Assembly: GCA_021783515.1 (NCBI GenBank)
Contig: JAJXTV010000015.1
Coordinates: 1-64,000 of the forward strand
Reading direction: 5' to 3'
Length of the DNA: 64,000 nucleotides
Source of the DNA: Nitrospirota bacterium
GTDB taxonomy: Bacteria > Nitrospirota > Thermodesulfovibrionia > Thermodesulfovibrionales > UBA6898
Positions 1 through 64,000 of this stretch are shown one piece after another. The first letter of the stretch is position 1; each line of letters starts with the position of its first letter. Position numbers and translations under genes: made by a program. A model generated the notes under the pieces. It saw only the letters and a list, made by a program, of their open reading frames with translations. It did no database searches and was not told the DNA's origin.

Positions 1-1
1 T

Positions 2-769
2 CCCTTCCATACGTGGACGCCCGACGTTTATGAGGGGGCTCCCGCTCCCGTGTCCGCCTTTGTGGCAACGGTATCGAAGGGGGCGGTGTTTGCGCTGCTG
101 GTCCGTTATTTCGGCGAGGGGGGGGGGCAGACCGGCAGACCGCTCTTTGCGACGTTTTGGGCGCTGGCGGTCGCCTCTATGTTTGCGGGCAACCTCCTTG
201 CCCTTTTTCAGGAGAACGTGAAACGAATGCTCGCCTATTCATCGATAGCCCATGTCGGATATCTCCTCGTGGCGTTTCTGTCGGCGGGGAGGATGATGGT
301 GCCCGCGGTGAGCTATTATCTGGCTGCCTACTTTGCCACGATGCTCGGTGCGTTCGGAGTAGTAACGATTACCTCCGGCAGAGGCCGGGACGCGGATCTT
401 CTGGAAGACTACCGCGGTCTGGCCGGGGAGCGGCCGTGGTTGGCGGGCGTTTTTACTGTGATGCTCCTCTCTCTGGCGGGCATACCTCTGACGGCAGGGT
501 TCATAGGAAAGTTTTATGTGGTTGCCGCCGGAGTGGATTCGGCCCTATGGGTGCCCGTCCTGGCGCTTGCGATGAACAGTGCGATAGGACTCTTTTATTA
601 TCTGCGTGTTGTAACGGTCATGTTTGCACCTGCGGCCGAGGGGAGAGCCTTGCCGCGGCTTTCCCTTGCCGGGGGGGCTGTGGTAGTCTGTCTGACGGGG
701 GTGGTCTTATGTCTCGGCGTTTTTCCCTCTTTCCTGGTCGATCTCATTCGTGTGATGACGAGCCGTTAG
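2..769 (+). CDS. nuoN: NADH-quinone oxidoreductase subunit N, C-terminal part
   Basis: The frame is open from the first bases of the window, so the 5' end is missing. The opening residues (PFHTWTPDVYEGAP) are the family signature of the antiporter-like NuoN/MrpD membrane subunit of respiratory complex I, followed by several hydrophobic helices and the conserved ENVKRMLAYSSIAH segment. NuoN sits in the inner membrane and takes part in proton translocation coupled to quinone reduction. It is normally the last gene of the nuo operon, which fits the gap of about 200 bp and the unrelated sigma gene downstream. An internal GTG at 50 is not the true start because the family motif begins before it. 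Confidence 0.93.
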   Translation, partial: PFHTWTPDVYEGAPAPVSAFVATVSKGAVFALLVRYFGEGGGQTGRPLFATFWALAVASMFAGNLLALFQENVKRMLAYSSIAHVGYLLVAFLSAGRMMVPAVSYYLAAYFATMLGAFGVVTITSGRGRDADLLEDYRGLAGERPWLAGVFTVMLLSLAGIPLTAGFIGKFYVVAAGVDSALWVPVLALAMNSAIGLFYYLRVVTVMFAPAAEGRALPRLSLAGGAVVVCLTGVVLCLGVFPSFLVDLIRVMTSR

Positions 770-978
770 AGGGCGGCAGGCGGAATGGTCGTCCGGGCAA
801 GCTGTTCTTCGGCCGTCATGTAGGACAAACCCCTACACGCGACTCTATAGATTCTTACAAAAAAAACAGACACAGGCCGATATAAATCCCGATCCTTCTC
901 CCCTATCATGGTTAGGTAATCATATCTTTATCTGACGTATGAATTCCGGTGTGATTTTTTCAGAAAGGGGTATTTGTC

Positions 979-2610
979 ATGGCTAAGTTGACTGATGTTC
1001 TGGCGTATTCCGAGGAGTACGTTGAAAGAGAAGACCTTGACTTTCTGGGGCCCAGGGAGAGGGAAGATGAAGATGAGGAAGAGAAAGAGCTTTGGGCAGA
1101 GGAGAGGGAAGAAGAGGCCGGTCTGGACGAGGAGAAGCAGGGTAGCTTAGTTGACAACGATTATGAACCGTTGAAGATGTACCTGAAAGAGATGGGCAGC
1201 ATCCCGCTTCTTACAAGGGATGGTGAGATCGAAATGGCCAAAAGGATCGAACGGGGAAGAGAAAAACTGATGAGAATAATCTTCTCGGTCCCCTTTGCCC
1301 TGCAGAAACTCATGTCGCTCGGCGATGCCGTCAGAAACGGAGAGATGTCGCTCGACGAGATTGTGCAGAACGGCGGAGGTTCGGAGGACGCCGTCATGTT
1401 CGAGACGAAGAAATTTATTGCGGCGCTGGATGGGATAAAGGACCTGAGCAAAAAAACGCAGAAATACCGAAGCGCGGGCGCCAAAGGGAAGAAGACGGCT
1501 GCATCGCAGTGCCGGGAAGGCAGACGTTCGGACAATTGCCACGAAAAAATGCTCAATCTTCTCGGCGGACTGAGGCTCAAGGAATGCTTCATGCAGACTT
1601 TCTACGCAGAGATCGCAGCTGCAATCCGCCGCATCGATGAGGCGAATGAGGAACTCGCCTCGATCAGCCGGAGGCTGAGGGCCGCCGGGTACGCCGTGAG
1701 CGACAACGGGTCAAGGCCTTCCCTGAGGCGTAAGGAAGGAAGGGTGGAGGGAAAAAACCATCTGATAAAGATCCACCGCGAATGCAACGAGAAGGTGCGG
1801 GCCACAGAGAAGGCCATCGGGATCAATTATTCGGAAATGAAGCAGACGTCAAAGGTCTTGGCGGCCTGCATGGAGGAGATTTCCACCGCCAAGCAGGCGA
1901 TGGTGGAAGCCAATCTCAGGCTGGTGATCAGCATCGCCAAGCGGTATATGGGGAAGGGGCTCAGCTTCCCCGACCTTATCCAGGAAGGGAATATCGGTCT
2001 TATGAGGGCGGTCGAGAAGTTCGAATACCAGCGGGGATACAAGTTCAGCACGTATGCCACCTGGTGGGTAAGGCAGACCATAACGCGGGCGCTTACAGAC
2101 CAGTCCAGGACGATACGGATACCGGTGCATATGGGCGAAGTCATCGCGCGCGTCTCCCGTGTGACGAGGGAGATGGTGCAGGAACTCGGCTGCGAGCCCC
2201 TGCCGGAGGAGATCGCCTCCAGGATCAATATGCCTCTTTCGAAAGTCAAGGCGATACTGAAGGTCTCGAAGGAGCCGGTCTCTCTCGAAACCCCGATCGG
2301 CGAAGAGGAAGACAGCCACCTCGGCGATCTGATCGAAGACAAATCGACCCCGTCGCCGCTCGAAAGGTCGGTGTATAACGACCTCAGAAAACAGGTGGAC
2401 CAGTTGTTGTATACCCTTAGCCCGAAGGAGGCCCAGATTCTCCGGAGGAGGTTCGGAATCGGGGAGGATTCGACACGGACACTGGAAGAACTCGGCCAGG
2501 AGTTCGATGTGACGCGGGAGAGGATACGCCAGATAGAGGTCAAGGCGATCCGGAAGCTGAAACACCCCTCCCGGAGCGGGCATCTGAAGGCTTTTCTCGA
2601 AGCCAGATAG
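979..2610 (+). CDS. rpoD: RNA polymerase primary sigma factor (RpoD type)
   Basis: 543 aa. Region 1.2 lies at about residues 61-96, a long non-conserved insert follows, regions 2.1-2.4 are at about 305-375 ([30 protein letters not shown]), then region 3, and region 4 with its helix-turn-helix ([17 protein letters not shown]) closes the protein. These are hallmarks of the housekeeping group 1 sigma that directs RNA polymerase to -35/-10 promoters. The N-terminus has no recognisable region 1.1; instead there are about 55 residues extremely rich in Glu and Asp. The ATG at 979 is preceded by AGAAAGGGG. The gene is monocistronic as far as can be seen, without the dnaG partner often found upstream. 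A second group 1/2 copy elsewhere cannot be excluded. Confidence 0.93.
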
Positions 2611-2679
2611 TGCAGCGTCATCCGGAATTGTCGAGCACTGACATTAAAGTGTGCACCTTTAGTTGACCGTTCGCGAAGC

Positions 2680-2700
2680 GGGACGGCAGCACGCCGTCCC
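2680..2700. terminator. GC-rich hairpin after the sigma gene
   Basis: A perfect 8-bp inverted repeat (GGGACGGC / GCCGTCCC) with a 5-nt loop lies 70 bp after the sigma factor stop. It has no T run, so intrinsic termination is uncertain; it may only stabilise the transcript end. Confidence 0.3.
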
Positions 2701-2759
2701 CGCCTCATTCTTTCTCCCGTGATATCTTCGCCCACGCACCCTTTCTTTCCCCGCCGCGC

Positions 2760-2788
2760 TTGACAAGACCGCAGGGCTGGTATAAATT
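2760..2788 (+). promoter_or_regulatory. Promoter of the OsmC gene
   Basis: Consensus -35 TTGACA at 2760-2765, followed by TATAAA at 2781-2786 (15-bp spacer) overlapping TAAATT at 2783-2788 (17-bp spacer). The OsmC start lies about 25 bp downstream. An open frame that would start at this TTG is therefore promoter, not coding sequence. Confidence 0.6.
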
Positions 2789-2813
2789 AAGCGAAAAAAA
2801 AGGAGGAATGTCA

Positions 2814-3233
2814 GTGGCAAAGGCAAAGATCACCTTTACAAGCGGGCTGCAGTTCGTGGGCGAGGCTGATTCGGGGCATGCCGTCGTGATGGACGGCGAG
2901 GAAAAATCCGGGGGGAGGAACTCCGGCCCGCGGCCGATGGAACTCCTGCTCCTGGGTCTCGGGGGCTGCACCGGGATGGATGTCGTCTCGATCCTCAGGA
3001 AGAAGAGGGAGCCCGTGATCGGTCTGGAAGTGAACGTCAACGGCATTATGGCCGAAGATTATCCGCACAAGTATACGCAGATGGAGATCGAGTATGTGGT
3101 GAAGGGGAAGGGCGTGACGGAAGGGGGGGTGAAGAGGGCGATTGAGTTGTCGATGGAGAAGTATTGTTCCGTCAAGGCGACCCTCGAGGGCGCGGCGAAG
3201 ATCGGGTGGTCCTGCAGGATTGTGGAGGAGTAG
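2814..3233 (+). CDS. OsmC/Ohr family protein
   Basis: 139 aa from GTG 2814, chosen because AGGAGG at 2801-2806 gives a 7-nt spacing; an ATG at 2808 would leave only one base. OsmC-fold proteins form dimers that reduce organic hydroperoxides with a pair of cysteines. Both are present: one in LLGLGGCTGMD near residue 52 and one in MEKYCSVKATL near residue 119. The hydrophobic helix after the first Cys and the C-terminal CSVKATLEGAAKI stretch fit the YhfA/OsmC branch better than Ohr. It has its own promoter and is not clearly operonic with its neighbours. Substrate cannot be read from the sequence. Confidence 0.88.
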   Translation: MAKAKITFTSGLQFVGEADSGHAVVMDGEEKSGGRNSGPRPMELLLLGLGGCTGMDVVSILRKKREPVIGLEVNVNGIMAEDYPHKYTQMEIEYVVKGKGVTEGGVKRAIELSMEKYCSVKATLEGAAKIGWSCRIVEE

Positions 3234-3286
3234 CACGGAGGGAAGGGCGGTATCAAAAAATCCGCTGTTTCAGGTAAAATTCCTGT

Positions 3287-3871
3287 ATGAATACATACGA
3301 TGAGGTAGTGGCATTTCACGGCCATTCATGCCCGGGACTCGCGCTGGGGTACCGGGTGGCGCTGCGTGCGCTCAGGGAGTTCAGGGGCAGGTCGGAGGAC
3401 GAGGAGCTTGTCGCGGTCGTCGAGAACAACTCATGCGCGGTGGACGCGATACAGGCGATGGCCGGCTGCACATTCGGAAAGGGCAACCTGATATTCCGGG
3501 ATTACGGGAAGCAGGTCTATGCCTTTTTCGACCGTCCTTCGGGCAAGGGGATCAGGGTCTCGGTGGACTGGAAGAAGCCTGCCGAGACCGAAGAGGAAAA
3601 GACAATGTGGGAGAAGTACGCCAAGGGAGACCGGTCGAAGAGGGTGGTGCAATTCGTCCACGACAGAAAGGCGGCGAAGATCAGGTACATACTCGAGGCT
3701 GACGAAAAAGAGCTCATGGCGGTGCGCAAGGTACGCGAAAGCCTTCCCGCGGAGGCCGAGATCTACCGGAGCATCGTCTGCGAGGGATGCGGAGAAAAGG
3801 TGGCAGAGCCGAAGGTCAGGATCAGGGTCGGCAGATTGTTGTGCATACCTTGCTTGGGGACAAAGAAATAA
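3287..3871 (+). CDS. FmdE family protein with C-terminal zinc finger
   Basis: 194 aa. The N-terminal domain begins with the signature HGHSCPGLALGYR (residues about 11-23) and a second conserved Cys in NNSCAVDAIQ, then TFGKGNL. This is the FmdE family, named after a protein co-encoded with tungsten/molybdenum formylmethanofuran dehydrogenase but widespread in bacteria that lack methanogenesis. The C-terminus carries a four-Cys zinc finger of TraR/DksA type (CEGC ... CIPC, about residues 164-189). The role outside methanogens is not established; binding of metal or a molybdopterin-like cofactor is only a guess. Its TAA overlaps the argB ATG (TAATG), so the two are translationally coupled. Confidence 0.85.
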   Translation: MNTYDEVVAFHGHSCPGLALGYRVALRALREFRGRSEDEELVAVVENNSCAVDAIQAMAGCTFGKGNLIFRDYGKQVYAFFDRPSGKGIRVSVDWKKPAETEEEKTMWEKYAKGDRSKRVVQFVHDRKAAKIRYILEADEKELMAVRKVRESLPAEAEIYRSIVCEGCGEKVAEPKVRIRVGRLLCIPCLGTKK

Positions 3872-4752
3872 TGGAAGAGATAATAAAGAAGGCCGAAATA
3901 CTGATCGATGCTCTGCCGTATATCAGAAATTTCTTCGGCAAGACATTCGTGATCAAGTACGGCGGCGCCGCACAGACGAAGGACGAGCTGAAAGAGTCTT
4001 TCGCAAAGGACGTTGTCATGCTGAACTACATCGGCATACGGACGGTGATCGTCCACGGCGGGGGGCCGAAGATATCCGCCACGATGGAACGGATGGGGAA
4101 AAAGCCCGAGTTCATCAACGGCCAGCGGGTGACCGACCAGGAGACGATGGACATCGTCGAGATGGTCCTCGGGGGACTGATCAACAAGGAAATCGTGTCC
4201 CTGATCAACCGGCACGGCGGGAGGGCGGTGGGGCTGAGCGGCAAAGACGGAGGGCTTATCAAGGCCCGGAAGAAGGGGATAAAGAAGCCGACGGCGGAAA
4301 CAGGGGGCGGGGAGGTCATAGACCTGGGGCTCGTCGGCGAGGTCACCTCGGTCGATCCTGCGGTCATAGAGGGCCTTGAGAGGAGCGGCTTTATTCCGGT
4401 CGTCTCGCCGATCGGCGCGGGCCCTGACGGCGAAACGCTTAACATCAACGCGGACTTTGTCGCGTCTGCGATCTCTTCGTCGCTGAAGGCGGAAAAACTT
4501 ATGCTGCTGACGGATGTCCCGGGGCTGCTCGACAAGGGCGGGAAGGTGATTCCGACTCTCAGAAAGGGCGAGATGGACGCGCTGCTCAAAGACGGCACGA
4601 TAGCAGGCGGCATGGTCCCCAAGGTAATGGCATGTCTGAACGCAATTCTGAACGGGGTAGGGAAGACTCACATTGTTGACGGGAGAGTGCCCCATTGCCT
4701 GCTGCTCGAGATCTTCACGAAAGAGGGCATCGGGACCGAGATACTGGTGTGA
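3871..4752 (+). CDS. argB: Acetylglutamate kinase
   Basis: 293 aa. ArgB phosphorylates N-acetyl-L-glutamate with ATP, the second step of arginine synthesis. The family motifs are present: KYGGAA near residue 29 (phosphate binding), IVHGGGPKI near 63, GLSGKDG, the NINAD box and the LTDVPGLLDK segment. The longer reading frame that starts inside the upstream gene is discounted because the conserved protein begins at MEEIIKKAEIL. The ATG shares its first base with the fmdE-like stop. Other arginine genes (argC, argJ) are about 24 kb away on the opposite strand, so the pathway is split into separate units here. Confidence 0.95.
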   Translation: MEEIIKKAEILIDALPYIRNFFGKTFVIKYGGAAQTKDELKESFAKDVVMLNYIGIRTVIVHGGGPKISATMERMGKKPEFINGQRVTDQETMDIVEMVLGGLINKEIVSLINRHGGRAVGLSGKDGGLIKARKKGIKKPTAETGGGEVIDLGLVGEVTSVDPAVIEGLERSGFIPVVSPIGAGPDGETLNINADFVASAISSSLKAEKLMLLTDVPGLLDKGGKVIPTLRKGEMDALLKDGTIAGGMVPKVMACLNAILNGVGKTHIVDGRVPHCLLLEIFTKEGIGTEILV

Positions 4753-4793
4753 CGCCCGCCAGGCCTTTCTTGACCTTGCTCCCTAAGCGGTAG

Positions 4794-5729
4794 ATGTACG
4801 ACCTGCTCCTGCCTTTCGGTCTCGTTATTCTCGGCGGCGTTATTTTTAAGAGGCTGCGCTTTCCCGGGGTCGACGCGGAAAGCGTTCGGGATGCCATCAA
4901 TGCGGCGGTCCTGAATATCTTCCTCCCGGCGTTATGCGTCAAGGCCGTCTATACCGCCCGCGTGGATGCGCGGCTCTTTTTGGTGCCGCTGACCTCGTGG
5001 GCGACGACGCTCGCCTCGCTTCTGCTTTCTCTGGGGGTGTATGCGCTGGTAGGCAAGAAGATGCGCATTACGGCAGCGGAAAAGGGCGTGCTGGTGCTCG
5101 GCGCGACCTTCGGCAACGTACTGTATCTCGGACTGCCGGTCCTTACCGGCCTGTACGGCAGCGAGGCGGCGAAATATGCGCTCTTTTACGACCTCCTTGC
5201 GGCAACGCCGGTGTTATGGATTTTCGGGGCGGCCCTTGCGTCCCGGCACGGGGAGGGAAGGGGGACGACGGCGCTGCAGTCGCTGAAGATAATAGCGACC
5301 CTTCCGCCGATTTGGGGGATCGCCGTCGGCTTTTGCCTCAAACTGGCGGCGGTGCCGGTGCCCGCGGTTCTTATGAAGACATTCGGAATGCTCGGCGAGA
5401 CGGTCGTGCCGCTCATGCTCTTTAGCGTGGGGCTCGCCCTTTCCCTCCCGAAGGTGAAGCATGCGGTAGTCGCCCTCCCTGCAGTTTGCATGAAACTTCT
5501 GATCGCGCCTTTCCTGGCGCTTCTTGCGGGACATTTTCTCGGCCTCAAGGGAGAGCCTCTTGCTGCATGCGCGATCGAAGGAGGGATGCCGACGATGATT
5601 CTGTCGCTGCTTATCGCCGCCAGGTTCAAACTTGACGTTCCCCTTGCCGCATTCCTGATAGTCGTGACGACCGCCCTGTTTTTCTTCACGCTTCCGATGA
5701 TCATATATGTGACGGGGTTCCTTCCATAA
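4794..5729 (+). CDS. AEC family permease (auxin efflux carrier-like)
   Basis: 311 aa and almost entirely hydrophobic, with about ten membrane segments in two related halves. Typical AEC features are visible: N-terminal GGVIFKRL, then NIFLPALCVKAVY with the proline-broken helix, GNVLYLGLPVL in the first half, and the C-terminal GGMPTMILSLLIAARFKLD. The family transports organic anions such as malate or malonate, and auxin in plants, by secondary transport. Specificity cannot be deduced and neighbouring genes do not help. It follows argB by about 40 bp and may be co-transcribed. Confidence 0.85.
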   Translation: MYDLLLPFGLVILGGVIFKRLRFPGVDAESVRDAINAAVLNIFLPALCVKAVYTARVDARLFLVPLTSWATTLASLLLSLGVYALVGKKMRITAAEKGVLVLGATFGNVLYLGLPVLTGLYGSEAAKYALFYDLLAATPVLWIFGAALASRHGEGRGTTALQSLKIIATLPPIWGIAVGFCLKLAAVPVPAVLMKTFGMLGETVVPLMLFSVGLALSLPKVKHAVVALPAVCMKLLIAPFLALLAGHFLGLKGEPLAACAIEGGMPTMILSLLIAARFKLDVPLAAFLIVVTTALFFFTLPMIIYVTGFLP

Positions 5730-5850
5730 ACGGCAGGACGGTCGTTGACAGATCTGCTGCCGCTGATACCGGCATAGAGGTTTACAAACCGCGGGAGAAA
5801 GGTGTAATGTGATAAATGGTCGGGATGTCGCGAAATAACGGAGGGACCTT

Positions 5851-7233
5851 ATGCAGCCGCTAGCATACGGCGTCCTGGGGGCTGCTGCGGGAGGGGTCTT
5901 CGTCTGGATCTTCGTCTCCTGGTTCTTCAAGAAATCCTACGCGACGGAGATAGCCGCCCTCCAGATGATGCAGGCGGAACTCGCGGCTGAGGCGAAAAGC
6001 TCCGAAGCGGTGGACGCCGAACTGAGACATCAGATCGCTCAGAAAGACGCTGCCCTTGAACGGGTACGGGGCGAGCTCGATAAAGAGCGTGAAGGGAAGG
6101 CGCGGCTCGAAGAGGCGCAGAAATACCTGAAGGAACAGATCGGTCGTTTCGAAGAAATTGAGGTCAAGCTGGGAGAAACGTTCAAGGCCCTTTCGCTTGA
6201 TGCCCTGGCGAGAAACTCGGACGAGTTCAGGAAATACGGTGAGGAGTTTATTAAGCTCGCGGAAGAAAAGCTGAAGTCTCAGACGGTCGAGGGCCAGAAG
6301 GAACTGGAAGGGAAAAAGGGGCTCATCGACCAAAACATTGAAATTATAGGAAAGACCCTGGCCGAAGTCCAGAAGAGGATTGAAGATGTCGGCAAGACCA
6401 GCGGCGAGAAGTTCTCTGAAGTATCGATGCTCATCAAAAAACATGAAGAAGTAACCGTCAAACTAAAGGATACCACGGACCATCTGCGGCATGCCTTTGC
6501 GAGTTCGAAGAAGAGAGGGGAATGGGGCGAGCGCATGGCGGAAGATGTTATCAGACTGATAGGGATGGCCGAAGGGATAAATTATATCAAGCAAAAGACC
6601 CTGGAACACGCCGCCGGGCGGCCTGATTACACCTTCCTGCTTCCCAATGACCTGAAGATCAATATGGACGTGAAATTTCCGCTCGAAAACTATCAGCACT
6701 ATCTTGATGCGCAGTCGGAGCATGACCGGAAGCGCTTTAAGGACGAGCTCCTGAAGAACGCAAGAACCATGATTAAGCAGGTGACGACACGCGATTATAT
6801 CAACCCCGGTGAAAACACCGTCGATTACGTGCTTGTCTTCATCCCGAATGAGCAGGTGTACAGTTTCATCAACGAGGCCGAACCGACCATCATGGATGAG
6901 GCGCTGAAGCAGAAGGTCATCTTATGTTCCCCCTTTACTCTTTATGCCGTGCTTGCGGTGATACGGCAGGCGGTCGAAAATTTCAATCTCGAACGAACCG
7001 CCTCGGAGATATTAAAGCTGCTCGCGGAGTTTTCGAGGCAATGGAACGCCTACAAGGAAAAGTTCAGGATAATGGGAGAACGTCTTGACGCCGCAAAGAA
7101 GGAATACGACGCGCTCGTGACGACGCGGACCAATATGCTCGACCGGCCGCTCAGGAAGATTGAGGATTTGAGGCGCCGGAACGACATCGCGCCGGGCTCC
7201 GAGAGCGGGTTCGACGAAACAACGCTGCTCTGA
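5851..7233 (+). CDS. rmuC: RmuC family DNA recombination protein
   Basis: 460 aa. One N-terminal membrane helix (about residues 7-29) anchors the protein; a charged coiled coil runs to about 130 and again around 150-215; then comes the RmuC domain with its PD-(D/E)XK-like fold (KRGEWGERMAEDVI, GRPDYTFLLPND, INMDVKFPLENY). RmuC limits inversion at short inverted repeats in E. coli and recent work on the family describes it as a nuclease. The acidic residues and Lys of MDVKFP fit an active site. ATG 5851 follows ACGGAGGGACC. The next gene starts 18 bp downstream, so the two are probably one operon. Confidence 0.9.
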   Translation: MQPLAYGVLGAAAGGVFVWIFVSWFFKKSYATEIAALQMMQAELAAEAKSSEAVDAELRHQIAQKDAALERVRGELDKEREGKARLEEAQKYLKEQIGRFEEIEVKLGETFKALSLDALARNSDEFRKYGEEFIKLAEEKLKSQTVEGQKELEGKKGLIDQNIEIIGKTLAEVQKRIEDVGKTSGEKFSEVSMLIKKHEEVTVKLKDTTDHLRHAFASSKKRGEWGERMAEDVIRLIGMAEGINYIKQKTLEHAAGRPDYTFLLPNDLKINMDVKFPLENYQHYLDAQSEHDRKRFKDELLKNARTMIKQVTTRDYINPGENTVDYVLVFIPNEQVYSFINEAEPTIMDEALKQKVILCSPFTLYAVLAVIRQAVENFNLERTASEILKLLAEFSRQWNAYKEKFRIMGERLDAAKKEYDALVTTRTNMLDRPLRKIEDLRRRNDIAPGSESGFDETTLL

Positions 7234-7250
7234 ATAAAGGCGGAGTTCCA

Positions 7251-8072
7251 GTGGCCGGAAGAAATAAGAGAAGATCGTTTCTTAAGAAGATCATACCCCT
7301 ATGCCTCATTTTGCTTGCCGGCTTTATCGCGCTCCAGTTTGTGTATCCGGACGTTTCGGCACTGAAAAAGAACAATCCGAAGGTTACGGCGATGATGAAG
7401 TACCGGGAAGCCGAGTGGAGGAAAGAGGGGAAAAAATACCGAATAGACCAGAAGTGGGTATCCCTGTCCGCTATTTCGCCGTATCTGATCAAGGCGGTGC
7501 TGATCGGAGAGGACGACAAGTTCTGGAGGCACGAGGGGTTCGATTACGAGGCGATGCAGAAGGCGATCGAAAAGGATATCAAGGCGAAGAAGTTCAAACT
7601 GGGGGGAAGCACGATCAGCCAGCAGCTTGCCAAGAACCTGTATCTTTCGCCTTCAAAGAACCCCCTGAGAAAAATGAGAGAGGCGATCATCACCTGGCGC
7701 ATGGAAAGGACGCTCTCCAAAAAGAGGATCCTCGAGCTCTATCTGAACGTCGCTGAATGGGGCGACAGGGGGGTCTTCGGAATAGGCGCCGCCGCCCGGC
7801 ATTATTACGGGAAGCCGGCCTCCGAACTCGGTCCCGGAGAGGCGGCGAGACTGGCGGCGGTGCTTCCGAACCCCAGAAAGTACAACGCCCTGGGGGAGCA
7901 GCGGTATGTCGTCAACCGTTCGAATCTGATTTTCAGAATTATGGTGAGAAGGGGCATCGTGGTTCCGGAGTATGAAGAGATGCAGGCGGAACCAGAGGGG
8001 CCTGAGGTTCCACCCGAACCCTCTCAGCCGCCGGCTTCGTCGATCATCGACACAAAACCGTCGGCGGATTGA
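7251..8072 (+). CDS. mtgA: Monofunctional biosynthetic peptidoglycan transglycosylase
   Basis: 273 aa from a GTG with GGAG 7-8 nt upstream. A basic N-terminus and one membrane helix (about 11-31) precede a GT51 domain. All the donor-site motifs are present: EDDKFWRHEGFD (about 86-97, catalytic Glu), GGSTISQQLAKNLYLS (about 119-134), RKMREAI and ELYLNVAEWG. It polymerises lipid II into glycan strands on the periplasmic face. No transpeptidase domain follows, only a Pro/Glu-rich tail of about 30 residues, which makes it MtgA rather than a class A PBP. Confidence 0.95.
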   Translation: MAGRNKRRSFLKKIIPLCLILLAGFIALQFVYPDVSALKKNNPKVTAMMKYREAEWRKEGKKYRIDQKWVSLSAISPYLIKAVLIGEDDKFWRHEGFDYEAMQKAIEKDIKAKKFKLGGSTISQQLAKNLYLSPSKNPLRKMREAIITWRMERTLSKKRILELYLNVAEWGDRGVFGIGAAARHYYGKPASELGPGEAARLAAVLPNPRKYNALGEQRYVVNRSNLIFRIMVRRGIVVPEYEEMQAEPEGPEVPPEPSQPPASSIIDTKPSAD

Positions 8073-8096
8073 TCGCGCAGAAGGAATTGTCCGGAT

Positions 8097-9275
8097 TTAT
8101 TCTGGCGGGCAGGCGAGCTTTTCCCTGCCGAAGGGCGAAAACTCCCTGAGCTCCCGTACGATGCCGGGCATCACCTCGATCACCCGGTCGATCTCCTGCT
8201 CCGTATTGTAACGGCTCAACGAAAAGCGGACCGAGCCGTGCACGGCGGTATACGGTATTCCCATCGCCCTCAACACATGCGAAGGCTCGAGCGAGCCGGA
8301 GGTACAGGCCGATCCGGAAGAGGCGCAGATGCCGAACTCGTTGAGCCTCAGCAGTATCGCCTCGCCTTCAATGAATTCGAAGCTCATATTCGTTGTATTG
8401 GGAAGCCGGTTTTCGATGTCGCCGTTTATCCTTGCGTCCGGGCAGGCCTGAAGGAGCGCGCCTTCGAGCCTGTCGCAAAGGACTTTGAGATACGACGCCT
8501 CCTTTTGCAGAAACTGTGCCGCCAGTTCGCAGGCCTTTCCAAGGCCGATAATCGACGCGACGTTCTCGGTGCCGGCCCGACGGCCTTTTTCTTGGTGGCC
8601 TCCGATGACATAGGGGCTGAAGCGTGTGCCCCGCCGCACGTACAATACGCCGATCCCCTTCGGCGCGTGCAGCTTGTGGCCCGAGAGCGACAGCATATCG
8701 GCCGGAAGGCTCTTCATGTCGAGGCGCAGCTTGCCGGCCGTCTGGACGGCGTCGGTGTGAAACAGCACCCCTCGTTCCTTGAGCTTTTCGGCAATATGCG
8801 CTATAGGAAAGAGAACTCCGGTTTCGTTGTTCGCATGCATGATCGAAGCGACCGCGGTGTCGTCGTCGACCGCTCTGAAGAGAAAATCGGTGTCGAGCTG
8901 GCCCAGGTTATTCACCGGCACGTAAGTGACGCGGCAGCCCTTGCGCGCAAGGTGTCTGCAGAAGTTGAGGACAGCCGGATGCTCGACCCTCGTCGTGATC
9001 ACGTGTTTCTTTCGCGGAAGCGATTCGACGGCGCTCATAAGCGCGGTGTTGTCGCTCTCGGTGCCGCAGCTCGTGAAGATGATCTCCTCTGGATGCGCGT
9101 TCAGCAGGGCCGCGACCTTCTCCCTGGCCTCTTCGATCTTCCGGTGCAACTGGCCGCCGAACGTATGCATGCTCGAGGGGTTTCCGTAGAGGTCCCGGAG
9201 AAACGGGATCATTTCATCGAGCACCTCGGGGGCGACAGGCGTGGTAGCGTTATTATCGAGGTAGATAGTGGTCAC
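8097..9275 (-). CDS. Cysteine desulfurase (NifS/IscS type)
   Basis: 392 aa from GTG 9275, preceded by GGTGGAGG; that GTG overlaps the nifU stop (GTGA). The enzyme takes sulfur from L-cysteine through PLP and delivers persulfide for Fe-S assembly. Visible sites: DNNATTP at the N-terminus, HNE-type HANNETGV, HTDAVQTAGK, the PLP-lysine motif SLSGHKLHAPKG and the catalytic-Cys loop CASSGSACTSG near residue 320. The long Cys loop is that of group I desulfurases. Its immediate partner is a full-length NifU, so this is a NIF-type pair rather than ISC. No nitrogenase genes are in view; such pairs serve general Fe-S assembly in many anaerobes. Confidence 0.94.
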   Translation of the reverse strand: MTTIYLDNNATTPVAPEVLDEMIPFLRDLYGNPSSMHTFGGQLHRKIEEAREKVAALLNAHPEEIIFTSCGTESDNTALMSAVESLPRKKHVITTRVEHPAVLNFCRHLARKGCRVTYVPVNNLGQLDTDFLFRAVDDDTAVASIMHANNETGVLFPIAHIAEKLKERGVLFHTDAVQTAGKLRLDMKSLPADMLSLSGHKLHAPKGIGVLYVRRGTRFSPYVIGGHQEKGRRAGTENVASIIGLGKACELAAQFLQKEASYLKVLCDRLEGALLQACPDARINGDIENRLPNTTNMSFEFIEGEAILLRLNEFGICASSGSACTSGSLEPSHVLRAMGIPYTAVHGSVRFSLSRYNTEQEIDRVIEVMPGIVRELREFSPFGREKLACPPE

Positions 9276-10105
9276 TGATATGCCTCCACCACGATGTCGC
9301 CTCCGACCATCTCCCGCAGCTTTTGCTGAATTCCTTTGAGTGTGATGTCCGACATCATGCAGCCGGTGCACATGCCCCGGAGGGCGAGCGTGACTTTGTT
9401 GCCTTCTATGTCGATCAGTTCGACGTCGCCGTTGTCGGCCTGAAGTCCGGGGCGGATCTCGCTTTCGATGATTTCCTGGATGAGGGCGATCCTGTGAAGG
9501 TTCGTGAGCCTTTTTGGCGTGGTGGGCTTTTCCGGGGGCTTCAGAGACCAGAGGTCTCTCAGGATAAGCTCAATCTGGGGGACACATTCGCCGCAGCCCC
9601 CCCCCGCCTTGGTGAAGTTGGTGATCTCCTCGACGGTCGTGAGATGGTTTTCGACCGCTACCTTCCTGATCTTTTCCTCGCTGACGTCGAAACATTTGCA
9701 GACCTGTTTACCTTCATCCTTCTGAGGGAGCGGTTCGCCCCGAAAGTTCGCGACGGCTGCCTCCAGGGCCTCCCTTCCCATGACGGAACAGTGCATCTTC
9801 TGGTCCGGAAGACCGCCGAGGAAATCGGCGATATCCTGGTTCGATATCTCGAGGGCCTCGTCGAGTGTCTTTCCTTTCACCATCTCGGTGAGGGCGGAGG
9901 AGCTTGCTATCGCCGACGCACAGCCGAAGGTCTGGAACTTCGCGTCGAGGATCTTGCCCGTCTCCTTGTCGATCTTGAGAAAAAGTTTCAGGGCGTCTCC
10001 GCAGATTATGCTTCCGACCTCTCCTACGGCATCGGCGTTCGGTATTTCGCCTACGTTTTTTGGTTTGAGAAATGTCTCTTTTACCTTGTCAGTGTATTCC
10101 CACAT
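9272..10105 (-). CDS. nifU: NifU three-domain Fe-S cluster scaffold
   Basis: 277 aa with all three modules. The N-terminal IscU-like domain (about 1-125) has its three cluster cysteines (IICGDALK, FGCASAIASS, KMHCSVMG). The middle BFD-like domain (about 132-185) carries CKCF and GGGCGEC, which hold a permanent [2Fe-2S] cluster. The C-terminal Nfu domain (about 205-277) has the CTGCMM pair. The full set means clusters are built on the two outer domains with the central cluster as a redox helper. It overlaps the desulfurase by 4 nt. A separate single Nfu-like domain protein is encoded at 43049. Confidence 0.96.
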   Translation of the reverse strand: MWEYTDKVKETFLKPKNVGEIPNADAVGEVGSIICGDALKLFLKIDKETGKILDAKFQTFGCASAIASSSALTEMVKGKTLDEALEISNQDIADFLGGLPDQKMHCSVMGREALEAAVANFRGEPLPQKDEGKQVCKCFDVSEEKIRKVAVENHLTTVEEITNFTKAGGGCGECVPQIELILRDLWSLKPPEKPTTPKRLTNLHRIALIQEIIESEIRPGLQADNGDVELIDIEGNKVTLALRGMCTGCMMSDITLKGIQQKLREMVGGDIVVEAYQ

Positions 10106-10155
10106 GAGTTCATTTTTGCATGAATGCAGCCCGAAGTCAAATCGCTTTGCGCAAA

Positions 10156-10184
10156 TTGACAGATGCCGGGAAAGGGGGTATAAG
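10156..10184 (+). promoter_or_regulatory. Promoter of the GYD-domain gene
   Basis: TTGACA at 10156-10161, 17-bp spacer, TATAAG at 10179-10184. It lies about 45 bp before the GYD protein start and is divergent from nifU. Confidence 0.75.
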
Positions 10185-10228
10185 GGTAGATATACGAGAG
10201 AATTCGATTTAACGGAAGGAGAGGGATT

Positions 10229-10513
10229 ATGGCCACTTATGTGATTCTGAGTACACTGACCGACGAGGGGAGAAAGACGATCAAGGAAAACCCGGGACGC
10301 ATCCTCGAAGTGAACAAGGAGCTCGAGAAGATGGGGGTCAAGGTGAAGGAGCAGTATTGCGTCCTCGGGCAGTACGACTTTGTAAATATTGTCGAGGCGA
10401 AGGACAACGAGGCGGTGATGAAGATGTCGCTCGAGCTCGGATCGCGTGGCTCGGTCCAGTTGATGTCGCTGCCGGCAATCCCCGTGGCCGGTCTCGTGAA
10501 GAAGCTGAAATAG
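10229..10513 (+). CDS. GYD domain-containing protein
   Basis: 94 aa, a complete small ferredoxin-fold GYD domain: N-terminal TYVILSTLTDEGRKTIKENP, central VLGQYDFVNIVEAKDNEAVMKMSLELGSRG, which corresponds to the GxYD motif that names the family, and a short C-terminal helix. The family has no firmly assigned function; many members lie near sulfur or redox genes. Here the next gene is a TusA-like carrier, but each has its own promoter. The RBS is GGAAGGAGAGGG before ATG 10229. Confidence 0.85.
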   Translation: MATYVILSTLTDEGRKTIKENPGRILEVNKELEKMGVKVKEQYCVLGQYDFVNIVEAKDNEAVMKMSLELGSRGSVQLMSLPAIPVAGLVKKLK

Positions 10514-10556
10514 GGGGGGCTGGGATGTCTTAGGACGGGGAAGCGGGGCGGTATTA

Positions 10557-10586
10557 TTGACAAATAAATGCGGAATATAGTTTAAT
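10557..10586 (+). promoter_or_regulatory. Promoter of the TusA-like gene
   Basis: TTGACA at 10557-10562, 18-bp spacer, TTTAAT at 10581-10586. An inverted repeat follows directly (separate entry). Confidence 0.55.
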
Positions 10587-10588
10587 AG

Positions 10589-10611
10589 TTTATTGTTTAG
10601 TTGACAATAAA
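10589..10611. promoter_or_regulatory. Inverted repeat between promoter and start of tusA-like gene
   Basis: Perfect 8-bp arms TTTATTGT / ACAATAAA separated by 7 bp, placed just after the -10 element and 16 bp before the start codon. The position suits an operator for a dimeric regulator, or a leader hairpin. A second TTGACA (10601-10606) lies inside it. Confidence 0.4.
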
Positions 10612-10626
10612 TACCAGGAGGCTATT

Positions 10627-10863
10627 ATGGGTGATATCAAGGCAGACGTTGTACTGGATACGAAGGGAATGAATTGTCCGATGCCGGTCCTCAAGACGAA
10701 GAAGGCCATCGACACGCTCCAGTCGGGGCAGGTGCTCGAGGTTATCTCGACCGATCCGGGTTCGAAGTCGGACATCCCCGCGCTTCTGAAGAGGCTGGGG
10801 CATGATCTCCTCGAGACCAAGGAAGCGGGCAACGTCATCGAGTTTTATATCAAGAAGAAGTAG
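10627..10863 (+). CDS. TusA family sulfurtransferase
   Basis: 78 aa. TusA-like sulfur carriers pass persulfide on a single conserved cysteine, here Cys17 in the diagnostic MNCPMPVLKTKKAI. The two-layer fold, with the later ISTDPGSKSDIPAL segment, is complete. In anaerobic or sulfur-metabolising bacteria these small proteins donate sulfur for tRNA thiolation, molybdenum cofactor or dissimilatory sulfur pathways; the exact acceptor cannot be told here. ATG 10627 follows CAGGAGGC. A strong intrinsic terminator closes the transcript. Confidence 0.92.
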   Translation: MGDIKADVVLDTKGMNCPMPVLKTKKAIDTLQSGQVLEVISTDPGSKSDIPALLKRLGHDLLETKEAGNVIEFYIKKK

Positions 10864-10890
10864 CAGTTCTCCCTCGTTGTAACCGAATAC

Positions 10891-10916
10891 AAGCCGGGTT
10901 TCCCGGCTTTTTTTTT
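10891..10916 (+). terminator. Intrinsic terminator after the TusA-like gene
   Basis: Perfect 8-bp stem AAGCCGGG / CCCGGCTT with a 3-nt loop, followed by a run of T. Confidence 0.9.
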
Positions 10917-10973
10917 GCGCGGAGCCCGTCTTCCGTTGTCTTTTCGCGTTGTTTTCTAGTATCTTATTACGCC

Positions 10974-11014
10974 TGCCCGAGTGGCGGAATTGGTAGACGC
11001 AAGGGACTTAAAAT
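10974..11014 (+). repeat. attL: truncated 5' part of tRNA-Leu, left end of the element
   Basis: 41 bp identical to 26690-26730. They cover the acceptor 5' strand, D arm and anticodon arm of tRNA-Leu up to the AAAAT after the anticodon; the sequences differ on either side. The copy ends in foreign sequence, so it cannot form a tRNA. The flank to the left is ordinary chromosome (tusA terminator), and the integrase gene is on the right. This is the original chromosomal 5' half, separated from its 3' half by the insertion. Confidence 0.93.
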
Positions 11015-11054
11015 GCAGGTTAGGGCGCTTATTTTTCAATAACTTAGGCGGCAA

Positions 11055-11073
11055 TTGGTCGCATCTGATCGCA
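11055..11073. promoter_or_regulatory. Putative arm-type integrase sites, left arm
   Basis: TTGGTCGCA (11055-11063) and CTGATCGCA (11065-11073) lie one helical turn apart between the att core and the integrase stop. Matching 9-mers recur in the right arm at 26585-26616. Confidence 0.5.
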
Positions 11074-12111
11074 TCAGTAGGGTAATTTCTGGATCGCCTT
11101 GACCTTGTGTTCCTTCAGGAGATGGGCATATATCATCGTCGCCTGATATGAGGTATGCCCGAGCAGCTCCCCGACGGTCTTCAGGTCCACGCCTGCCATC
11201 ACGAGATGAGATGCGAAGGTATGGCGGAGGTCATGAGGCCTCACGTGCCCGACGCCAGCCTCTTTCAGATAATACTTGATCTGCTGCGCCATCTGACCGA
11301 GACTGACATTGACGACCCGCCCGATCGATGCCGGGTATTTCGCCAGGATATCGCGCAATCTATCGCTGATCGGGACCGCCCTGGACTTGTACCCCTTGGC
11401 TCGCCGGATCTCCACAACGTCTGTTCTGATATCCTTCCATTCGAGCCGGTGTATCTCTTCACGCCTGGCGCCGGTATAGACATACAGAGCAAAGACGAGG
11501 CGATAATGGCGGTTGCCTCCTATGCGGTCGAACACCGTCTGAATCTCTTCGATGGTGAGAAAGGCTGGCGGGCTCTTATGGTACCTGATCAGTTTGTACT
11601 TCGAAAAAGGGCTGACTTTGAATATTCTCTTCCCGGCGATCTTACGGCCAGGGTTTGCGCCCCACCCAAAGGCGGCTTTGATGTGTCTGATCTCCGTGTT
11701 TATCGAACCGGGCTTGTTCTTTCGAAGCCTGCAGTATTCAACGTATCGGTCCAGGTCCGCAAAGTCGAGACTGTGAATTGATTTCTGACCGCCGGTCACT
11801 TCCTTAAACTTTTCCAGGATATCGTACATGCGGGACCGGGTAGTGTCGGCGAGATTCGAATCCGCCCAGGCCTTGTACATATCGAGATAATCCGAGACGG
11901 AGATGGCAGCTTCTTTATTTTCAGGCAGGAAGCTAAGAGTGCCATTGCCGCGGAAGAGCTTCTTCTTTATATCTCGCAATCTATCGCGCGCTGTAGCTTC
12001 GTCTTTGGTCCTCAGCGAGCGTTTCTGGTCTCGGTCGAACTCAACATACCAGATGCCGTTGTCGGACCTCTTAAATAGGCGCATGTGGAGATTATAGGTA
12101 TCCGGATGCAC
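11074..12111 (-). CDS. int: Tyrosine recombinase (phage integrase)
   Basis: 345 aa. The SAM-like core-binding domain is at about 65-165 and the catalytic domain at about 175-340. The active-site set is complete: Arg in TGARREEIHRLEW near 215, Lys in the following beta hairpin, HDLRHTF near 288, GHTSY near 313 and Tyr in MIYAH near 322. GTG 12111 is chosen because AAGGAG lies 9 nt upstream and the codon overlaps the stop of the excisionase-like gene (TAGTG). The gene ends 60 bp from attL, the usual place for the integrase that made the insertion. Confidence 0.95.
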   Translation of the reverse strand: MHPDTYNLHMRLFKRSDNGIWYVEFDRDQKRSLRTKDEATARDRLRDIKKKLFRGNGTLSFLPENKEAAISVSDYLDMYKAWADSNLADTTRSRMYDILEKFKEVTGGQKSIHSLDFADLDRYVEYCRLRKNKPGSINTEIRHIKAAFGWGANPGRKIAGKRIFKVSPFSKYKLIRYHKSPPAFLTIEEIQTVFDRIGGNRHYRLVFALYVYTGARREEIHRLEWKDIRTDVVEIRRAKGYKSRAVPISDRLRDILAKYPASIGRVVNVSLGQMAQQIKYYLKEAGVGHVRPHDLRHTFASHLVMAGVDLKTVGELLGHTSYQATMIYAHLLKEHKVKAIQKLPY

Positions 12112-12338
12112 TATTTCAAGCTCCTTATTATCCTATCGGCGACGGGGTCCCCTTTCTCGATAAGAAAATTATCGAGTAATTCTTTGTGAAAGAGATACCT
12201 GGCGCCGACGCGTTTCACTTTCAGGCTGCCGGCGCGGATCTCCTTCTTCAGCGTATTCCACGAAACGCCGATGTATCCGCAGGCCTCTGCGGCGTCAAAA
12301 ACAGTTTTGTCCGGATCCGGTTTGCGAGGGACTATCAT
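12111..12338 (-). CDS. Excisionase-like helix-turn-helix protein
   Basis: 75 aa. The body FDAAEACGYIGVSWNTLKKEI followed by VKRVGARYLFHKELLDNFL is a MerR/excisionase winged-helix domain (helix_turn_helix_17 type), with the second half forming the wing. It is the first gene upstream of int and overlaps it by one base. By position and fold it is a likely directionality factor, but transcription-factor use cannot be excluded. Its ATG overlaps the previous stop (ATGA). Confidence 0.72.
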   Translation of the reverse strand: MIVPRKPDPDKTVFDAAEACGYIGVSWNTLKKEIRAGSLKVKRVGARYLFHKELLDNFLIEKGDPVADRIIRSLK

Positions 12339-12568
12339 GCGTGTGATTCACCTGATCCCATTCGATTGACTCCTCGGCGGTCGAGCTCCTCGAGGATGGA
12401 GTCGACGGAGACCTGATTGCCGGACCACCGGAGGCGGCCAATATCGAGATAATGGCGGACCGTCTTTGCGGAGATCTTCAGCATGGCTGCGGCCTGCCGC
12501 TGGGTTTTTCTATATGGCCTGATTTGTAAATTGCTCTTCACTGGCAGATCTTTGGTGTGCTTGTTCAT
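12335..12568 (-). CDS. Small helix-turn-helix phage protein
   Basis: 77 aa from ATG 12568, which overlaps the upstream stop (ATGA); the longer open frame from 12751 runs through the Nu1-like gene and is discounted. The core RKTQRQAAAMLKISAKTVRHYLDIGRLRWSGNQVSVDSILEEL is a MerR-like HTH with a wing. It is probably a DNA-binding regulator within the integrase operon. No closer family can be named. Confidence 0.6.
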   Translation of the reverse strand: MNKHTKDLPVKSNLQIRPYRKTQRQAAAMLKISAKTVRHYLDIGRLRWSGNQVSVDSILEELDRRGVNRMGSGESHA

Positions 12569-12927
12569 TCGGGCCGCTCCGCGATCCCCGCCGGCGCAAG
12601 TTCGAAGAGGTCTGGCAACTCGTGAATGGGCGTCTCCCGATCCGCGCCGGTGAGCGGCCGCGGATCTCTTTTCCCAGAGAGTTTGCCACTGTAAAAACCG
12701 GCGTAGTGATAAAGCATTTTTTTGAGGTGCTCGATATAAGCGTGAATGCATGCGACAAGATCATATTTGCCCCGCATGCCAGCGCGCGGTAGGACCCCCC
12801 GCTTGACAAGCATTTGGACCCGTCGCGGCGTAATGTTCAAGTAACGCGCAATCTCATGGACGTCATGTAACCTCGCATCCTCATGGCCGGGGTTCTCCGG
12901 CAAGTTAAGCGGTAATGTACTTTTCAT
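12565..12927 (-). CDS. Nu1-like small terminase / HTH protein
   Basis: 120 aa from ATG 12927. The segment HDVHEIARYLNITPRRVQMLVKRG, then GMRGKYDLVACIHAYIEHLKKML, matches the winged-HTH plus helix pattern of phage lambda Nu1-type small terminase subunits, which recognise the packaging site. A generic HTH regulator has a similar core, so the packaging role is inferred. No large terminase gene was found in the element, which would make packaging dependent on another phage. An alternative upstream start at 12963 has no clear RBS. Confidence 0.5.
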   Translation of the reverse strand: MKSTLPLNLPENPGHEDARLHDVHEIARYLNITPRRVQMLVKRGVLPRAGMRGKYDLVACIHAYIEHLKKMLYHYAGFYSGKLSGKRDPRPLTGADRETPIHELPDLFELAPAGIAERPE

Positions 12928-13057
12928 CGTCGGTGACCACCAGGGCTTGAATTGAGGCCGCAAGAATTTTGATAATCTCGTTTGAGGATCTGCAGCCGTC
13001 TGACTTTATCTCCATGTCCTCGCCGTCGATCATTACCGTGACCGTTTGTCTACTCAT
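12905..13057 (-). CDS. Small hypothetical phage protein (50 aa)
   Basis: ATG 13057 to TAA 12905 encodes 50 aa, beginning MSRQTVTVMIDGEDMEIKSD. GGGGA lies about 10 nt before the ATG. It overlaps the start of the Nu1-like gene by 23 nt, as is common in this element. No family recognised; the sequence suggests a small beta-rich N-terminus and one helix. Confidence 0.45.
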   Translation of the reverse strand: MSRQTVTVMIDGEDMEIKSDGCRSSNEIIKILAASIQALVVTDDEKYITA

Positions 13058-13129
13058 TTGAAGAAAATCCCCGGTTTTTGGGAAAGTTGAAAAGTAAAAG
13101 AAACGAACCCCGGCATTTTTTTTCTGTGT

Positions 13130-13168
13130 GTGGTGAGATCTCGCGGGTCTTTGCGATCCTCAAACCAC
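13130..13168. repeat. Interrupted inverted repeat in the phage intergenic region
   Basis: Within the gene-free stretch 13058-13293, GTGG, GAG and TCGC on one side pair in order with GCGA, CTC and CCAC on the other, giving a long bulged hairpin. On the minus strand an A run follows, so it is not a terminator. Its place beside the replication-like gene leaves room for an origin or regulatory role, unproven. Confidence 0.3.
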
Positions 13169-13293
13169 CCCCCTCTGGAAGAACCTACCCCTTTCCCGGA
13201 CCCCGATGCCCTCCTCTGCCGGCATGGGCTCCCGCCTTTCATGTAAGAAAAAGCAAAAAGAATTCTATTCCTCATCGGTCAATCTTTCTTTCC

Positions 13294-14316
13294 TCAATTG
13301 CTGTCGATCACCTTCAGGGCCGACAAGTTAGAGAGATCCATCCTCTTTAGTGATTCGTGCCTTTCCATCTCGATGCTGTACTGGTAGCCTGCAAACTCCT
13401 CTTTCAAAACTTTCTTCCCATATGCCCATGGGCTATCGGGCTTGTACTTAAGGATCTGCCGGAGGACCTGAACAATTACCATCGGTGGAATATCGGCCTT
13501 TACGCAACGCTGAACAAACTGAAACGGATTGAAGTCATCATACGCTTTGTCGAGCTTGACGCAGAGGGTTGCCATTTCTCCTTTTTCTTCAGTCGTTACC
13601 TGTCGATGCTCCGCCGATCTCTTCGGACTTTCGTCCGAGCCTGCTTCCCCGGGTCGTTGCTCCTTAGATGGGTCTTTCTGCTTCTTTTGTATTAAGATCT
13701 CTATATCTTCTTCTGAGTCCCTAAACAAACACCGCCCGAACTCTATTGGAAACTCAGGTTTAAACTTAGTCAGGCATCTATTGACAGCATCATTTTGTGT
13801 AAAAGAATCAAGGGATTGAATCAACGCTTCAAACTCAGATGGAAACAATATTTCAAACTTACTCGGAACTCTGTTGAGCTTAAATGAAACTGAGACAACC
13901 TCATCGATTTTTGAATGAAGTTGGCTCAGTTTGATTTGGGCAAAAAAACGATCTTCGCCCATGAAGACCCCGTCTCGAAATATTGAGGTGTAAAAGTAGC
14001 GATTCTTTTCTATCCTGATCCGGTACTTGTCTACGAAGATAAATGACGGACCGCGCTTGCCGCGTCGGTCGTCGTAATGGAGATAGCGCTTTTCACGCAA
14101 TTGCCCGAGCAAGGACCGGACCTGGGTCGGAGTAAGGTGCATCATCTCAGCGAGGATCTTAGCGCTGCTCAGCACCGTCCCGGTCGACCTGTCTGTCATA
14201 GAGAGGATGAAGACAAATACGCCATATTCACGAAGGCTGATAATGCCCCGCTGCACATGTTCGTTCAGCCCCATCCGGAGAGGGACAAAGTTTTCGGCGC
14301 CCTGGTAGATCCTCAA
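13294..14316 (-). CDS. Winged-helix phage replication-like protein
   Basis: 340 aa. The N-terminal third (about 25-110) is a helix-rich winged-helix domain (LREYGVFVFILSMTDRSTGTVLSSAKILAEMMHLTPTQVRSLLGQ in outline) like those at the start of phage replication initiators of the O/DnaD type. The middle is unassigned, a charged linker lies at about 205-240, and the C-terminus contains a short helical domain. The replication role is inferred from fold and position next to PC4-like and integration genes. Its ATG overlaps the upstream stop (ATGA). Confidence 0.5.
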   Translation of the reverse strand: MRIYQGAENFVPLRMGLNEHVQRGIISLREYGVFVFILSMTDRSTGTVLSSAKILAEMMHLTPTQVRSLLGQLREKRYLHYDDRRGKRGPSFIFVDKYRIRIEKNRYFYTSIFRDGVFMGEDRFFAQIKLSQLHSKIDEVVSVSFKLNRVPSKFEILFPSEFEALIQSLDSFTQNDAVNRCLTKFKPEFPIEFGRCLFRDSEEDIEILIQKKQKDPSKEQRPGEAGSDESPKRSAEHRQVTTEEKGEMATLCVKLDKAYDDFNPFQFVQRCVKADIPPMVIVQVLRQILKYKPDSPWAYGKKVLKEEFAGYQYSIEMERHESLKRMDLSNLSALKVIDSN

Positions 14317-14591
14317 GAGAGATCCTCGCCATTCATCATTTTCAGTGCTGTATCTATGTGCTGTTTTGCCTTCAGTAAGCTTTGCTTGGTGAGTGAAAGG
14401 CCCCTCGGGGTCGGATAATCCTTCCCCATGGAATTAACACAGAAAATGCGCATATCCAAATATCGCGTCCCGTTTATTTCTTTGACGGTAAAGCGGAGGA
14501 AGGAATCGTCGCCCCTTCGGATCTTCCCGATGACGGTCTCGCCATTGCCTTTCACCTCGTTCAATTGCCCGCCTATGAGTTGGGGACCCAT
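14313..14591 (-). CDS. PC4/p15-like ssDNA-binding protein
   Basis: 92 aa. The segment from about residue 25, SFLRFTVKEINGTRYLDMRIFCVNSMGKDYPTPRGLSLT in outline, then a C-terminal helix, has the four-strand-plus-helix pattern of the transcriptional coactivator p15 (PC4) domain, which binds single-stranded DNA as a dimer. Phage and bacterial members (YdbC type) act in DNA metabolism or transcription. It overlaps both neighbours (4 and 19 nt). The start at 14591 lacks a good RBS; translation may be coupled to the gene before it. Confidence 0.65.
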   Translation of the reverse strand: MGPQLIGGQLNEVKGNGETVIGKIRRGDDSFLRFTVKEINGTRYLDMRIFCVNSMGKDYPTPRGLSLTKQSLLKAKQHIDTALKMMNGEDLS

Positions 14592-14803
14592 CCCCTGGAC
14601 TTTACTATTTCGAGAGCCTGCGGTTCGGTAAATCCGGCTGTTACAAGGCTATCGAAATAGGCTTTCTGGGCTGCAGCGAATTCCGGATAGTGCTGCTTAT
14701 ACAGTTCGATGAAATCGCGCAGGTCCTTCAACGTTGCAGTCAGCTCGGTTAGCCGTAATTGTTTGTCGATATACTCGTTAAGATCTCCTTTTTCGGGACT
14801 CAC
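14573..14803 (-). CDS. Small hypothetical phage protein (76 aa)
   Basis: 76 aa, helical, rich in Leu and Glu (LRLTELTATLKDLRDFIELYK). It ends with FTEPQALEIVKSRGWVPNS, which resembles the short EAL-type hook at the end of small phage proteins. The position between tape measure and PC4-like genes does not define a role. It starts within 4 nt of the tape measure stop (ATGA). Confidence 0.55.
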   Translation of the reverse strand: MSPEKGDLNEYIDKQLRLTELTATLKDLRDFIELYKQHYPEFAAAQKAYFDSLVTAGFTEPQALEIVKSRGWVPNS

Positions 14804-17800
14804 AGTTTCACTCCTCTCAGGCGATAGTATTCGTCAAGCTCAGGACCGAGGGTTTCCCTGACCCATCGCCTCGTTGACTCTTTGTCGAGAGAAGGTATTG
14901 AAAAGGATGATTCAAACTTGAAATTCTTCTCGACCGTCATGTCCTTTGGCAGCGCGCCGTTGATTGTTCCTATTGCCTGATTCACGCTCGTTACCACGTC
15001 CTGGATACGGGAGGTCACCGCGTCCATAATTCCGCCGAACACCGAATTCTTCACCCTGTCGGCAATGTCCCCGGGACGGCCGAAGCCGCTGCCGGCTGAT
15101 TCAAGCGGCGCATTTGGATCGAAGCTCGCTGCGCCTGAAGGGGCGCTTGCCTTCTGTTCCTCGGGAGCGGCTCCGGTCCCCCAAGAATCTTCCTGTGCCT
15201 TCTTTTCATCCTCGAGGATCTTCTTGCGTTTCTCGGCATAGAGCTCTTTTAGGAGGGTGAGGGCCTCTTCATACTCCTTCGTGTTTTTCAGCTCCTCGCC
15301 GTATTTTTCATTGAGGGCATCGAGCTCGGACTGATACCACCTGTCGAGGATCGCCATGTCATTACCGCGGAGCTGATCGAGTTCGTCCTGCCAGCTGCCG
15401 ATTTGGTCCTTAAGGGAATTGAAAAGGTCCTGGACATACTGGACGTACCGTGTCACTCTGTCAGCCCATTGTTGCACTTGATCGGCCGACATATTCGTCA
15501 CGTCCTTGCCGAAGAGGTAGAGCCGTTTGAAGGCGTCTGTTAAGCGGCCGGTGAGGCCGGACCACATTTTTTTATACGCGCCATCCTCATACGTCGCAAG
15601 GTCTGAGCTGAAGGATTTATAATCCGCCGTCAACGCGTTAAAGGTAGTCGAGAATTCATTCCTGATATTCTTGAAGGTCGACGCGGTGTTGAAGGATTCT
15701 ATGGATTCCTTGAGTTTGTTCATCGCGGAATAGAACCCGTTCAGCATCGCAAGAATGCCATTCACGAAAAGATCGGCGTTCCTTTTGGTTATTTCTTGGA
15801 GGTTTTCTGAGAATTTTTCTTCTATTTCGAGTCTTTTCGCCGCCGCCTCCTTAGCGGACAATATCCCCGCTGTTGCCTGCTCCTCAAGCAGTGCCATCTC
15901 TTTATTGCGCAGCTCCACGGCGCTGCTATAATCGAGGGCGCGCACCTCCAAAAGGGCATCCAGCTGCTTCTGACCCTGTTTGGAGGTTTCGTCTTCCTGC
16001 TTTCTTTGCTGGTTGTCGTATGCGGCGAGAAGCTCGTCTTTCTTGGCTTCCCATGCGGCCACGTCGGCATATCCTGCCTCATTGCCAGCCTTCAGCGCGG
16101 TAATATGCGCATCTATGTTCGCAATCCTTTTTTGTAGCAGTTCGTAGTCGAGCTGCTCGATGCTGTTATAATAGGTCTCCGCGCTGATGAGCCCCTCTTT
16201 GTAATCGAGATTCAAGGATTCCTTTTGCTGTCTCGCAAGCCGCTCAAATGCCGCTGCCGCATCGTCTGTCATCTTCATAGCTGCAGGTGAACCTTCCCGT
16301 ACCGATGCAAGCCACTCTTCATAGCTCCGCTTGGATTCCTTCATGAAGCCGCTTGCCGCATCTGCCGCCTTCGCCGTCTTTTCGAGCCCGGCTCCGGCAG
16401 CGCCCGCCTCGGTCCCGACGCTCTGGAGCGCTTTTGCATAACCCTCTGCCGATATCGCCCCCGCCGATGTTTTGTCTCCCGCGTTCTTCATTGACTCGCC
16501 CATTTTCGCTGACTCAGCCGACGCCGCCTTCATCGCCTCGATGCCCGCCGATACGGCCGCCCGATGCTGCTCAATGGCTTTGATCTGTGCATCGATAGCC
16601 GACGTATCCCCAAAGCCCAGCGTTGCCGTCTTTATTCCGGCGCGTTCGAGTTCCAGAACAAGAAGCTTCACGGTGTCCCATATCTTGACGATATATTCGA
16701 CGCCGATTGCGGACCATTTGCCCATGCCCTCTCCGACAGAGACAAACCCGTCTACTATCTTCGTTACCGCGATGATCAGGAGCGAGGCCACATTCACGAC
16801 CGCCTGTATCCACCTCTGAGCGCTTCCGAAGTTCTCGCCGGCAAGTGCCCCGACCTGAGGCAGGCCATTAGATACCGCATCAAAAAGCCTAGTGATTGCG
16901 CCCCAGGCCCCCTCTATCGCATCCTTGAATGTCTGCCAGGCTGCCGACTGCGAAAGCTGGTCCCACATGTCCGTAAGCCAGCCTATGAGAGAGGCGATCT
17001 TGTCAGTGATCCAGATTATGGCTGTGGCCGCAGTGTCTATCCATTTCGAGAAATCCGTCTCCCCGGCGAATGCGCTTATCCTCTCCCAGACCGCGCTGAT
17101 CGCCGCATGGAGGTTTTGAAAAGCGTCCGATGCCGCCACCTTGGCATAGAGGTCCCCGATCATCTTAATGACCGATGTTCCTATGTTCCAGAGGAAGGAA
17201 AAGCCTTCGCCGATCTTATCTATCCACGTCCTCAATGCCCCGCTGCTTCCCATTTGGTCAATCGAGTTCAAAAGGCCGCTGATCACCGATTTGAGCTTCT
17301 CGAAAATGCCGGTCGACCCCAAGGCGATCATGAGCTTTTCCCAGGCAACTTTCACATTCGAAAGAAGGCCGGACCATGAATTCATCATCTGCTGCGAGCT
17401 GCCGCCATAGGTTTTTTGGAGTTCCGAGAGCATCGCATTGAGGCCGGTCGCCGCATTGACGGCGCCCTTTTCGATCTGCGCGGACAATTCTGAGACGGAC
17501 ATGCCAAGCCCCTTCGCCATGGCCTGGATCGCCGTCGGGATCTTCTCGCCGAGCTGCTGCCGAAGTTCCTCCATCGATATGACGCCCTTGCCCGCCATTT
17601 GTTGTATGGCGATCGTCACTGACTTCAGTTCCTCGTCACTACCGCCAAAGGCCGCAACGGAATCCGCAAGAGTTCTGAAACTGCCGTTTGTCGGATCGAT
17701 GCCGGCCGACTTTAGCTTGACGAAAGAGTCCTGGATCGCGGTCATAGAGAACGGGACATTCGTTGCCTCGCGCTGAATCCACGCGAAGGCCTCGGCCGCT

Positions 17801-18132
17801 TTGCCTACATCGCCATAGAGGCCCGTGAGCATCAGCTTTGTTTTCTCTGCAGAGGAATTCACGTCAACAAAGGACTTGGCGGCGCCAGCGGCGCCCACTA
17901 CCACGGCCAGCCTGCCAAAGAAACCGATCAGGCTCGAAACACTGCCGCCTATGCCCTGGATACCGGCATTCGCCCGTCCGGACGCAGATTCGAGCGACTG
18001 GAAACCGGCCTTTGCTCCCTCTCCGGCCTTATTGAGGCCCTCGACCCCGCTCTTAATGGCGGCTATGCCCTTGCTCGCAAGGTCCTTTAACTGTATGACG
18101 ATATCGAGGCCGGATGGTACGGAGGTGCTCAT
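14800..18132 (-). CDS. Phage tail tape measure protein
   Basis: 1110 aa, the largest gene of the element. The N-terminus has the tape-measure core: repeated Gly/Ala-rich segments, then YGDVGKAAEAFAWIQREATN, then GKGVISMEELRQQLGEKIPTAIQAMAKGLGMS in outline, a well conserved signature. Hydrophobic stretches in the middle alternate with long coiled-coil regions (about 640-980), and the end has short amphipathic segments. Such proteins set tail length and are ejected with DNA in siphoviruses and myoviruses. ATG 18132 follows AAGGGG by 8 nt. The frame is intact over its whole length. Confidence 0.9.
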   Translation of the reverse strand: MSTSVPSGLDIVIQLKDLASKGIAAIKSGVEGLNKAGEGAKAGFQSLESASGRANAGIQGIGGSVSSLIGFFGRLAVVVGAAGAAKSFVDVNSSAEKTKLMLTGLYGDVGKAAEAFAWIQREATNVPFSMTAIQDSFVKLKSAGIDPTNGSFRTLADSVAAFGGSDEELKSVTIAIQQMAGKGVISMEELRQQLGEKIPTAIQAMAKGLGMSVSELSAQIEKGAVNAATGLNAMLSELQKTYGGSSQQMMNSWSGLLSNVKVAWEKLMIALGSTGIFEKLKSVISGLLNSIDQMGSSGALRTWIDKIGEGFSFLWNIGTSVIKMIGDLYAKVAASDAFQNLHAAISAVWERISAFAGETDFSKWIDTAATAIIWITDKIASLIGWLTDMWDQLSQSAAWQTFKDAIEGAWGAITRLFDAVSNGLPQVGALAGENFGSAQRWIQAVVNVASLLIIAVTKIVDGFVSVGEGMGKWSAIGVEYIVKIWDTVKLLVLELERAGIKTATLGFGDTSAIDAQIKAIEQHRAAVSAGIEAMKAASAESAKMGESMKNAGDKTSAGAISAEGYAKALQSVGTEAGAAGAGLEKTAKAADAASGFMKESKRSYEEWLASVREGSPAAMKMTDDAAAAFERLARQQKESLNLDYKEGLISAETYYNSIEQLDYELLQKRIANIDAHITALKAGNEAGYADVAAWEAKKDELLAAYDNQQRKQEDETSKQGQKQLDALLEVRALDYSSAVELRNKEMALLEEQATAGILSAKEAAAKRLEIEEKFSENLQEITKRNADLFVNGILAMLNGFYSAMNKLKESIESFNTASTFKNIRNEFSTTFNALTADYKSFSSDLATYEDGAYKKMWSGLTGRLTDAFKRLYLFGKDVTNMSADQVQQWADRVTRYVQYVQDLFNSLKDQIGSWQDELDQLRGNDMAILDRWYQSELDALNEKYGEELKNTKEYEEALTLLKELYAEKRKKILEDEKKAQEDSWGTGAAPEEQKASAPSGAASFDPNAPLESAGSGFGRPGDIADRVKNSVFGGIMDAVTSRIQDVVTSVNQAIGTINGALPKDMTVEKNFKFESSFSIPSLDKESTRRWVRETLGPELDEYYRLRGVKL

Positions 18133-18256
18133 GGTGTGTCCCCTTTCATAAAGAATTTATTGACCGGCGCTTTGCCTGTTACTGCCGTAAGGTTTGTCTT
18201 GAAGGTCTTATTCATCTGGCCGCTCAGGATCGTCTCCTCGCCGTTTCGTCTCATGT

Positions 18257-18880
18257 TCAGGCTCGCCAACCGGCCTCTTTGATCGCCTGCGGCAGCTGGG
18301 CCGCCCATTCTTTCCTGAGCTGCTCCGCAACCCTGTTCTTTATCGCCGTCATGTTTGCAGGCTGCTTGACGATCGCCTGGACGGTAATCACCTTTAATGC
18401 GCGAAGCGGATAACGAGACTTCCCTTGCCTGGCAAAGACCTGAGGAATGCCGCCTTTGCCCCGTGCGAGGAACGCCTGCGGCAGCTTCGTCTGCTTACTC
18501 TTGAGGATCTTTACTGTCACGCCGCTGTATTTAGACCGATGAAGTTTCTTTTGTGCAATCCCTCTGTTTTTGGAAATAAATGTTTGTATGCCGCCGGATA
18601 TTTGCTTCGGCCCAAAATAGGTCAGGCTGATAGGATCGCCATATATCGTCAGTTTGGCCTCAGGATAGTCATTATTGATCCCCTTCAGGTTCACGGTTAT
18701 CTTTCTATCGACATCCTGTTTTTTGAGATTGAACCTGCTCCTAACCTGTTTCGAGATCTCGGTCTTTCCCGCCGAGGCGGCGCGGCGGACAGTACGCGCG
18801 CCGGCCTTCTTTATGATCCCTGCATTGAGCGTCTTCAGTAGCGCGTCAACGTTCGTTATGCTTATGGATGTCTTGAACAT
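18257..18880 (-). CDS. Minor tail protein Z-like (gpZ)
   Basis: 207 aa from ATG 18880. The pattern of an N-terminal helix, RRAASAGKTEISKQVRSRFNLKKQDVDRKI, and a basic C-terminal part containing FLARGKGGIPQVFARQGKSRYPLRALK (outline) matches the lambda gpZ family, which is needed to complete the tail terminus. A longer frame from 18946 would begin inside the previous gene without RBS. The position just before the tape measure gene is unusual for gpZ, which in lambda lies among tail completion genes. Confidence 0.65.
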   Translation of the reverse strand: MFKTSISITNVDALLKTLNAGIIKKAGARTVRRAASAGKTEISKQVRSRFNLKKQDVDRKITVNLKGINNDYPEAKLTIYGDPISLTYFGPKQISGGIQTFISKNRGIAQKKLHRSKYSGVTVKILKSKQTKLPQAFLARGKGGIPQVFARQGKSRYPLRALKVITVQAIVKQPANMTAIKNRVAEQLRKEWAAQLPQAIKEAGWRA

Positions 18881-18884
18881 TTCA

Positions 18885-19355
18885 TTATTTCCCGGATTGC
18901 TGCGAGGTGCGCGCCCTGGGCTCGGCTTCACCGTGAGATTTCCCATCGAGACCGGCCGGCGAAGGTGAGGGCGAGGACGAACCCGGCGTGAGAGCCCCGA
19001 GCCGCACCATTACGGCGCTGAGGTTTCTCTTTGTCCGGTCGTTGAAATTCTGTTCGGCAATAAGGTCGAGCAGCGCCATGCCGTCGCCGAGATCGATCGT
19101 ATCGAACCATTCGCGAGGCTTGTCGAGAATCAACCCCATGATCGCGACGATCTCCTCGAAGGCGATATCGAACAGCTGACGAAGGTCGGACAGGCTCGTA
19201 AGTTCAAGGCCGGCCTCGCGGATGCGCACGAAGAGCCTTGCCACCGCTTCTGATAAGATGTTCATCTTGCCGAAGGGGACAGGGAAGATGGTCATAGCCT
19301 TACCATTCGAAAGCGTGTACAGTATTCCGGGAAGATACTTTTCACTTTTGCTCAT
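18885..19355 (-). CDS. Tail assembly chaperone-like protein
   Basis: 156 aa. The central part WFDTIDLGDGMALLDLIAEQNF fits the tail assembly chaperones that bind the tape measure during tail formation. The tail is Ser/Pro-rich and disordered. The order chaperone, small gene, tape measure supports this. Chaperones are often made in two lengths by a programmed frameshift; no obvious slippery site was noticed at the 3' end. ATG 19355 follows AAGGA by about 9 nt. Confidence 0.5.
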   Translation of the reverse strand: MSKSEKYLPGILYTLSNGKAMTIFPVPFGKMNILSEAVARLFVRIREAGLELTSLSDLRQLFDIAFEEIVAIMGLILDKPREWFDTIDLGDGMALLDLIAEQNFNDRTKRNLSAVMVRLGALTPGSSSPSPSPAGLDGKSHGEAEPRARTSQQSGK

Positions 19356-19392
19356 TGTTTAATCCTTTCTTTCAACTATAGTTCGTTGCGGC

Positions 19393-19435
19393 TTTAAAAA
19401 GTGGAGGAGCGGCCAGAAGGTACTGCCGCCCCTCC
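19393..19435 (-). terminator. Intrinsic terminator inside the phage late region
   Basis: On the minus strand an 11-bp stem (one G-T pair) with an 11-nt loop is followed by ACTTTTTAAA. It separates the protease block from the tail genes, so transcription of the tail block needs read-through, antitermination or its own promoter. Confidence 0.7.
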
Positions 19436-19450
19436 GAATGTCGCCGGTCC

Positions 19451-19600
19451 TTAGATTTCCGTCGGCGAGACATCAACCAAAACTCGCCGATTCTGCGCGG
19501 TCGACACAAAGCACACTACGCGCCGTATCGCCTGGAGTGTGGCGTCGGGAGGCGCATCGCACATAAATGGAATGCCCCGGACACACATGGGACTTGACAT
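19451..19600 (-). CDS. Small hypothetical phage protein (49 aa)
   Basis: ATG 19600 to TAA 19451 encodes 49 aa starting MSSPMCVRGIPFMCDAPPD. AAAGG lies about 7 nt before the ATG and the previous gene ends 11 bp upstream. A strong terminator follows the stop by about 15 bp, which fits a real last gene of its operon. The sequence looks beta-rich; no family recognised. Confidence 0.5.
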   Translation of the reverse strand: MSSPMCVRGIPFMCDAPPDATLQAIRRVVCFVSTAQNRRVLVDVSPTEI

Positions 19601-19611
19601 GAGTGCCTTTA

Positions 19612-20151
19612 TCAAATGAGTGATACCCGGAAGCCGGATTTCAAAGCGTCGAAAATGACCTTTTCCATGATACGAGGTATCGCAGCCTCGATACGTTGAT
19701 CGCGGTAATCATCCTGTGTCATAAAAGCGGCGTTGCTGAACCCGACTTCGAACAGGCGTTCGTCTCCGGCATCGTGCATGATCCTGACGGTGCCATCGAT
19801 GATAACAACGTCAAAGCCGGCATAGACCCCTTGCAGCCATAAATAATTTTCAATAGCTGATCTTTTGATTTTGATCGGCTTCAAATCGGCCTCTCGCACG
19901 GCTCTTCCTGTCCGGCAAAGTTCTTCGGCTTCGGCTGTAGGTAGGTCGCTTACTATCTCGCCCGGATTGCATCGCCGGCCGTCTCGCAGCCAAACTACAT
20001 TCGGCCGGAGTTGCGCGACCTCCAAAATCACGATGGACATTTTGGCTTCGTCATCAACGGCCTGCAATGATACGCCGAAATTGTCTTCCTGATCACCGGG
20101 GTACTCAGCGGCGCCGGCGATTTCTGCTTTCGATTTCTTCATGTCGTTCAT
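19612..20151 (-). CDS. Hypothetical phage protein (179 aa)
   Basis: 179 aa. The N-terminal about 30 residues are polar. A middle part (ILEVAQLRPNVVWLRDGRRCNPGEIVSDLPTAEAEELCRTGRA in outline) looks like a small beta domain. The C-terminus is amphipathic helical (DYRDQRIEAAIPRIMEKVIFDAL). It is coupled to the S49 protease by an ATGA overlap, so it may be a head protein. No family recognised. Confidence 0.6.
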   Translation of the reverse strand: MNDMKKSKAEIAGAAEYPGDQEDNFGVSLQAVDDEAKMSIVILEVAQLRPNVVWLRDGRRCNPGEIVSDLPTAEAEELCRTGRAVREADLKPIKIKRSAIENYLWLQGVYAGFDVVIIDGTVRIMHDAGDERLFEVGFSNAAFMTQDDYRDQRIEAAIPRIMEKVIFDALKSGFRVSLI

Positions 20152-21500
20152 TTGCCCCCTTTTCTTTTTTGCCGACTACGCGCGTCTTCAATTAGTGGAT
20201 TGCCCGCCTCCTCGGCGATCGGCAGCCCAGCTCGTTTCCGCGCCGCTATCACAGTCGCCGGAGGGTTTTTTTCAAATTCCGCCACCTGGAGCAGATGCTC
20301 GTAAAAATCGGCCGCCGTTGCGAATTTCATCTGGAGTGTCGGATCGTTTTTCCACCGCTGCAAGGCCTCAATTGCAAGATTTCCATCGGCGCCTTCCTGA
20401 CTTACACCGAAGGTCATCGCCCCGACGGACGCGGGCTTTTGCTGTTTCCTGCCCTCTTCGACGCCGGTGTTGAAAACTGACTGATAGACATCCGGAAACT
20501 TCGACTTCAAATTTTCTGCATTCACGACAATTTCCTCCTCATTTTCTGTTGACACACCTTCGGGTGCCTTGGTGTATACCTTTTGTCCTGAAAGGACATC
20601 CCCTTTGACGAGACGATCGATGATTATGTCAAACGACTCGATGCCGTCCGCGAGCCCTGCATCGACCGCCTGCTGCCCCATGAAGATCCTGCCTTCGGCC
20701 ATTGCCGAAAGGACCTTCTTTGCGGACACGCCGCGGTTGCGCGCCACCTCGTCCACAAAGAGGCTGTAAACGTAATCGGCGCGGTCCTGCAGATAGGCCT
20801 TGCCCTCGTCGGTGAGCGGTTTATAGTTCGAGGCGATGCGCTTGTACTTGCCGGCATAAACCTCGGTCGTCACGACTCCGCGCATCTTCTGCTGACCGGA
20901 ATAATCGCGATGCTCGACCACGACGCCGATCGACCCCGCTCCGGCCGTGGTGGACGCCATGAAGACCTTGTCGCATGCGGAGGCGAGCCAGTAACCGCCT
21001 GAATAGCAGGACGGATTGACGACCGCAATGACCGGCTTGGTCCCGCGGGACGCGAAGATGATGTCCGAGAGGTTCGAGAGGTTCGAGGCGTCTCCCCCGG
21101 GGGTATCGAAGTCCATCAGTATCGAATGAACGTCGGCGCGGTCCCTCGCCTCGATGAAGTCCTGCGTCAGCAGCTCCAGGGAGGTCCCGCCGCTGAACCA
21201 CATGAGCATGTTCATGCGCGGCCCGATCACGTCGTAGACCGGGAGCACCGCGACGCCGTTTATGACGCTGTAGCGGTCGGAATAGGGGGGCGTGGTTGGC
21301 GAATCGTCAACAACGGCCACGTTTTTTTGTAGGGGCAGGCGACTATTTGCCCTCGCGGGCTGAAACGGCGCAAGGTCGTCTATCTTCGCGCCCGACTCCC
21401 AGGCCTCGAGGAAATTCTTTATCTCGGCCCGCTTCTCAGAAAGAAGCGCGAGCGGCGAACCGAAGAAGGCGTGTGAAACTCTGTGCCTGTCTTTTTTCAT
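20148..21500 (-). CDS. S49 family (SppA-like) phage protease
   Basis: 450 aa. The S49 peptidase domain spans about 75-290: VLPVYDVIGPR strand, DTPGGDASNL oxyanion loop, catalytic Ser in PSCYSGGYWLA near 165, and the general-base Lys in VYAGKYKRIASNYKPL near 217. Phage members (lambda gpC type) mature the prohead and often carry a scaffold region downstream. Here the 130-residue C-terminal part is helical and charged, fitting that plan. It is the only clear head-related gene left in the element. ATG 21500 overlaps the upstream stop (ATGA). Confidence 0.85.
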   Translation of the reverse strand: MKKDRHRVSHAFFGSPLALLSEKRAEIKNFLEAWESGAKIDDLAPFQPARANSRLPLQKNVAVVDDSPTTPPYSDRYSVINGVAVLPVYDVIGPRMNMLMWFSGGTSLELLTQDFIEARDRADVHSILMDFDTPGGDASNLSNLSDIIFASRGTKPVIAVVNPSCYSGGYWLASACDKVFMASTTAGAGSIGVVVEHRDYSGQQKMRGVVTTEVYAGKYKRIASNYKPLTDEGKAYLQDRADYVYSLFVDEVARNRGVSAKKVLSAMAEGRIFMGQQAVDAGLADGIESFDIIIDRLVKGDVLSGQKVYTKAPEGVSTENEEEIVVNAENLKSKFPDVYQSVFNTGVEEGRKQQKPASVGAMTFGVSQEGADGNLAIEALQRWKNDPTLQMKFATAADFYEHLLQVAEFEKNPPATVIAARKRAGLPIAEEAGNPLIEDARSRQKRKGGK

Positions 21501-21760
21501 GATTTTTTAAATCCGTGGACCTGCCTGAGCAGAAATATTGAAGAACGGACATCCTTCAGCGTTTTGATAAACGTATTGACGGGAACGGGGAAATCGGCGT
21601 AGATTTCTTCCAGGATTGAAAGGAGACGGGGGCCTTGCACTTTCCATGCGACTGTTTTCGGGTCTTTTAAGAAGGGATGGATTTCAAATCCGCGTAAGCG
21701 GAAATAGGTAACCAGGTATGCATCTTCAAGGACAAGCTCAGAAACTTCTTCTTTTCCCAT
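21497..21760 (-). CDS. DUF5659-like small protein
   Basis: 87 aa. The pattern LEDAYLVTYFRLRGFEIHPFLKDP, strand, then LEEIYADFPVPVNTFIKTLKDVRSSIF resembles the DUF5659 domain, a small family found in phages and integrated elements with no known function. It is the first gene of the protease block and overlaps it by 4 nt. The assignment is from memory of the pattern. Confidence 0.5.
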   Translation of the reverse strand: MGKEEVSELVLEDAYLVTYFRLRGFEIHPFLKDPKTVAWKVQGPRLLSILEEIYADFPVPVNTFIKTLKDVRSSIFLLRQVHGFKKS

Positions 21761-21805
21761 ATCTTTCTTTCTCCTTTAAGAGTCATTGCGGCACTCTCAG
21801 GAGAC

Positions 21806-21834
21806 AGCATATAGAAAAAGAAAAAAGCGTTCAA
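21806..21834 (-). promoter_or_regulatory. Possible promoter of the phage protease block
   Basis: Minus strand TTGAAC (21834-21829), 17-bp spacer, TATGCT (21811-21806), within an AT-rich gap and about 45 bp before the first gene of the block. Confidence 0.35.
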
Positions 21835-21942
21835 AAAAATATAAGAAGTTTTCCGCTATTAAAATAAAATCACTTATACAAGCGGGAAGAAAGCCGAAAA
21901 ATACGGGGTGATCAGATATCGACTGTCGGAGTTATTGAATTT

Positions 21943-22668
21943 CTAAGAACGAAAACGGCTAGGAAGTAGGTGATTATTTGCGGCTGTCCAGGGGAAATCC
22001 TCGTAAGCCTTATTTACTGAGGTCGCTATAGATGAAAAAATCTTCCGGACACTTTCTTGCTGGATAGTCTCTTTTTCGAAACCGAAAAACATAACCAGTG
22101 GAAATAGCACCTCATATGATATTCGACCGTCAATATCGCTCTCGGTCGAATTCAGGAGACGTCGGCCCTTTTTTATAAAATCAATATAGAAGCTTTTCAT
22201 CTCTTTCTCAGAGAGAGTTGTTTTCGTGAAATATAGAATCCCCTCGGAAGGGTAATTTGTTATTTTTATGATCTCTATGGTCTTACGAATCAGGTCGTTC
22301 TTGAATTTGCCGAATGAAGATCGCCTGCGGTTCTCAGCCAAGTTCTCATATATCAAGGCAGCAAGAATTCTATTGCCATCAACAAAATTCTTACGGGACC
22401 GTTCTTTTAAGCTTTTCGATTTGTATCTATTTTTGTTTAATGCCTGCTGTGACCAAAAAAGCATCCACTCCAAAGATTCTTCTCTGCTGCGAGTAGCTCC
22501 GTCATATAGATAATCTCTTATGCGCTCCCATCCTTCAAGCGTAGATTCAATAATGATTTCTGCCTCAGGTCCTTCCATGTAATCGTGAACCCTAATACGG
22601 CCATTTTTGAGAATCATCGCTTTACCAAGAGGACGTTTAATTTCTTTTGTATCTTTTTTCTTTCCCAA
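21943..22668 (-). CDS. Hypothetical AT-rich accessory protein (241 aa)
   Basis: 241 aa, strongly charged (Lys, Arg, Glu) and mainly helical, for example LEGWERIRDYLYDG, KFKNDLIRKTIEIIKITNYP and EKEMKSFYIDFIKKGRRLL. No signal peptide or membrane helix. The codon choice is much richer in A/T than in neighbouring genes, which suggests separate acquisition. It sits between the toxin-antitoxin pair and the structural genes, a common site for extra cargo. No family recognised. Confidence 0.55.
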   Translation of the reverse strand: MGKKKDTKEIKRPLGKAMILKNGRIRVHDYMEGPEAEIIIESTLEGWERIRDYLYDGATRSREESLEWMLFWSQQALNKNRYKSKSLKERSRKNFVDGNRILAALIYENLAENRRRSSFGKFKNDLIRKTIEIIKITNYPSEGILYFTKTTLSEKEMKSFYIDFIKKGRRLLNSTESDIDGRISYEVLFPLVMFFGFEKETIQQESVRKIFSSIATSVNKAYEDFPWTAANNHLLPSRFRS

Positions 22669-22704
22669 TTCCCACTCTCCGATGTGGTTTCTCCCGAAAA
22701 CTTC

Positions 22705-22757
22705 TCAGGGGCAGGGCGTGGAGTGCGCCTCTTCGGCCTGCAGAGCCTATCCCCTGA
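22705..22757. repeat. Nested inverted repeats after the antitoxin gene
   Basis: Outer 7-bp arms TCAGGGG / CCCCTGA enclose two small hairpins, GGCG-7-CGCC and GGC-7-GCC, a three-way-junction layout. No T run follows on either strand. It may be a structured RNA or a 3' hairpin of the toxin-antitoxin transcript. Confidence 0.3.
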
Positions 22758-22760
22758 AAC

Positions 22761-23126
22761 CTAAACCGCTATCTGCAGCTCTATCCTGTCGTATGAAATG
22801 ACCGGGCGTGTCTTGTGATCGTTTTCCTTCTTTTCTAGCAACCCGATCTCTTCAAGATATCTCACGTCATCGGCGATGTTCTTGATGTCCCGATTCGCCA
22901 TGCGCGCGAGTTCGTTAATCGACGCCGGCTTCTTTGCTTTGATGATGTGAAGCAGCTCCAGCCGCTTAGGAGTCAATGCCTTCCTGAAAGCTTCCAGACT
23001 CGTGAAATAAACGCCGGACTCCTTCTTCACCTTCTCCCCCCGCTCCAGTTTCTTCATGGTGTCTTTCGTCTCGGCGAGGGCCTCCTCGATGCTCTTAATA
23101 CCTATTCTCATCTTTTTGACCTTCAT
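22761..23126 (-). CDS. TumA-like antitoxin, winged-helix protein
   Basis: 121 aa. The N-terminal part (about 1-50) is helical and probably the toxin-binding part. The rest (FRKALTPKRLELLHIIKAKKPASINELARMANRDIKNIADDVRYLEEIGLLE in outline) is a MarR/HVO_A0114-like winged helix that binds DNA. It follows the DUF6516 gene with an ATGA overlap, the toxin-first order seen for TumE/TumA pairs. It is expected to repress the shared promoter, where matching half-sites are seen. Confidence 0.75.
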   Translation of the reverse strand: MKVKKMRIGIKSIEEALAETKDTMKKLERGEKVKKESGVYFTSLEAFRKALTPKRLELLHIIKAKKPASINELARMANRDIKNIADDVRYLEEIGLLEKKENDHKTRPVISYDRIELQIAV

Positions 23127-23404
23127 CTTCTGAACCTCCTCACGTCTCTGTAAAAATCATCGATCAGCTTATCGACGCCTCTAAACTCATAGGGCTTTTC
23201 TGTGTCCCTATAGTGCCGGTGATCGCCTTTACCCTCGGCATTGTCATATCCGACGACGCGGACCCCGTCGACGACATAGACCAGGGAGTATTTAAGCCCA
23301 TGCGGTTTATCTCCCGTGGCTGCCGGCAGCTCCCATATCTTTATTTCGAGAACGTTCCCGCCCTCTTCAATAACCTTGATGTGCTTTACTAACTTTGCTC
23401 CCAT
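23123..23404 (-). CDS. DUF6516 (TumE-like) toxin
   Basis: 93 aa. The pattern HGLKYSLVYVVDGVRVVGYDNAEGKGDHRH, then PYEFRGVDKLIDDFYRDV (outline), with the conserved YDN and GDHRH motifs, is that of the DUF6516/TumE family described as the toxin of TumE/TumA modules. The His-rich motif suggests an enzymatic role, target not known from sequence. The start ATG is only about 15 nt from the predicted transcription start, so the leader is very short. Confidence 0.75.
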   Translation of the reverse strand: MGAKLVKHIKVIEEGGNVLEIKIWELPAATGDKPHGLKYSLVYVVDGVRVVGYDNAEGKGDHRHYRDTEKPYEFRGVDKLIDDFYRDVRRFRR

Positions 23405-23422
23405 ATCCTTTGTTTAACTAAT

Positions 23423-23454
23423 GGTATTGTATACCAATGCCCGGTATATGTCAA
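23423..23454 (-). promoter_or_regulatory. Promoter and operator of the toxin-antitoxin operon
   Basis: Minus strand TTGACA (23454-23449), 17-bp spacer, TACAAT (23431-23426). GGTAT/ATACC half-sites lie at 23423-23427, 23431-23435 and 23443-23447. The first two form a perfect dyad over the -10 element, a typical autorepression layout. Confidence 0.75.
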
Positions 23455-23482
23455 AGCCGCTTGCACCGATTCGGTCCTTTCC

Positions 23483-23620
23483 CTATTTCGCAGGGACAGA
23501 CGGCGCCTCGAACGGCTTCCCGCGGAGGTTCAGTTTTTCCCGAAGCATCTCTGTCCGTGGATGACAATACCCCTTAGTTGTTCGCAGAGCCGCAGCGGGC
23601 TCGCCTTCAATCGTCTTCAT
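23483..23620 (-). CDS. Small hypothetical phage protein (45 aa)
   Basis: ATG 23620 overlaps the stop of the 171-aa gene (ATGA) and the frame closes at TAG 23483. The product is 45 aa, basic and Pro-rich at its end, starting MKTIEGEPAAALRTTKGYCH. The overlap matches the habit of this element, which is the main support. No family recognised. Confidence 0.42.
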   Translation of the reverse strand: MKTIEGEPAAALRTTKGYCHPRTEMLREKLNLRGKPFEAPSVPAK

Positions 23621-24132
23621 ACTCGTTCACCACTATTCTCTTCAGGGGCATCGGTCCTCAGAACCGGGGAAAAACCTTGTTTATTGATCCAGGTCGTCAA
23701 CAGATGATCGCCGGCGCTCCTGAACAGCGCATCATTTTCCCATTTGATAAAGAATCGATTAAATAACGCGGAAAGTTCGCGGAAGCTCTTCTCTGTAAGC
23801 CGCGTACTTGTTTTCAAGAATAAAGCGTGGATCTCCGTTGCCGGATATTTCTCCGCCCCTAGCCATTCCCGGACCGGACAGCGCCCTTTGTCGAGATGGA
23901 AGAATATACAGTTCCTAACAAACTGGAGACCGTCCTCCGCGTACCAAGCGAAGAATTTCGCTTCAAGAGCGTCGAATCTCTCGGGATCATGAAAACCGAC
24001 TTCGGACCTCAGTTCAGTGAACCTTTTCCGCATGTCTGAAATTAAGAGATCCCGCCAGTTCCTCGGACGCCTGGCTTTAGGCAATATATTCGCCACCGAT
24101 CCTGATAGTCTGCTAATTTCTGCCGTCTCCAT
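23617..24132 (-). CDS. Hypothetical phage protein downstream of the C4-like RNA (171 aa)
   Basis: 171 aa, soluble, with aromatic-rich helices (AWYAEDGLQFVRNCIFF, SALFNRFFIKWENDALF). It starts at ATG 24132 with AGGAGG 9 nt upstream and lies directly after a structured RNA that ends in a T run. Its expression therefore probably requires escape from that structure. In P1-like phages the gene after the C4 RNA is an antirepressor. This protein shows no recognised antirepressor domain, so only the position suggests such a role. Confidence 0.55.
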   Translation of the reverse strand: METAEISRLSGSVANILPKARRPRNWRDLLISDMRKRFTELRSEVGFHDPERFDALEAKFFAWYAEDGLQFVRNCIFFHLDKGRCPVREWLGAEKYPATEIHALFLKTSTRLTEKSFRELSALFNRFFIKWENDALFRSAGDHLLTTWINKQGFSPVLRTDAPEENSGERV

Positions 24133-24156
24133 AGCTTATGCCCTCCTTTGGCAAAT

Positions 24157-24230
24157 AAAAAATCCGGACCCTTGTGCGTCGGTCTTATGAAACCGACCTC
24201 CATGCGTCGCCACATGAAGAGAGTCCGGAT
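24157..24230 (-). ncRNA. Three-way-junction RNA resembling phage C4 antisense RNA
   Basis: Read on the minus strand, an 11-bp outer stem (24230-24220 with 24072+90 to 24172, that is 24172-24162; one G-U pair) encloses two adjacent hairpins. The first has a 7-bp stem with an 8-nt loop (24219-24198), the second a perfect 6-bp stem with an 8-nt loop (24197-24178). Five unpaired bases follow (24177-24173) and a T run comes directly after the outer stem (24161-24157). The fold and the loop sequences (TGGCGACG, TTCATAAG) match my memory of the C4 antisense RNA of P1-type phages. A promoter lies about 85 bp upstream. The C4 identity needs a covariance search. Confidence 0.6.
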
Positions 24231-24315
24231 TAATATTTTTCCTCAAAACTAAAAAACCCCTTTCCGCATTGCTGCAGAGGCCGGGGCCGGCCCCATAAGA
24301 ACTTCGCACAATCGG

Positions 24316-24344
24316 ATTTTACGGGAGAAGGAAACCGATGTCAA
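24316..24344 (-). promoter_or_regulatory. Promoter of the C4-like RNA transcript
   Basis: Minus strand TTGACA (24344-24339), 17-bp spacer, TAAAAT (24321-24316). The leader between it and the structured RNA contains a 12-bp palindrome GGGGCCGGCCCC and a CCCC...GGGGTTTTTT segment that could form an extra early terminator. Confidence 0.7.
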
Positions 24345-24419
24345 TACTTTTTTCGACTCAGCCCCGGCGGCCGCGCCGGGCAAACTACCGGTACGTAGCA
24401 CCCGTATCGAAGAGTCTCA

Positions 24420-24704
24420 TCAGCGTCCAAGGAAAAACAGAACGATTGCAAGGACAAAGAGCATGATTATAATCGCCGGCCACGTCCCTGATCTGCCCTG
24501 AGTGGAGTCGGCGTCGGCTGTCGTCTTCGACGTTTCCGTGTAGGATATCCCGGTACCCGGAATACCAATCGTCTTCCGGGTACCCTTCGGGCCTATTGTC
24601 ATCCTGGCCCCCCGGCCGCCGATCGAGACCGAGGGCCCGGACTTGCTGACGTTCAGCGTGACGCCCGGGAAAAGCTTCTTTCTGCGGTAAAATCGAAAAC
24701 CCAT
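24420..24704 (-). CDS. DUF4236 domain protein with C-terminal membrane helix
   Basis: 94 aa. The first 55 residues follow the DUF4236 pattern: MGFRFYRRKKLFPGVTLN, SKSGPSVSIGGRGARMTIG and GTRKTIGIPGTGISY. A polar linker follows and one hydrophobic helix (about 74-92) at the very end. The domain is common in mobile elements and near DNA-related proteins; its role is unknown. The helix suggests the small beta domain faces the cytoplasm from the membrane. Confidence 0.85.
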   Translation of the reverse strand: MGFRFYRRKKLFPGVTLNVSKSGPSVSIGGRGARMTIGPKGTRKTIGIPGTGISYTETSKTTADADSTQGRSGTWPAIIIMLFVLAIVLFFLGR

Positions 24705-24733
24705 GGTCCTCTCCTATGGTTGCCTTCGAAGTC

Positions 24734-25411
24734 TCAAAGATACTTTACCCAGTGCTCTTCCGAAATGATTGCGAGCGGGAAGCCCTCCTTCTTTAGTTCA
24801 ACCGCCCGCTCTATCTTTCGTCCAAAAGAAGAGTGAATCCAGTCGGTACTTCCAACCAGGCCGATTACGAGATAATTCGTCCGTTGGCGCGGATGATCGT
24901 TACAGATTCCGCCTCGGCCTGTTATTTCCGCGACACATCGATTGCGACTGCCGAAGGTGAATTTGCCCGTGAGACAGAATTCGCGGTCCTCAAATTCGAT
25001 AGGCGGCGCTGGATTGCATAAGGGCAGGGAGGTGCTCAAATCCGCGCAACGCTGTACAGGATTCATACCCGTGAATTCTGCGAAGATACTGAAGATCTGC
25101 GATACCTCTTCCTGATCGTCGACGTGCTCTGTAAGGATGTGCTTTATCCGAGAATAGAGAACATCAACCGGCCATTCCTTTGCAATATGCTTATGTGACT
25201 CGATCCAGCCGACAAAGAACTGCGCCTCGTCCACGGTGACAACGCCATCAGACACGATCCCCTTTGCTATCCCGATCAACTCGTCAATCTCCCGATCATT
25301 CAGCCTTTTGGCATTGAACGTCCGATTCACCGGTTGTCCCTGCTCATTTACTTCGTCCCGGCCGCCCTTCATTGTCCCCTCAATTATCTTTTCAATCTCA
25401 GACTTCCCCAT
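24734..25411 (-). CDS. BRCT domain protein
   Basis: 225 aa from ATG 25411, preceded by AAGGAAGG; a frame from 25435 would put this RBS inside the gene. The N-terminal half (about 30-125) is helical with an EF-hand-like DGVVTVDEAQFF segment. The C-terminal BRCT domain (about 140-225) has REFCLTGKFTFGSRNRCVAEITGRGG and NYLVIGLVGSTDW in outline, as at the end of bacterial DNA ligases. Stand-alone BRCT proteins of this form are often next to exonuclease or mobile-element genes. A DNA-end or protein-binding role is likely, target unknown. Confidence 0.8.
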   Translation of the reverse strand: MGKSEIEKIIEGTMKGGRDEVNEQGQPVNRTFNAKRLNDREIDELIGIAKGIVSDGVVTVDEAQFFVGWIESHKHIAKEWPVDVLYSRIKHILTEHVDDQEEVSQIFSIFAEFTGMNPVQRCADLSTSLPLCNPAPPIEFEDREFCLTGKFTFGSRNRCVAEITGRGGICNDHPRQRTNYLVIGLVGSTDWIHSSFGRKIERAVELKKEGFPLAIISEEHWVKYL

Positions 25412-25476
25412 GACTGGACCTTCCTTTTGCGACACTCAATTAGAATGCGCCATGAACCTTCGAAATCTATAGACAG

Positions 25477-26085
25477 TCACTCAGCTTTTCTACGCATGAA
25501 TTCCACGATCTTCCAGTAACCTTCCCCGGTCTTCGCCATGCGAAAATTAACGGAAGGATCACCCTTCGGGGTGACTATGGCAGTATTGCCGTCCGTTTTG
25601 ATATCGAGATCCCAAATGCTCCCTTTTTTCAGGTTGTCCAGGTTGCTCTTATCCGCAGATGTTAAAGAAGTCTTCATCGTCGACTTCAAAGTCTCTTTCA
25701 TGGCCGGCGCCATTGCCATAACCATAACCTTGCCGAGATTTCTTCCGGCCGCTTCCCACTCAGTCCGGGGCGCCGGCTCTTCCTTTGCGAGTACTTCTTT
25801 CATCATGTTATCGACGATGCTGTCTATGTCCAGATATTTGAGCGCCGTCTCCCCATCCCTATTGAGAATCGCTTGCCTGAACTGATAGAGGGAATACCGC
25901 GGCGTGCCTTTCATGAAGAGAAAGGTCCCTCCTGCGAGAAGCACCAAAATAGAAAGAACTATGAGTAGGAAAGGCTTTCTTGATCTGGGGACTTCCTCTG
26001 GAAGATTTTCGGATTCACTCTTCTCCCCGCTTTTCCACCGCTGATAATCCTCTGAAGTCTTGACCCACTCCGGCAGTTTTGCCAT
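25477..26085 (-). CDS. DUF2939-like membrane-anchored protein
   Basis: 202 aa. A cytoplasmic N-terminus (KTSEDYQRWKSG) is followed by one membrane helix at about 38-58. An extracytoplasmic domain then opens with the DUF2939-like segment YSLYQFRQAILNRDGETALKYLDIDSIV. The end is a small beta domain (NTAIVTPKGDPSVNFRMAKTGEGYWKIVEF). The family is found in inner-membrane proteins of unknown function. It is the last clear gene before the right end of the element. Confidence 0.65.
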   Translation of the reverse strand: MAKLPEWVKTSEDYQRWKSGEKSESENLPEEVPRSRKPFLLIVLSILVLLAGGTFLFMKGTPRYSLYQFRQAILNRDGETALKYLDIDSIVDNMMKEVLAKEEPAPRTEWEAAGRNLGKVMVMAMAPAMKETLKSTMKTSLTSADKSNLDNLKKGSIWDLDIKTDGNTAIVTPKGDPSVNFRMAKTGEGYWKIVEFMRRKAE

Positions 26086-26627
26086 GATCCCCTCCTATTG
26101 GCGTTTTGTTTGATCCTTGCCGAAAGCATAAACCACCCTACACGGAAAATCAAGAGGCGAACTGCAGCGCCCTGGGAGATGCCGGTCCTCGATATCCATG
26201 ACCTGGACCCCGGCCGAGGACTCCGCCGGCGCAGCGCTCAGCGTCCATAAGGTCGATTATCGCGCTTCAGACGTCCACAGGCCTGCCGATCACCGGCAGC
26301 CGCCGCGGTCGACAACGGACAATCAAGGCACCGGGGCGCATAAAATACCCCTTCCGGCGCACTGAGAGCCCGCAGGAGAGGCAATCGGCAGCTTGGGTAA
26401 GGGTACGTGCGGGACCGGGTAGCGCAGCGCAGCTCACGCCGGGGATCATCGTCGCACCCTCGGAGCGTCCTCGATGATCGGGACCACCCGGCCGCCCTCC
26501 GGAGGGTGATGCGTTGCTCAGTATCCGGAAGCCTATTCGGTGGCGCTTCAGGAGCCGCAGGGATAGTAGATTGCTACAGGCCTATTGGTCGCAAACTGGT
26601 CGCAAAATGCGATCAGTTTCCCACCTT
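26086..26627. other. Gene-free GC-rich right arm of the element
   Basis: No supported gene in about 540 bp; short open frames lack RBS and family features. It contains an 8-bp inverted repeat GATCATCG / CGATGATC (26444-26451, 26472-26479), a 12-bp palindrome CCCTCCGGAGGG (26495-26506) and the right arm-type sites. It may hold attP-arm and regulatory functions or be a decayed gene. Confidence 0.45.
26585..26616. promoter_or_regulatory. Putative arm-type integrase sites, right arm
   Basis: TTGGTCGCA (26585-26593) and CTGGTCGCA (26596-26604) are spaced by 11 bp, followed by TGCGATCAG (26608-26616), the reverse complement of the left-arm CTGATCGCA. They sit about 75 bp from the att core. Confidence 0.5.
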
Positions 26628-26657
26628 TTGACACCTATTGATACTCTGTGATACCAT
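26628..26657 (+). promoter_or_regulatory. Element-borne promoter for tRNA-Leu
   Basis: TTGACA at 26628-26633, 18-bp spacer, TACCAT at 26652-26657. Transcription would begin about 27 bp before the tRNA. It lies inside the element, so the host tRNA is now driven by phage DNA. Confidence 0.6.
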
Positions 26658-26689
26658 GTAACTCTCCGATTTATCGAAAACCCCTTATA

Positions 26690-26730
26690 TGCCCGAGTGG
26701 CGGAATTGGTAGACGCAAGGGACTTAAAAT
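26690..26730 (+). repeat. attR: right copy of the 41-bp att repeat
   Basis: Identical to 10974-11014. Here it forms the 5' half of the intact tRNA-Leu gene; the sequence to its left is element DNA and to its right the chromosomal 3' half. Confidence 0.93.
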
Positions 26731-26777
26731 CCCTCGCGGGAAACCGCGTGCCGGTTCGAGTCCGGCCTCGGGCACCA
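26691..26777 (+). tRNA. tRNA-Leu (anticodon UAA)
   Basis: 87 bases, including an encoded CCA. The acceptor stem GCCCGAG pairs with CTCGGGC, the D arm contains GGAATTGGTAGAC, the anticodon loop is CTTAAAA (anticodon TAA, reads UUA codons), a long variable arm CTCGCGGGAAACCGCGTG follows, and the T arm has GGTTCGAGTCC. The gene is intact because the element restored its 5' half on integration. Confidence 0.97.
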
Positions 26778-26849
26778 TTTGAAAACGAGGGCCTGCGGTC
26801 TTACAAGGGAAGGGTAGACACCCCGGGATCACGATCCCGCTCAGCAATA

Positions 26850-26885
26850 AAAAAAGGGGAACGAGCATGACTCGTTCCCCTTTTC
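26850..26885. terminator. Bidirectional terminator between tRNA-Leu and the IPTL-CTERM gene
   Basis: A 14-bp perfect stem (26852-26865 with 26871-26884) with a 5-nt loop, flanked by A and T runs, so it can stop transcription from both sides. Confidence 0.88.
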
Positions 26886-26901
26886 CGTTCGGTCAAATCC
26901 T

Positions 26902-27753
26902 TCAGGCCCTGCGCGTCTTCCTTCTCAGCATGAAGACGGAGGCTGACCCGGCCAGGAGGACGAAGGTCATCATGCCCCAGTCTGTCATAGCGGGGACGGG
27001 AGCGGCGACAACGGCCTGGCAGCCTCCGACCGCATAATCCGATGCGTTCTGCCATACCTGATAGAAGTCGCCGCCGAAATCGACGCCGTATGTGCCAAGC
27101 AAGCCATAGTGCGGAATAATTCCAATATGGATGACGCAGGCGTTTCCGGTTATCCTGTAGGCGATGGCCGGGTCTGGATTACCCAACTCATTCAGGTTAG
27201 TCCAGTTAGCAAGCACCACACTGCCGGGTTTCGCCTGATTGCCGCCGCTGTAGCCCGTGGGACCCGAAAACAAAGAAGTCACGCCGGTAGTCAGCGGATG
27301 GGCGACGATGCTCGCCGCGTTGATGGCGTTTGCGGTATATGAGCAGCCCACAGTATCGGTCGTGTTAGGGTCGATCGACTCAAGCGCGCCCCAGCCGTGT
27401 CCCCCGGCGTCGCTCCTGTCCTGATCGTAGAACGTTCCAAGGATAACCGCATGCCCGCTGTTGGCGTATTGCGCGACGACATTCCCGACGTTCGTTGCGT
27501 TCGAGAACGTGCCATCCTCGAACAGAAGCACCGCGTCGTATGCCTGCAGTTCGGCAAGCGTCGGAGTAGTCGTTGAGACATCGATGCCGGTAAAGGTATG
27601 GCCGGTCAGTTGCGCATTAAAGTCAGTTGCCAACTCGGGAGCATACTGATTGGAAAGAACGGCGATATTCGCCGCCTCTGAAAAGGTTGCGGCGCACAGG
27701 CCCATGACAGCCATGAGCGCTAAAGTAATACTCCATCTGCTGATTCCCTTCAA
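26902..27753 (-). CDS. Secreted protein with IPTL-CTERM sorting signal
   Basis: 283 aa from TTG 27753 after GGAGGG. A longer frame from 27816 would start upstream of the predicted transcription start. A 25-residue signal peptide (ISRWSITLALMAVMGLCAATFSEA in outline) precedes a domain of about 220 residues with a Rossmann-like start (NIAVLSNQYAPELATDF), low in charge and rich in Asn, Thr and Gly. The C-terminus has PAMTDWGMMTFVLL, a hydrophobic helix and RRKTRR: the IPTL-CTERM form, thought to be processed by an archaeosortase/exosortase-like enzyme. It is probably displayed on or released from the cell surface. Function unknown; no exosortase in the window. Confidence 0.78.
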   Translation of the reverse strand: MKGISRWSITLALMAVMGLCAATFSEAANIAVLSNQYAPELATDFNAQLTGHTFTGIDVSTTTPTLAELQAYDAVLLFEDGTFSNATNVGNVVAQYANSGHAVILGTFYDQDRSDAGGHGWGALESIDPNTTDTVGCSYTANAINAASIVAHPLTTGVTSLFSGPTGYSGGNQAKPGSVVLANWTNLNELGNPDPAIAYRITGNACVIHIGIIPHYGLLGTYGVDFGGDFYQVWQNASDYAVGGCQAVVAAPVPAMTDWGMMTFVLLAGSASVFMLRRKTRRA

Positions 27754-27798
27754 AATCCCTCCTACGCCGCGTGTATCGCGGACAAATATATTTTCATC

Positions 27799-27827
27799 AA
27801 TATACAGGAATAGCAAAGCAATGTCAA
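27799..27827 (-). promoter_or_regulatory. Promoter of the IPTL-CTERM gene
   Basis: Minus strand TTGACA (27827-27822), 17-bp spacer, TATATT (27804-27799). It supports the downstream TTG start at 27753. Confidence 0.75.
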
Positions 27828-27972
27828 TTCAAAGAGTTAGCAATAGTAAGACGTTAGCAGGCAAGAAGGGCAGAGGAAAAGCCCACCTCATAAAAACGGA
27901 GGGCGGTTTTTGCCCGCGCTCGCTGCGCTTTTGTAACTCCGGCAAATAACGCGGGATAAGAATATCCGATAA

Positions 27973-29151
27973 TTACGTCCGGTACTCCGCGTTGATGCGG
28001 ATATACTCCTCCGTAAGGTCGCAAGTGAGGACCTTCGCCGCTGACTTGCCCTCGTGAAGATCGACGGTGATCGTAATCTCCTTCGATCTCAGAGCGGCGG
28101 TGGCCTCTTTATCCTTGTTATTGGCCAGTCCCTTTTTTACGACCTTGACCCTGTTAAAAAAGATGTCAGCCTTTTCCTCGCGAAAAGGGATACCCGAATA
28201 TCCTACGGCACAGATGATCCGTCCCCAGTTGGCGTCGTTGCCGTAGATGGCGGTCTTCACGAGGCTCGAGTTGGCGATAGCGAAAGCGGCCTTGCGGGCA
28301 TGGGCATCGCTCTTTGCGCCTCTAACCACCACCTCGATAAGCTTCGTCGCTCCTTCTCCGTCTTTTACCACGAGCTTCGAGAGTGCATAGGAGACTTCAT
28401 CCAGCGCCTTGCTGAAGGCGCCGAAGTGCTTCGAATTCCGCGCGATAGGAGCATTGCCGAGCATGCCGTTTGCCATCAGGAGCGCGGTGTCGTTTGTCGA
28501 CATGTCCCCGTCGATAGTGATCCGGTTGAAAGACTTCTCTACGGAATCCTTTAGAGCGTAGCTCAGCGCCTTTCTTTCGACGGCGATGTCGGTGAGAATG
28601 AAGCAGAGCATCGTCGCCATATTCGGCGCAATCATACCGGCGCCTTTGCATATGCCGGCGATCGTTCCCGTCTTCCCGGCGATCCTTACGCTCGCCGATA
28701 CGATCTTCGGGAAGGTGTCGGTCGTCATGATCGCCTTCGCGACATCGGCAAAAGAAGCCCGGCCGATGCCATCGGCAAGCGGTCCGAGCGCCGGAGCGAT
28801 CCGTTCCATCGGCAGTGGGGTGCCGATGACGCCGGTCGAGCAGCTGTAAGCGAGCGATGGACTGATGCGGATCCGTTCTGAAAGATTCGAGATGATTTTC
28901 TCCGCGTCACGAAGTCCCTGTTTCCCCGTGCAGGCATTGGCGTTGCCGCTGTTGACGATGATCGCCCGGCCTTTGCCGGTCTTAATCTTCCGCATGCAGA
29001 GCCTCACCGGCGCCGCCTTTACGGCATTTTTCGTGAACGCACCGGCAACATTCGCCTCGACCTCCGAAACGATGAGGGCGAGGTCCCTGCGGCCCGGTTT
29101 TTTGATCGCCGCCTCGGCGGTCGAAAAGAGAAAGCCTTTTGGTATATTCAT
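27973..29151 (-). CDS. argJ: Bifunctional ornithine acetyltransferase / N-acetylglutamate synthase
   Basis: 392 aa. ArgJ moves the acetyl group from N-acetylornithine to glutamate, recycling it in arginine synthesis; bifunctional forms can also use acetyl-CoA. Visible motifs: TKNAVKAAPV near the start, NSGNANACTG, the oxyanion CSTGVIG, the GAGMIAPNMATM segment and the autocleavage site DGDMSTNDT, where the Thr becomes the nucleophile of the beta subunit. It follows argC by 11 bp, forming one operon with it. Whether it is mono- or bifunctional cannot be told here. Confidence 0.95.
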   Translation of the reverse strand: MNIPKGFLFSTAEAAIKKPGRRDLALIVSEVEANVAGAFTKNAVKAAPVRLCMRKIKTGKGRAIIVNSGNANACTGKQGLRDAEKIISNLSERIRISPSLAYSCSTGVIGTPLPMERIAPALGPLADGIGRASFADVAKAIMTTDTFPKIVSASVRIAGKTGTIAGICKGAGMIAPNMATMLCFILTDIAVERKALSYALKDSVEKSFNRITIDGDMSTNDTALLMANGMLGNAPIARNSKHFGAFSKALDEVSYALSKLVVKDGEGATKLIEVVVRGAKSDAHARKAAFAIANSSLVKTAIYGNDANWGRIICAVGYSGIPFREEKADIFFNRVKVVKKGLANNKDKEATAALRSKEITITVDLHEGKSAAKVLTCDLTEEYIRINAEYRT

Positions 29152-29162
29152 CGGTTCACCCC

Positions 29163-30203
29163 TTATGGATAGAGACTGATCTTCTCGAGACCTTCCTCTT
29201 CCGGAAATCCCATCATGATATTCATATTCTGGACAGCCTGTCCGGACGCGCCCTTGACAAGGTTGTCGATCGCCGACACGATGATCAGCGTATTGGTCCT
29301 CGTGTTCACCTTCAGCCCGATTTCGCAGACGTTCGTCCCTCTGACGTTTTTGAGGTTCGGAAATACTTCTTCATCATGAATCCTTACAAACGGCTCGCCG
29401 GAATATCTTCTGCGATAGAGATTCAGCATCTCTTTCGTACCGATCTTCTTCGTCATCCTGGCGTAGATCGTAGTGAGTATGCCCCTGTCGACCGGCAGGA
29501 GATGAGGGGTGAAATTGACGGTGATCTCCCTGCCGGCCAGAGAGGACAGTTCCTGTTCGATCTCCGGGGTATGGCGATGAGTGCCTATGCCGTATGCCTT
29601 GAATCCTTCGTTGACCTCGCAGAACGAGACTGCAACGTCCGCCTTTCTTCCTGCCCCGCTCGCTCCGGACTTCGAATCTATCACGATCGATGCGGTCTCC
29701 ACGGCCTTTGCCTTGAGCGCCGGCAGAAGGCCGAGTATTGCGCTCGTCGGATAGCAGCCCGGGTTTGCGACGAGGGCGGCCTTCGCGATCTTCTTCCGGT
29801 ATATCTCGGGCAGTCCATAGACCGCTTTTCTGAGACTGGGGACGAAGTCATGTGAAAGCCCATACCAGGTCTCGTAGGTTTTCGGGTCGCGCAGCCGGTA
29901 ATCGGCGGAGAGGTCGATCACCTTTTTGCCGTTTCTGAAAAAGAAATTTACCGCCTCCTGGGAGGCCCCATGGGGAAGGGCGAGAAAGAAAATGTCGGCC
30001 TCCCCGAGCAGTTTTTTCCGGTTGAGCGGTTCGTATGCGATGTCTTTACACGAGCGAAGGTGGGGAAAAATGCCGGAGAGTTTCTTCCCCGCCGATTTTT
30101 CCGACGTGATCGCCGTCAGCTCTACTTTTGGATGCCGCGAAAGAATACGGATGAGTTCGATTCCCGTATATCCGCTGCCGCCGCAAATTGCCACTTTCTT
30201 CAT
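29163..30203 (-). CDS. argC: N-acetyl-gamma-glutamyl-phosphate reductase
   Basis: 346 aa. ArgC reduces N-acetylglutamyl phosphate with NADPH, directly after the ArgB step. N-terminal Rossmann motif GGSGYTGIELIRIL (about 8-21), LALPHGASQE, the catalytic Cys in VANPGCYPTSAILGL (near 150), SGASGAGR and the HRHTPEIEQE segment are all present. It lies after rpsI with a terminator between them (30254-30282), so argC-argJ needs its own promoter or read-through. Confidence 0.96.
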   Translation of the reverse strand: MKKVAICGGSGYTGIELIRILSRHPKVELTAITSEKSAGKKLSGIFPHLRSCKDIAYEPLNRKKLLGEADIFFLALPHGASQEAVNFFFRNGKKVIDLSADYRLRDPKTYETWYGLSHDFVPSLRKAVYGLPEIYRKKIAKAALVANPGCYPTSAILGLLPALKAKAVETASIVIDSKSGASGAGRKADVAVSFCEVNEGFKAYGIGTHRHTPEIEQELSSLAGREITVNFTPHLLPVDRGILTTIYARMTKKIGTKEMLNLYRRRYSGEPFVRIHDEEVFPNLKNVRGTNVCEIGLKVNTRTNTLIIVSAIDNLVKGASGQAVQNMNIMMGFPEEEGLEKISLYP

Positions 30204-30253
30204 CGGTCTATCCTTTTCGCGTAGGGGCGGGGTCTTCCCCGCCCTATTTCATA

Positions 30254-30282
30254 AATAAAAAGGCCCGTTCAGGAACGGGCCT
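30254..30282 (-). terminator. Intrinsic terminator after rpsI
   Basis: On the minus strand a 9-bp stem AGGCCCGTT / AACGGGCCT with a 4-nt loop is followed by TTTTTATTT. Confidence 0.88.
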
Positions 30283-30321
30283 CGCATAAACGACTTCAGA
30301 GCTTCCGCTCCTGACCGTATA

Positions 30322-30714
30322 TTACCTCTTGGAGAACTGGAAGCGTTTTCTCGCCCCCTTGAGGCCGTATTTCTTTCTCTCTTTCTCTCTCGGGTCCCTC
30401 GTGAGATACCCTTCCTTCTTGAGCCTTCCCCTCAGGTCGGCGTCTACTTTCGTAAGCGCCCTGGAGATGCCGTGCCTGATCGCTCCGGCCTGGCCGGTCG
30501 GGCCTCCGCCTTCGACCTTGATGGCGATATCATGCCTGCCGCTGGCTCCGACCAGCTCGATCGGCTGGCGGATGATCATCCTGAGCACCTCGCGCGGGAA
30601 ATACGTCTCGACCGGCTTTTTGTTCACGGTGATCTTTCCGGTGCCCGGCGTGAGGCTCACCTGTGCGATAGAGGTCTTTCTTCTTCCTGTAGCATTATAT
30701 TTAATCTCGGCCAT
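30322..30714 (-). CDS. rpsI: 30S ribosomal protein S9
   Basis: 130 aa, normal length. The start [23 protein letters not shown], central [14 protein letters not shown] and the basic end [16 protein letters not shown] are diagnostic. The C-terminal Lys-Arg tail reaches the P-site tRNA. It follows rplM by 10 bp, the standard L13-S9 operon. Confidence 0.98.
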
Positions 30715-30724
30715 GTAAGCTCCT

Positions 30725-31156
30725 TTATTGCAATATTTCCGGGGACTGGGCCCTGTGAGGATGCTCCGTTCCCTTGTAGACTTTGAGTTTCCTGATCATC
30801 GTCCTCCCGAGCCGGTTCTTCGGGAGCATTCCCCAGACCGCCTTTTCAAGGATCTTCTCCGGAGTCTCTTCCATCATCTCCTTCGCGGTCTTCGCCTTTA
30901 TCCCGCCGATATACCCCGAATGATGGTAGTAGACCTTGTCGGTCAGCTTCTTGCCGGTCAGCCGGACCTTGTCGGCATTGATGACGATCACGAAATCGCC
31001 GGTGTCCACGTTAGGAGTGAAAACCGGTTTATTCTTCCCCCTGAGGCAGGTAGCGATTCTGACCGCAAGCCGCCCGAGCACCGCGTCTTTGGCGTCGACT
31101 ACGTACCATTTCCGGTCGATATCACCCTTCTTCGCAAATTGAGTCTTCATGAGCAA
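30725..31156 (-). CDS. rplM: 50S ribosomal protein L13
   Basis: 143 aa. Typical segments: [45 protein letters not shown] in outline, and [20 protein letters not shown]. Early-assembling large-subunit protein. It is the first gene of the operon, behind a promoter at about 31194-31223. Confidence 0.98.
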
Positions 31157-31193
31157 ACCTCTTTACTTTCTTTCGAGAATTTAAGAACTATAT

Positions 31194-31223
31194 AACATAA
31201 TAGAATCAAAGAGAAAATGTCAA
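31194..31223 (-). promoter_or_regulatory. Promoter of rplM-rpsI
   Basis: Minus strand -35 TTGACA (31223-31218) with two possible -10 boxes: TATTAT (31202-31197, 15-bp spacer) and TATGTT (31199-31194, 18-bp spacer). The leader before rplM is about 35 nt and AT-rich. Confidence 0.6.
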
Positions 31224-31276
31224 CCGTATTTGACGGAAACGGCGCTGCAGGCCCTTTGCCGGCCCGCTATGCGTTG

Positions 31277-31311
31277 AAATCCGGTATACTGTAGTACATT
31301 ATACCGGATTT
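31277..31311. promoter_or_regulatory. 35-bp near-perfect dyad in the rplM / PP2C divergent region
   Basis: Arms AAATCCGGTATA and TATACCGGATTT (12 bp each, perfect) enclose TGTAGTACA, itself a palindrome around one G, so 16 of 17 base pairs match. A possible promoter for the phosphatase gene (TTGAAA 31274-31279, CATTAT 31297-31302) is covered by it. Neither side has a T run, so an operator is more likely than a terminator. Confidence 0.6.
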
Positions 31312-31338
31312 ATTTCGCAAGCCGGGGAGGAGGTCTTT

Positions 31339-32106
31339 TTGCGGACGGAAGCGCGGTACATCTCGAATGTCGGAAAGGTGAGAAAGAACAACGAAGACAG
31401 CCTGCTCCTGAATGATAGCGTCCTTTCTCAGGCCGACATGCAGCAAGCCTGCCGCCTGGTCTCCGACGATCCCGCCCAGATATATGCCGTCGCCGACGGG
31501 ATGGGAGGTCATCGGAAAGGTGAAGTCGCCAGCAGGACGGTCCTCGAGGTGCTCAGGGACAAGCGCATGTCGATGCACAGCACACAAGACCTTACGGAGG
31601 TCATTCAGTCGGCCAAGACCGCCCTGAACTGGCTTGCGGAAAAAGACAAAGACAGCTTCGGGATGGGGACGACCGTGACCGGGATCCTGATAGCCGGAGA
31701 AAGATCTTTTCTCTTTCACTGCGGGGACAGCAGGCTGTATCGCCTCGCCGGCCGTTGCCTCGAAAAACTTACAGTGGACCACTCCATGGTGCAGAGGCTC
31801 TTTGACGAGGGAGTGATTACAGAAGATCAGATGAGGAGCCATCCGCAGAAGAACATCCTGAGCGCCGCGCTGATGGGAGACATGCAGAGCGGCCTGCCGC
31901 CGCTGGAGGTCAGAGAGATATCGCCGGACTGTCAGGGCACCTTTCTGCTCTGCTCGGACGGCCTCTGGGAAGGCGTAGGGCGAAGTGACATGGAGGAATG
32001 CCTCCTGTCGGACGGGCACGATGCCTCCTGCCTCTTCGAAAAGGCGATATCGGCAGGAGCACGGGACAACGTGAGCTTTATCGTGCTAAAGATATCGAAG
32101 GGTTGA
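31339..32106 (+). CDS. PP2C family serine/threonine phosphatase
   Basis: 255 aa from TTG 31339 with GGAGGAGG 5 nt upstream. PPM/PP2C phosphatases use two metal ions to dephosphorylate Ser/Thr. Motifs in order: NVGKVRKNNEDS (first metal Asp), YAVADGMGGHRKGEVASRT (metal DGMGG), GTTVTGILI, FHCGDSRLYRL, SMVQRLFDEGVIT, LLCSDGLWE and RDNVSFIVLKI. All key Asp residues are there. No Ser/Thr kinase lies next to it. Bacterial members without a kinase partner often oppose anti-sigma or two-component style kinases; the partner is unknown here. The dyad upstream may regulate it. Confidence 0.92.
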   Translation: MRTEARYISNVGKVRKNNEDSLLLNDSVLSQADMQQACRLVSDDPAQIYAVADGMGGHRKGEVASRTVLEVLRDKRMSMHSTQDLTEVIQSAKTALNWLAEKDKDSFGMGTTVTGILIAGERSFLFHCGDSRLYRLAGRCLEKLTVDHSMVQRLFDEGVITEDQMRSHPQKNILSAALMGDMQSGLPPLEVREISPDCQGTFLLCSDGLWEGVGRSDMEECLLSDGHDASCLFEKAISAGARDNVSFIVLKISKG

Positions 32107-32108
32107 TT

Positions 32109-34169
32109 TCAGGAAAGCTTCGAGAAATCGGCAAGCCGTGAGGCCGCCGACCATATCTCCGTGAGCAGGGCCAGCCTGTTGAGCTTGATCTCTTCCTGCT
32201 TGTCCATGACGAGGATCTTGTCGAAGAAGACGTTCACCGCTTCGGTAATCTCCGAAAGGACTGAGAGACAGGAGCTGAAATCTTCCTGCAGGATGAGGGC
32301 GGACATTCTCTCATTGACCCCCGTGAATTTTTCATGCAGCTCTTTCTCCTCGGTCTGTACGAATAGATCGCTGCGCAGGGCGGGAAGGGCGGTCTTCGGG
32401 ATAATATTGTTGACCCGTTTGATTGCGAGGAGAAAAGAGGGATAGCGCTCCTCCTGCCTGAACTGTTTCAGCGCCTCGATGCGTCCGACGACAGACTTCA
32501 GGGGGCAGCTTCTGCTCAGCGGCAGGACCGCTTTCGTGAGTTCCTGGTCGTATTCCTTCGACGAGAGGGCGAACTCAAGCCTCTGCGCCATGAAGTCCAG
32601 TATGTCGCCGGAGACGTTTTTGCCCGACTGCGCCGGCACATGCTGAAGGGCGTTCTCAAAGATCGCCCCGAGGGGGAGGGGATATCCCCTGTCGATAAGG
32701 ACCGAGACGATACCCATCGCCTGTCTCCTGAGCGCAAAGGGGTCTTCCGATCCGGTCGGCATGAGCCCTATCGAAAAGAACGAAGCGATATTATCGACCT
32801 TGTCGGACAGACTCAGCAGCGCACCGAGGTCTGTTTCCGGAAGCCTTCCGCCGAAGGATTTAGGCAGGTATTGCTCCTCCAGGGCGAGAGAAACCGCCTT
32901 GTCCTCTTCGTCGTGCTGCGCATAGTATTTTCCCATCACCCCCTGCAGCTCCGGAAATTCCCGGACGACACCGGCAGTCAGATCGGCCTTCGCCAGATTC
33001 GCTGCCCTCAGAAGTTTCTCTTTCTGACCCGGCGCGACCGCATCGGCAAAAAAGGAGGCGAGGGAGACGACCCGCTCCGTCTTGGCGAAGAGGCTGCCCA
33101 GTTTGTCATGAAACGTGACGTTCTTAAGGCCCTCGACCCTGTCGATCAGGCGAGACTTTTTGTCTTCGTGGTAGTAGAACTTGGCGTCGTCGAACCTGGC
33201 CTTGATCACCCGTTGGGCGCCGGTCCTGACCGTCTCGCCGTTTTCCGCCCGCGTATTGCTGATGACGATAAAGCTGTTCAGCAGGTTGCCGTCTTCATCC
33301 TGGATGCCGAAGTACTTCTGGTGGTCCTTCATCACGGTGATAAGGAGCTCCTTCGGCAGCTTCAGGTACTCGCGGTCGAACCCGCAGAGGACAGGCACGG
33401 GATACTCCACGAGAAAGGTGACGGTCTCGAGAAGGCCGTCGTCCGCGACGGGCCGGCCGCCGGATTTCGCCGAGAGTTCTTCGATGCCGCCGCGTATCAG
33501 CCTTTCCCTTTTTTCCGGGTCGAGAACGACGAAATTGTTTTCAAGAAGGCTCCCGTACGCCGAAACCTCTTTTATCTGGAAAGCGGCCGGGGAGAGGAAT
33601 CTGTGGCCCCGTGTCATATTGCCGCTCTTTATTCCGTCCAGTTCCAGCGGTATCGTCTCCTGGCCGCAGAGGGCCACGATCCAGTGTATCGGGCGGACGA
33701 ACAGCATGCTTCCGCTGCCCCATCTCATCGATTTAGGGAACCGGAGGGCTAAAATTATCTTCCTGAAGAGATCCGGCAGCACTGCCTTCGTATCTGCTGT
33801 GCTTTCCGTAATGATCGCGGCCACGTATTCACTTTTCCCCTTCGTCTTGACGACGAGTTCCGAGACCGGGATCCCGAGCGACGAGGCAAAGCCGGTTGCG
33901 GCCCTGGTCGGCGAGCCCTGCTCGTCAAAGGCGACTTTCTTCGAAGGGCCGAAGACCTCCCTGACCGCCTCATTCTGTTTCGGGGCGACGCCCTTCATCA
34001 TGAGGACCAGCCTTCGAGGCGTGGCATAAGACTTTATTTCGCGGTACTCGACACGGGAGTCGGTAAAAAGCTCCGCGGCGATGCCCTTCAGGTCGGCGAT
34101 CGCGACAGGCAGAAAGCGGGCGGGTATCTCCTCGGTCCCTATTTCGAGCAGAAGAGAAAGCTCCTGCAT
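32109..34169 (-). CDS. glyS: Glycyl-tRNA synthetase beta subunit
   Basis: 686 aa from ATG 34169, where the family consensus begins (LLLEIGTEEIPARFL). A GTG at 34205 overlapping the glyQ stop (GTGA, with AGGGG 8 nt upstream) is an alternative that adds 12 residues. The beta subunit binds tRNA-Gly and is required with the alpha subunit for charging. TPRRLVLMMKG, MRWGSG, FVRPIHWIVALCG, DHQKYFG, FDDAKFYYHEDKK and the C-terminal anticodon-binding helices are all recognised. It converges on the PP2C gene with only 2 bp between stops. Confidence 0.96.
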   Translation of the reverse strand: MQELSLLLEIGTEEIPARFLPVAIADLKGIAAELFTDSRVEYREIKSYATPRRLVLMMKGVAPKQNEAVREVFGPSKKVAFDEQGSPTRAATGFASSLGIPVSELVVKTKGKSEYVAAIITESTADTKAVLPDLFRKIILALRFPKSMRWGSGSMLFVRPIHWIVALCGQETIPLELDGIKSGNMTRGHRFLSPAAFQIKEVSAYGSLLENNFVVLDPEKRERLIRGGIEELSAKSGGRPVADDGLLETVTFLVEYPVPVLCGFDREYLKLPKELLITVMKDHQKYFGIQDEDGNLLNSFIVISNTRAENGETVRTGAQRVIKARFDDAKFYYHEDKKSRLIDRVEGLKNVTFHDKLGSLFAKTERVVSLASFFADAVAPGQKEKLLRAANLAKADLTAGVVREFPELQGVMGKYYAQHDEEDKAVSLALEEQYLPKSFGGRLPETDLGALLSLSDKVDNIASFFSIGLMPTGSEDPFALRRQAMGIVSVLIDRGYPLPLGAIFENALQHVPAQSGKNVSGDILDFMAQRLEFALSSKEYDQELTKAVLPLSRSCPLKSVVGRIEALKQFRQEERYPSFLLAIKRVNNIIPKTALPALRSDLFVQTEEKELHEKFTGVNERMSALILQEDFSSCLSVLSEITEAVNVFFDKILVMDKQEEIKLNRLALLTEIWSAASRLADFSKLS

Positions 34170-34201
34170 GTCGCCCTGTTTCGTTTCCTGATTCACCGCG
34201 C

Positions 34202-35077
34202 TCACTTCTGTCCCCTCAGAAGAGGGAATCCCATCTCTTCCCTTTGTGCGTAAAATGCCTCCGCCGAGAGTTTTGCGAGATTTCTTACCCGTGCGATATA
34301 TTTTGTCCTTTCGGTCACCGAAATCGCCCCCCTCGCGTCGAGGAGGTTGAAGAGGTGGGAGCATTTCAGGCAGAACTCGTACGAGGGGATGACCAGCCCG
34401 AGCCGGTTCAGCCTGATCGACTCCTTTTCGCATTCTTCGAAATAGCGGGCAAGCAGGTCGGCGTTCGAATGGTCGAAATTAAATTTTGAACCCTCGACCT
34501 CGCTCATGTGGTGTACGTCTCCGTAGAAGAGTTCTTTGTTCCATTTAAGATGATAGACGTTATCGACTCCCTGAAGGTACATCGCGATCCTCTCCAGCCC
34601 GTAGGTGATCTCGAGCGAAACCGGTTTGAGGTCGATTCCCCCCACCTGCTGGAAATAGGTGAACTGGGTCACTTCCATGCCGTCGAGCCAGACCTCCCAT
34701 CCGAGGCCCCATGCGCCGAGGGTCGGCGATTCCCAATCGTCTTCGACGAACCTGATGTCGTGCCTCGTAGGGTCGATGCCCAGTTCGGAGAGGCTTTCGA
34801 GGTAGAGGTCCTGACTGTCTGCCGGCGAGGGTTTTATGATCACCTGATACTGATAATACTGCTGGAGCCTGTTGGGGTTTTCCCCGTATCTTCCGTCCGT
34901 CGGCCTTCTTGAGGGCTGTATATAGGCTGCCTTCCAGGGTTCCGGCCCTATTACGCGGAAAAAAGTTGCGGTGTGGAACGTCCCGGCGCCGACTTCGATA
35001 TCGTAGGGCTGCAGCAGGAGGCACCCTTTTTTTGCCCAAAAATTCTGGAGCGATAATATTAGATCCTGAAAATACAT
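34202..35077 (-). CDS. glyQ: Glycyl-tRNA synthetase alpha subunit
   Basis: 291 aa. The catalytic class II core of the alpha2-beta2 enzyme: [73 protein letters not shown] and [11 protein letters not shown] in outline. The split form is usual in most Gram-negative lineages. AAGGAG lies 5-6 nt before ATG 35077. Likely co-transcribed and coupled with glyS. Confidence 0.98.
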
Positions 35078-35103
35078 CCGGTCTCCTTAGTGTAAAGCAA
35101 AAT

Positions 35104-35131
35104 CTTAAATAAAGCGTCCGAGATTTGTCAA
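35104..35131 (-). promoter_or_regulatory. Promoter of glyQ-glyS
   Basis: Minus strand TTGACA (35131-35126), 16-bp spacer, TTTAAG (35109-35104), about 30 bp before glyQ. Confidence 0.5.
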
Positions 35132-35170
35132 TCGAAGCGAGGGCGCCCGATAAGGAGCACGGGAGCGATA

Positions 35171-35179
35171 TGCTATAAT
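35171..35179 (+). promoter_or_regulatory. Extended -10 promoter of the VorB gene
   Basis: TGCTATAAT, a perfect extended -10 box with no clear -35. Transcription would start near 35186, which rules out the apparent start at 35178 and supports ATG 35229. Confidence 0.6.
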
Positions 35180-35228
35180 GGAACGCATCCGGGGCTTGAG
35201 AGGCCGCAGGGTGAGAAGAAGGCGAGGG

Positions 35229-36293
35229 ATGAGGAAGAAACTATTGTTCAAGAAGGGCAACGAGGCGATCGCGGAAGCGGCCATTCTGGCCGGCTGCCGC
35301 TTCTACGCCGGATATCCCATCACCCCGCAAAACGAAATTCCGGAATATATGGCCAGGAGGATGCCCGAGGCAGGCGGCGTTTTTATCCAGGCGGAAAGCG
35401 AGATCGCCTCTATCAATATGGTCTACGGCGCTTCGGCCGCAGGCGTCCGGGCGATGACCTCTTCAAGCAGTCCCGGGATCAGCCTGATGCAGGAGGCGAT
35501 ATCATTTCTGGCGGGTGCCGAACTCCCTGCCGTCATCGTCAATATCCAGAGGGGCGGTCCCGGACTCGGAAATATCACGGCGAGTCAGGGGGACTATTTC
35601 CAGGCGGTAAAAGGGGGCGGGCATGGGGACTACCGCTGCCTCGTCTATTCTCCTTTCAATCTGCAGGAATCGTGGGATTTGACGATGCTGGCGTTCGACA
35701 AGGCGGACGAGTACCGTATCCCGGTGATGCTCCTCGGGGACGGAGTGATAGGACAGATGATGGAACCGTTCCGTCCGACGAAGTATGTTCGTCCCCGCCT
35801 CCCGAAGAAAGACTGGATAGTGAACGGCTGCAAGGGACGCGCTCCGCGAGTGATCCGCTCCTTGTGCATGGGGCCGGGCGAGCTGGAGCAGAAGAACTAC
35901 GACCTCTGCAAAAAATATGACGCAATCCGGAAGAAGGAAGTGATCTTCGACGAGCATAACGTGGACGACGCCGGCCTCGTGGTGGTCGCCTTCGGCGTGG
36001 CGGCCAGGATTGCGCTCTCCGCGGTGAAGGAACTCAGGGAGCAGGGGCGGAAGGTCGGCCTCTTCAGGCCCGTTACGCTCTTCCCGTTCCCGGAAAAGCG
36101 GATCGCCGAAATGGCCCGGAAAGGGAAGAGGTTCATGGTGGTCGAGATGAACGCCGGTCAGATGGTCGAGGACGTGCGTCTGGCGGTGAGCGGTGCATCG
36201 GGAGTGACTTTTTACGGCAGGCCGGGGGGGGTGGTCTTTACGCCGGAAGAGCTGTACAAAAAGATAAAGGCCGAATATAGCCGGAAGAAATAG
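35229..36293 (+). CDS. vorB: 2-oxoacid:ferredoxin oxidoreductase alpha subunit (VorB type), orphan
   Basis: 354 aa. The start RKKLLFKKGNEAIAEAAILAGCRFYAGYPITPQNEIPEYM (outline) and SEIASINMVYGASAAGVRAMTSSSSPGISLMQE are the pyrimidine-binding (Pyr) core of the ketoisovalerate or 2-oxoglutarate ferredoxin oxidoreductase alpha subunit, followed by the transketolase C-terminal-like domain with MRALFRPVTLFPFP-type segment (here GLFRPVTLFPFP). The complete enzyme also needs a TPP-binding beta subunit and usually gamma and ferredoxin subunits. None is adjacent: the next gene is convergent 8 bp away and unrelated. Substrate is therefore uncertain. GAAGG lies 6 nt before the ATG. Confidence 0.88.
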   Translation: MRKKLLFKKGNEAIAEAAILAGCRFYAGYPITPQNEIPEYMARRMPEAGGVFIQAESEIASINMVYGASAAGVRAMTSSSSPGISLMQEAISFLAGAELPAVIVNIQRGGPGLGNITASQGDYFQAVKGGGHGDYRCLVYSPFNLQESWDLTMLAFDKADEYRIPVMLLGDGVIGQMMEPFRPTKYVRPRLPKKDWIVNGCKGRAPRVIRSLCMGPGELEQKNYDLCKKYDAIRKKEVIFDEHNVDDAGLVVVAFGVAARIALSAVKELREQGRKVGLFRPVTLFPFPEKRIAEMARKGKRFMVVEMNAGQMVEDVRLAVSGASGVTFYGRPGGVVFTPEELYKKIKAEYSRKK

Positions 36294-36300
36294 CGCCCGG

Positions 36301-36846
36301 TTAGTCGGCCAGCCGGTCGAATTCTTTCCTGAAGTGCCCGAGCGTAAGATCGTCGTAGATGCAGAATTCTATCAGGGCGAGGCTGCCTTCCGGATTGTCC
36401 CTGAGATACGAAGCGGCTTCGCCGACGAGGATCGAAGCGCATCTGTCCTTGGGAAAGCCGAATATTCCGGAACTGATCGCGGGGATCGAAATGCTCGACA
36501 GCCTTTTTTGAGAAGCAAGGAGAAGACTGTTCCTCACGGCGTTCTTCAACTTCGTGTCTTCGTCCCCTTCGCCCATCCTCGGCCCCACCGCATGGATGAC
36601 AAAGCGGGCAGAGAGTTTTCCTGCGCCTGTCATTACCGCCGTGCCGACGGGGGTATATCCGATGCGGTCGCTCTCGTCCTGTATGGTCCGTCCGCCTTTC
36701 TTCACGATCGCCCCGGCCACTCCTCCTCCGTGCTGGAGGTGAGAGTTGGCGGCGTTGACGATCACATCGACGTCCCTTTGGGTGATGTCCCCCTGGACAA
36801 GGCGCAGAATTTTTTTCCCGATCTGGCGTTCCGATACGACTTTCAT
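36301..36846 (-). CDS. Macro domain (ADP-ribose binding/hydrolase) protein
   Basis: 181 aa from ATG 36846 with GGGAGG upstream; the frame to 36891 adds no family residues. Single macro domain: LRLVQGDITQRDVDVIVNAANSHLQHGGGVAGAI in outline, TGAGKLSARFVIHAVGP and IPAISSGIFGFP. These are the NAAN, GGGVAGAI and GIFG loops that hold ADP-ribose. Proteins of this group remove ADP-ribose from protein or O-acetyl-ADP-ribose. No ADP-ribosyltransferase or sirtuin is nearby. Confidence 0.93.
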   Translation of the reverse strand: MKVVSERQIGKKILRLVQGDITQRDVDVIVNAANSHLQHGGGVAGAIVKKGGRTIQDESDRIGYTPVGTAVMTGAGKLSARFVIHAVGPRMGEGDEDTKLKNAVRNSLLLASQKRLSSISIPAISSGIFGFPKDRCASILVGEAASYLRDNPEGSLALIEFCIYDDLTLGHFRKEFDRLAD

Positions 36847-36986
36847 GATTTCCTCCCTGTTCCCCTGCCGCCGATATCCCTTGCGCAACAAGGAAGACCA
36901 GCGCGCCGCATGTAACGACGGAGTCTGTGCTAAACTATGAATTAAGAATACGTTTTTTTTGAAGCCGTTTCAAGAAGGAGAAGAGC

Positions 36987-38648
36987 ATACCTCAAATTTA
37001 CGGGAAACTAAGCGGTTTGAAGGGTAGCCATGTCTACGCGCTCGAGAGGATCTATCGCAGGCGCCTTCATGATGAGTTGATCAGCGCAGAACTCGGGAAA
37101 TACCTCGCCCAGATTTCGGATGAAATAAGCAGGCAGGTGGGGATTATCGTTTCGCGGAAGGGGGCGGTCACGCACGTGATCGTGGGCGATGCGAGGGGTA
37201 TCTTCATCCCGCCGCTTGACGATTATCCGATCGGAAAGAGGGCGCTCCGGGGGCTCAGGTTTATCCATACTCACCTGAGAAACGAGCCGCTGAACCGGGA
37301 TGACCTCACCGACCTTGCGCTGCTGAGATTCGACGCCATCGCCGCCGTCGGCGTGACGGGAGGCCTGCCCGCCGACATCTATATCGCCCATCTCTTGCCC
37401 CAGGGGGCGGAGAAACAGTATGAAATTCTTCCGGCAGAGGATTTCTATCAGCATCGTTTCGAATTTTCGGCGTTCATCTCGTCGCTCGAGGAGGAACTCG
37501 ACCGGGCGAGGGGGTTTGCGGTTTCGGGACGAGAAGACGGCCGGAGAAGGGATTCCGGGGGGGAGCGTGCGATTTTGGTGGGCGTTTCCCTGAAGCCGAA
37601 ATATGAGCAGGAAGACTCTCTCGACGAGCTGCGGGAGCTGGCGGAGTCGAGCGACGTGATAGTCCTCGATGCGATCACCCAGAGGCCGAAGGAGATAAAT
37701 CCGAAATACCTCATGGGCGAGGGCAAAATGAAGGAGCTCGTTATCACCGCCATGAACAGGGGCGCATCGCTTCTCATCTTCGACCAGGACCTCAGTCCCT
37801 CACAGAGCAAATCGATCAGCGAACTTACCGAGTTGAAGGTAATCGACCGTTCCCAGCTGATCCTCGACATCTTCGCACGGCGCGCCCACAGCCGGGACGG
37901 CAAGGTGCAGGTGGAGCTTGCGCAGCTCAAGTACCGCCTGCCGAGACTGACCGGAAAGGGGACAGCCATGTCGCGGCTGATGGGAGGAATAGGAGGCAGG
38001 GGGCCCGGCGAGATGAAGCTCGAGATCGACCGCCGGCGGGTGAGAGACCGCATCGGTCTGCTCGAGAAGGAGCTGAAGGTGCTGAGCAAGGCGCGGCGGC
38101 AGAGAAAGGCCCGAAGGGTCGCAGCGAATATCCCGATCGTATCGATCGTAGGGTATACGAATGCCGGGAAATCCACGCTTCTCAACGCGCTCACGAGAAG
38201 CCGGACGTTTGTGGAGAACAAACTTTTCGCCACACTTGACACCGCCAGCAGACGGCTGAGGTTTCCTCAGGAACGCGAGGTGGTGATTACCGATACGGTC
38301 GGTTTCATACGGGACCTGCCGAAGGACCTGATGGCGGCGTTCAAGGCCACTCTCGAAGAACTCGAGGACGCGGACCTTCTTCTTCATCTGGTCGACGGGT
38401 CGAACCCTCGTTTCGAACAGCATATCTCATCGGTCGAGCGGATCCTTTCCGACCTCAATCTCTCGGGCAAGAACAGGCTTCTGGTCTTTAACAAGACCGA
38501 CCGTCTTGCCCCCGAGGAGATCGGAAATCTTACCGTCCGGTTTGACGCGGTGGCGGTCTCGGCGCTGGATAACCGCAGCTTCGAGCCGCTGCTCTCGGCG
38601 ATCGAAGACCGCATCTTTCGTGAAAAAAGTGCGGAGGCGAAGGTATAA
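36987..38648 (+). CDS. hflX: GTPase HflX, long form, probable AUA start
   Basis: 553 aa if initiated at ATA 36987. HflX splits stalled ribosomes, using GTP. The N-terminal domain, the glycine-rich GTPase HflX signature (AQLKYRLPRLTG, GGIGGRGPGEMKLEIDRRRV) and the G domain (GYTNAGKSTLLNAL near 390, DTVGFIRDLP, FNKTD) are all present. The family conserves a lead-in of the form GxxSGLKxSxxxALExxYRRR. Here it reads YGKLSGLKGSHVYALERIYRRR in outline and starts before the first TTG (37017). AAGGAG at 36975-36980 is 6 nt before ATA 36987, an in-frame stop lies at 36960, and no ATG, GTG or TTG occurs between. The TTG at 37017 is the fallback start and cuts the motif. Confidence 0.92.
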   Translation: MPQIYGKLSGLKGSHVYALERIYRRRLHDELISAELGKYLAQISDEISRQVGIIVSRKGAVTHVIVGDARGIFIPPLDDYPIGKRALRGLRFIHTHLRNEPLNRDDLTDLALLRFDAIAAVGVTGGLPADIYIAHLLPQGAEKQYEILPAEDFYQHRFEFSAFISSLEEELDRARGFAVSGREDGRRRDSGGERAILVGVSLKPKYEQEDSLDELRELAESSDVIVLDAITQRPKEINPKYLMGEGKMKELVITAMNRGASLLIFDQDLSPSQSKSISELTELKVIDRSQLILDIFARRAHSRDGKVQVELAQLKYRLPRLTGKGTAMSRLMGGIGGRGPGEMKLEIDRRRVRDRIGLLEKELKVLSKARRQRKARRVAANIPIVSIVGYTNAGKSTLLNALTRSRTFVENKLFATLDTASRRLRFPQEREVVITDTVGFIRDLPKDLMAAFKATLEELEDADLLLHLVDGSNPRFEQHISSVERILSDLNLSGKNRLLVFNKTDRLAPEEIGNLTVRFDAVAVSALDNRSFEPLLSAIEDRIFREKSAEAKV

Positions 38649-38702
38649 TAAGACGGCGCGTCTCGTGACGTTCTGAATACGCATGGATAAGGGAGAAGGA
38701 AG

Positions 38703-39770
38703 ATGGAATTTGCGCCGAAATGGATAGCCTGGGAAATAACGAGGCGATGTAACCTACATTGCGTGCACTGCCGCTCTGCGTCGGAGATGGAAGTGGAGGG
38801 TCATCCCGATTTCCCTACCTCGGAGGCGTTCAGGGTCATCGACGATATTGTCAGCTATGCCGCTCCTGTCGTGGTGCTCTCCGGCGGTGAGCCTCTTGTG
38901 CGGAAAGACGTGTTCGAGATCGCGAGATACGGTACGGACAAGGGCCTCCGGATGTGCCTGGCGACGAACGGAACCCTCGTGAACGAAGAGGTCTGCGAGA
39001 GGATAAAGACCTCCGGCATCCGCATAGTCTCCCTCAGTCTGGACGGTTCGAATGAAGATGTCCACGACGATTTCAGAAGCCAGAAGGGCGCCTTTGCCGG
39101 CACCGTGAATGCGGCGAGGCTCTTCAAGAAGCACGGCATAGAGTTTATCGTCAACTCGTCGTTTACGAAGAGAAACCAGGAAGAGATACCGCGGGTATAC
39201 CGCCTTGCGAAGGAACTCGGCGCCACGGCGTGGTATATGTTCATGATCGTTCCGACCGGCCGGGGCGAGGAGATCATGAACGAGCTTATCACCAAGGAGG
39301 ATTATGAGGAGATCCTCGACTGGCACTATCAGATGGAGAAGGAGGAGGAGACGATGCTGGTGCGTCCCACCTGCGCTCCTCATTACTACCGGGTGGTGCT
39401 CCAGCAGTCGAAGAAAGAGGGCGAGAAGTTCAGAAAGCGGACACTCAAGTTTTCTACCGGCGGGTCGAAGGGCTGTATCGCCGGTCAGCTGATCTGCCTG
39501 ATCGACGTCGACGGCAACGTGCTGCCCTGCAGCTACTTCCCGATGCCGGCCGGAAATATCCGGAAGCAGTCGTTTAAGGAGATATGGGAGGGTTCCGAAC
39601 TCTTCAGGAACCTGCGGGACTTTAAGAAGTACAAGGGGAAGTGCGGATCGTGTGAGTTCGTCAACGTCTGCGGCGGATGCCGGGCCAGGGCGCACTCGAT
39701 CCACGGCGATTATCTCGAAGAAGAACCTTTTTGCAGTTATATACCGAGGAAGACAGGAAAGGCGGAATAA
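38703..39770 (+). CDS. Radical SAM/SPASM protein, AhbD/NirJ-like
   Basis: 355 aa. The radical-SAM cluster motif CNLHCVHC (Cys16, 20, 23) follows WIAWEITRR, a lead-in typical of the haem-pathway members AhbD and NirJ. LSGGEPL, the SAM-binding glycine motif, is present. The C-terminus has a SPASM-type set of Cys ([19 protein letters not shown], then CGSC ... CGGC) for extra clusters. AhbD makes haem b by oxidative decarboxylation of Fe-coproporphyrin in the sirohaem-derived pathway. HemE starts at the base after its stop, which supports a tetrapyrrole role, but HemE belongs to the classical branch, so the exact reaction is open. Confidence 0.82.
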
Positions 39771-40799
39771 ATGAACGATACGTTTCTGAAGGCATGCAGG
39801 GGGGAGAAGGTCGATTATACTCCGGTCTGGCTCATGAGGCAGGCGGGGAGGTATATGAAGGAGTATCAGGAGGTGAGGGCAAAGGTCGACTTTCTGACAC
39901 TCTGCAAGACACCGGAACTTGCCGCACAGGTGACGCTCCAGCCGGTCGATATTCTCGGCGTGGACGCCGCGATCCTTTTTTCCGATATTCTCATCCCGGT
40001 CGAGGCGATGGGCATGCACCTGGAGTTTTCGGACAAGAAGGGGCCCATCCTCGGAGAACCGGTGAGGAGCAAGTCAGGCGTCGACAAACTGCTTATACCG
40101 GATACGGAGGATAGCATGCCCTTCGTGCTCGAAACGATCAGGATTCTGAGAAGGGAGCTCGAAGAGAAAGTGCCGCTTATCGGTTTTTCGGGCGCGCCCT
40201 ACACCCTTGCAACCTACATTATCGAGGGCGGCAGCTCGAAGAATTTCGTGAACACCAAGAGGATGATGTATCAGAACCCCGGACTCTTTCAGGGACTTCT
40301 GGAGAAGATCACGGCGACCGTCATCGATTATCTTTCGGCGCAGATCAGGGCGGGGGCACAGGCCGTGCAGATATTCGATTCATGGGGCGGAAATCTTTCT
40401 CCCTACGACTACGAGAAAGCCATTCTTCCTCACGTCAAGAGGGCAATCAAGGCGTTAAAGAAATTCGGAGTGCCGGTCATCTTTTTCGTCAACGACTGCG
40501 CGGGTCTCCTCCCTCTTGTCAAGAAGGCAGATGCCGACGTCGTCGGCATTGACTGGAGGGTAGATATGTACAAAGCGGTCAAGACCCTGGGGAAAAAGGT
40601 CTCGGTGCAGGGCAACCTCGACCCGTGCGTTCTCTTTGGCACTCCGGAACATATAGGGGAAAGGGTGCAGGATATCCTGAATAAGGCAGAAACTGCCCGG
40701 GGGCACATCTTTAATCTCGGCCACGGGATTCTGCCCGAGACGCCGGTCGAAAACGCGATTGCGATGGTCGAGGCGGTCCACCGGCTGAGCCGGATGTAA
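39771..40799 (+). CDS. hemE: Uroporphyrinogen decarboxylase
   Basis: 342 aa. HemE removes four carboxyl groups from uroporphyrinogen III to give coproporphyrinogen III. The signature PVWLMRQAGRYMKEYQEVR near the start, the ILFSDILIPVEAMG Asp motif, FSGAPYTLATYIIEG, QIFDSWGG and GIDWRVD are all conserved. It starts immediately after the radical-SAM stop (TAAATG). It ends 12 bp from the convergent LOG gene. Confidence 0.96.
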   Translation: MNDTFLKACRGEKVDYTPVWLMRQAGRYMKEYQEVRAKVDFLTLCKTPELAAQVTLQPVDILGVDAAILFSDILIPVEAMGMHLEFSDKKGPILGEPVRSKSGVDKLLIPDTEDSMPFVLETIRILRRELEEKVPLIGFSGAPYTLATYIIEGGSSKNFVNTKRMMYQNPGLFQGLLEKITATVIDYLSAQIRAGAQAVQIFDSWGGNLSPYDYEKAILPHVKRAIKALKKFGVPVIFFVNDCAGLLPLVKKADADVVGIDWRVDMYKAVKTLGKKVSVQGNLDPCVLFGTPEHIGERVQDILNKAETARGHIFNLGHGILPETPVENAIAMVEAVHRLSRM

Positions 40800-40811
40800 C
40801 CCCGGAAATAA

Positions 40812-41498
40812 TCAGGGCTTTTCCCGGGGACTCTTCTTGTGGTTCGGCGAGGGTCTCATCCCTCCGAAGACCCGGTAGTGCTCGTTGATCAGAAAGCGGA
40901 CCTCCTCCTGAGTGTCTACGACTGAAAAGAGGGCGAAGTCCTCGGGCGAGATGGTGCCGTGGGGTACGAGCGTCTTCTTCATCCAGTCCGTAAGGCCCCT
41001 CCAGTAGTCGCTCCCGTAAAGGATGATCGGAAAGGACTGTATTCTTTTGGTCTGCGAAAGCGTCAGCGCCTCGAAGAGCTCGTCCATCGTCCCGAAGCCG
41101 CCGGGGAAGATGATAAAGGCGATGGCGTATTTGATGAACATCAGCTTCCGGATGAAGAAATAGCGGAAGGAGAGGCTGACGTCCTGATATTTGTTGGCCC
41201 GCTGCTCCGCCGGTATCTCGATATTGAGACCGACGGAATGCGCCTTTCCTTTCTTTGCTCCCTTATTGGCACCCTCCATGATGCCCGGTCCTCCCCCTGT
41301 GATGATCGCAAAGCCATCGTCGGCAAGCATCGTCGCGAGTTGTACCGCATCGTCATAGTATTTATTGCCTGGGGAAAGCCTGGCGCTGCCGAAAATCGTT
41401 ACAGCCGGGCCGAGATCGTGAAGCGTTTCGAACCCTTCTACTAACTCCGACTGTATCCTGAATACCCGCCATGTCTCGGATGTCTTAAGGTCTTCCAT
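40812..41498 (-). CDS. LOG family (TIGR00730-type) Rossmann-fold protein
   Basis: 228 aa. The two family signatures are present: GGGPGIMEGANKGAKKGK and PGGFGTMDELFEALTLSQTKRI. The proteins cleave nucleoside 5'-monophosphates to base and ribose phosphate, known in plants as cytokinin activation; bacterial substrates are mostly AMP-like. GAGGAGG precedes ATG 41498. An extended -10 TGCTATAGT lies upstream (41531-41523, minus). It is divergent from the perR-like gene. Confidence 0.92.
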   Translation of the reverse strand: MEDLKTSETWRVFRIQSELVEGFETLHDLGPAVTIFGSARLSPGNKYYDDAVQLATMLADDGFAIITGGGPGIMEGANKGAKKGKAHSVGLNIEIPAEQRANKYQDVSLSFRYFFIRKLMFIKYAIAFIIFPGGFGTMDELFEALTLSQTKRIQSFPIILYGSDYWRGLTDWMKKTLVPHGTISPEDFALFSVVDTQEEVRFLINEHYRVFGGMRPSPNHKKSPREKP

Positions 41499-41612
41499 TT
41501 CACCTCCTCACGACGACTGTGAACTATAGCATAGGGGAAAATGGCGGGAGGATTCAAGATGCGGGGCAGCAGAGAATCTGTAGCCTGTGAGGCCTTATGG
41601 TAAAGGTATTTC

Positions 41613-41648
41613 TTTACAATAACAGTTATTATCTGATATAACATATCA
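41613..41648 (+). promoter_or_regulatory. perR promoter overlapped by two palindromes
   Basis: TTTACA (41613-41618), 18-bp spacer, TATAAC (41637-41642). Two perfect palindromes cover it: AATAACAGTTATT (41618-41630), close to a Fur/PerR box, and TGATATAACATATCA (41634-41648). This suggests autoregulation by the downstream Fur-family protein. Confidence 0.7.
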
Positions 41649-41660
41649 TAAGGAGTAAAG

Positions 41661-42077
41661 ATGAAAGAGAACAAATATAAGGATTTTGGCTTTAAGCTGA
41701 CACCGCAACGACTTGCAATACTTGGTTTTCTTGAAGGGAATACATCTCATCCTTCTGCGGAGGAGATCGACAGCGCCCTCTCCGAGAAGTTCCCTACTAT
41801 GTCCCTTGCTACCGTTTATAATACCCTTGAGACATTGCGACAGAGGGGTTTGGTTCGGGAATTGTCAATAGACCCGGACAAGAAGCGGTTCGACCCTAAT
41901 GTAAGCCCCCACAACCATTTGATCTGTATGGAGTGCAGGCGGGTTGTGGACGTACAGGAAAACTTCCCACTCTCTCTTGGCCTGCAGGACAAGGCCGGAT
42001 TTGACATAATCGGGCACCATGTCGAATTTTACGGTATCTGTCCGGAATGCCGGAGAGCAGCGGCGCATACGACATAG
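41661..42077 (+). CDS. perR: Fur family peroxide regulator (PerR-like)
   Basis: 138 aa. Winged helix at the N-terminus (FKLTPQRLAILGFLEG, HPSAEEI, MSLATVYNTLETLRQRGLV), then a metal-binding dimer domain with HNHLICMECRRVVD and CPEC, the two CxxC pairs of the structural zinc. HNHLICMEC and the downstream rubredoxin and rubrerythrin genes favour a peroxide-sensing PerR over an iron-sensing Fur. AAGGAG is 5 nt before the ATG. It probably represses its own operon through the two palindromes upstream. Confidence 0.9.
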   Translation: MKENKYKDFGFKLTPQRLAILGFLEGNTSHPSAEEIDSALSEKFPTMSLATVYNTLETLRQRGLVRELSIDPDKKRFDPNVSPHNHLICMECRRVVDVQENFPLSLGLQDKAGFDIIGHHVEFYGICPECRRAAAHTT

Positions 42078-42128
42078 GCAGACCATAAGCGGGAACGATA
42101 ACCGCTTACCGATAGGGAGGAGATAGTT

Positions 42129-42293
42129 ATGTGGCAGTGTCAGAGATCGAATTGCGGATATATTTATGACCCTAAGAAAGGGGACAGGAAGGGGAAAATC
42201 CCTCCCGGTACCCGCTTTGAGGATCTTCCGGACGACTGGAAGTGTCCCCTCTGTGGCGCCGGGAAGCAGATGTTCAAGGAGATAGCGGGGTAG
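42129..42293 (+). CDS. Rubredoxin with CX4C first knuckle
   Basis: 54 aa, ATG 42129 to TAG 42293, with GGGAGG about 8 nt upstream. The fold is clear: [31 protein letters not shown]. The second iron knuckle is the usual CPLCG, but the first reads CQRSNC, with four residues between cysteines instead of two, as in the type II rubredoxins described in Desulfovibrio. It carries electrons to the rubrerythrin encoded next, to reduce peroxide. Confidence 0.94.
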
Positions 42294-42398
42294 CATCGGG
42301 GAAGGCCGAGGCTTTTCCGGGGTCATTGAGATGAGCCTGACTCCCGGGGCAGCGGCGAGGTCAGCGGGAGAAAATAATAACCAGGAGGAACATGCAGC

Positions 42399-42893
42399 AT
42401 GTCTTTGACCGAAAAGAATCTTGAAGCGGCATTTGCCGGAGAATCGCAGGCTAACAGGAAATATCTTGCCTTTGCAAAGAAGGCCGAAGAGGAGGGGTAC
42501 CTGCAGGTGGCAAGGCTTTTCAGGGCAGCTGCCGCGGCAGAAACGATTCATGCTCATAACCACCTGAAGGAAATGGGCGGGGTCCGGAGCACCAGGGAGA
42601 ATCTTGAGACCGCCATTAAGGGGGAATCATTCGAATTTCAGCAGATGTATCCGAAGATGATAGAAGACGCCAACATGGAAAAAAATAATAAGGCACTGAG
42701 GAGTTTCAGCCTTGCCAATGAGGTCGAGAAGGTCCATGCGAAACTCTACCAGGCAGCGCTGGACAGTCTCGGGAAGAATGTTGACTCCGATTATTATGTC
42801 TGTCAGGTGTGCGGATATACCGCGGAAGGTGACGCCCCGGATGAATGCCCGGTATGCAAGGCGAAGAGGCAGGCTTTCAGGAAAGTTGCGTGA
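42399..42893 (+). CDS. rbr: Rubrerythrin
   Basis: 164 aa. Ferritin-like diiron domain (about 1-125) with the ligand motifs FAGESQANRKYLAFAKKAEEEG and AAAAETIHAHNHL, then EANEVEKVHAKLY-type segment (here LANEVEKVHAKLYQAAL), and a C-terminal rubredoxin domain with CQVCGYTAEGDAPDECPVC. It reduces hydrogen peroxide in anaerobes. It belongs to the perR-rubredoxin-rubrerythrin operon. Confidence 0.97.
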   Translation: MSLTEKNLEAAFAGESQANRKYLAFAKKAEEEGYLQVARLFRAAAAAETIHAHNHLKEMGGVRSTRENLETAIKGESFEFQQMYPKMIEDANMEKNNKALRSFSLANEVEKVHAKLYQAALDSLGKNVDSDYYVCQVCGYTAEGDAPDECPVCKAKRQAFRKVA

Positions 42894-42999
42894 AGAATCG
42901 GTTGTCGCGCTACTGGAATAACCGGAGGAGGCGGTGACTGCAGCCTGGTGCTTTATGACGTGCTTTCAAGGAGAAAGATCGCAAAACATAACAAGGTAC

Positions 43000-43028
43000 T
43001 TGAATATACCCCCTGATTCATTTATCAT
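43000..43028 (+). promoter_or_regulatory. Promoter of the NifU-like domain gene
   Basis: TTGAAT (43000-43005), 17-bp spacer, TATCAT (43023-43028), about 20 bp before the start codon. Confidence 0.55.
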
Positions 43029-43048
43029 GTAGGGAGTGAGGTGGATTG

Positions 43049-43270
43049 ATGCAGAGGGAGCGCGTAGAAGAAGTCCTTCAGAAGGTGAGGGAAGGTCTCC
43101 GGAAAGAGGGCGGGGACATCGAACTCGTCGATGTCAGGGACACAGTAGTATATGTAAGACTGAAAGGTGCCTGCGGCACCTGTCCGATGTCGACGCTGAC
43201 CATGAAGAACTGGGTCGAATCAAGTATCAGGAAGGAAATTCCCGAGATAACGGCGGTTCAAGCGGTATGA
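43049..43270 (+). CDS. NifU C-terminal (Nfu) domain protein
   Basis: 73 aa from ATG 43049 with GAGGTGG upstream. A single Nfu domain: VREGLRKEGGDIELVDVRDTVVYVRLKGACGTCPMSTLTM in outline, with the CGTCPMS pair that holds a bridging [4Fe-4S] cluster. It can act as a cluster carrier for target proteins. It is separate from the full NifU at 9272-10105 and precedes the amidase gene by about 50 bp. Confidence 0.9.
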   Translation: MQRERVEEVLQKVREGLRKEGGDIELVDVRDTVVYVRLKGACGTCPMSTLTMKNWVESSIRKEIPEITAVQAV

Positions 43271-43318
43271 AGGCCTACTTTGCTTCAGGGAGAAGATTTA
43301 CCTAAGTTGGGCGGGGGA

Positions 43319-44494
43319 ATGGCAGACAGACGCTCCTCTGTGTTCATCGTCCTTCTTATCCTCGTGTCTCTTCTTGTCGTTGTCAGCGTTCCGGGGGTCT
43401 GCCCTGCCTCCGGAAGAACCAATGTGACTGACATCAATTACTGGTCCTATCCGGAATACACCAGAATCGTGGTAACGCTTTCAGAAAAGGCCGATTTTTC
43501 CCAGAAACGCCTGTCACGCCCCGACCGGCTGTATTTCGATATAAAGGGCAGTGCAATAAAGAGTGAACTCAAGACGAGCCTGCCGATCGGAAACGGCATG
43601 CTCAAATCGGTGCGCGCCGCGCAGTTCGATGAGGATACGGTGCGCGTCGTCCTTGATCTTGAGAAGGTCACAGAATATAAGGTGTTCCGGCTGGAAGATC
43701 CGGAGAGGATCGTGATCGACGTTTTCGGGGCGCCCTTGCAGCCGACTCTTTCTATGAAGAAGAGGATAGTGATCGACCCCGGTCACGGCGGCCATGACCC
43801 CGGTGCAGTCGGGCCGAAGAAACTCTACGAAAAAGACGTGGTGCTCGATATCGCGCTTAAGCTAAAGAAACTGCTCTCGGGCAATCCGAACTTCGAGGTC
43901 TATCTGACCCGCGACAGCGACGTCTTTATCCCGCTTGAACAGCGCACCGCGATCGCCAACAGCAAGCATGCCGATCTCTTCGTCTCGATCCATGCAAATG
44001 CGAGCCCGCACAGGGACGCCAAGGGGATCGAGACGTATTTTCTGAACTGGACAAATGACGAAGAGGCGATGAAGGTGGCGGCGCGCGAAAACCAGATCTC
44101 CCTGAAGAGAATGCAGAAGATGCAGAGGGAGCGCGATGTGCTCAACGTGATGCTCGACGACCTGAAGCGGGACAACAAACGGGACGAGTCCATGGCACTT
44201 GCGCATTCCATACAGGATACCCTGGCGGGAGCACTCCAGAAAGATTATTCCCACACCGTCGACCTCGGCGTAAAATGGGCACCCTTTTATGTGCTGTTCG
44301 GCGCCCAGATGCCGTCTGTCCTCGTCGAAGTTTCGTTCATCAGCAATCCCGTTGAGGAAAAGCTGCTCTCACGGGACGGGTACAGGGGGGTGCTGGCCAA
44401 ATCCATCGCCTCGGGCATCACAAAATATATGGCGGCGATCCCCGACTCCCGGACCGTTGCTGCGTACGGGAAACGCGGTGGCTCCGAAAATTAG
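43319..44494 (+). CDS. N-acetylmuramoyl-L-alanine amidase with AMIN domain
   Basis: 391 aa from ATG 43319 after GCGGGGG. A signal peptide (about 8-30) precedes an AMIN domain (about 35-135; NYWSYPEYTRIVVTLSEKADF, RAAQFDEDTVRVVLDLE) that targets the septum or cell wall. An Amidase_3 domain (about 150-380) follows with zinc ligands in IDPGHGGHDPGAVG, a Glu in the YEKDVVL region and VSIHANAS, and the catalytic Glu in VLVEVSFISNPVEE. It cleaves the stem peptide from MurNAc during division, like AmiC. An extended helix between the zinc ligands may be a self-inhibitory segment. Confidence 0.93.
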   Translation: MADRRSSVFIVLLILVSLLVVVSVPGVCPASGRTNVTDINYWSYPEYTRIVVTLSEKADFSQKRLSRPDRLYFDIKGSAIKSELKTSLPIGNGMLKSVRAAQFDEDTVRVVLDLEKVTEYKVFRLEDPERIVIDVFGAPLQPTLSMKKRIVIDPGHGGHDPGAVGPKKLYEKDVVLDIALKLKKLLSGNPNFEVYLTRDSDVFIPLEQRTAIANSKHADLFVSIHANASPHRDAKGIETYFLNWTNDEEAMKVAARENQISLKRMQKMQRERDVLNVMLDDLKRDNKRDESMALAHSIQDTLAGALQKDYSHTVDLGVKWAPFYVLFGAQMPSVLVEVSFISNPVEEKLLSRDGYRGVLAKSIASGITKYMAAIPDSRTVAAYGKRGGSEN

Positions 44495-45119
44495 AGCAGA
44501 ACTCAAGATCGTCCTCTACTGTCTTTTCCTCCTCACGCTTTTCCTTGTGAAGGACATTGGCGGTTATCTTGTCATGGCCGGGATAGTCTGCCTTTCCTTT
44601 GTCAGGCTCCCTTTCAGGACCGTTAAGGCCGGATGGCTGCCGATAAGTCTCTTTTTGTTGTTCACATTTGCCGGCAATCTCCTCGGCCGCTACGGCAGGG
44701 TGCTTCTGTCTGCCGGCTTCTTTACGGTGACGGACGAAGGTCTGCAGATCGCGGCGATCAGGACGATCAGGCTCTTCCTGATGATAGGAGGCGCCAAGGT
44801 GCTGATGGCCTCGGCGAATCCCGACGAGATGGTTGCCGCCCTGGGCAGGCTCTTCGGGCCTCTTGAGAGGGTCGGTCTTCCGGTAAAAGATTTCTTCCAC
44901 ACGATGGGGCTGACGATAAAGTGCTTCCCCGTTTTAAAGGACAGGGCGTCCGAGGCATACCGCAATAGTGTGGAGAAGACGGAAGTGCGCGGATTTTGGG
45001 GGAGGGCGAGGATAATCTCGGCCTTCGTGTTGCCGTTGTTCGTGGAAAGCATTCAGTCACCCGAGGCCTTTTTCGAGGCCGGCGATCTTTCTCTCTCACC
45101 CGCGCAGAAGGATGAATAG
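44478..45119 (+). CDS. EcfT/CbiQ-like transmembrane protein
   Basis: 213 aa from GTG 44478, overlapping the amidase by 17 nt; the longer frame from 44289 lies inside that gene. Five to six membrane helices are seen in the first 110 residues, then a cytoplasmic helical part with AASANPDEMVAALGRLFGPLERVG (outline), the region that in EcfT proteins couples to ATPases. ECF transporters import vitamins and metals with a substrate subunit and two ATPases, none of which is adjacent, so this is a solitary T component or a distant relative. Confidence 0.65.
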   Translation: MAPKIRAELKIVLYCLFLLTLFLVKDIGGYLVMAGIVCLSFVRLPFRTVKAGWLPISLFLLFTFAGNLLGRYGRVLLSAGFFTVTDEGLQIAAIRTIRLFLMIGGAKVLMASANPDEMVAALGRLFGPLERVGLPVKDFFHTMGLTIKCFPVLKDRASEAYRNSVEKTEVRGFWGRARIISAFVLPLFVESIQSPEAFFEAGDLSLSPAQKDE

Positions 45120-45146
45120 CCCGCCCTTCGTTTTCGATAGAGAGCC

Positions 45147-46742
45147 ATGAACAGCAATTTTGATCTGCTTATCAGGGACGGGCTCCTCTATGACGGGACG
45201 CTGACCGAACCCGTCGTGTGTGATATCGGAATAAGAGACGGGAAGGTGGCCCTCATCGGCCGCCTCCGCAGCAAAACTGCGGCAGTCGTGATCGAAGCGA
45301 AAGGACTTGCCGTCTGTCCGGGGTTCATCGATGTACACTCTCATTCCGACTTCACGATCATGGCCGATCCGCGATCCGAGGGCAAGCTCTTGCAGGGGAT
45401 AACGACCGAGATAAACGGCAATTGCGGAATGTCTGCCGCTCCCCTGGGGGAAAGGGTTTACGACCGGCGCAAAGAGGACCTGCGCGAGCTCGGCATCAGC
45501 GCACGCTGGTCGACGTTCGGGGAGTACTTTGCAATCCTGGAAGACCTCGGGGTGGCTGTCAATGTTGCGTTTCTTGCGGGCCACGGCAATATCCGCGGCT
45601 CTGTGCTCGGTTACAACAGCAAGGAACCCACGGGAAAGCAGCTTTCCGAGATGTCAGCCCTCCTGGACGAGGCGCTCGAGCAGGGCGCGATAGGACTCTC
45701 CACCGGCCTGATATATCCTCCCGGCGTATATTCGCGGACGGATGAGCTCGTCCATCTTTCCAGAGGGCTCAGCAAAGCAGGTCTGATCTACGCAAGCCAT
45801 ATGCGCAGCGAGGGAGACCGTCTTGAGGAGGCGATCGGGGAAGTCCTGCAGATCGGAAGAAATGCGGGGGTGAGAGTGCATGTGTCTCACCTCAAGACGG
45901 CCGGCCAACGCAACTGGCGAAAGGCCGGCAGGGTCATCGCTCTCCTTGAAGCCGCTGCCGCTGACGGAGTACGGGTAACCTGCGACCGCTATCCCTATGT
46001 GGCGTCAAGCACTGATCTCGATTCGGTCCTGCCTGTCTGGGCCTATGACGGAGGCAATGAGGCGGAGCTGAAAAGGCTGACAAACCCGGAAGACCGGGGA
46101 AAAATAGTTGCGGAGCTGAGAGAGCAGGCCAACCTGCCGGGATACTGGGAAAGGGTCGTCGTTTCAACGGTTTCGCGAGAAGGAAACAGATGGATGGAGG
46201 GCAAGACGATCGCGGAAATTAGCAGGGCAACAGTGTCGGATGAGATCGAGACGCTGATCGGGCTGCTGGTCCAGGAGAGGCTGAGGGTCGGCGCAATATT
46301 CCGGTCGATGTCGGAGGAGAACCTCAGAAGATTTCTCGCCCTGCCTTTTTGCATGATCGGTACCGACAGCTCCGCCAGATGTTTTGACGGTCCTACAAGA
46401 CAGGGCAAGCCGCATCCCCGCGGTTTCGGCACCTTTGCCAGGCTGATGGGACGGTATGTGCGGGAAGAGAAGGTCCTTGCGCTTGCGGAGGCGGTTCATA
46501 AGTCGACTGCGCTTGCCGCACGCACCTTTGGGCTTGAGGGCAGGGGGCTATTGGCCCCCGGTCATTTTGCAGACGTCGTCGTCTTCGATCCCGCGGAAAT
46601 AAAAGACGCGGCGACATTCGAGGACCCGTTTCGGAAACCCGAGGGCATCCCCTATGTGTTGGTCAACGGCATCCCTTCGGTATGGGAGGGGGAAATTACG
46701 GGTAAAAGGGCGGGCAGGGTCCTCCGGAGGAAAAGCACTTGA
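45147..46742 (+). CDS. N-acyl-D-amino-acid deacylase (amidohydrolase)
   Basis: 531 aa. Amidohydrolase barrel with the small beta domain made from both ends. Metal-binding HSHSD near residue 65, the GNCGMS motif, the HM(R) SEGD segment YASHMRSEGDRLEEAI, HVSHLKTAG, and GTDSSARCFDGPTRQGKPHPRGFGTFAR (outline), near the catalytic Asp, are diagnostic of the D-aminoacylase/NAAD group. The enzymes free D-amino acids from N-acyl forms, such as those from cell walls. The amidase gene just upstream suits a peptidoglycan-recycling context. Confidence 0.9.
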   Translation: MNSNFDLLIRDGLLYDGTLTEPVVCDIGIRDGKVALIGRLRSKTAAVVIEAKGLAVCPGFIDVHSHSDFTIMADPRSEGKLLQGITTEINGNCGMSAAPLGERVYDRRKEDLRELGISARWSTFGEYFAILEDLGVAVNVAFLAGHGNIRGSVLGYNSKEPTGKQLSEMSALLDEALEQGAIGLSTGLIYPPGVYSRTDELVHLSRGLSKAGLIYASHMRSEGDRLEEAIGEVLQIGRNAGVRVHVSHLKTAGQRNWRKAGRVIALLEAAAADGVRVTCDRYPYVASSTDLDSVLPVWAYDGGNEAELKRLTNPEDRGKIVAELREQANLPGYWERVVVSTVSREGNRWMEGKTIAEISRATVSDEIETLIGLLVQERLRVGAIFRSMSEENLRRFLALPFCMIGTDSSARCFDGPTRQGKPHPRGFGTFARLMGRYVREEKVLALAEAVHKSTALAARTFGLEGRGLLAPGHFADVVVFDPAEIKDAATFEDPFRKPEGIPYVLVNGIPSVWEGEITGKRAGRVLRRKST

Positions 46743-46767
46743 TTTTCCTGAATTAATCCTCTATACT
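46739..46767 (+). promoter_or_regulatory. Promoter of rimP-nusA-recG
   Basis: TTGATT (46739-46744), 17-bp spacer, TATACT (46762-46767). Transcription would start near 46774, giving a leader of about 56 nt before rimP. Confidence 0.7.
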
Positions 46768-46797
46768 AAAATATATTCATTCAGTAAGTGGAAAGAG

Positions 46798-46827
46798 AAA
46801 GAGTGGGCAATCCCACTCTTTTGTTTT
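46798..46827 (+). promoter_or_regulatory. Attenuator-like hairpin in the rimP leader
   Basis: Perfect 10-bp stem AAAGAGTGGG / CCCACTCTTT with a 4-nt loop (46798-46821), followed by TGTTTT. It ends 3 bp before the rimP start and looks like an intrinsic terminator inside the leader. NusA, made by this operon, affects termination at such hairpins, so feedback control is possible. Confidence 0.6.
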
Positions 46828-46829
46828 AT

Positions 46830-47288
46830 ATGGGAGATATCAAGGGCAAGATAGCGGCTTTAGCGGATTCGCTGGCAGGAGAACACGGCGTCGAGCTTGT
46901 GGATATCGAGATAGCCGGTAATATAAGGAGACCGACACTGAGGATATTTATCGATAAGGAAGGCGGCGTAAATCTCGACGACTGCGAGAGATTCAGCAGG
47001 GGGCTTTCCGCCGTGCTGGATGTCGAAGATCCGATACGCAGCCCCTATGTGCTCGAAGTGTCGTCTCCGGGGCTGGACAGGCCCCTGAAGAGACTGAAGG
47101 ACTTCGAGTCGAGCACCGGAAAGCTTGTGAGGGTGATCACCCGGGAGAGCATAGGGAAACAGAATTTCTTCGTAGGCAGGATAGCCGGGGTCGACGGCAG
47201 CAAGATAGCCCTGGCGTTGAAAGACGGCGGGGAAATTGAGATCCCTTTTGAGCAGATATCGAGAGCAAGGCTGGAGATAGAGCTGTGA
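46830..47288 (+). CDS. rimP: Ribosome maturation factor RimP
   Basis: 152 aa from ATG 46830. RimP is needed for 30S subunit assembly. N-terminal domain ALADSLAGEHGVELVDIEI, LRIFIDKEGGVNLDDCERFSRGLSAVLDVEDPI, then SPYVLEVSSPGLDRPLK, the most conserved family motif, and an Sm-like C-terminal barrel. No Shine-Dalgarno is visible before the ATG; the hairpin ends there. A GTG at 46788 would add 14 non-family residues from the hairpin itself. It overlaps nusA (TGATG). Confidence 0.94.
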   Translation: MGDIKGKIAALADSLAGEHGVELVDIEIAGNIRRPTLRIFIDKEGGVNLDDCERFSRGLSAVLDVEDPIRSPYVLEVSSPGLDRPLKRLKDFESSTGKLVRVITRESIGKQNFFVGRIAGVDGSKIALALKDGGEIEIPFEQISRARLEIEL

Positions 47289-48409
47289 TGACAAAAGAAT
47301 TATGCCATGTAGTGGACCAGATAAGCAGGGAGAAGGGGATATCGCGCGATATCCTGATAGAGGCCCTAGAATCGGCCCTTCTCTCGGCGATGAGGAAGAA
47401 ATACGGCGGCAGGACGAACATCAATCTTGTCATGGACCGGCAGAAGTGCCATATCCGGGTCTTCGAGACGAAGACGGTCGTCCAGGAAGTGGCAAACCCC
47501 GAGGAAGAGATTTCGCTCGCCGAGGCGCGCAAGATCGATGCTGCGAAGAACGAGGGTGACGTGGTCGAGTTTCCCCTGGACCTACAGGACCTGGGGAGGA
47601 TCGCCGCCCAGACCGCCAAGCAGGTCATCTTTCAGAGGGTGAGAGAGGCGGAAAGAGACGTCATCTTCAACGAATTTAAGGACAGGGCGGGCCAGATCAT
47701 TACCGGGGCTGTGATGAGGAAGGAAAAAGGGCTCTATTACATCAATCTCGGAAAGACCGAGGCGATCCTTCCGGTGAAGGACACCCTTCCGAACGAAAAC
47801 CTGAAGCGGGGAGATACCGTCAAGGCAATCATCGAAGACGTGAGAATTACGACGAAGGGTCCGGCCATCCTCGTCTCCAGGACGTCCCCTGATTTTGTCG
47901 CCGGCCTGTTTAAGATGGAGGTGCCGGAGATTAATGAGGGGCTTGTCCAGATCAGAAATATCGTCAGGGAACCAGGCGAGCGCACGAAAATAGCGGTGTA
48001 TTCGAAGGATACCGCCGTCGACCCGGTCGGCTCCTGTGTCGGCATGAAGGGGACGCGTGTGCAGGCCATCGTGCGCGAGCTGCGGGGAGAGAGGATCGAC
48101 ATTATCCCCTGGGCCGACGATCCGAGAATGCTTATCGCACGGGCGCTCAGCCCCGCTGCGATCGACAAGATAGGGATCAACGAGGAAGGCAAGACCGCGA
48201 TGGTGGTGGTGAACGACCAGCAGCTGTCTCTCGCCATCGGGAAGAAGGGACAGAACGTGAGGCTTGCGATGAAGCTGACCGGATGGGACATCGATATCAT
48301 CAGCGATACGGAGTACTCTAAGATCCGGATGGAAGAGACCGACAAGACGCTCGAAGAAACGCTCAGGAAGGAAAGCCAGAAAAAAGAACCGCCGTCTGTT
48401 GATGGATAA
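47288..48409 (+). CDS. nusA: Transcription termination/antitermination protein NusA
   Basis: 373 aa. The N-terminal RNA polymerase-binding domain (about 1-125), S1 domain (about 135-200, QIITGAVMRKEKGLYYINLGKTEAILP in outline), KH1 and KH2 (about 230-345, CVGMKGTRVQAIVRELRGERIDII, then LAIGKKGQNVRLAMKLTGW) are present. The protein stops soon after KH2 and lacks the acidic repeats of E. coli NusA, as in many phyla. ATG 47288 overlaps the rimP stop. The usual next gene, infB, is not here; recG follows. Confidence 0.96.
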   Translation: MTKELCHVVDQISREKGISRDILIEALESALLSAMRKKYGGRTNINLVMDRQKCHIRVFETKTVVQEVANPEEEISLAEARKIDAAKNEGDVVEFPLDLQDLGRIAAQTAKQVIFQRVREAERDVIFNEFKDRAGQIITGAVMRKEKGLYYINLGKTEAILPVKDTLPNENLKRGDTVKAIIEDVRITTKGPAILVSRTSPDFVAGLFKMEVPEINEGLVQIRNIVREPGERTKIAVYSKDTAVDPVGSCVGMKGTRVQAIVRELRGERIDIIPWADDPRMLIARALSPAAIDKIGINEEGKTAMVVVNDQQLSLAIGKKGQNVRLAMKLTGWDIDIISDTEYSKIRMEETDKTLEETLRKESQKKEPPSVDG

Positions 48410-50483
48410 CAGCCTTTCAGACCCGCCCATAGAGAATATTAGGGGCATTGGCCCGCAAAAGGCCGCTTTATTCAGCAAATTGGGCATCAGAACGGTCAGG
48501 GAGGCCCTGACTTATCTCCCATTTCGTTACGAAGACCGCTCGCAGATAATCCGCATCAAGGACCTCCGCCAGGGCCAGACTGAAACCGTCAGGGGAACGG
48601 TGGTCTCATGCGCGCTGATCAGGCCGAAGGGGAAGAAGTTCAGGATATTCGAGATCCTTCTCAGCGACGGTAGCGGTACGGTGAAAGGAAGATGGTTCAA
48701 CCAGCCTTTCATGCAGAGAAATCTGAAGGCCGGACAGGACCTCTTTCTCCGGGGAGAGGCAAAGAGGGACCCCTATTTCGCCGGCGGCTTCATAATCGAA
48801 GGACCGGAATATGAGCCGGCATCCGGGGACGGCCTTATCCACGTTAATCGCGTCGTTCCGATTTACCGTCTCACCGAAGGAATCAGCCAGAAGCAGTTCA
48901 GAAAGATCATGTTTGCAATAGTCGAAGGCTACGCGGGCCGCCTGAAGGACCCCATCCCTGCCGAAGTTATCAGCGGACTAGGCCTGCCCCCGCTTCACGA
49001 GAGTCTGGTGGCGGTCCATTTCCCCACGGTCTGCGACATTGCCCTCTGGAATAATGGGGAAAGCCCTTACCATAGGAGACTTGCCTTCGACGAACTCTTT
49101 CTTCTTGAGCTCGGGATAGCCTCTCTTCGCAGGGACGTGGAGATGACACAGGGCTATGGGTTTACTGGCGGGGGAGGTCTCAGAAAGCGGCTGGAAAAAA
49201 AGCTTCCCTTCGACCTTACGAAGTCCCAGAGAAGGGCGTTGAAGGAAATCGAGACGGACATGGCGCGTCCTGCGGCGATGCGGAGACTTCTTCAGGGAGA
49301 TGTCGGGTGCGGAAAGACGGTCGTTGCCTTTTTTGCAATGCTCAATGCCGTTGAATGCGGCTTTCAGGCAGCCCTCATGGCGCCGACGTCGATACTGGCC
49401 GAACAGCACTACCGGAACCTCTGCACGATGGGCCATGAGATCGGGGTACGGATCGCGCTCCTTACCGCCGGGGCAAAGGAGCGCCGGCTTGACATGATCG
49501 CCGCGGGAGAAATCCCGGTCGTGGTGGGGACCCATGCGCTTCTCGAAGAGCCGGTGCTCTTTGGGAAACTCGGTATGGTGGTGATTGACGAGCAGCACAG
49601 ATTCGGCGTGGCGCAGCGGGTCCGGCTGAGAAACAAAGGGAACAACCCCGACGTGCTTGTCATGACGGCAACTCCGATCCCGAGGTCTTTGGCGCTGACG
49701 CTTTACGGAGACCTCGATTATTCGTCGATAGACGAGATGCCTGCAGGGAGGATTCCGGTAGAGACGAAGGTCTTTTCGGCAGATCAAAAAAAGGAAATAT
49801 ATACCATACTTGAAGAAGAAATCGGGAGGGGCCGTCAGGCATACGTAGTATACCCGGTGATAGAGGGCTCCGAACATACCGATCTGAAGGCTGCATCCCA
49901 GGGGAAGACGGGCTTCGCGAAGGTGTTCCCTGCCTTCCGGATAGCCCTGCTGCACGGGAAGATGGCGGCGGCCGAAAAGGAAGAAATAATGCGTGCGTTC
50001 GCGCGGCACGAAATCGACCTGCTGGTGAGCACCACCGTGGTCGAGGTCGGGCTGGATGTTCCCGAAGCAACGCTCATGGTGGTCATCCATGCCGAACGGT
50101 TCGGGCTTGCGCAGCTTCACCAGTTGAGGGGCAGGGTGGGACGCGGCCAAGATGTCTCACGCTGCCTTCTCGTTGCCTGCGCTGGTCTCGGCGACGACGC
50201 AAGGCGGCGGCTCCGCGTTATGGTGGAGACGAACGATGGCTTCCGGATCGCTCAGGAGGACCTTGCCATGAGAGGTCCGGGAGAGCTTTTGGGGACTCTT
50301 CAGTCCGGGATGCCCGGCCTGAGGGTGGCCGATCCGGCGCGGGACCTTCGCTTGCTGGAGTCGGCAAGGGAAGCGGCGTTCGCGCTGGAGAAGGCCGATC
50401 CCGGCCTGGGAAGGCATGCCCTTCTGAAGGAGGCCTGCTCAGCCTTCTGGAAGGGCAGAGCCGACTTTACCGCTGCCGGATAG
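48402..50483 (+). CDS. recG: ATP-dependent DNA helicase RecG
   Basis: 693 aa. RecG remodels stalled forks and Holliday junctions. A wedge/OB domain (about 10-165: IENIRGIGPQKAALFSKLGI, YLPFRYEDRS) is followed by SF2 helicase domains with Walker A GDVGCGKTVVA near 300, IDEQHRFGV as the DEAH-like box, MTATPIPRSLALTLYGDLD, and the C-terminal HGKMAAAEKEEIM and QLRGRVGRG motifs. It overlaps nusA by 8 nt. Confidence 0.96.
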   Translation: MDNSLSDPPIENIRGIGPQKAALFSKLGIRTVREALTYLPFRYEDRSQIIRIKDLRQGQTETVRGTVVSCALIRPKGKKFRIFEILLSDGSGTVKGRWFNQPFMQRNLKAGQDLFLRGEAKRDPYFAGGFIIEGPEYEPASGDGLIHVNRVVPIYRLTEGISQKQFRKIMFAIVEGYAGRLKDPIPAEVISGLGLPPLHESLVAVHFPTVCDIALWNNGESPYHRRLAFDELFLLELGIASLRRDVEMTQGYGFTGGGGLRKRLEKKLPFDLTKSQRRALKEIETDMARPAAMRRLLQGDVGCGKTVVAFFAMLNAVECGFQAALMAPTSILAEQHYRNLCTMGHEIGVRIALLTAGAKERRLDMIAAGEIPVVVGTHALLEEPVLFGKLGMVVIDEQHRFGVAQRVRLRNKGNNPDVLVMTATPIPRSLALTLYGDLDYSSIDEMPAGRIPVETKVFSADQKKEIYTILEEEIGRGRQAYVVYPVIEGSEHTDLKAASQGKTGFAKVFPAFRIALLHGKMAAAEKEEIMRAFARHEIDLLVSTTVVEVGLDVPEATLMVVIHAERFGLAQLHQLRGRVGRGQDVSRCLLVACAGLGDDARRRLRVMVETNDGFRIAQEDLAMRGPGELLGTLQSGMPGLRVADPARDLRLLESAREAAFALEKADPGLGRHALLKEACSAFWKGRADFTAAG

Positions 50484-50495
50484 AGGGAGGGTGCT

Positions 50496-50810
50496 ATGCT
50501 CGCGAAGATAAGAGAGAGTTTCCGAAACGGGGTCTCGCGCATACAATGGTTTGCAGGGGTTATTGCGGAGAGATTGCGGATAGAGATAGCGGTAATCAGA
50601 CTGCTCTCCCGTTCCCGCGAAATGGAGAAGAGGAAAGAGGAACTGCTGAGGTCCATCGGGGCGCGTGTGTATGAGTTGAGGGGCAATCCCGACAGGAGTG
50701 TCCTGAAGGACAAGACCGTCGTCGAAGCAGTCGGGGCGGTCGGAGAACTGGATAAGGAGATGGAGGAACTGAAAGAGAAGGCGTCCGAAATGGGCCGGAT
50801 GGGCGGCTGA
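50496..50810 (+). CDS. Small coiled-coil protein (104 aa)
   Basis: 104 aa, wholly helical and charged. There is an amphipathic start (LAKIRESFRNGVSRIQWFAGVIAERLRIEIAVIRLLSRSREMEKRKEEL in outline) and a C-terminal heptad region (VGELDKEMEELKEKASEM). No family recognised. It lies between recG and the prepilin peptidase gene and ends one base before the latter. It may work with the pilus or envelope genes, but nothing proves it. Confidence 0.65.
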   Translation: MLAKIRESFRNGVSRIQWFAGVIAERLRIEIAVIRLLSRSREMEKRKEELLRSIGARVYELRGNPDRSVLKDKTVVEAVGAVGELDKEMEELKEKASEMGRMGG

Positions 50811-50811
50811 A

Positions 50812-51576
50812 ATGTCTTTTTCTGTGATCGTGGCCGCTTTCGGTCTCGTAATAGGCTCGTTTTTGAACGTATGCATCTATCGTATGCCGAGGGACATGTC
50901 TATTGTATTTCCGTCCTCGCGCTGCCCTTCCTGCAACGGGCCCATCCGGGCGTGGGACAATATCCCGGTAGTCAGTTATCTCCTCCTCGGGGGAAGATGC
51001 AGACACTGCAAGGCGCGGATATCTCTGCGATATCCGGTGGTAGAAGGTTTGAACGCCCTTCTATACGTCTCCGTATATTGGCGTTACGGGTGGGGTTGGA
51101 ATGCAGTTGTCTATTCCCTGTTTTGTTCCGCCCTTGTTGTCATCACCTTTATCGACCTCGACTTCCAGATCATTCCCGACCGGATCACACTGCCCGGTAT
51201 CCCGCTGGGGATCATTGCAGGTTCGTTGCTGCTCCCCGACCCTTTCATGCGCTCGACCCTCCTGGGGTATAAGGCGTCAATCGCCGGTTTTCTTGTCGGC
51301 GGAGGCTTTTTTTATCTCGTCGCGGTGCTGAGCAAGGGTGGAATGGGAGGCGGCGACATCAAGCTGATGGCGATGGTGGGTGGCCTGATGGGGTGGAAGT
51401 CGGTGCTGCTGACAACTTTTCTCGGCAGCCTTTCGGGGTCGGTTGTGGGGATATTTCTCATGGTGGTGAAGGGCAGGGGCCGAAAATCCAAGATCCCGTT
51501 TGGGCCGTTTCTTGCCCTGGGGGCGGTTATCTCGCTTTATTTCGGGCAGGAGATATTAAAGTGGTACCTCCACTAA
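50812..51576 (+). CDS. pilD: Type IV prepilin peptidase / methyltransferase
   Basis: 254 aa. Bifunctional A24 enzyme that cleaves the prepilin leader and N-methylates the new end. Visible: GLVIGSFLNVCIYRMPR, two CxxC pairs in the cytoplasmic zinc loop (CPSCNGPI, CRHCKARIS), and the two active-site Asp motifs DLDFQIIPD and GGGDIKLMA, with seven or eight membrane helices. Pili or type II secretion genes are not in the window, but the following PAS kinase and PilZ protein fit the same theme. Confidence 0.95.
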   Translation: MSFSVIVAAFGLVIGSFLNVCIYRMPRDMSIVFPSSRCPSCNGPIRAWDNIPVVSYLLLGGRCRHCKARISLRYPVVEGLNALLYVSVYWRYGWGWNAVVYSLFCSALVVITFIDLDFQIIPDRITLPGIPLGIIAGSLLLPDPFMRSTLLGYKASIAGFLVGGGFFYLVAVLSKGGMGGGDIKLMAMVGGLMGWKSVLLTTFLGSLSGSVVGIFLMVVKGRGRKSKIPFGPFLALGAVISLYFGQEILKWYLH

Positions 51577-51630
51577 GGGAACGCCTCCCATACCTGCCGG
51601 CAGTATGGTGACGATGGCAGGGGGGCGGGC

Positions 51631-52884
51631 ATGAACGGGCTTACCGTGATGGCGCTGACGCTTTTCCTCGTGGTTCTGCTGTTTGCTGTCGTAATCACGG
51701 TAAAGATCGTGCTTGTGATGGGAAGGAGAAAAAGGCTTGTGCAGGGCAAGCCGAAGACCGAAGTCGGATTTGTGGTCGATACCTTCCATGATCTCGTGTC
51801 GAAGCTAAAAGAAAAGGAACGCGAGCTTGAGATGCTGAGGGCGAAGGCGGAGGAAAAGGCATCCTCGATTGAAACGTACAACGAGGACATCCTCCAGAGT
51901 GTGCCGAGCGGGGTCGTAAGCCTCGATCAGGGACTGAAGATCACGAAGATGAACCGTGCCGCGGAAAGAATTCTTGCCCTGAAGGAGGCGGACTGCACCG
52001 GACGGAGGTACGACGAGATCTTCGGCGAGCCGCTCGCAGGCATTCTCGCCCGCCGGAGGATTGTCGACCGCGCGGAGGTGGGTTATGTCGTTGCCGGTGG
52101 TAAGAGGATCTGGCTGGGGCTGAACATCTCGCCCCTGAAGGACAGCGCGGGTAATATCATCGGACAGATCTTCGTATTTACGGACCTTACGGAGCTAAAG
52201 GCTTTTCAATCTCAGATGTCGTTGAGGGAGCGGCTTTCGACGCTCGGGGAGATGTCGGCGGGAATTGCCCACGAGTTGAGAAACCCCCTGGCGGTCATTT
52301 CCGGATATTCTAAAATTCTCTCCAAGAAGGTCGATCCGGGACTGCTTCCGACGGTGGATGCGGTTTCAAAGGAGGTGGCGGTGATGGACCGGATCATCTC
52401 CGACTTCCTCTCTTTTGCGAGGCAGGCCGACCTCATCGTGACGAACGTCGACCTCCGGGAGCTTATCAGAGGATGTGTATCGGCGATGGCGGGATACGGG
52501 AGGAACGTCCGCATAATACAGAGGACAGAGGCGCTGCCGGTTGTGAGGGGCGACGAGGTCCTGCTCAGGCAGGCTATCTCAAACCTTCTCCAGAATGCGA
52601 TAGATTCGATGCCTGAGGGAGGAGAAGTGACGGTCTCCGGATCTGTGAGGGATGACATTTCTATCTCGATAGCGGACATGGGCCATGGCGTGCCGGAGGA
52701 TATCCGGGAGAAGATCTTTCTGCCTTTCTTTACGACCAAGGAGAGGGGGACGGGTCTCGGCCTGTCGATTGTTCATAAGATTGTCGTCTCCCACGGCGGA
52801 ACGGTAGAAGTCGAGGCCGGAGAGAACGGGTCCGCTTTTACGATACGGCTTCCGAAAGAAGCCCTCCCTGGCTCTTCGTCCTGA
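51631..52884 (+). CDS. Membrane-anchored PAS histidine kinase
   Basis: 417 aa. One membrane helix (about 4-30), a coiled coil (about 50-85), a PAS domain (about 85-185; [27 protein letters not shown]), the HisKA phosphoacceptor site [25 protein letters not shown] (outline; His in AHELRNP), and HATPase boxes N ([11 protein letters not shown]), D (ADMGHGVPE), F ([16 protein letters not shown]). The architecture is that of NtrB/PilS-like kinases. No response regulator is adjacent. The neighbouring pilD hints at pilus control, but the partner is unknown. Confidence 0.93.
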
Positions 52885-52902
52885 GCGAAACGCAGATACC
52901 GC

Positions 52903-52931
52903 TGTACAGCCGGTAGGTCGGGCGCTATAAT
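52903..52931 (+). promoter_or_regulatory. Promoter of the PilZ gene
   Basis: TGTACA (52903-52908), 17-bp spacer, perfect -10 TATAAT (52926-52931), about 30 bp before the start. Confidence 0.6.
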
Positions 52932-52963
52932 GTAGTATACGATGGGTCAAAAAGGGGGCGTCA

Positions 52964-53257
52964 ATGATCAAGAAATTGGCGAAGGAGCAGAGACAACGAA
53001 AGAGGGGAAGTATGTCGGTTCCCCTCAGCTATGCAGGCGGCCCGGGAAAGGGAGGGGAGCCGTTGTCCGGCGACGCGACTACGGCGGATGTGAGCGAGTC
53101 GGGGATAGGGATATTCAGCGAGGGGGAGCTCTTTCCCGGCACCGTCCTGGAGATCGAATGCGAGGACCTCTGGGATTCTCCCAGAAAGTTCGTCGTGAAA
53201 TGGAGCAACAGGATAGGTCATAACTTTTTCCGCGTGGGTCTTGCCGAAGGGAAGTAG
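52964..53257 (+). CDS. PilZ domain protein (c-di-GMP binding)
   Basis: 97 aa, a single PilZ domain. The two ligand motifs are visible: the arginine motif in QRQRKRGSMSVPL (RxxxR form) near the start and ATTADVSESGIGIFSEG (D/NxSxxG). The rest is the beta barrel. It probably binds cyclic di-GMP and acts on pili, motility or exopolysaccharide, partner unknown. It has its own promoter behind the kinase gene. Confidence 0.85.
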   Translation: MIKKLAKEQRQRKRGSMSVPLSYAGGPGKGGEPLSGDATTADVSESGIGIFSEGELFPGTVLEIECEDLWDSPRKFVVKWSNRIGHNFFRVGLAEGK

Positions 53258-53267
53258 CTGTGCCAAC

Positions 53268-53296
53268 TGTCTCGGCGCGAGACTGCTGTTTTTTGT
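53268..53296 (+). terminator. Possible terminator after the PilZ gene
   Basis: Short stem GTCTC / GAGAC with a GGCGC loop, followed by TGCTG and six T. The stem is short and separated from the T run, so it is weak. Confidence 0.35.
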
Positions 53297-53346
53297 CCGC
53301 CGCCGTTCCTGTCTGTCACGTGCATCTTGACATCTGCCCCCCTCCG

Positions 53347-54045
53347 CTAGGAAAAGAGCTTAAACAGCAGGAAAGTGAGAGCTGCCCCCATCAGACCCCC
53401 TGCAACCACCTCCGCGGTTGAATGCACCTTCGCTGCAACCCTGCTGTGGGCGATCAGAACAGCAAGGATAAAGCAAAGGAATGATGCGAGAAAGTTTTCG
53501 GTTGAAAAAGTGATCGCAACCCAGATCGAGAAGGCGAGGGCGGAATGGCCGCTCGGCATCCCGCCGCTGAGCGGATGTCCCTTGCCGAGATAGGATTTGG
53601 CGATGATCACGAATATCAACACCAGGATGAGAGAAATGAGGGAGATATCCGCCTTTGAATGCCGCGCGATATGAAAGCCGCCTGAAAAAGTATTCGCCAG
53701 ATAGGGAAAGAGGATGATATATCCGAGGACCGCAGCCCCGAAGGCGGAGATGAAGACCGCTCCCGCCGCGATGTCCTTTGCGATGCGGGCCTTCTCCGAA
53801 TAGTCGGGGGAGAGGAGGTCCACAACAGCCTCTATGGCGCTGTTGAGCATCTCCGCCGCGAGGACGATGATCACCGCGAGGGACAGGAGAATAAATTCCA
53901 TCCGGGTGACCCCCAGGATATACGCGGCGATCAGCACCGCAGCAGCGGAGAAGAAGTGGGACCTGAGATGGCGCTGTGTCCTTGCGCCATGGAGGATCCC
54001 CTCAATGGCAAAATTGGCGCTCTTAAGCCATTGCGTGAAGGGCAT
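53347..54045 (-). CDS. Diacylglycerol/undecaprenol kinase fused to PAP2 phosphatase
   Basis: 232 aa from ATG 54045; a longer frame begins inside ybeY. The N-terminal half (about 1-120) is DgkA: FAIEGILHGARTQRHLRSHFF, then AAEMLNSAIEAVVDLLSPDYSEKARIAKDIAAGAV in outline, with the catalytic Glu and metal-site residues. The second half (about 125-232) is a PAP2 acid phosphatase with PSGHSALAF and SRVAAKVHSTAEVVAG motifs. One polypeptide would thus both phosphorylate and dephosphorylate a lipid, probably undecaprenol in the inner membrane. The fusion is known in some phyla. It overlaps ybeY by 23 nt. Confidence 0.9.
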   Translation of the reverse strand: MPFTQWLKSANFAIEGILHGARTQRHLRSHFFSAAAVLIAAYILGVTRMEFILLSLAVIIVLAAEMLNSAIEAVVDLLSPDYSEKARIAKDIAAGAVFISAFGAAVLGYIILFPYLANTFSGGFHIARHSKADISLISLILVLIFVIIAKSYLGKGHPLSGGMPSGHSALAFSIWVAITFSTENFLASFLCFILAVLIAHSRVAAKVHSTAEVVAGGLMGAALTFLLFKLFS

Positions 54046-54481
54046 CAAAAAGCTCTTTCTCCTTCGCCTGCATCTTTCTCCTTTGGTATGCACTGATCTC
54101 ATGGTCATATCCCGCGAGATGAAGAAGGCCGTGGATAAGCAGCCTCGCAATTTCCTGGTGAAAGGTGGCATCGTACTCCCGGGCCTGAGCAACGGCCTTC
54201 GGCACGCATATCACGATGTCCCCAAGAGGGACGGAGCCGGAGGCCGGCGGTATCGCGCGGGACGGCGGGGCTTCCCACAGGGGGAAGGAGAGGACGTCGG
54301 TGGTTTTGTCGATACCGCGATGACGCGCATTGAGCCGCCGCATACGGTCATTGCCGACGAATACGACGCTGAGCTCAGTGTGCGAAAGATCGAGCAATCG
54401 CAGCGCCCTGGCGAGGCCCCTTTTTATCCTCGGCAGGTTTAGCTTTTTCGCCCTTTGCAGATTCTTTAGATATATCGCCAT
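54023..54481 (-). CDS. ybeY: Endoribonuclease YbeY
   Basis: 152 aa. YbeY is a zinc-dependent enzyme for 16S rRNA 3' maturation and ribosome quality control. The metal motif HGLLHLAGYDHE (near 117) and TDVLSFPL, LGDIVIC are conserved. The start at 54481 lies 107 bp inside the 3' end of the HD-phosphohydrolase gene. The conserved protein needs this start, so the overlap is real. No strong RBS is visible; translation is probably coupled. Confidence 0.95.
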   Translation of the reverse strand: MAIYLKNLQRAKKLNLPRIKRGLARALRLLDLSHTELSVVFVGNDRMRRLNARHRGIDKTTDVLSFPLWEAPPSRAIPPASGSVPLGDIVICVPKAVAQAREYDATFHQEIARLLIHGLLHLAGYDHEISAYQRRKMQAKEKELFDALHAMA

Positions 54482-55931
54482 CGCCGAAATCGAAACCCGG
54501 ATAATCGATCCTCCTGTGAAAAATGCCGGTAAGGATATAAATAAATCTTTTCTTAATCTCAGAGATGTCCTTGAGCGTCAGCTCACACTCGTCCAGCTGA
54601 CCATCAAGGAAGATATGATTGATGATCTTGTCGACCAGCGCCGATATCCGGGCCGGCGTAGGGTCGGTAAGCACCCTGGAGGAAGCCTCTACCGCGTCGG
54701 CCATCATCACGAGCGCCGCCACCCGGGTCTGGGGCTTGGGACCCGGATATTTGTAATCTTCCATGTTCGATATCCGCTCCTGGTCCTGCTCTTTCGCTTT
54801 TTGATAGAAGTACGTGATCAGGGCGGAGCCGTGGTGTTGTTTGATGATGTCGATGATGACCGGCGGCAGCTTATACTGCCTGGCAAGTTCCACGCCTTCC
54901 TTGACATGGTTTGCGATGATCATGCTGCTCATGTGAGGAGTAAGCTTGTCGTGTTTGCTCGGCGCCCCGCCCTGGTTTTCGACAAAATATTCGGCCATCT
55001 TGATTTTGCCAATATCGTGGTAATACGAACTTACCCTGCCCATAAGCGGATTGACCCCGACCGCCTCCGCGGCCGCCTCGACGAGACTGCCGACGATGAC
55101 GCTGTGATGATACGTACCCGGCGCCGTGATCATCAGCGTCTTCATCAGGGGCTGATTGAGATCGAGCAGTTCGAGAAGGCTGATATCGGTCGTTATCTTG
55201 AATACATATTCGAGGATGGGCAGGAGTACGGACACCAGAGCAGTAACGGAAACGCCGGCGAAGACTGCGAAGACAACCGAGGAGAGCATCTTCCCCAGCT
55301 CAAGATCACCTTTTGTAACGAGTATGATCAGGGCGATGAGTACATTGATGCCGGCGACGTAAAACCCGCCCCTGAGAAGAGCCGACCTTTTTTTGCAGCG
55401 GATGACGCTGAAGGCGGCCGTGAGGCTGCCGACAAAGGTGTAGAGAGGGTAGAGCGGGTCGCTCAGCCAGTAACCCGTGAGGAGGCTTATCGCAAAGGAG
55501 AAAGTGATGGCCGTATGGAAGTCGAACAACAGGGTGACGAGCATTGCGCCGGCGGCTATCGGAATGCCGTATACGGCGGTGTCGACGGCGATCGACCCGA
55601 TGCCCCGTGAAAGATTCTGCAGAAGATAGTCGAATACCCTGCCGATCACAAGCGTACTGACGATCATCAGTCCGAGAAGGAGGAGCATATGGTAGTTGTG
55701 GATGTAGGACGGCTTATAGCGCATGATGTCCCGGTACAGGATGAACAGCAGGACCGCCGCGATCAACGCTCCGCCGATGAAGCGGGCGGCGTTCAGGTCG
55801 ACCATCAGCGTCGACGAAACGGCGAGAGCAAGCAGAAACAGGGACGGCAGCCTCTTGACGTCTGCAGGAGCAAAGAGGAAAAGAGACAAAGGCTTTCTAT
55901 CCTTCTGGGTTCCGTTTTTCATGTTTTTCAT
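54375..55931 (-). CDS. 7TM-HD family phosphohydrolase (PgpH-like), no extracellular domain
   Basis: 518 aa. A polar N-terminus is followed by about seven membrane helices (35-260) of the 7TM-7TMR_HD type and a cytoplasmic HD domain (about 275-450): [67 protein letters not shown] in outline. All HD metal ligands are present. Relatives such as Listeria PgpH hydrolyse c-di-AMP. Full-size members carry an extracellular 7TMR-HDED domain of about 250 residues before the helices; it is missing here. The last 45 residues are a charged low-complexity tail, encoded where ybeY overlaps. Confidence 0.88.
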
Positions 55932-56862
55932 ATGCCTTGATTATTTCCTGCACCAGTTTGTGCCTGACCACGTCTTTCTCGGAAAAAAAGACAAAACTGA
56001 TGCCTTTGACACCGTCGAGGATCCTTACAATTTCGACGAGTCCCGAACTCTTTCCCTGAGGAAGGTCTATCTGAGTGACGTCACCCGTGATGACGGTCTT
56101 GGAGTTGAACCCCAGCCTCGTCAGATACATCTTCATCTGTTCTGATGTCGTATTCTGAGCCTCATCAAGTATGATAAATGAGTCGTTGAGCGTTCTGCCC
56201 CTCATAAAGGCGAGGGGTGCGATTTCGATAACGCCGCGTTCAATCAGCTTCTCCGCCTTCTCCACCTCCATCATATCATAGAGCGCATCGTACAGAGGCC
56301 TGAGGTAGGGATTCACCTTCTCGTACATATCTCCGGGCAGAAATCCCAGTTTTTCGCCCGCCTCGATGGCCGGTCGTGCAAGGACGATGCGGCTCACCTG
56401 CTTTTTCAGAAAGGCGTTGATCGCCATTGCCATCGCGAGATAGGTTTTCCCGGTTCCGGCCGGCCCGATGCCGATCACGATGTCATGGCTCCGGATCGTC
56501 TCAACATACGACCTCTGCGTCGCGGTCTTCGGTATGATGAAGCGCCGCTTCGAGGCCACCGCGATAGTATCGAGGAAGAGATCCTTCAACGACACGTCAT
56601 CCGCCTCCGGGGCCGACCGGATTGCCGAGCGGATGTCCTCGGGGGTCAGGAAGGGCGCACCATGGCTGATCTGTACGAGCTCCCGGATCAATCTTTCCGC
56701 CGTCCTGATCTTCCGCTCCTCGCCCCTGAGAAAAATCTTGTTTCCCCGCGAGCTCACCTTTATCTGGAGGGATTCTTCTATCGCGCGGAGGCTCTTCTCC
56801 AGTCCGTTGAAGAACGACGGATGATCCTCCTCGGTGCCGAATTCAATGACCGTAGTATTCGT
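55897..56862 (-). CDS. phoH: PhoH-like ATPase, probable ACG start
   Basis: 321 aa if initiated at ACG 56862. P-loop ATPase with [45 protein letters not shown] and [10 protein letters not shown]. It is part of the conserved phoH-HD-ybeY-dgkA group, involved in RNA or ribosome metabolism. The usual N-terminal domain ([38 protein letters not shown] in outline) is encoded upstream of the only canonical start, GTG 56757, which lacks an RBS. TAAGGAG, which includes the stop of the SPOR gene, lies 5 nt before ACG 56862 in the same frame; no ATG, GTG or TTG occurs between. GTG 56757 is the fallback and would remove 35 conserved residues. Confidence 0.93.
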
Positions 56863-56871
56863 AAAAGCTCC

Positions 56872-57543
56872 TTATTCGTCCTTGAGAGTCACAAAGACAT
56901 GCAACCCGGCAGTCTTCTGCAGTTTGAGGGCAAACAGTTCCGCATCTTGTCTGCTATGGAATTCTCCCGCCCTGACCTTGTATATCTTTTCCTTCTTCTT
57001 CGTCCGGGTCACCCTGATATATGTCTTGTACCCCTTCTTTGCGTACTTTTCCTTCAGTCGCCTCGCCTCCGACTGGTTCTTCAGGGCTCCCAGCTGGACG
57101 GTATACACCGCCGCGGCTTCGGGGGGATCGGCAGACGCCGTCACCGCAGCAGGCTTCTTCTCTCCTGCGGCTTCCGGGGGCTGGCCGACCGGGGACTTCG
57201 CCTGACGCCCTTCATCCGCACCGGCAGCTGCCGGAAGCGGAGTGCCCGTCGGTTCCGGGCGCGGGACTTCTCTTTCAGGACGGGCCTGCGCATGATCAAC
57301 AGGCACGGCAGCTGGTGCGACAGCCTGCGGCACGGCGTGGGGCGGCGGGGACTGCTGAACTACACCCTGTCCCCCGGCCTGTACCGCCGCAGGGCGCTGA
57401 TCGCCGGTATTCCCCGCGCTTTTCTTGCCGACGAAGAAACCGAGAGTGAACGTCAGAGAGGAAAAAAAGACAACCATGACAATGACAAATTCCCTTCCCG
57501 CAAGGTGCGCTCCTCCACTTCCCCTGCCGTCGCCGACGCTCAT
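56872..57543 (-). CDS. SPOR domain protein
   Basis: 223 aa. A short cytoplasmic start, one membrane helix (about 18-38), a Pro/Ala/Gln-rich linker (about 45-140), and a C-terminal SPOR domain (about 143-220; YTVQLGALKNQSEARRLKEKYAKKGYKTYI in outline). SPOR domains bind peptidoglycan stripped of stem peptides at the division site. The type II membrane layout resembles FtsN. It overlaps queA by 4 nt and ends just before phoH in the same frame. Confidence 0.9.
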   Translation of the reverse strand: MSVGDGRGSGGAHLAGREFVIVMVVFFSSLTFTLGFFVGKKSAGNTGDQRPAAVQAGGQGVVQQSPPPHAVPQAVAPAAVPVDHAQARPEREVPRPEPTGTPLPAAAGADEGRQAKSPVGQPPEAAGEKKPAAVTASADPPEAAAVYTVQLGALKNQSEARRLKEKYAKKGYKTYIRVTRTKKKEKIYKVRAGEFHSRQDAELFALKLQKTAGLHVFVTLKDE

Positions 57544-58547
57544 AAAACAAGCATAGCATCCCCATAGGAGAAAAATCTATAGCCCATAGAGATGGCGGAT
57601 TGGTAGGTGCGAAGAAGTCTTTCCCGTCCGGCAAAGACCGAGGTGAGCATTAGGGGCGTCGACCGGGGAAGATGAAAGTTGGTAATCAGGGAATCGATCG
57701 CCCGCGGCCTGTAGCCCTCCCGGATAAAGATGTCGGTCGTCCCTCTGATGGTTCCGTCGTCGCGCGAAATCTCCGAGCGCCCGCTCAGAAATCCTTCGAT
57801 CGCCCGGGTCGTTGTAGTGCCGACGGCGACGATCCTGTTGCCCCGGGCCTTGACTTTCCCGATATCGTCGATGATACGGCGATCGATCTCGAAAGACTCG
57901 GGGTCCATCGTGTGATCGTCGACATCGTCTGCCTTCACCGGTCTGAAGGTGCCCGTGCCGACGTGAAGCGTGACATACCTGATGAGGACCGAGCGGCAAC
58001 GGAGGTCTTCGATCAACCCCCGGGTAAAATGCAATCCGGCGGTAGGCGCCGCAATGGATCCCTCTGTTTCCGCATATACCGTCTGATACCGTTCCTTGTC
58101 GAATTCGTCAGGCCGGCGCCGGATATAGGGAGGAAGCGGCATCATCCCAAACTGCCAGATAAGGCGGCCGGCCGCAGCAGGATCGGGAAACCTCAGCGTC
58201 TTTCCCTCATACACGTCCGCAATCGGGACTCCGGAGACCAGAAGCGGCCCCGAATACCGTCCCCTAGTCAGGATCTCCCAGGTGCCGGCGGAGACTTCCC
58301 TTACCAACAGGACCTCGATCCTGCCTCCGCCTTTCTTGCGGCCTTCGATTCTCGCCGGGAAAACTTTTGTCTTGTTCAGGACGAGCATATCCCCCGCCAG
58401 GAGAAAGAGCGGGAGCTCGGCGAACCTTCGGTGCTCGGCGCGACCGTCGCGATGCAGGACGAGAAGGCGGGAGTCGTCCCTCATGTCGGCGGGTCTCTCG
58501 GCGATAAGCCCTTCGGGGAGATAGAAATCGTAATCAGCGGCCTTCAT
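57540..58547 (-). CDS. queA: tRNA preQ1(34) S-adenosylmethionine ribosyltransferase-isomerase
   Basis: 335 aa. QueA transfers and isomerises the ribosyl part of SAM onto 7-aminomethyl-7-deazaguanine at tRNA position 34, giving epoxyqueuosine. The family landmarks DYDFYLPEGLIAERPA, LVLNKTKVFPARIEGRK, AAPTAGLHFT, VTLHVGTGTFRPV, AVGTTTTRAIE and NFHLPRSTPLMLTSVFAG (outline) are all present. QueH, which performs the next step, is encoded about 1.3 kb upstream in the same gene block. Confidence 0.97.
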   Translation of the reverse strand: MKAADYDFYLPEGLIAERPADMRDDSRLLVLHRDGRAEHRRFAELPLFLLAGDMLVLNKTKVFPARIEGRKKGGGRIEVLLVREVSAGTWEILTRGRYSGPLLVSGVPIADVYEGKTLRFPDPAAAGRLIWQFGMMPLPPYIRRRPDEFDKERYQTVYAETEGSIAAPTAGLHFTRGLIEDLRCRSVLIRYVTLHVGTGTFRPVKADDVDDHTMDPESFEIDRRIIDDIGKVKARGNRIVAVGTTTTRAIEGFLSGRSEISRDDGTIRGTTDIFIREGYRPRAIDSLITNFHLPRSTPLMLTSVFAGRERLLRTYQSAISMGYRFFSYGDAMLVL

Positions 58548-59520
58548 AGACCTTCAACTGCGTCCCGGGATAGAAGAATGAGAGGATCTCCCGATAGGTT
58601 TTTCCCTCTCGAGCCATCTCGAGGGCGGACCACTGGCAGAGTCCCACGCCGTGACCGTATCCCTTGCCTTCGAAGACGAAGGCGTCGTTGTCCCGGCCGA
58701 CGGTAAAGTTCGTGCTCGGAAGACGGCTCCAGCCGAGCATCTTCCTCAGGTCGGTCGCCTTTATGTGCGCGATCCCGTCCCGGTGGAGGATGTCGACCAT
58801 CTTTACCCGCTTGGTGGTGGTGTAGGCCGCAATCCGTATTTCCCGGATGTCGTGCAGGTCCAGCGCTTTCTCGATTTCTTCGGCCGGTATCTTTCTCTCC
58901 CATATCCAGTACGGCGATAGTTCGCAGTGAGAGGAGACCGGTTTCATATACGGATAGCTCTTCCCGAATACCTCAGCGGGGTCCTCGGTCTCCCCCCCGC
59001 ACGTCGAATGGTAAAGCGCTTCGATCAGGTTGCCTTTGTATTTCAGCACCTCACCTTCGGTGTGCATTACAGCATAGGCGATCCTCGCATCGACGGCGTT
59101 TCCCTTGTAGACCTGGTGGAGCACCGACGAGGTGAGATCGAAATTCCCGTTGTGGTTTGCGCTCTTCTGATACAGTGCGTAGGTCCGTGCGATAACCGCC
59201 TGTACCTTGAGGGCCTCCATATCCCAGGAGGGCGGCACCTCTGCGTTTACGACGTTCTTCACGTAATCCTCCAGAGGGAGTTCATTGATAAGGTACATGC
59301 CTCCCTGTCCCTTCCAGACCTCTATGTCTCCGACGTAATGGGTCCCGCTGACGAAAAGGTCCCCTCTGAGTTTTCCTACCTTTTCGATCCGCTCCCCTTT
59401 TGCGGGGATCTCCTGGAAGACGTCGTCCAGGATCAGCACCTTGATCATACTTGCCTCCGCAGCCAGACAGGAAAGAATAATGCTGAGGGAGACGGCAAGG
59501 AACGCGAGTCTTCCGGCCAT
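58534..59520 (-). CDS. SpoIID/LytB domain protein
   Basis: 328 aa from ATG 59520 with GGGAGG 7 nt upstream. A signal peptide (LAFLAVSLSIILSCLAAEAS) precedes the SpoIID domain: NELPLEDYVKNVVNAEVPPSWDMEALKVQAVIARTYAL (outline) with the catalytic Glu, STCGGETEDPAEVFG, and at the end GKGYGHGVGLCQWSALEMA. SpoIID is a lytic transglycosylase for denuded glycan in spore formers; non-sporulating phyla use relatives for wall remodelling. The SPOR protein nearby binds the same kind of denuded glycan. It overlaps queA by 14 nt. Confidence 0.94.
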   Translation of the reverse strand: MAGRLAFLAVSLSIILSCLAAEASMIKVLILDDVFQEIPAKGERIEKVGKLRGDLFVSGTHYVGDIEVWKGQGGMYLINELPLEDYVKNVVNAEVPPSWDMEALKVQAVIARTYALYQKSANHNGNFDLTSSVLHQVYKGNAVDARIAYAVMHTEGEVLKYKGNLIEALYHSTCGGETEDPAEVFGKSYPYMKPVSSHCELSPYWIWERKIPAEEIEKALDLHDIREIRIAAYTTTKRVKMVDILHRDGIAHIKATDLRKMLGWSRLPSTNFTVGRDNDAFVFEGKGYGHGVGLCQWSALEMAREGKTYREILSFFYPGTQLKVYEGR

Positions 59521-59521
59521 G

Positions 59522-59749
59522 CTATCGCCTCCCGAACAGCCAGAAGAAGATCGTGAGAAGGATACTGATGAGAATGCTTGTGGCAAGAGGGAAGTAAAAA
59601 GTAAAATTCTTCCTGTGAAAGACGATATCTCCGGGAAGCCTTCCGATCCAGGGCAGCCTTGGAAGGAAAATAAGCGCTGCGCCGATCAGCGCCATGACGG
59701 CGCCCACGACGAGGAGCAGTCTTCCTATGTTTTGCATGGCTTCGTCCAT
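59522..59749 (-). CDS. DUF2905 family membrane protein
   Basis: 75 aa, two membrane helices joined by the conserved LPWIGRLPGDIVFHRKNFTFYFP, which defines DUF2905. The family is usually found next to ruvB or queA, as here, but has no known function. ATG 59749 is chosen; ATG 59737 is possible. It ends one base before the SpoIID-like start. Confidence 0.9.
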   Translation of the reverse strand: MDEAMQNIGRLLLVVGAVMALIGAALIFLPRLPWIGRLPGDIVFHRKNFTFYFPLATSILISILLTIFFWLFGRR

Positions 59750-59828
59750 TCTTTCAACAGGATGATTTCAGGGCGGTGAGCAGCGGCCGATATACCCGAG
59801 CCGATCAGCAGCGGTCCGCAAGACGACG

Positions 59829-60374
59829 CTACTTTCGGGCCCCAGTTTTTTTCATGTAGCGTTCCATCTCCGAATATATGCAGCCGCAGTATTTCTGACG
59901 GTAAAGGCCGAACTCCGACGCAAGCGCCCTCGAAATATTCCATCCCTTTCTTAAGTCCTCGTAATAAAAAGAAACGCCGTGCCTGCGGCCGGCCTCTTTT
60001 CCCAGCTCTACTATCATATCAAATTTCTGATAGGGACTGGCAAGGAGCGATGTCGTAAAACCGGCGATACGCATCTTGGCAGCCGTCTCGGCGGTCTTTT
60101 CAAGGCGCGTCGCATAACAGACTGAACACCTGTCGGTCCCTTTGCCGGTTATCGCCGAAAGAAACGAATCGAGGGGATATTCATCGAGATACTCGATATC
60201 GAGACCCCATATCGCTTCGAGTTTCCTGAGCGAATCGCGCCTCTGGGCATATTCTGTGTAGGGATGGATATTCGGATTAAACCATAACCCTTTGATGTCG
60301 ACCCCTTTCATCAGGAGCACTTCCAGGGGGTATATGCTGCAGTTTGAGCAGCAGATATGCATCAGCAGCTTCAT
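59829..60374 (-). CDS. queH: Epoxyqueuosine reductase QueH
   Basis: 181 aa. QueH (former DUF208) reduces epoxyqueuosine to queuosine using a [4Fe-4S] cluster and an extra iron. The paired cysteine motifs HICCSNC near the start, DRCSVCYATRL, and the C-terminal QKYCGCIYSE are all there. It replaces the cobalamin-dependent QueG in many anaerobes. With queA in the same block, the last two steps of queuosine synthesis are covered. Starts 8 bp after ruvB. Confidence 0.94.
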   Translation of the reverse strand: MKLLMHICCSNCSIYPLEVLLMKGVDIKGLWFNPNIHPYTEYAQRRDSLRKLEAIWGLDIEYLDEYPLDSFLSAITGKGTDRCSVCYATRLEKTAETAAKMRIAGFTTSLLASPYQKFDMIVELGKEAGRRHGVSFYYEDLRKGWNISRALASEFGLYRQKYCGCIYSEMERYMKKTGARK

Positions 60375-60382
60375 GCGGGACC

Positions 60383-61426
60383 TCAGAACAGTCCGTGGGG
60401 AGCGTTCTTGCCAAGGTGACGGTAGCCGTTTTTGGTGACGAGCCGGCCGCGGGGCGTCCTTTCGAGAAGCCCCTCCTGCATGAGATAGGGTTCGTAGACG
60501 TCCTCTATCGTCTCCCTGTCTTCCCTCAGGGAGGCTGCGATAGTCTCGACACCGACTGGTCCGCCGCCGAACTTCTCGATGATCGTCGAGAGGAGCCTTC
60601 TGTCCATGTCGTCCAGCCCCTTTTCGTCGACGTCCAGGGCCTCGAGCGCCTTCTTCGTGATCGCGATGTCTATCTTTCCGTCGGCCAGCACCTGGGCAAA
60701 ATCCCTGATCCGCTTCAACAGCCTGTTGGCGATGCGGGGGGTGCCCCGCGACCTCCCCGCGATCTCGATAGCGGCGGCGTCCGAGATGGCCATTTGCATG
60801 ATTGCGGCCGATCTGAGGACGATGCTCTGGAGTTCGCCGGGGTTGTAGTATGTCAGCCGGTCGATTATCCCGAACCTGTCACGGAGAGGGGACGTGAGAA
60901 GACCGGTCCTCGTCGTCGCCCCGATCAGAGTGAACCGGGGGAGGCTGAGTTTCAGCGTTCGGGCATTCGGCCCCTGGCCGATGATGATGTCCAGCTGGAA
61001 ATCTTCCATCGCGGGGTAGAGCACTTCCTCCACGATCCTCGGAAGACGGTGAATCTCGTCGATAAAAAGGATGTCCATATCGGAAAGGTTGGTGAGGATC
61101 GCGGCAAGGTCGCCGGGTCGCTCCAGCACCGGACCCGATGTTGTCTTTAGATTGACCTTCAGTTCGTTCGAGATGATATGGGCGAGCGTGGTCTTCCCGA
61201 GGCCCGGGGGGCCGCAAAACAGGACGTGGTCGAGCGCCTCCTGCCTTTGTCTGGCCGCCTTGATGAAGATTCTGAGGTTGTCGCGTATCTTGTTTTGTCC
61301 GACGAACTCATCGAGCGAGCCGGGTCTCAGCGTAGTGTCGAGGGTTACTTCGTCTTCGGCGATTCCAGGGCTGGTCACCCTGTCGGGCTCTTGCGGCTTC
61401 TTCATCGCCGCCTCGTCATCCGGCAT
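60383..61426 (-). CDS. ruvB: Holliday junction branch migration helicase RuvB
   Basis: 347 aa. AAA+ motor of the RuvAB complex. [19 protein letters not shown], Walker [12 protein letters not shown], Walker [10 protein letters not shown], sensor [18 protein letters not shown], and C-terminal [29 protein letters not shown] (outline) are conserved. Its start overlaps the end of ruvA by 11 nt. Confidence 0.98.
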
Positions 61427-61991
61427 TTCCGGTCAACCGTCTCAGCGTTTCTTTGAGCAGCGTCTCGATGTCGGATGCCCCCTCGCGGTAGGTCTTCTCC
61501 AGGTATTCCTGTGCAACGGCTTTCTTGTAGCCAAGATTCACAAGCGCCGAGAGCGTGTCCTCGTAAACCCTGTCTTTGACGCCGGAGGGGGAGGGAAGCT
61601 TTTCCCTGAGTTCCAGGATCAGCCGATGGGCCGTCTTCTTGCCGAGACCGGGAACGCGGCAGAGTAGGGCGACGTCCTCGCGGTCTATCGCATCAAGGAA
61701 ATCGTTATACGAGATGCCCGACATGATCGTGAGGGCCATCTTCGGCCCGACCCCGGTAATGCCGAGGAGCGTGACAAAGACCTTTTTTTCCGCCTCGGAG
61801 GAAAATCCGAAGAGTTGAAGAGAATCCTCGCGGACATGGGTGTAGATATGAAGAAAGACGTCATGACCCTCGGGCGGCAGGGAGGAAAGAATATTCAAAG
61901 GGACGTTGACCAGATACCCGACACCGTTTACGTCCACCAGGACGTTGTCCGGTTTTCTCGATAAGATTTTTCCTCTGAGAGCACCTATCAT
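61416..61991 (-). CDS. ruvA: Holliday junction DNA helicase subunit RuvA
   Basis: 191 aa from ATG 61991. Domain I OB fold ([31 protein letters not shown] in outline), domain II with two helix-hairpin-helix motifs ([30 protein letters not shown]), and domain III at the C-terminus for RuvB contact. Correct family length. A longer frame from 62240 overlaps ruvC and is discounted. Confidence 0.97.
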
Positions 61992-62020
61992 CGTATCACC
62001 ACAGACGGACAGCCCCCGGG

Positions 62021-62572
62021 CTATTTCGCCGCCCCGTCTCTTCCTGCACTGACGTCTCTGTCGACCGCATTGTTGAATTGTAAAGTATTCATATGGCAGA
62101 GGGCAAGCGCGAGCGCGTCGGCGCCGTCGGGGGAAATGGTGCCCCTCAGGCGGAGAATCATCTTTACCATCTCCTGCACCTGGCGTTTTTCGGCCCTCCC
62201 GTAACCGACGACCGCTTTCTTCACCTGAAGGGCAGTGCATTCGTGAAGGGTGAGCTGCTCCGATGCCGCGGCGAGCAGCACGACCCCTCTGGCATGTCCC
62301 AGACTCAGGGCCGCCTTGGCCCCTTTGGCGAAAAAAATCTTCTCTACGACGATATCGTCCGGGCGATGTTCCCTGATGATTGCGACGAGCGACTCGTAGA
62401 TATGTCTCAAGCGGTGGTGCAGGGGGCCGCAGGGAGCGGCGTTGATGGTCCCCGACGTGACATAGGACGCCTCCCTTCCGTTTGAAACTATCACTCCGTA
62501 TCCGCAGACGAGGCTCCCTGGATCGACGCCGAGGATCTTCAGAAAGGCATTACTTTTTGCGGGGTTCTTCAA
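62021..62572 (-). CDS. ruvC: Holliday junction resolvase RuvC
   Basis: 183 aa from TTG 62572, the first in-frame start with a fitting RBS (GAGGAAA about 9 nt upstream). The family starts close to ILGVDPGSLVCGYGVI, which carries the first catalytic Asp. VEKIFFAKGAKAALSLGHARGV (second Glu) and PDGADALALALCH (last Asp pair) complete the active site. It overlaps the SIS gene by 23 nt. The ATG at the stop of that gene (TAATG) is out of frame and leads to a quick stop. Confidence 0.95.
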   Translation of the reverse strand: MKNPAKSNAFLKILGVDPGSLVCGYGVIVSNGREASYVTSGTINAAPCGPLHHRLRHIYESLVAIIREHRPDDIVVEKIFFAKGAKAALSLGHARGVVLLAAASEQLTLHECTALQVKKAVVGYGRAEKRQVQEMVKMILRLRGTISPDGADALALALCHMNTLQFNNAVDRDVSAGRDGAAK

Positions 62573-63161
62573 AGAGTATTTCCTCGACCATGAGGCAGAG
62601 GACGTGTCCCAGCGTGATATGCGCCTCCTGTATTCTGGGGGTGTTGTCCGACGGCACCACAAACGGAAACGTGGACTTCGAGGCGAGCTTTTCCCCCTTC
62701 GATCCGGTGAAGAGGACGGATTTGAGTTTCTTCTTTTTTGCCACCTCTATCGCTTTTAGCACATTCGGGGAGTGCCCGCTCGTCGTGATGGCGACGACGA
62801 TGTCGCCCTCGACCGCCAGGGACTTCAGCTGCCGGGAAAATATCTCGGAATAATCATAGTCATTCGCGATGGAAGTGATAACGGCCATGTCCGTATTCAG
62901 CGCGATTGCCGGAAGACCGGGACGCTCCCGCTTGAACCGGTTGACGAATTCCGCGGCGATGTGGGAGGCGTCGGAGGAACTGCCTCCATTGCCGAAAAGG
63001 ATAAGCTTATTGCCTTCGTTGAAGGCCGATGCGATTGCCTTTGACACCTCGACCACCATATCGAGATGTTCGCGGATGAATTTTTCCTTGACGGCGATAC
63101 TTTCTTTGAATTCCTTGAGTATTTTATCTTTCATCGAAGAAGCGGATATTTCTCCTGTCAT
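62550..63161 (-). CDS. gmhA: Sedoheptulose-7-phosphate isomerase-like SIS protein
   Basis: 203 aa from ATG 63161; an ATG at 63134 (194 aa, MKDKILKEF) fits the family length equally well. The SIS fold shows LILFGNGGSSSDASHIAAEFVNRFKRERPGLPAIAL (outline), TTSGHSPNVLKAIEVAKKK and DNTPRIQEAHITLGHVLCLMVEEILF. GmhA makes D-glycero-D-manno-heptose 7-phosphate for LPS core, which suggests an outer membrane. DiaA-type SIS proteins are similar, so the substrate is inferred. Confidence 0.87.
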   Translation of the reverse strand: MTGEISASSMKDKILKEFKESIAVKEKFIREHLDMVVEVSKAIASAFNEGNKLILFGNGGSSSDASHIAAEFVNRFKRERPGLPAIALNTDMAVITSIANDYDYSEIFSRQLKSLAVEGDIVVAITTSGHSPNVLKAIEVAKKKKLKSVLFTGSKGEKLASKSTFPFVVPSDNTPRIQEAHITLGHVLCLMVEEILFEEPRKK

Positions 63162-63223
63162 GTGCACCCCGGGACGTATTAAGAGTAATCGAACTGCCGT
63201 GGTTCTGTCAATCTCTGCCCGTG

Positions 63224-63853
63224 CTATTCGACCAGACGGTTTTGTATGGAGTAATGCGTCAGTTCGGCGTTGTTCTTCATCTTCATCTTCTCGAGAATGC
63301 GTGTGCGGTATGTGCTGACGGTCTTTACGCTCAGCGAGAGCTCGTCGGCGATCGCCTTGATCGTCTTGCCCGAAGCGATCATGCACATCACCTGATACTC
63401 CCTGTCCGAAAGGTTCTCGTGGGGAGGCCGCTCGTCGTCGGCGAGGCTGAACGCCATTTTTTCGGCAACGGAGGGGCTTATGTACTTCCTACCGGTGGAG
63501 ACCTTCCGTATCGCGTCAATAAGCTCGTCCGGAGCGCTTTCTTTCGTCATATAGCCGGCGGCGCCGGCCCTGAGCGCCCTCATGGCATACTGCTCCTCCG
63601 AGTACATGCTGAGCACCAGGACCGACAGCCTGGGTCGCTCCGTTTTAAGCTGTTTGAGAATATCGAGTCCGCTCCTGCCCGGCATCGAGATATCCAGAAG
63701 CACCACGTCGCATTCGGTCTTCCGGATTTTCGTGAGCACTTCCTGCCCGTTGCTCGCTTCGTCCGTGACGGTCATGTCGGGGTTCTCGGCGAGGATCTGT
63801 TTCAGTCCCTCGCGGACTATCCTGTGATCGTCTGCGACCAGTATCCTGATCAT
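63224..63853 (-). CDS. LuxR/NarL family response regulator
   Basis: 209 aa. Receiver domain (about 1-120) with ILVADDHRIVREGLKQIL, phosphorylated Asp in DVVLLDISMPGRSGLDIL near 54, and GYMTKESAPDEL with the conserved Lys. A LuxR-type HTH follows at about 145-205 (LSDREYQVMCMIASGKTIKAIADELSLSVKTVSTYRTRILEKM in outline). ATG 63853 overlaps the stop of the kinase gene (ATGA), so the two form a pair. Confidence 0.95.
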   Translation of the reverse strand: MIRILVADDHRIVREGLKQILAENPDMTVTDEASNGQEVLTKIRKTECDVVLLDISMPGRSGLDILKQLKTERPRLSVLVLSMYSEEQYAMRALRAGAAGYMTKESAPDELIDAIRKVSTGRKYISPSVAEKMAFSLADDERPPHENLSDREYQVMCMIASGKTIKAIADELSLSVKTVSTYRTRILEKMKMKNNAELTHYSIQNRLVE

Positions 63854-63999
63854 GCCTTTTCTCCCTTTAGTGAAATTCGCCCCGGCTTCCTGCTCCCCGC
63901 GCCCCTTACGGGAATAATTACGCTTACGGTCGTCCCCTTGTCCTTCTCCCCGACGATCTTTACACGGCCGTCAAAAAAATGCATCCGTTCCTTCATGCC
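63850..63999 (-). CDS. Histidine kinase, C-terminal fragment at the window edge
   Basis: 49 residues before the stop at 63850; the gene continues beyond the window. The segment GMKERMHFFDGRVKIV, then GEKDKGTTVSVIIPV, is the G2 box and last strands of a HATPase domain of the NarX/DegS (HisKA_3) type. This fits the LuxR-type regulator encoded directly after it with a 4-nt overlap. Confidence 0.85.
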   Translation of the reverse strand, partial: GMKERMHFFDGRVKIVGEKDKGTTVSVIIPVRGAGSRKPGRISLKGEKA

Positions 64000-64000
64000 G

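Follow-up and report, generated by a model that had tools for sequence, protein, structure and literature searches.

A cluster of hairpins in the window (the whole stretch of DNA analysed here, 64,000 nucleotides) is, to judge by its sequence, a genuine regulatory RNA of a decayed prophage. The locus is very probably a control module of temperate phages built on a promoter-driven antisense RNA, from a new family that would act like the C4 RNA of phage P1 and the CI RNA of phage P4, with the copy in the window most likely orphaned. Sequence models document C4/CI-type RNA control of lysogeny in Proteobacteria and in the phages of that group. For the Nitrospirota family our computations show the fold and its covariation, the matched specificity of the RNA and both of its targets, the conservation of a promoter and a U run, and the association with particular genes.

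A three-way junction RNA with a complementary leader

The module is read from the minus strand and consists of the following parts, given in the direction of transcription:

24344-24316, minus strand: sigma-70-type promoter, TTGACA-17-TAAAAT
24311-24294, minus strand: leader target a1b1 (seqA-like), TTGTGCG-AAGT-TCTTATG, 15 of 18 positions Watson-Crick complementary to the RNA's CATAAGACCGACGCACAA
~24287-24251, minus strand: T1, an early hairpin with a U run (from the fold), placed as is the isrK/seqA terminator of P4-type phages
24231-24161, minus strand: C4-like antisense RNA, a three-way junction of 71 nt (from the fold and from model R3)
24231-24220/24172-24161, minus strand: stem P1, 12 bp (junction fold)
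24219-24211/24206-24198, minus strand: stem P2, 9 bp, with loop GCGA (junction fold)
24197-24190/24185-24178, minus strand: stem P3, 8 bp (junction fold)
24189-24183, minus strand: segment b', the P3 loop CATAAGA, complementary to b1 of the leader
24178-24172, minus strand: segment a', the junction strand CGCACAA, complementary to a1 of the leader
24177-24173, minus strand: single strand, 5 nt, linking P3 to the 3' side of stem P1 (junction fold)
24160-24153, minus strand: U run TTTTATTT, terminator-like, directly after stem P1 (from the comparison of the family with C4)
24148-24141, minus strand: Shine-Dalgarno sequence AAGGAGGG of ORF171, where the a2b2 target of relatives is absent
24132-23617, minus strand: ORF171, 171 aa (subject of profile searches)

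Much of this layout had been anticipated. The original prediction placed a consensus promoter at 24344-24316, which matches the sigma-70 consensus at 11 of 12 positions, and a possible early leader hairpin with a T run, which the fold recovers as T1; a gene with a strong ribosome-binding site was noted after the RNA, and AAGGAGGG does precede the 171-aa frame. The predicted architecture of an outer stem, two hairpins and a T run also stood, but its stems were slightly short: 11, 7 and 6 bp, against the 12, 9 and 8 bp that we found for P1, P2 and P3.

The junction folds at -40.4 kcal/mol, compared with -20.0 +/- 2.9 for shuffled sequences (z -7.1; 0/200 shuffles). Model R3, of which the window sequence is itself a part, scored the window copy at 80.5 bits. 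Chance alone produces many loose three-way junctions, about 48 in every 64 kb when sequence is shuffled; the rare part is a junction combined with a leader that complements both P3 and the junction strand.

At the window locus the junction lies 85 nt downstream of the promoter. The leader opens with TTGTGCGAAGTTCTTATG (24311-24294), and a1b1 is located at, or just ahead of, the predicted transcript start. Extended pairing of 24311-24283 with P3 and the junction strand scored 47, a value above those of all 3,000 dinucleotide-shuffled leaders (maximum 35) and likewise above those of all 3,000 shuffled RNA segments (maximum 40.5). When 1.5 Mb of shuffled sequence was searched, the best of 572 junctions scored 41.5, compared with 43.5 for the window combination. 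The leader site was also the top match on both strands of the element, apart from the perfect complement of the RNA itself. Cofolding of leader and RNA gave a gain of -0.7, with 2/300 shuffles, but this is a weak test because both partners are self-folded. A sequence similar to T1, GGCCTCCGCAGTGATGCGGAAAGGAGGTTTTT, is carried by the related locus L128.

Two open frames run through such modules. In the window, a GTG frame at 24309-24136 (minus strand) ends shortly before ORF171, possibly by chance, and in phage P1 (L014:3268-3468) an open frame starts from an AUG in b1, passes through C4 and stops just before icd.

The RNA belongs to a family with covarying stems

We began with a covariance model of the window sequence alone, which found relatives in further genomes from the phylum, among them L126-L129, at E 4e-14 to 2.5e-9; these and all E-values from models built in this analysis are rough. 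A pattern from these first relatives brought in more from Nitrospirota and Nitrospinia MAGs and from viral contigs, with 11 loci at E <= 1.2e-10, three of them repeats of loci from the first search. A 13-sequence model then matched 17 of 396 Nitrospirota genomes at E <= 0.01 (14 of 396 at full length), and 25 family loci were examined in all. BLAST of the RNA against the same 396 genomes returned short fragments only, and two of these (L007 and L009) were dropped for their coding-DNA look. We also set aside low-score model matches in coding-looking sequence (L130-L132) and short, terminator-like matches of 36-43 nt (G147, G299 and G312).

Stem covariation, whose absence the original prediction had listed among the findings that would count against it, was strong. 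With the 13 sequences aligned by plain MAFFT, 95% of the cells were paired and double changes occurred at 17 of 26 pairs; 0/500 shuffles reached these values, and slid controls paired at 51% or less. Twelve held-out loci, in an alignment fitted to the model, were 92% paired with double changes at 25 of 26 pairs. Upstream of the RNA, a promoter scoring at least 9 was present in 21 of the 25 loci (shuffled mean 2.35, maximum 6). Because homologues exist and their stems covary, we regard the window element as a real RNA.

Targets track the RNA in relatives

In nearly every locus the parts follow one order: promoter, leader target a1b1, three-way junction and U run, in most cases with an early U-run hairpin between a1b1 and the junction. 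After these, relatives have a second target, a2b2, that overlaps the Shine-Dalgarno sequence of the next gene. In L128, for example, the leader target is GCGAATATCAACAGGG and the downstream target GCGAAAATCAACAGGAGG; L150 has ATGTTAAAACCAGAAGGG twice, and L163 has ATAGAGTCTTTGAGGG and ATAGAAACTTTGAGGAGG. L126 has no clear a1b1. The stems are conserved, whereas the P3 loop and the junction strand are locus-specific, and both targets track them. When RNAs and targets of 13 loci were compared, a locus's own upstream target was the best in 11 of 13 cases, as was its own downstream target, and among held-out loci the own target was best in 6 of 11 cases upstream and 9 of 12 downstream; the permutation p-value was 5e-5 in each of these four comparisons, which is optimistic because some loci are close relatives (L137/L139, L129/L169 and L164/L171).

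Several of the genes next to the RNA encode antirepressor-type regulators: AntA in L126 and L153 (E 1e-28 and 1e-27), and Bro-N (4e-19), ORF6N (3e-15) and Rha (5e-27) among L157, L159 and L164. Such a gene lying under the target of the RNA supports a C4-like reading. Antirepression is not universal, because many next genes encode small unannotated proteins and one, in L127, a DnaD-like replication protein. By eye, the first genes of L128, L129, L136, L151, L152 and L170 seem to share a motif like GL(Y/T)xIIxDIE, and these small proteins are possibly one family controlled by the RNAs. In L139 the C4-like RNA is followed, some 0.9 kb further downstream, by an int-alpA RNA (RF02996, 36.9 bits) at L139:2938-3007 (plus strand).

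Given the covariation, the order of parts, the matched targets and the types of next gene, sequence comparison indicates that the RNA is a member of a new C4-like antisense family with its own terminator. Rfam 15 does not include this family, to judge by gathering-level scans of its members, and a description of it that is unpublished or not openly available may exist.

The window copy lacks its downstream target

The original prediction suggested looking for two short complementary target segments near the ribosome-binding site of a downstream gene. In the window a1b1 scored 46.5, the strongest of 13 compared loci; a2b2 is absent, the window's own downstream target scoring 21.0 and ranking second among the 13. 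No matching target was found at the start of any other gene in the element, nor, beyond chance, elsewhere in the source genome. A pairing of the leader with the ORF171 ribosome-binding site scored at chance level and was rejected.

Profile searches with ORF171 gave no Pfam or NCBIfam match, no credible PHROG match and no antirepressor domain. No relatives were found among viral contigs, phages, plasmids and genome contigs, apart from one weak relative in G009, near which the RNA was not seen. A single-sequence AlphaFold model had a pLDDT of 48 and was set aside. The suggestion that immunity is determined by the RNA is plausible for the relatives but conjectural for the window copy, which has neither a2b2 nor an antirepressor; for this reason the window copy is probably an immunity RNA left as an orphan or a remnant. 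The target gene may have been replaced or lost, or the RNA may now be confined to acting on its own leader or on phages that enter the cell.

The module lies inside a 15.7-kb element at tRNA-Leu (window 10974-26689) with genes for an integrase and for tape-measure, neck, tail-chaperone and S49 head-protease proteins. A 41-bp direct repeat, the 5' half of tRNA-Leu(UAA), flanks the element at 10974-11014 and 26690-26730. Integration apparently took place around the anticodon loop, with the element contributing the 5' half of the functional tRNA (26690-26777). Among the element genes searched, a subset of its ORFs, none matched a capsid or a terminase, and the element showed no portal gene of its own; it may be a decayed prophage or satellite-like. 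Elements related to it by their S49 protease (G049, G111, G118 and G044) carry no such RNA module. Beyond ORF171, at 23404-22761 (minus strand), are a TumE toxin (PF20126) and then an HVO_A0114-type antitoxin, a pair that has a separate 11/12 promoter at 23454.

Proposed mechanism and alternatives

The best reading, by analogy with C4 of phage P1, is antisense inhibition of the translation of a phage regulator in the relatives; here we infer expression, termination, pairing in vivo and the direction of regulation. Transcription from the promoter would produce a leader in which a1b1 serves as a decoy or attenuation target. It may halt at T1, and would halt again at the U run past the junction. 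That the RNA is released by termination is suggested by the U run (at least 5 T in 10) that directly follows stem P1 in 20 of 25 family loci, compared with 1 of 31 C4 loci. The compact RNA so released would leave the P3 loop (b') and the junction strand (a') free to pair in trans with a2b2 on the read-through mRNA, masking the Shine-Dalgarno sequence of the next gene. Since the silenced gene is often of antirepressor type (AntA, Bro-N, ORF6N or Rha), the prophage would stay quiet and immune. In the window, the module, most likely orphaned in a decayed prophage, could do no more than control its own leader or act on an incoming phage that has a matching site.

The same parts could form a cis-acting attenuator, in which a1b1 pairs intramolecularly with P3 and the junction strand, opens stem P1 and prevents termination, so that the module would switch read-through and have no action in trans. 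U runs after both T1 and stem P1 suit such a device, and its nested leader-P3/junction fold (-65.0 kcal/mol) is near enough to the junction fold (-71.5 kcal/mol) to be an alternative. We nevertheless consider it unlikely: the three-way junction is the more stable fold and forms locally, and an attenuator leaves unexplained why relatives have a second target over the Shine-Dalgarno sequence, one that follows the very same segments of the RNA. The conserved, covarying P2 and P3, the conserved promoter close upstream and the match between variable loops and two target sites make it highly improbable that the structure is just an ordinary branched intrinsic terminator between two genes with no antisense role, even though stem P1 with its U run is terminator-like and loose junctions are common by chance. 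A more serious possibility, to which we give real if lesser weight, concerns the window copy: it may no longer function at all, as the fossil of a phage immunity region. The missing a2b2 and antirepressor, the lack of a matching target in the genome and the lack of a capsid, portal or terminase family match as such among the genes searched fit this; decay, however, should have eroded the promoter, the a1b1 complementarity and the stems, all of which are intact.

Relationship to the Rfam C4 family

The original prediction likened the RNA to C4, a comparison that fits the fold, the order of parts and the target sites but not the Rfam C4 covariance model (RF01695), which gave no match in 261 bp of the window at E up to 10. 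A gathering-level scan of the window for C4 also gave nothing, the window RNA fell short of the 45-bit threshold for membership by score, and none of the scanned family members reached gathering. The same model scored C4 of phage P1 at 68.8 bits and P4 CI at 74.9 bits. A scan of 229 genomes of the class with RF01695 found no match and is uninformative, because control genomes gave no match either. In structure the agreement is closer. A fold-based detector found the same junction in P1, P4 and the window, with gaps of (0,0,7), (0,0,8) and (0,0,5). Like C4, the window has the P1/P2/P3 junction with a free strand before the 3' side of stem P1, and a complementary leader site upstream, at -78 nt (mostly -60 to -88 at known C4 loci). 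A C4-type a2b2 over the downstream ribosome-binding site is absent from the window and present in most relatives, and ORF171 shows no icd/antirepressor domain in profile searches, a gene type found downstream in several relatives. By comparison with the new family, the window has the full-length model match, the covarying stems, the promoter, a1b1 and the U run.

It could be argued that the RNA is a divergent true member of Rfam C4. The two share topology, order of parts, GGUUUC in P3, CAA ahead of the 3' strand of stem P1 and two-site targeting, and a C4 model of our own, built from 18 sequences, gave the family member L154 15.6 bits. On the window, however, that model aligned the P3 hairpin alone, at 3.3 bits with filters off; the Rfam model was silent at E up to 10 in L137 and L154 as well as in the window; and the family model, run in reverse, recovered no C4 locus. 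We therefore think membership very unlikely and retain the reading of a separate, C4-like family. As a bolder and rather doubtful extension, this would be a family of self-terminating antisense RNAs conferring immunity in Nitrospirota phages, its C4 architecture either evolved separately or diverged beyond recognition; orphan copies in decayed prophages would retain the RNA without the target and so provide trans-only superinfection immunity against related phages.

A separate family with C4 architecture in Nitrospirota suggests that the guarding of antirepressors by RNA extends beyond what the models reveal, and that some C4-like systems go unnoticed. The co-variation of RNA and target offers ready-made specificity groups, so that immunity groups of these phages could be predicted from sequence.

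Comparison with known systems

C4 of phages P1 and P7 (RF01695; c4-a1b1, RF03163) resembles the window family in its three-way junction with abutting P2 and P3, in having a' in the free strand before the 3' side of stem P1 and b' in the P3 loop, and in its target pair, with a1b1 placed within the leader and a2b2 covering the ribosome-binding site of a downstream, antirepressor-type gene. The covariance models, in contrast, match in neither direction. Stem P1 is mostly 10-14 bp in the family and 17-18 bp in C4, P2 mostly 9 bp versus 4-5 bp, and the free strand 5 nt versus 7 nt; the U run straight after stem P1 is a further difference. C4 is processed by RNase P to a 77-nt RNA (PMC5320573), and a terminator at the end of the RNA would be a simpler route to the mature form.

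sRNA-Xcc1 (RF02221), whose targets are predicted only (PMC2996969), also has a three-way junction model with a U-rich tail. Its model scored L154 (9193-9120, minus strand) at 22.5 bits, under the gathering score of 53, but gave no match in the window or L137. One published table lists C4, isrK and sRNA-Xcc1 side by side in Xylella (PMC12189769), and sRNA-Xcc1 may be another C4-like RNA.

The P4 CI RNA (RF01695), which pairs with seqA and seqC (PMC4825925), follows a promoter and a seqA/isrK leader (RF01394) with its own terminator. Neither the isrK nor the C4 model of Rfam matches at the window, which also lacks seqC, and CI is reportedly processed from a longer transcript, whereas the RNA of the window family probably ends at its own terminator. 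In order of parts, the CI RNA with its seqA (isrK) leader is the closest known system to the module described here.
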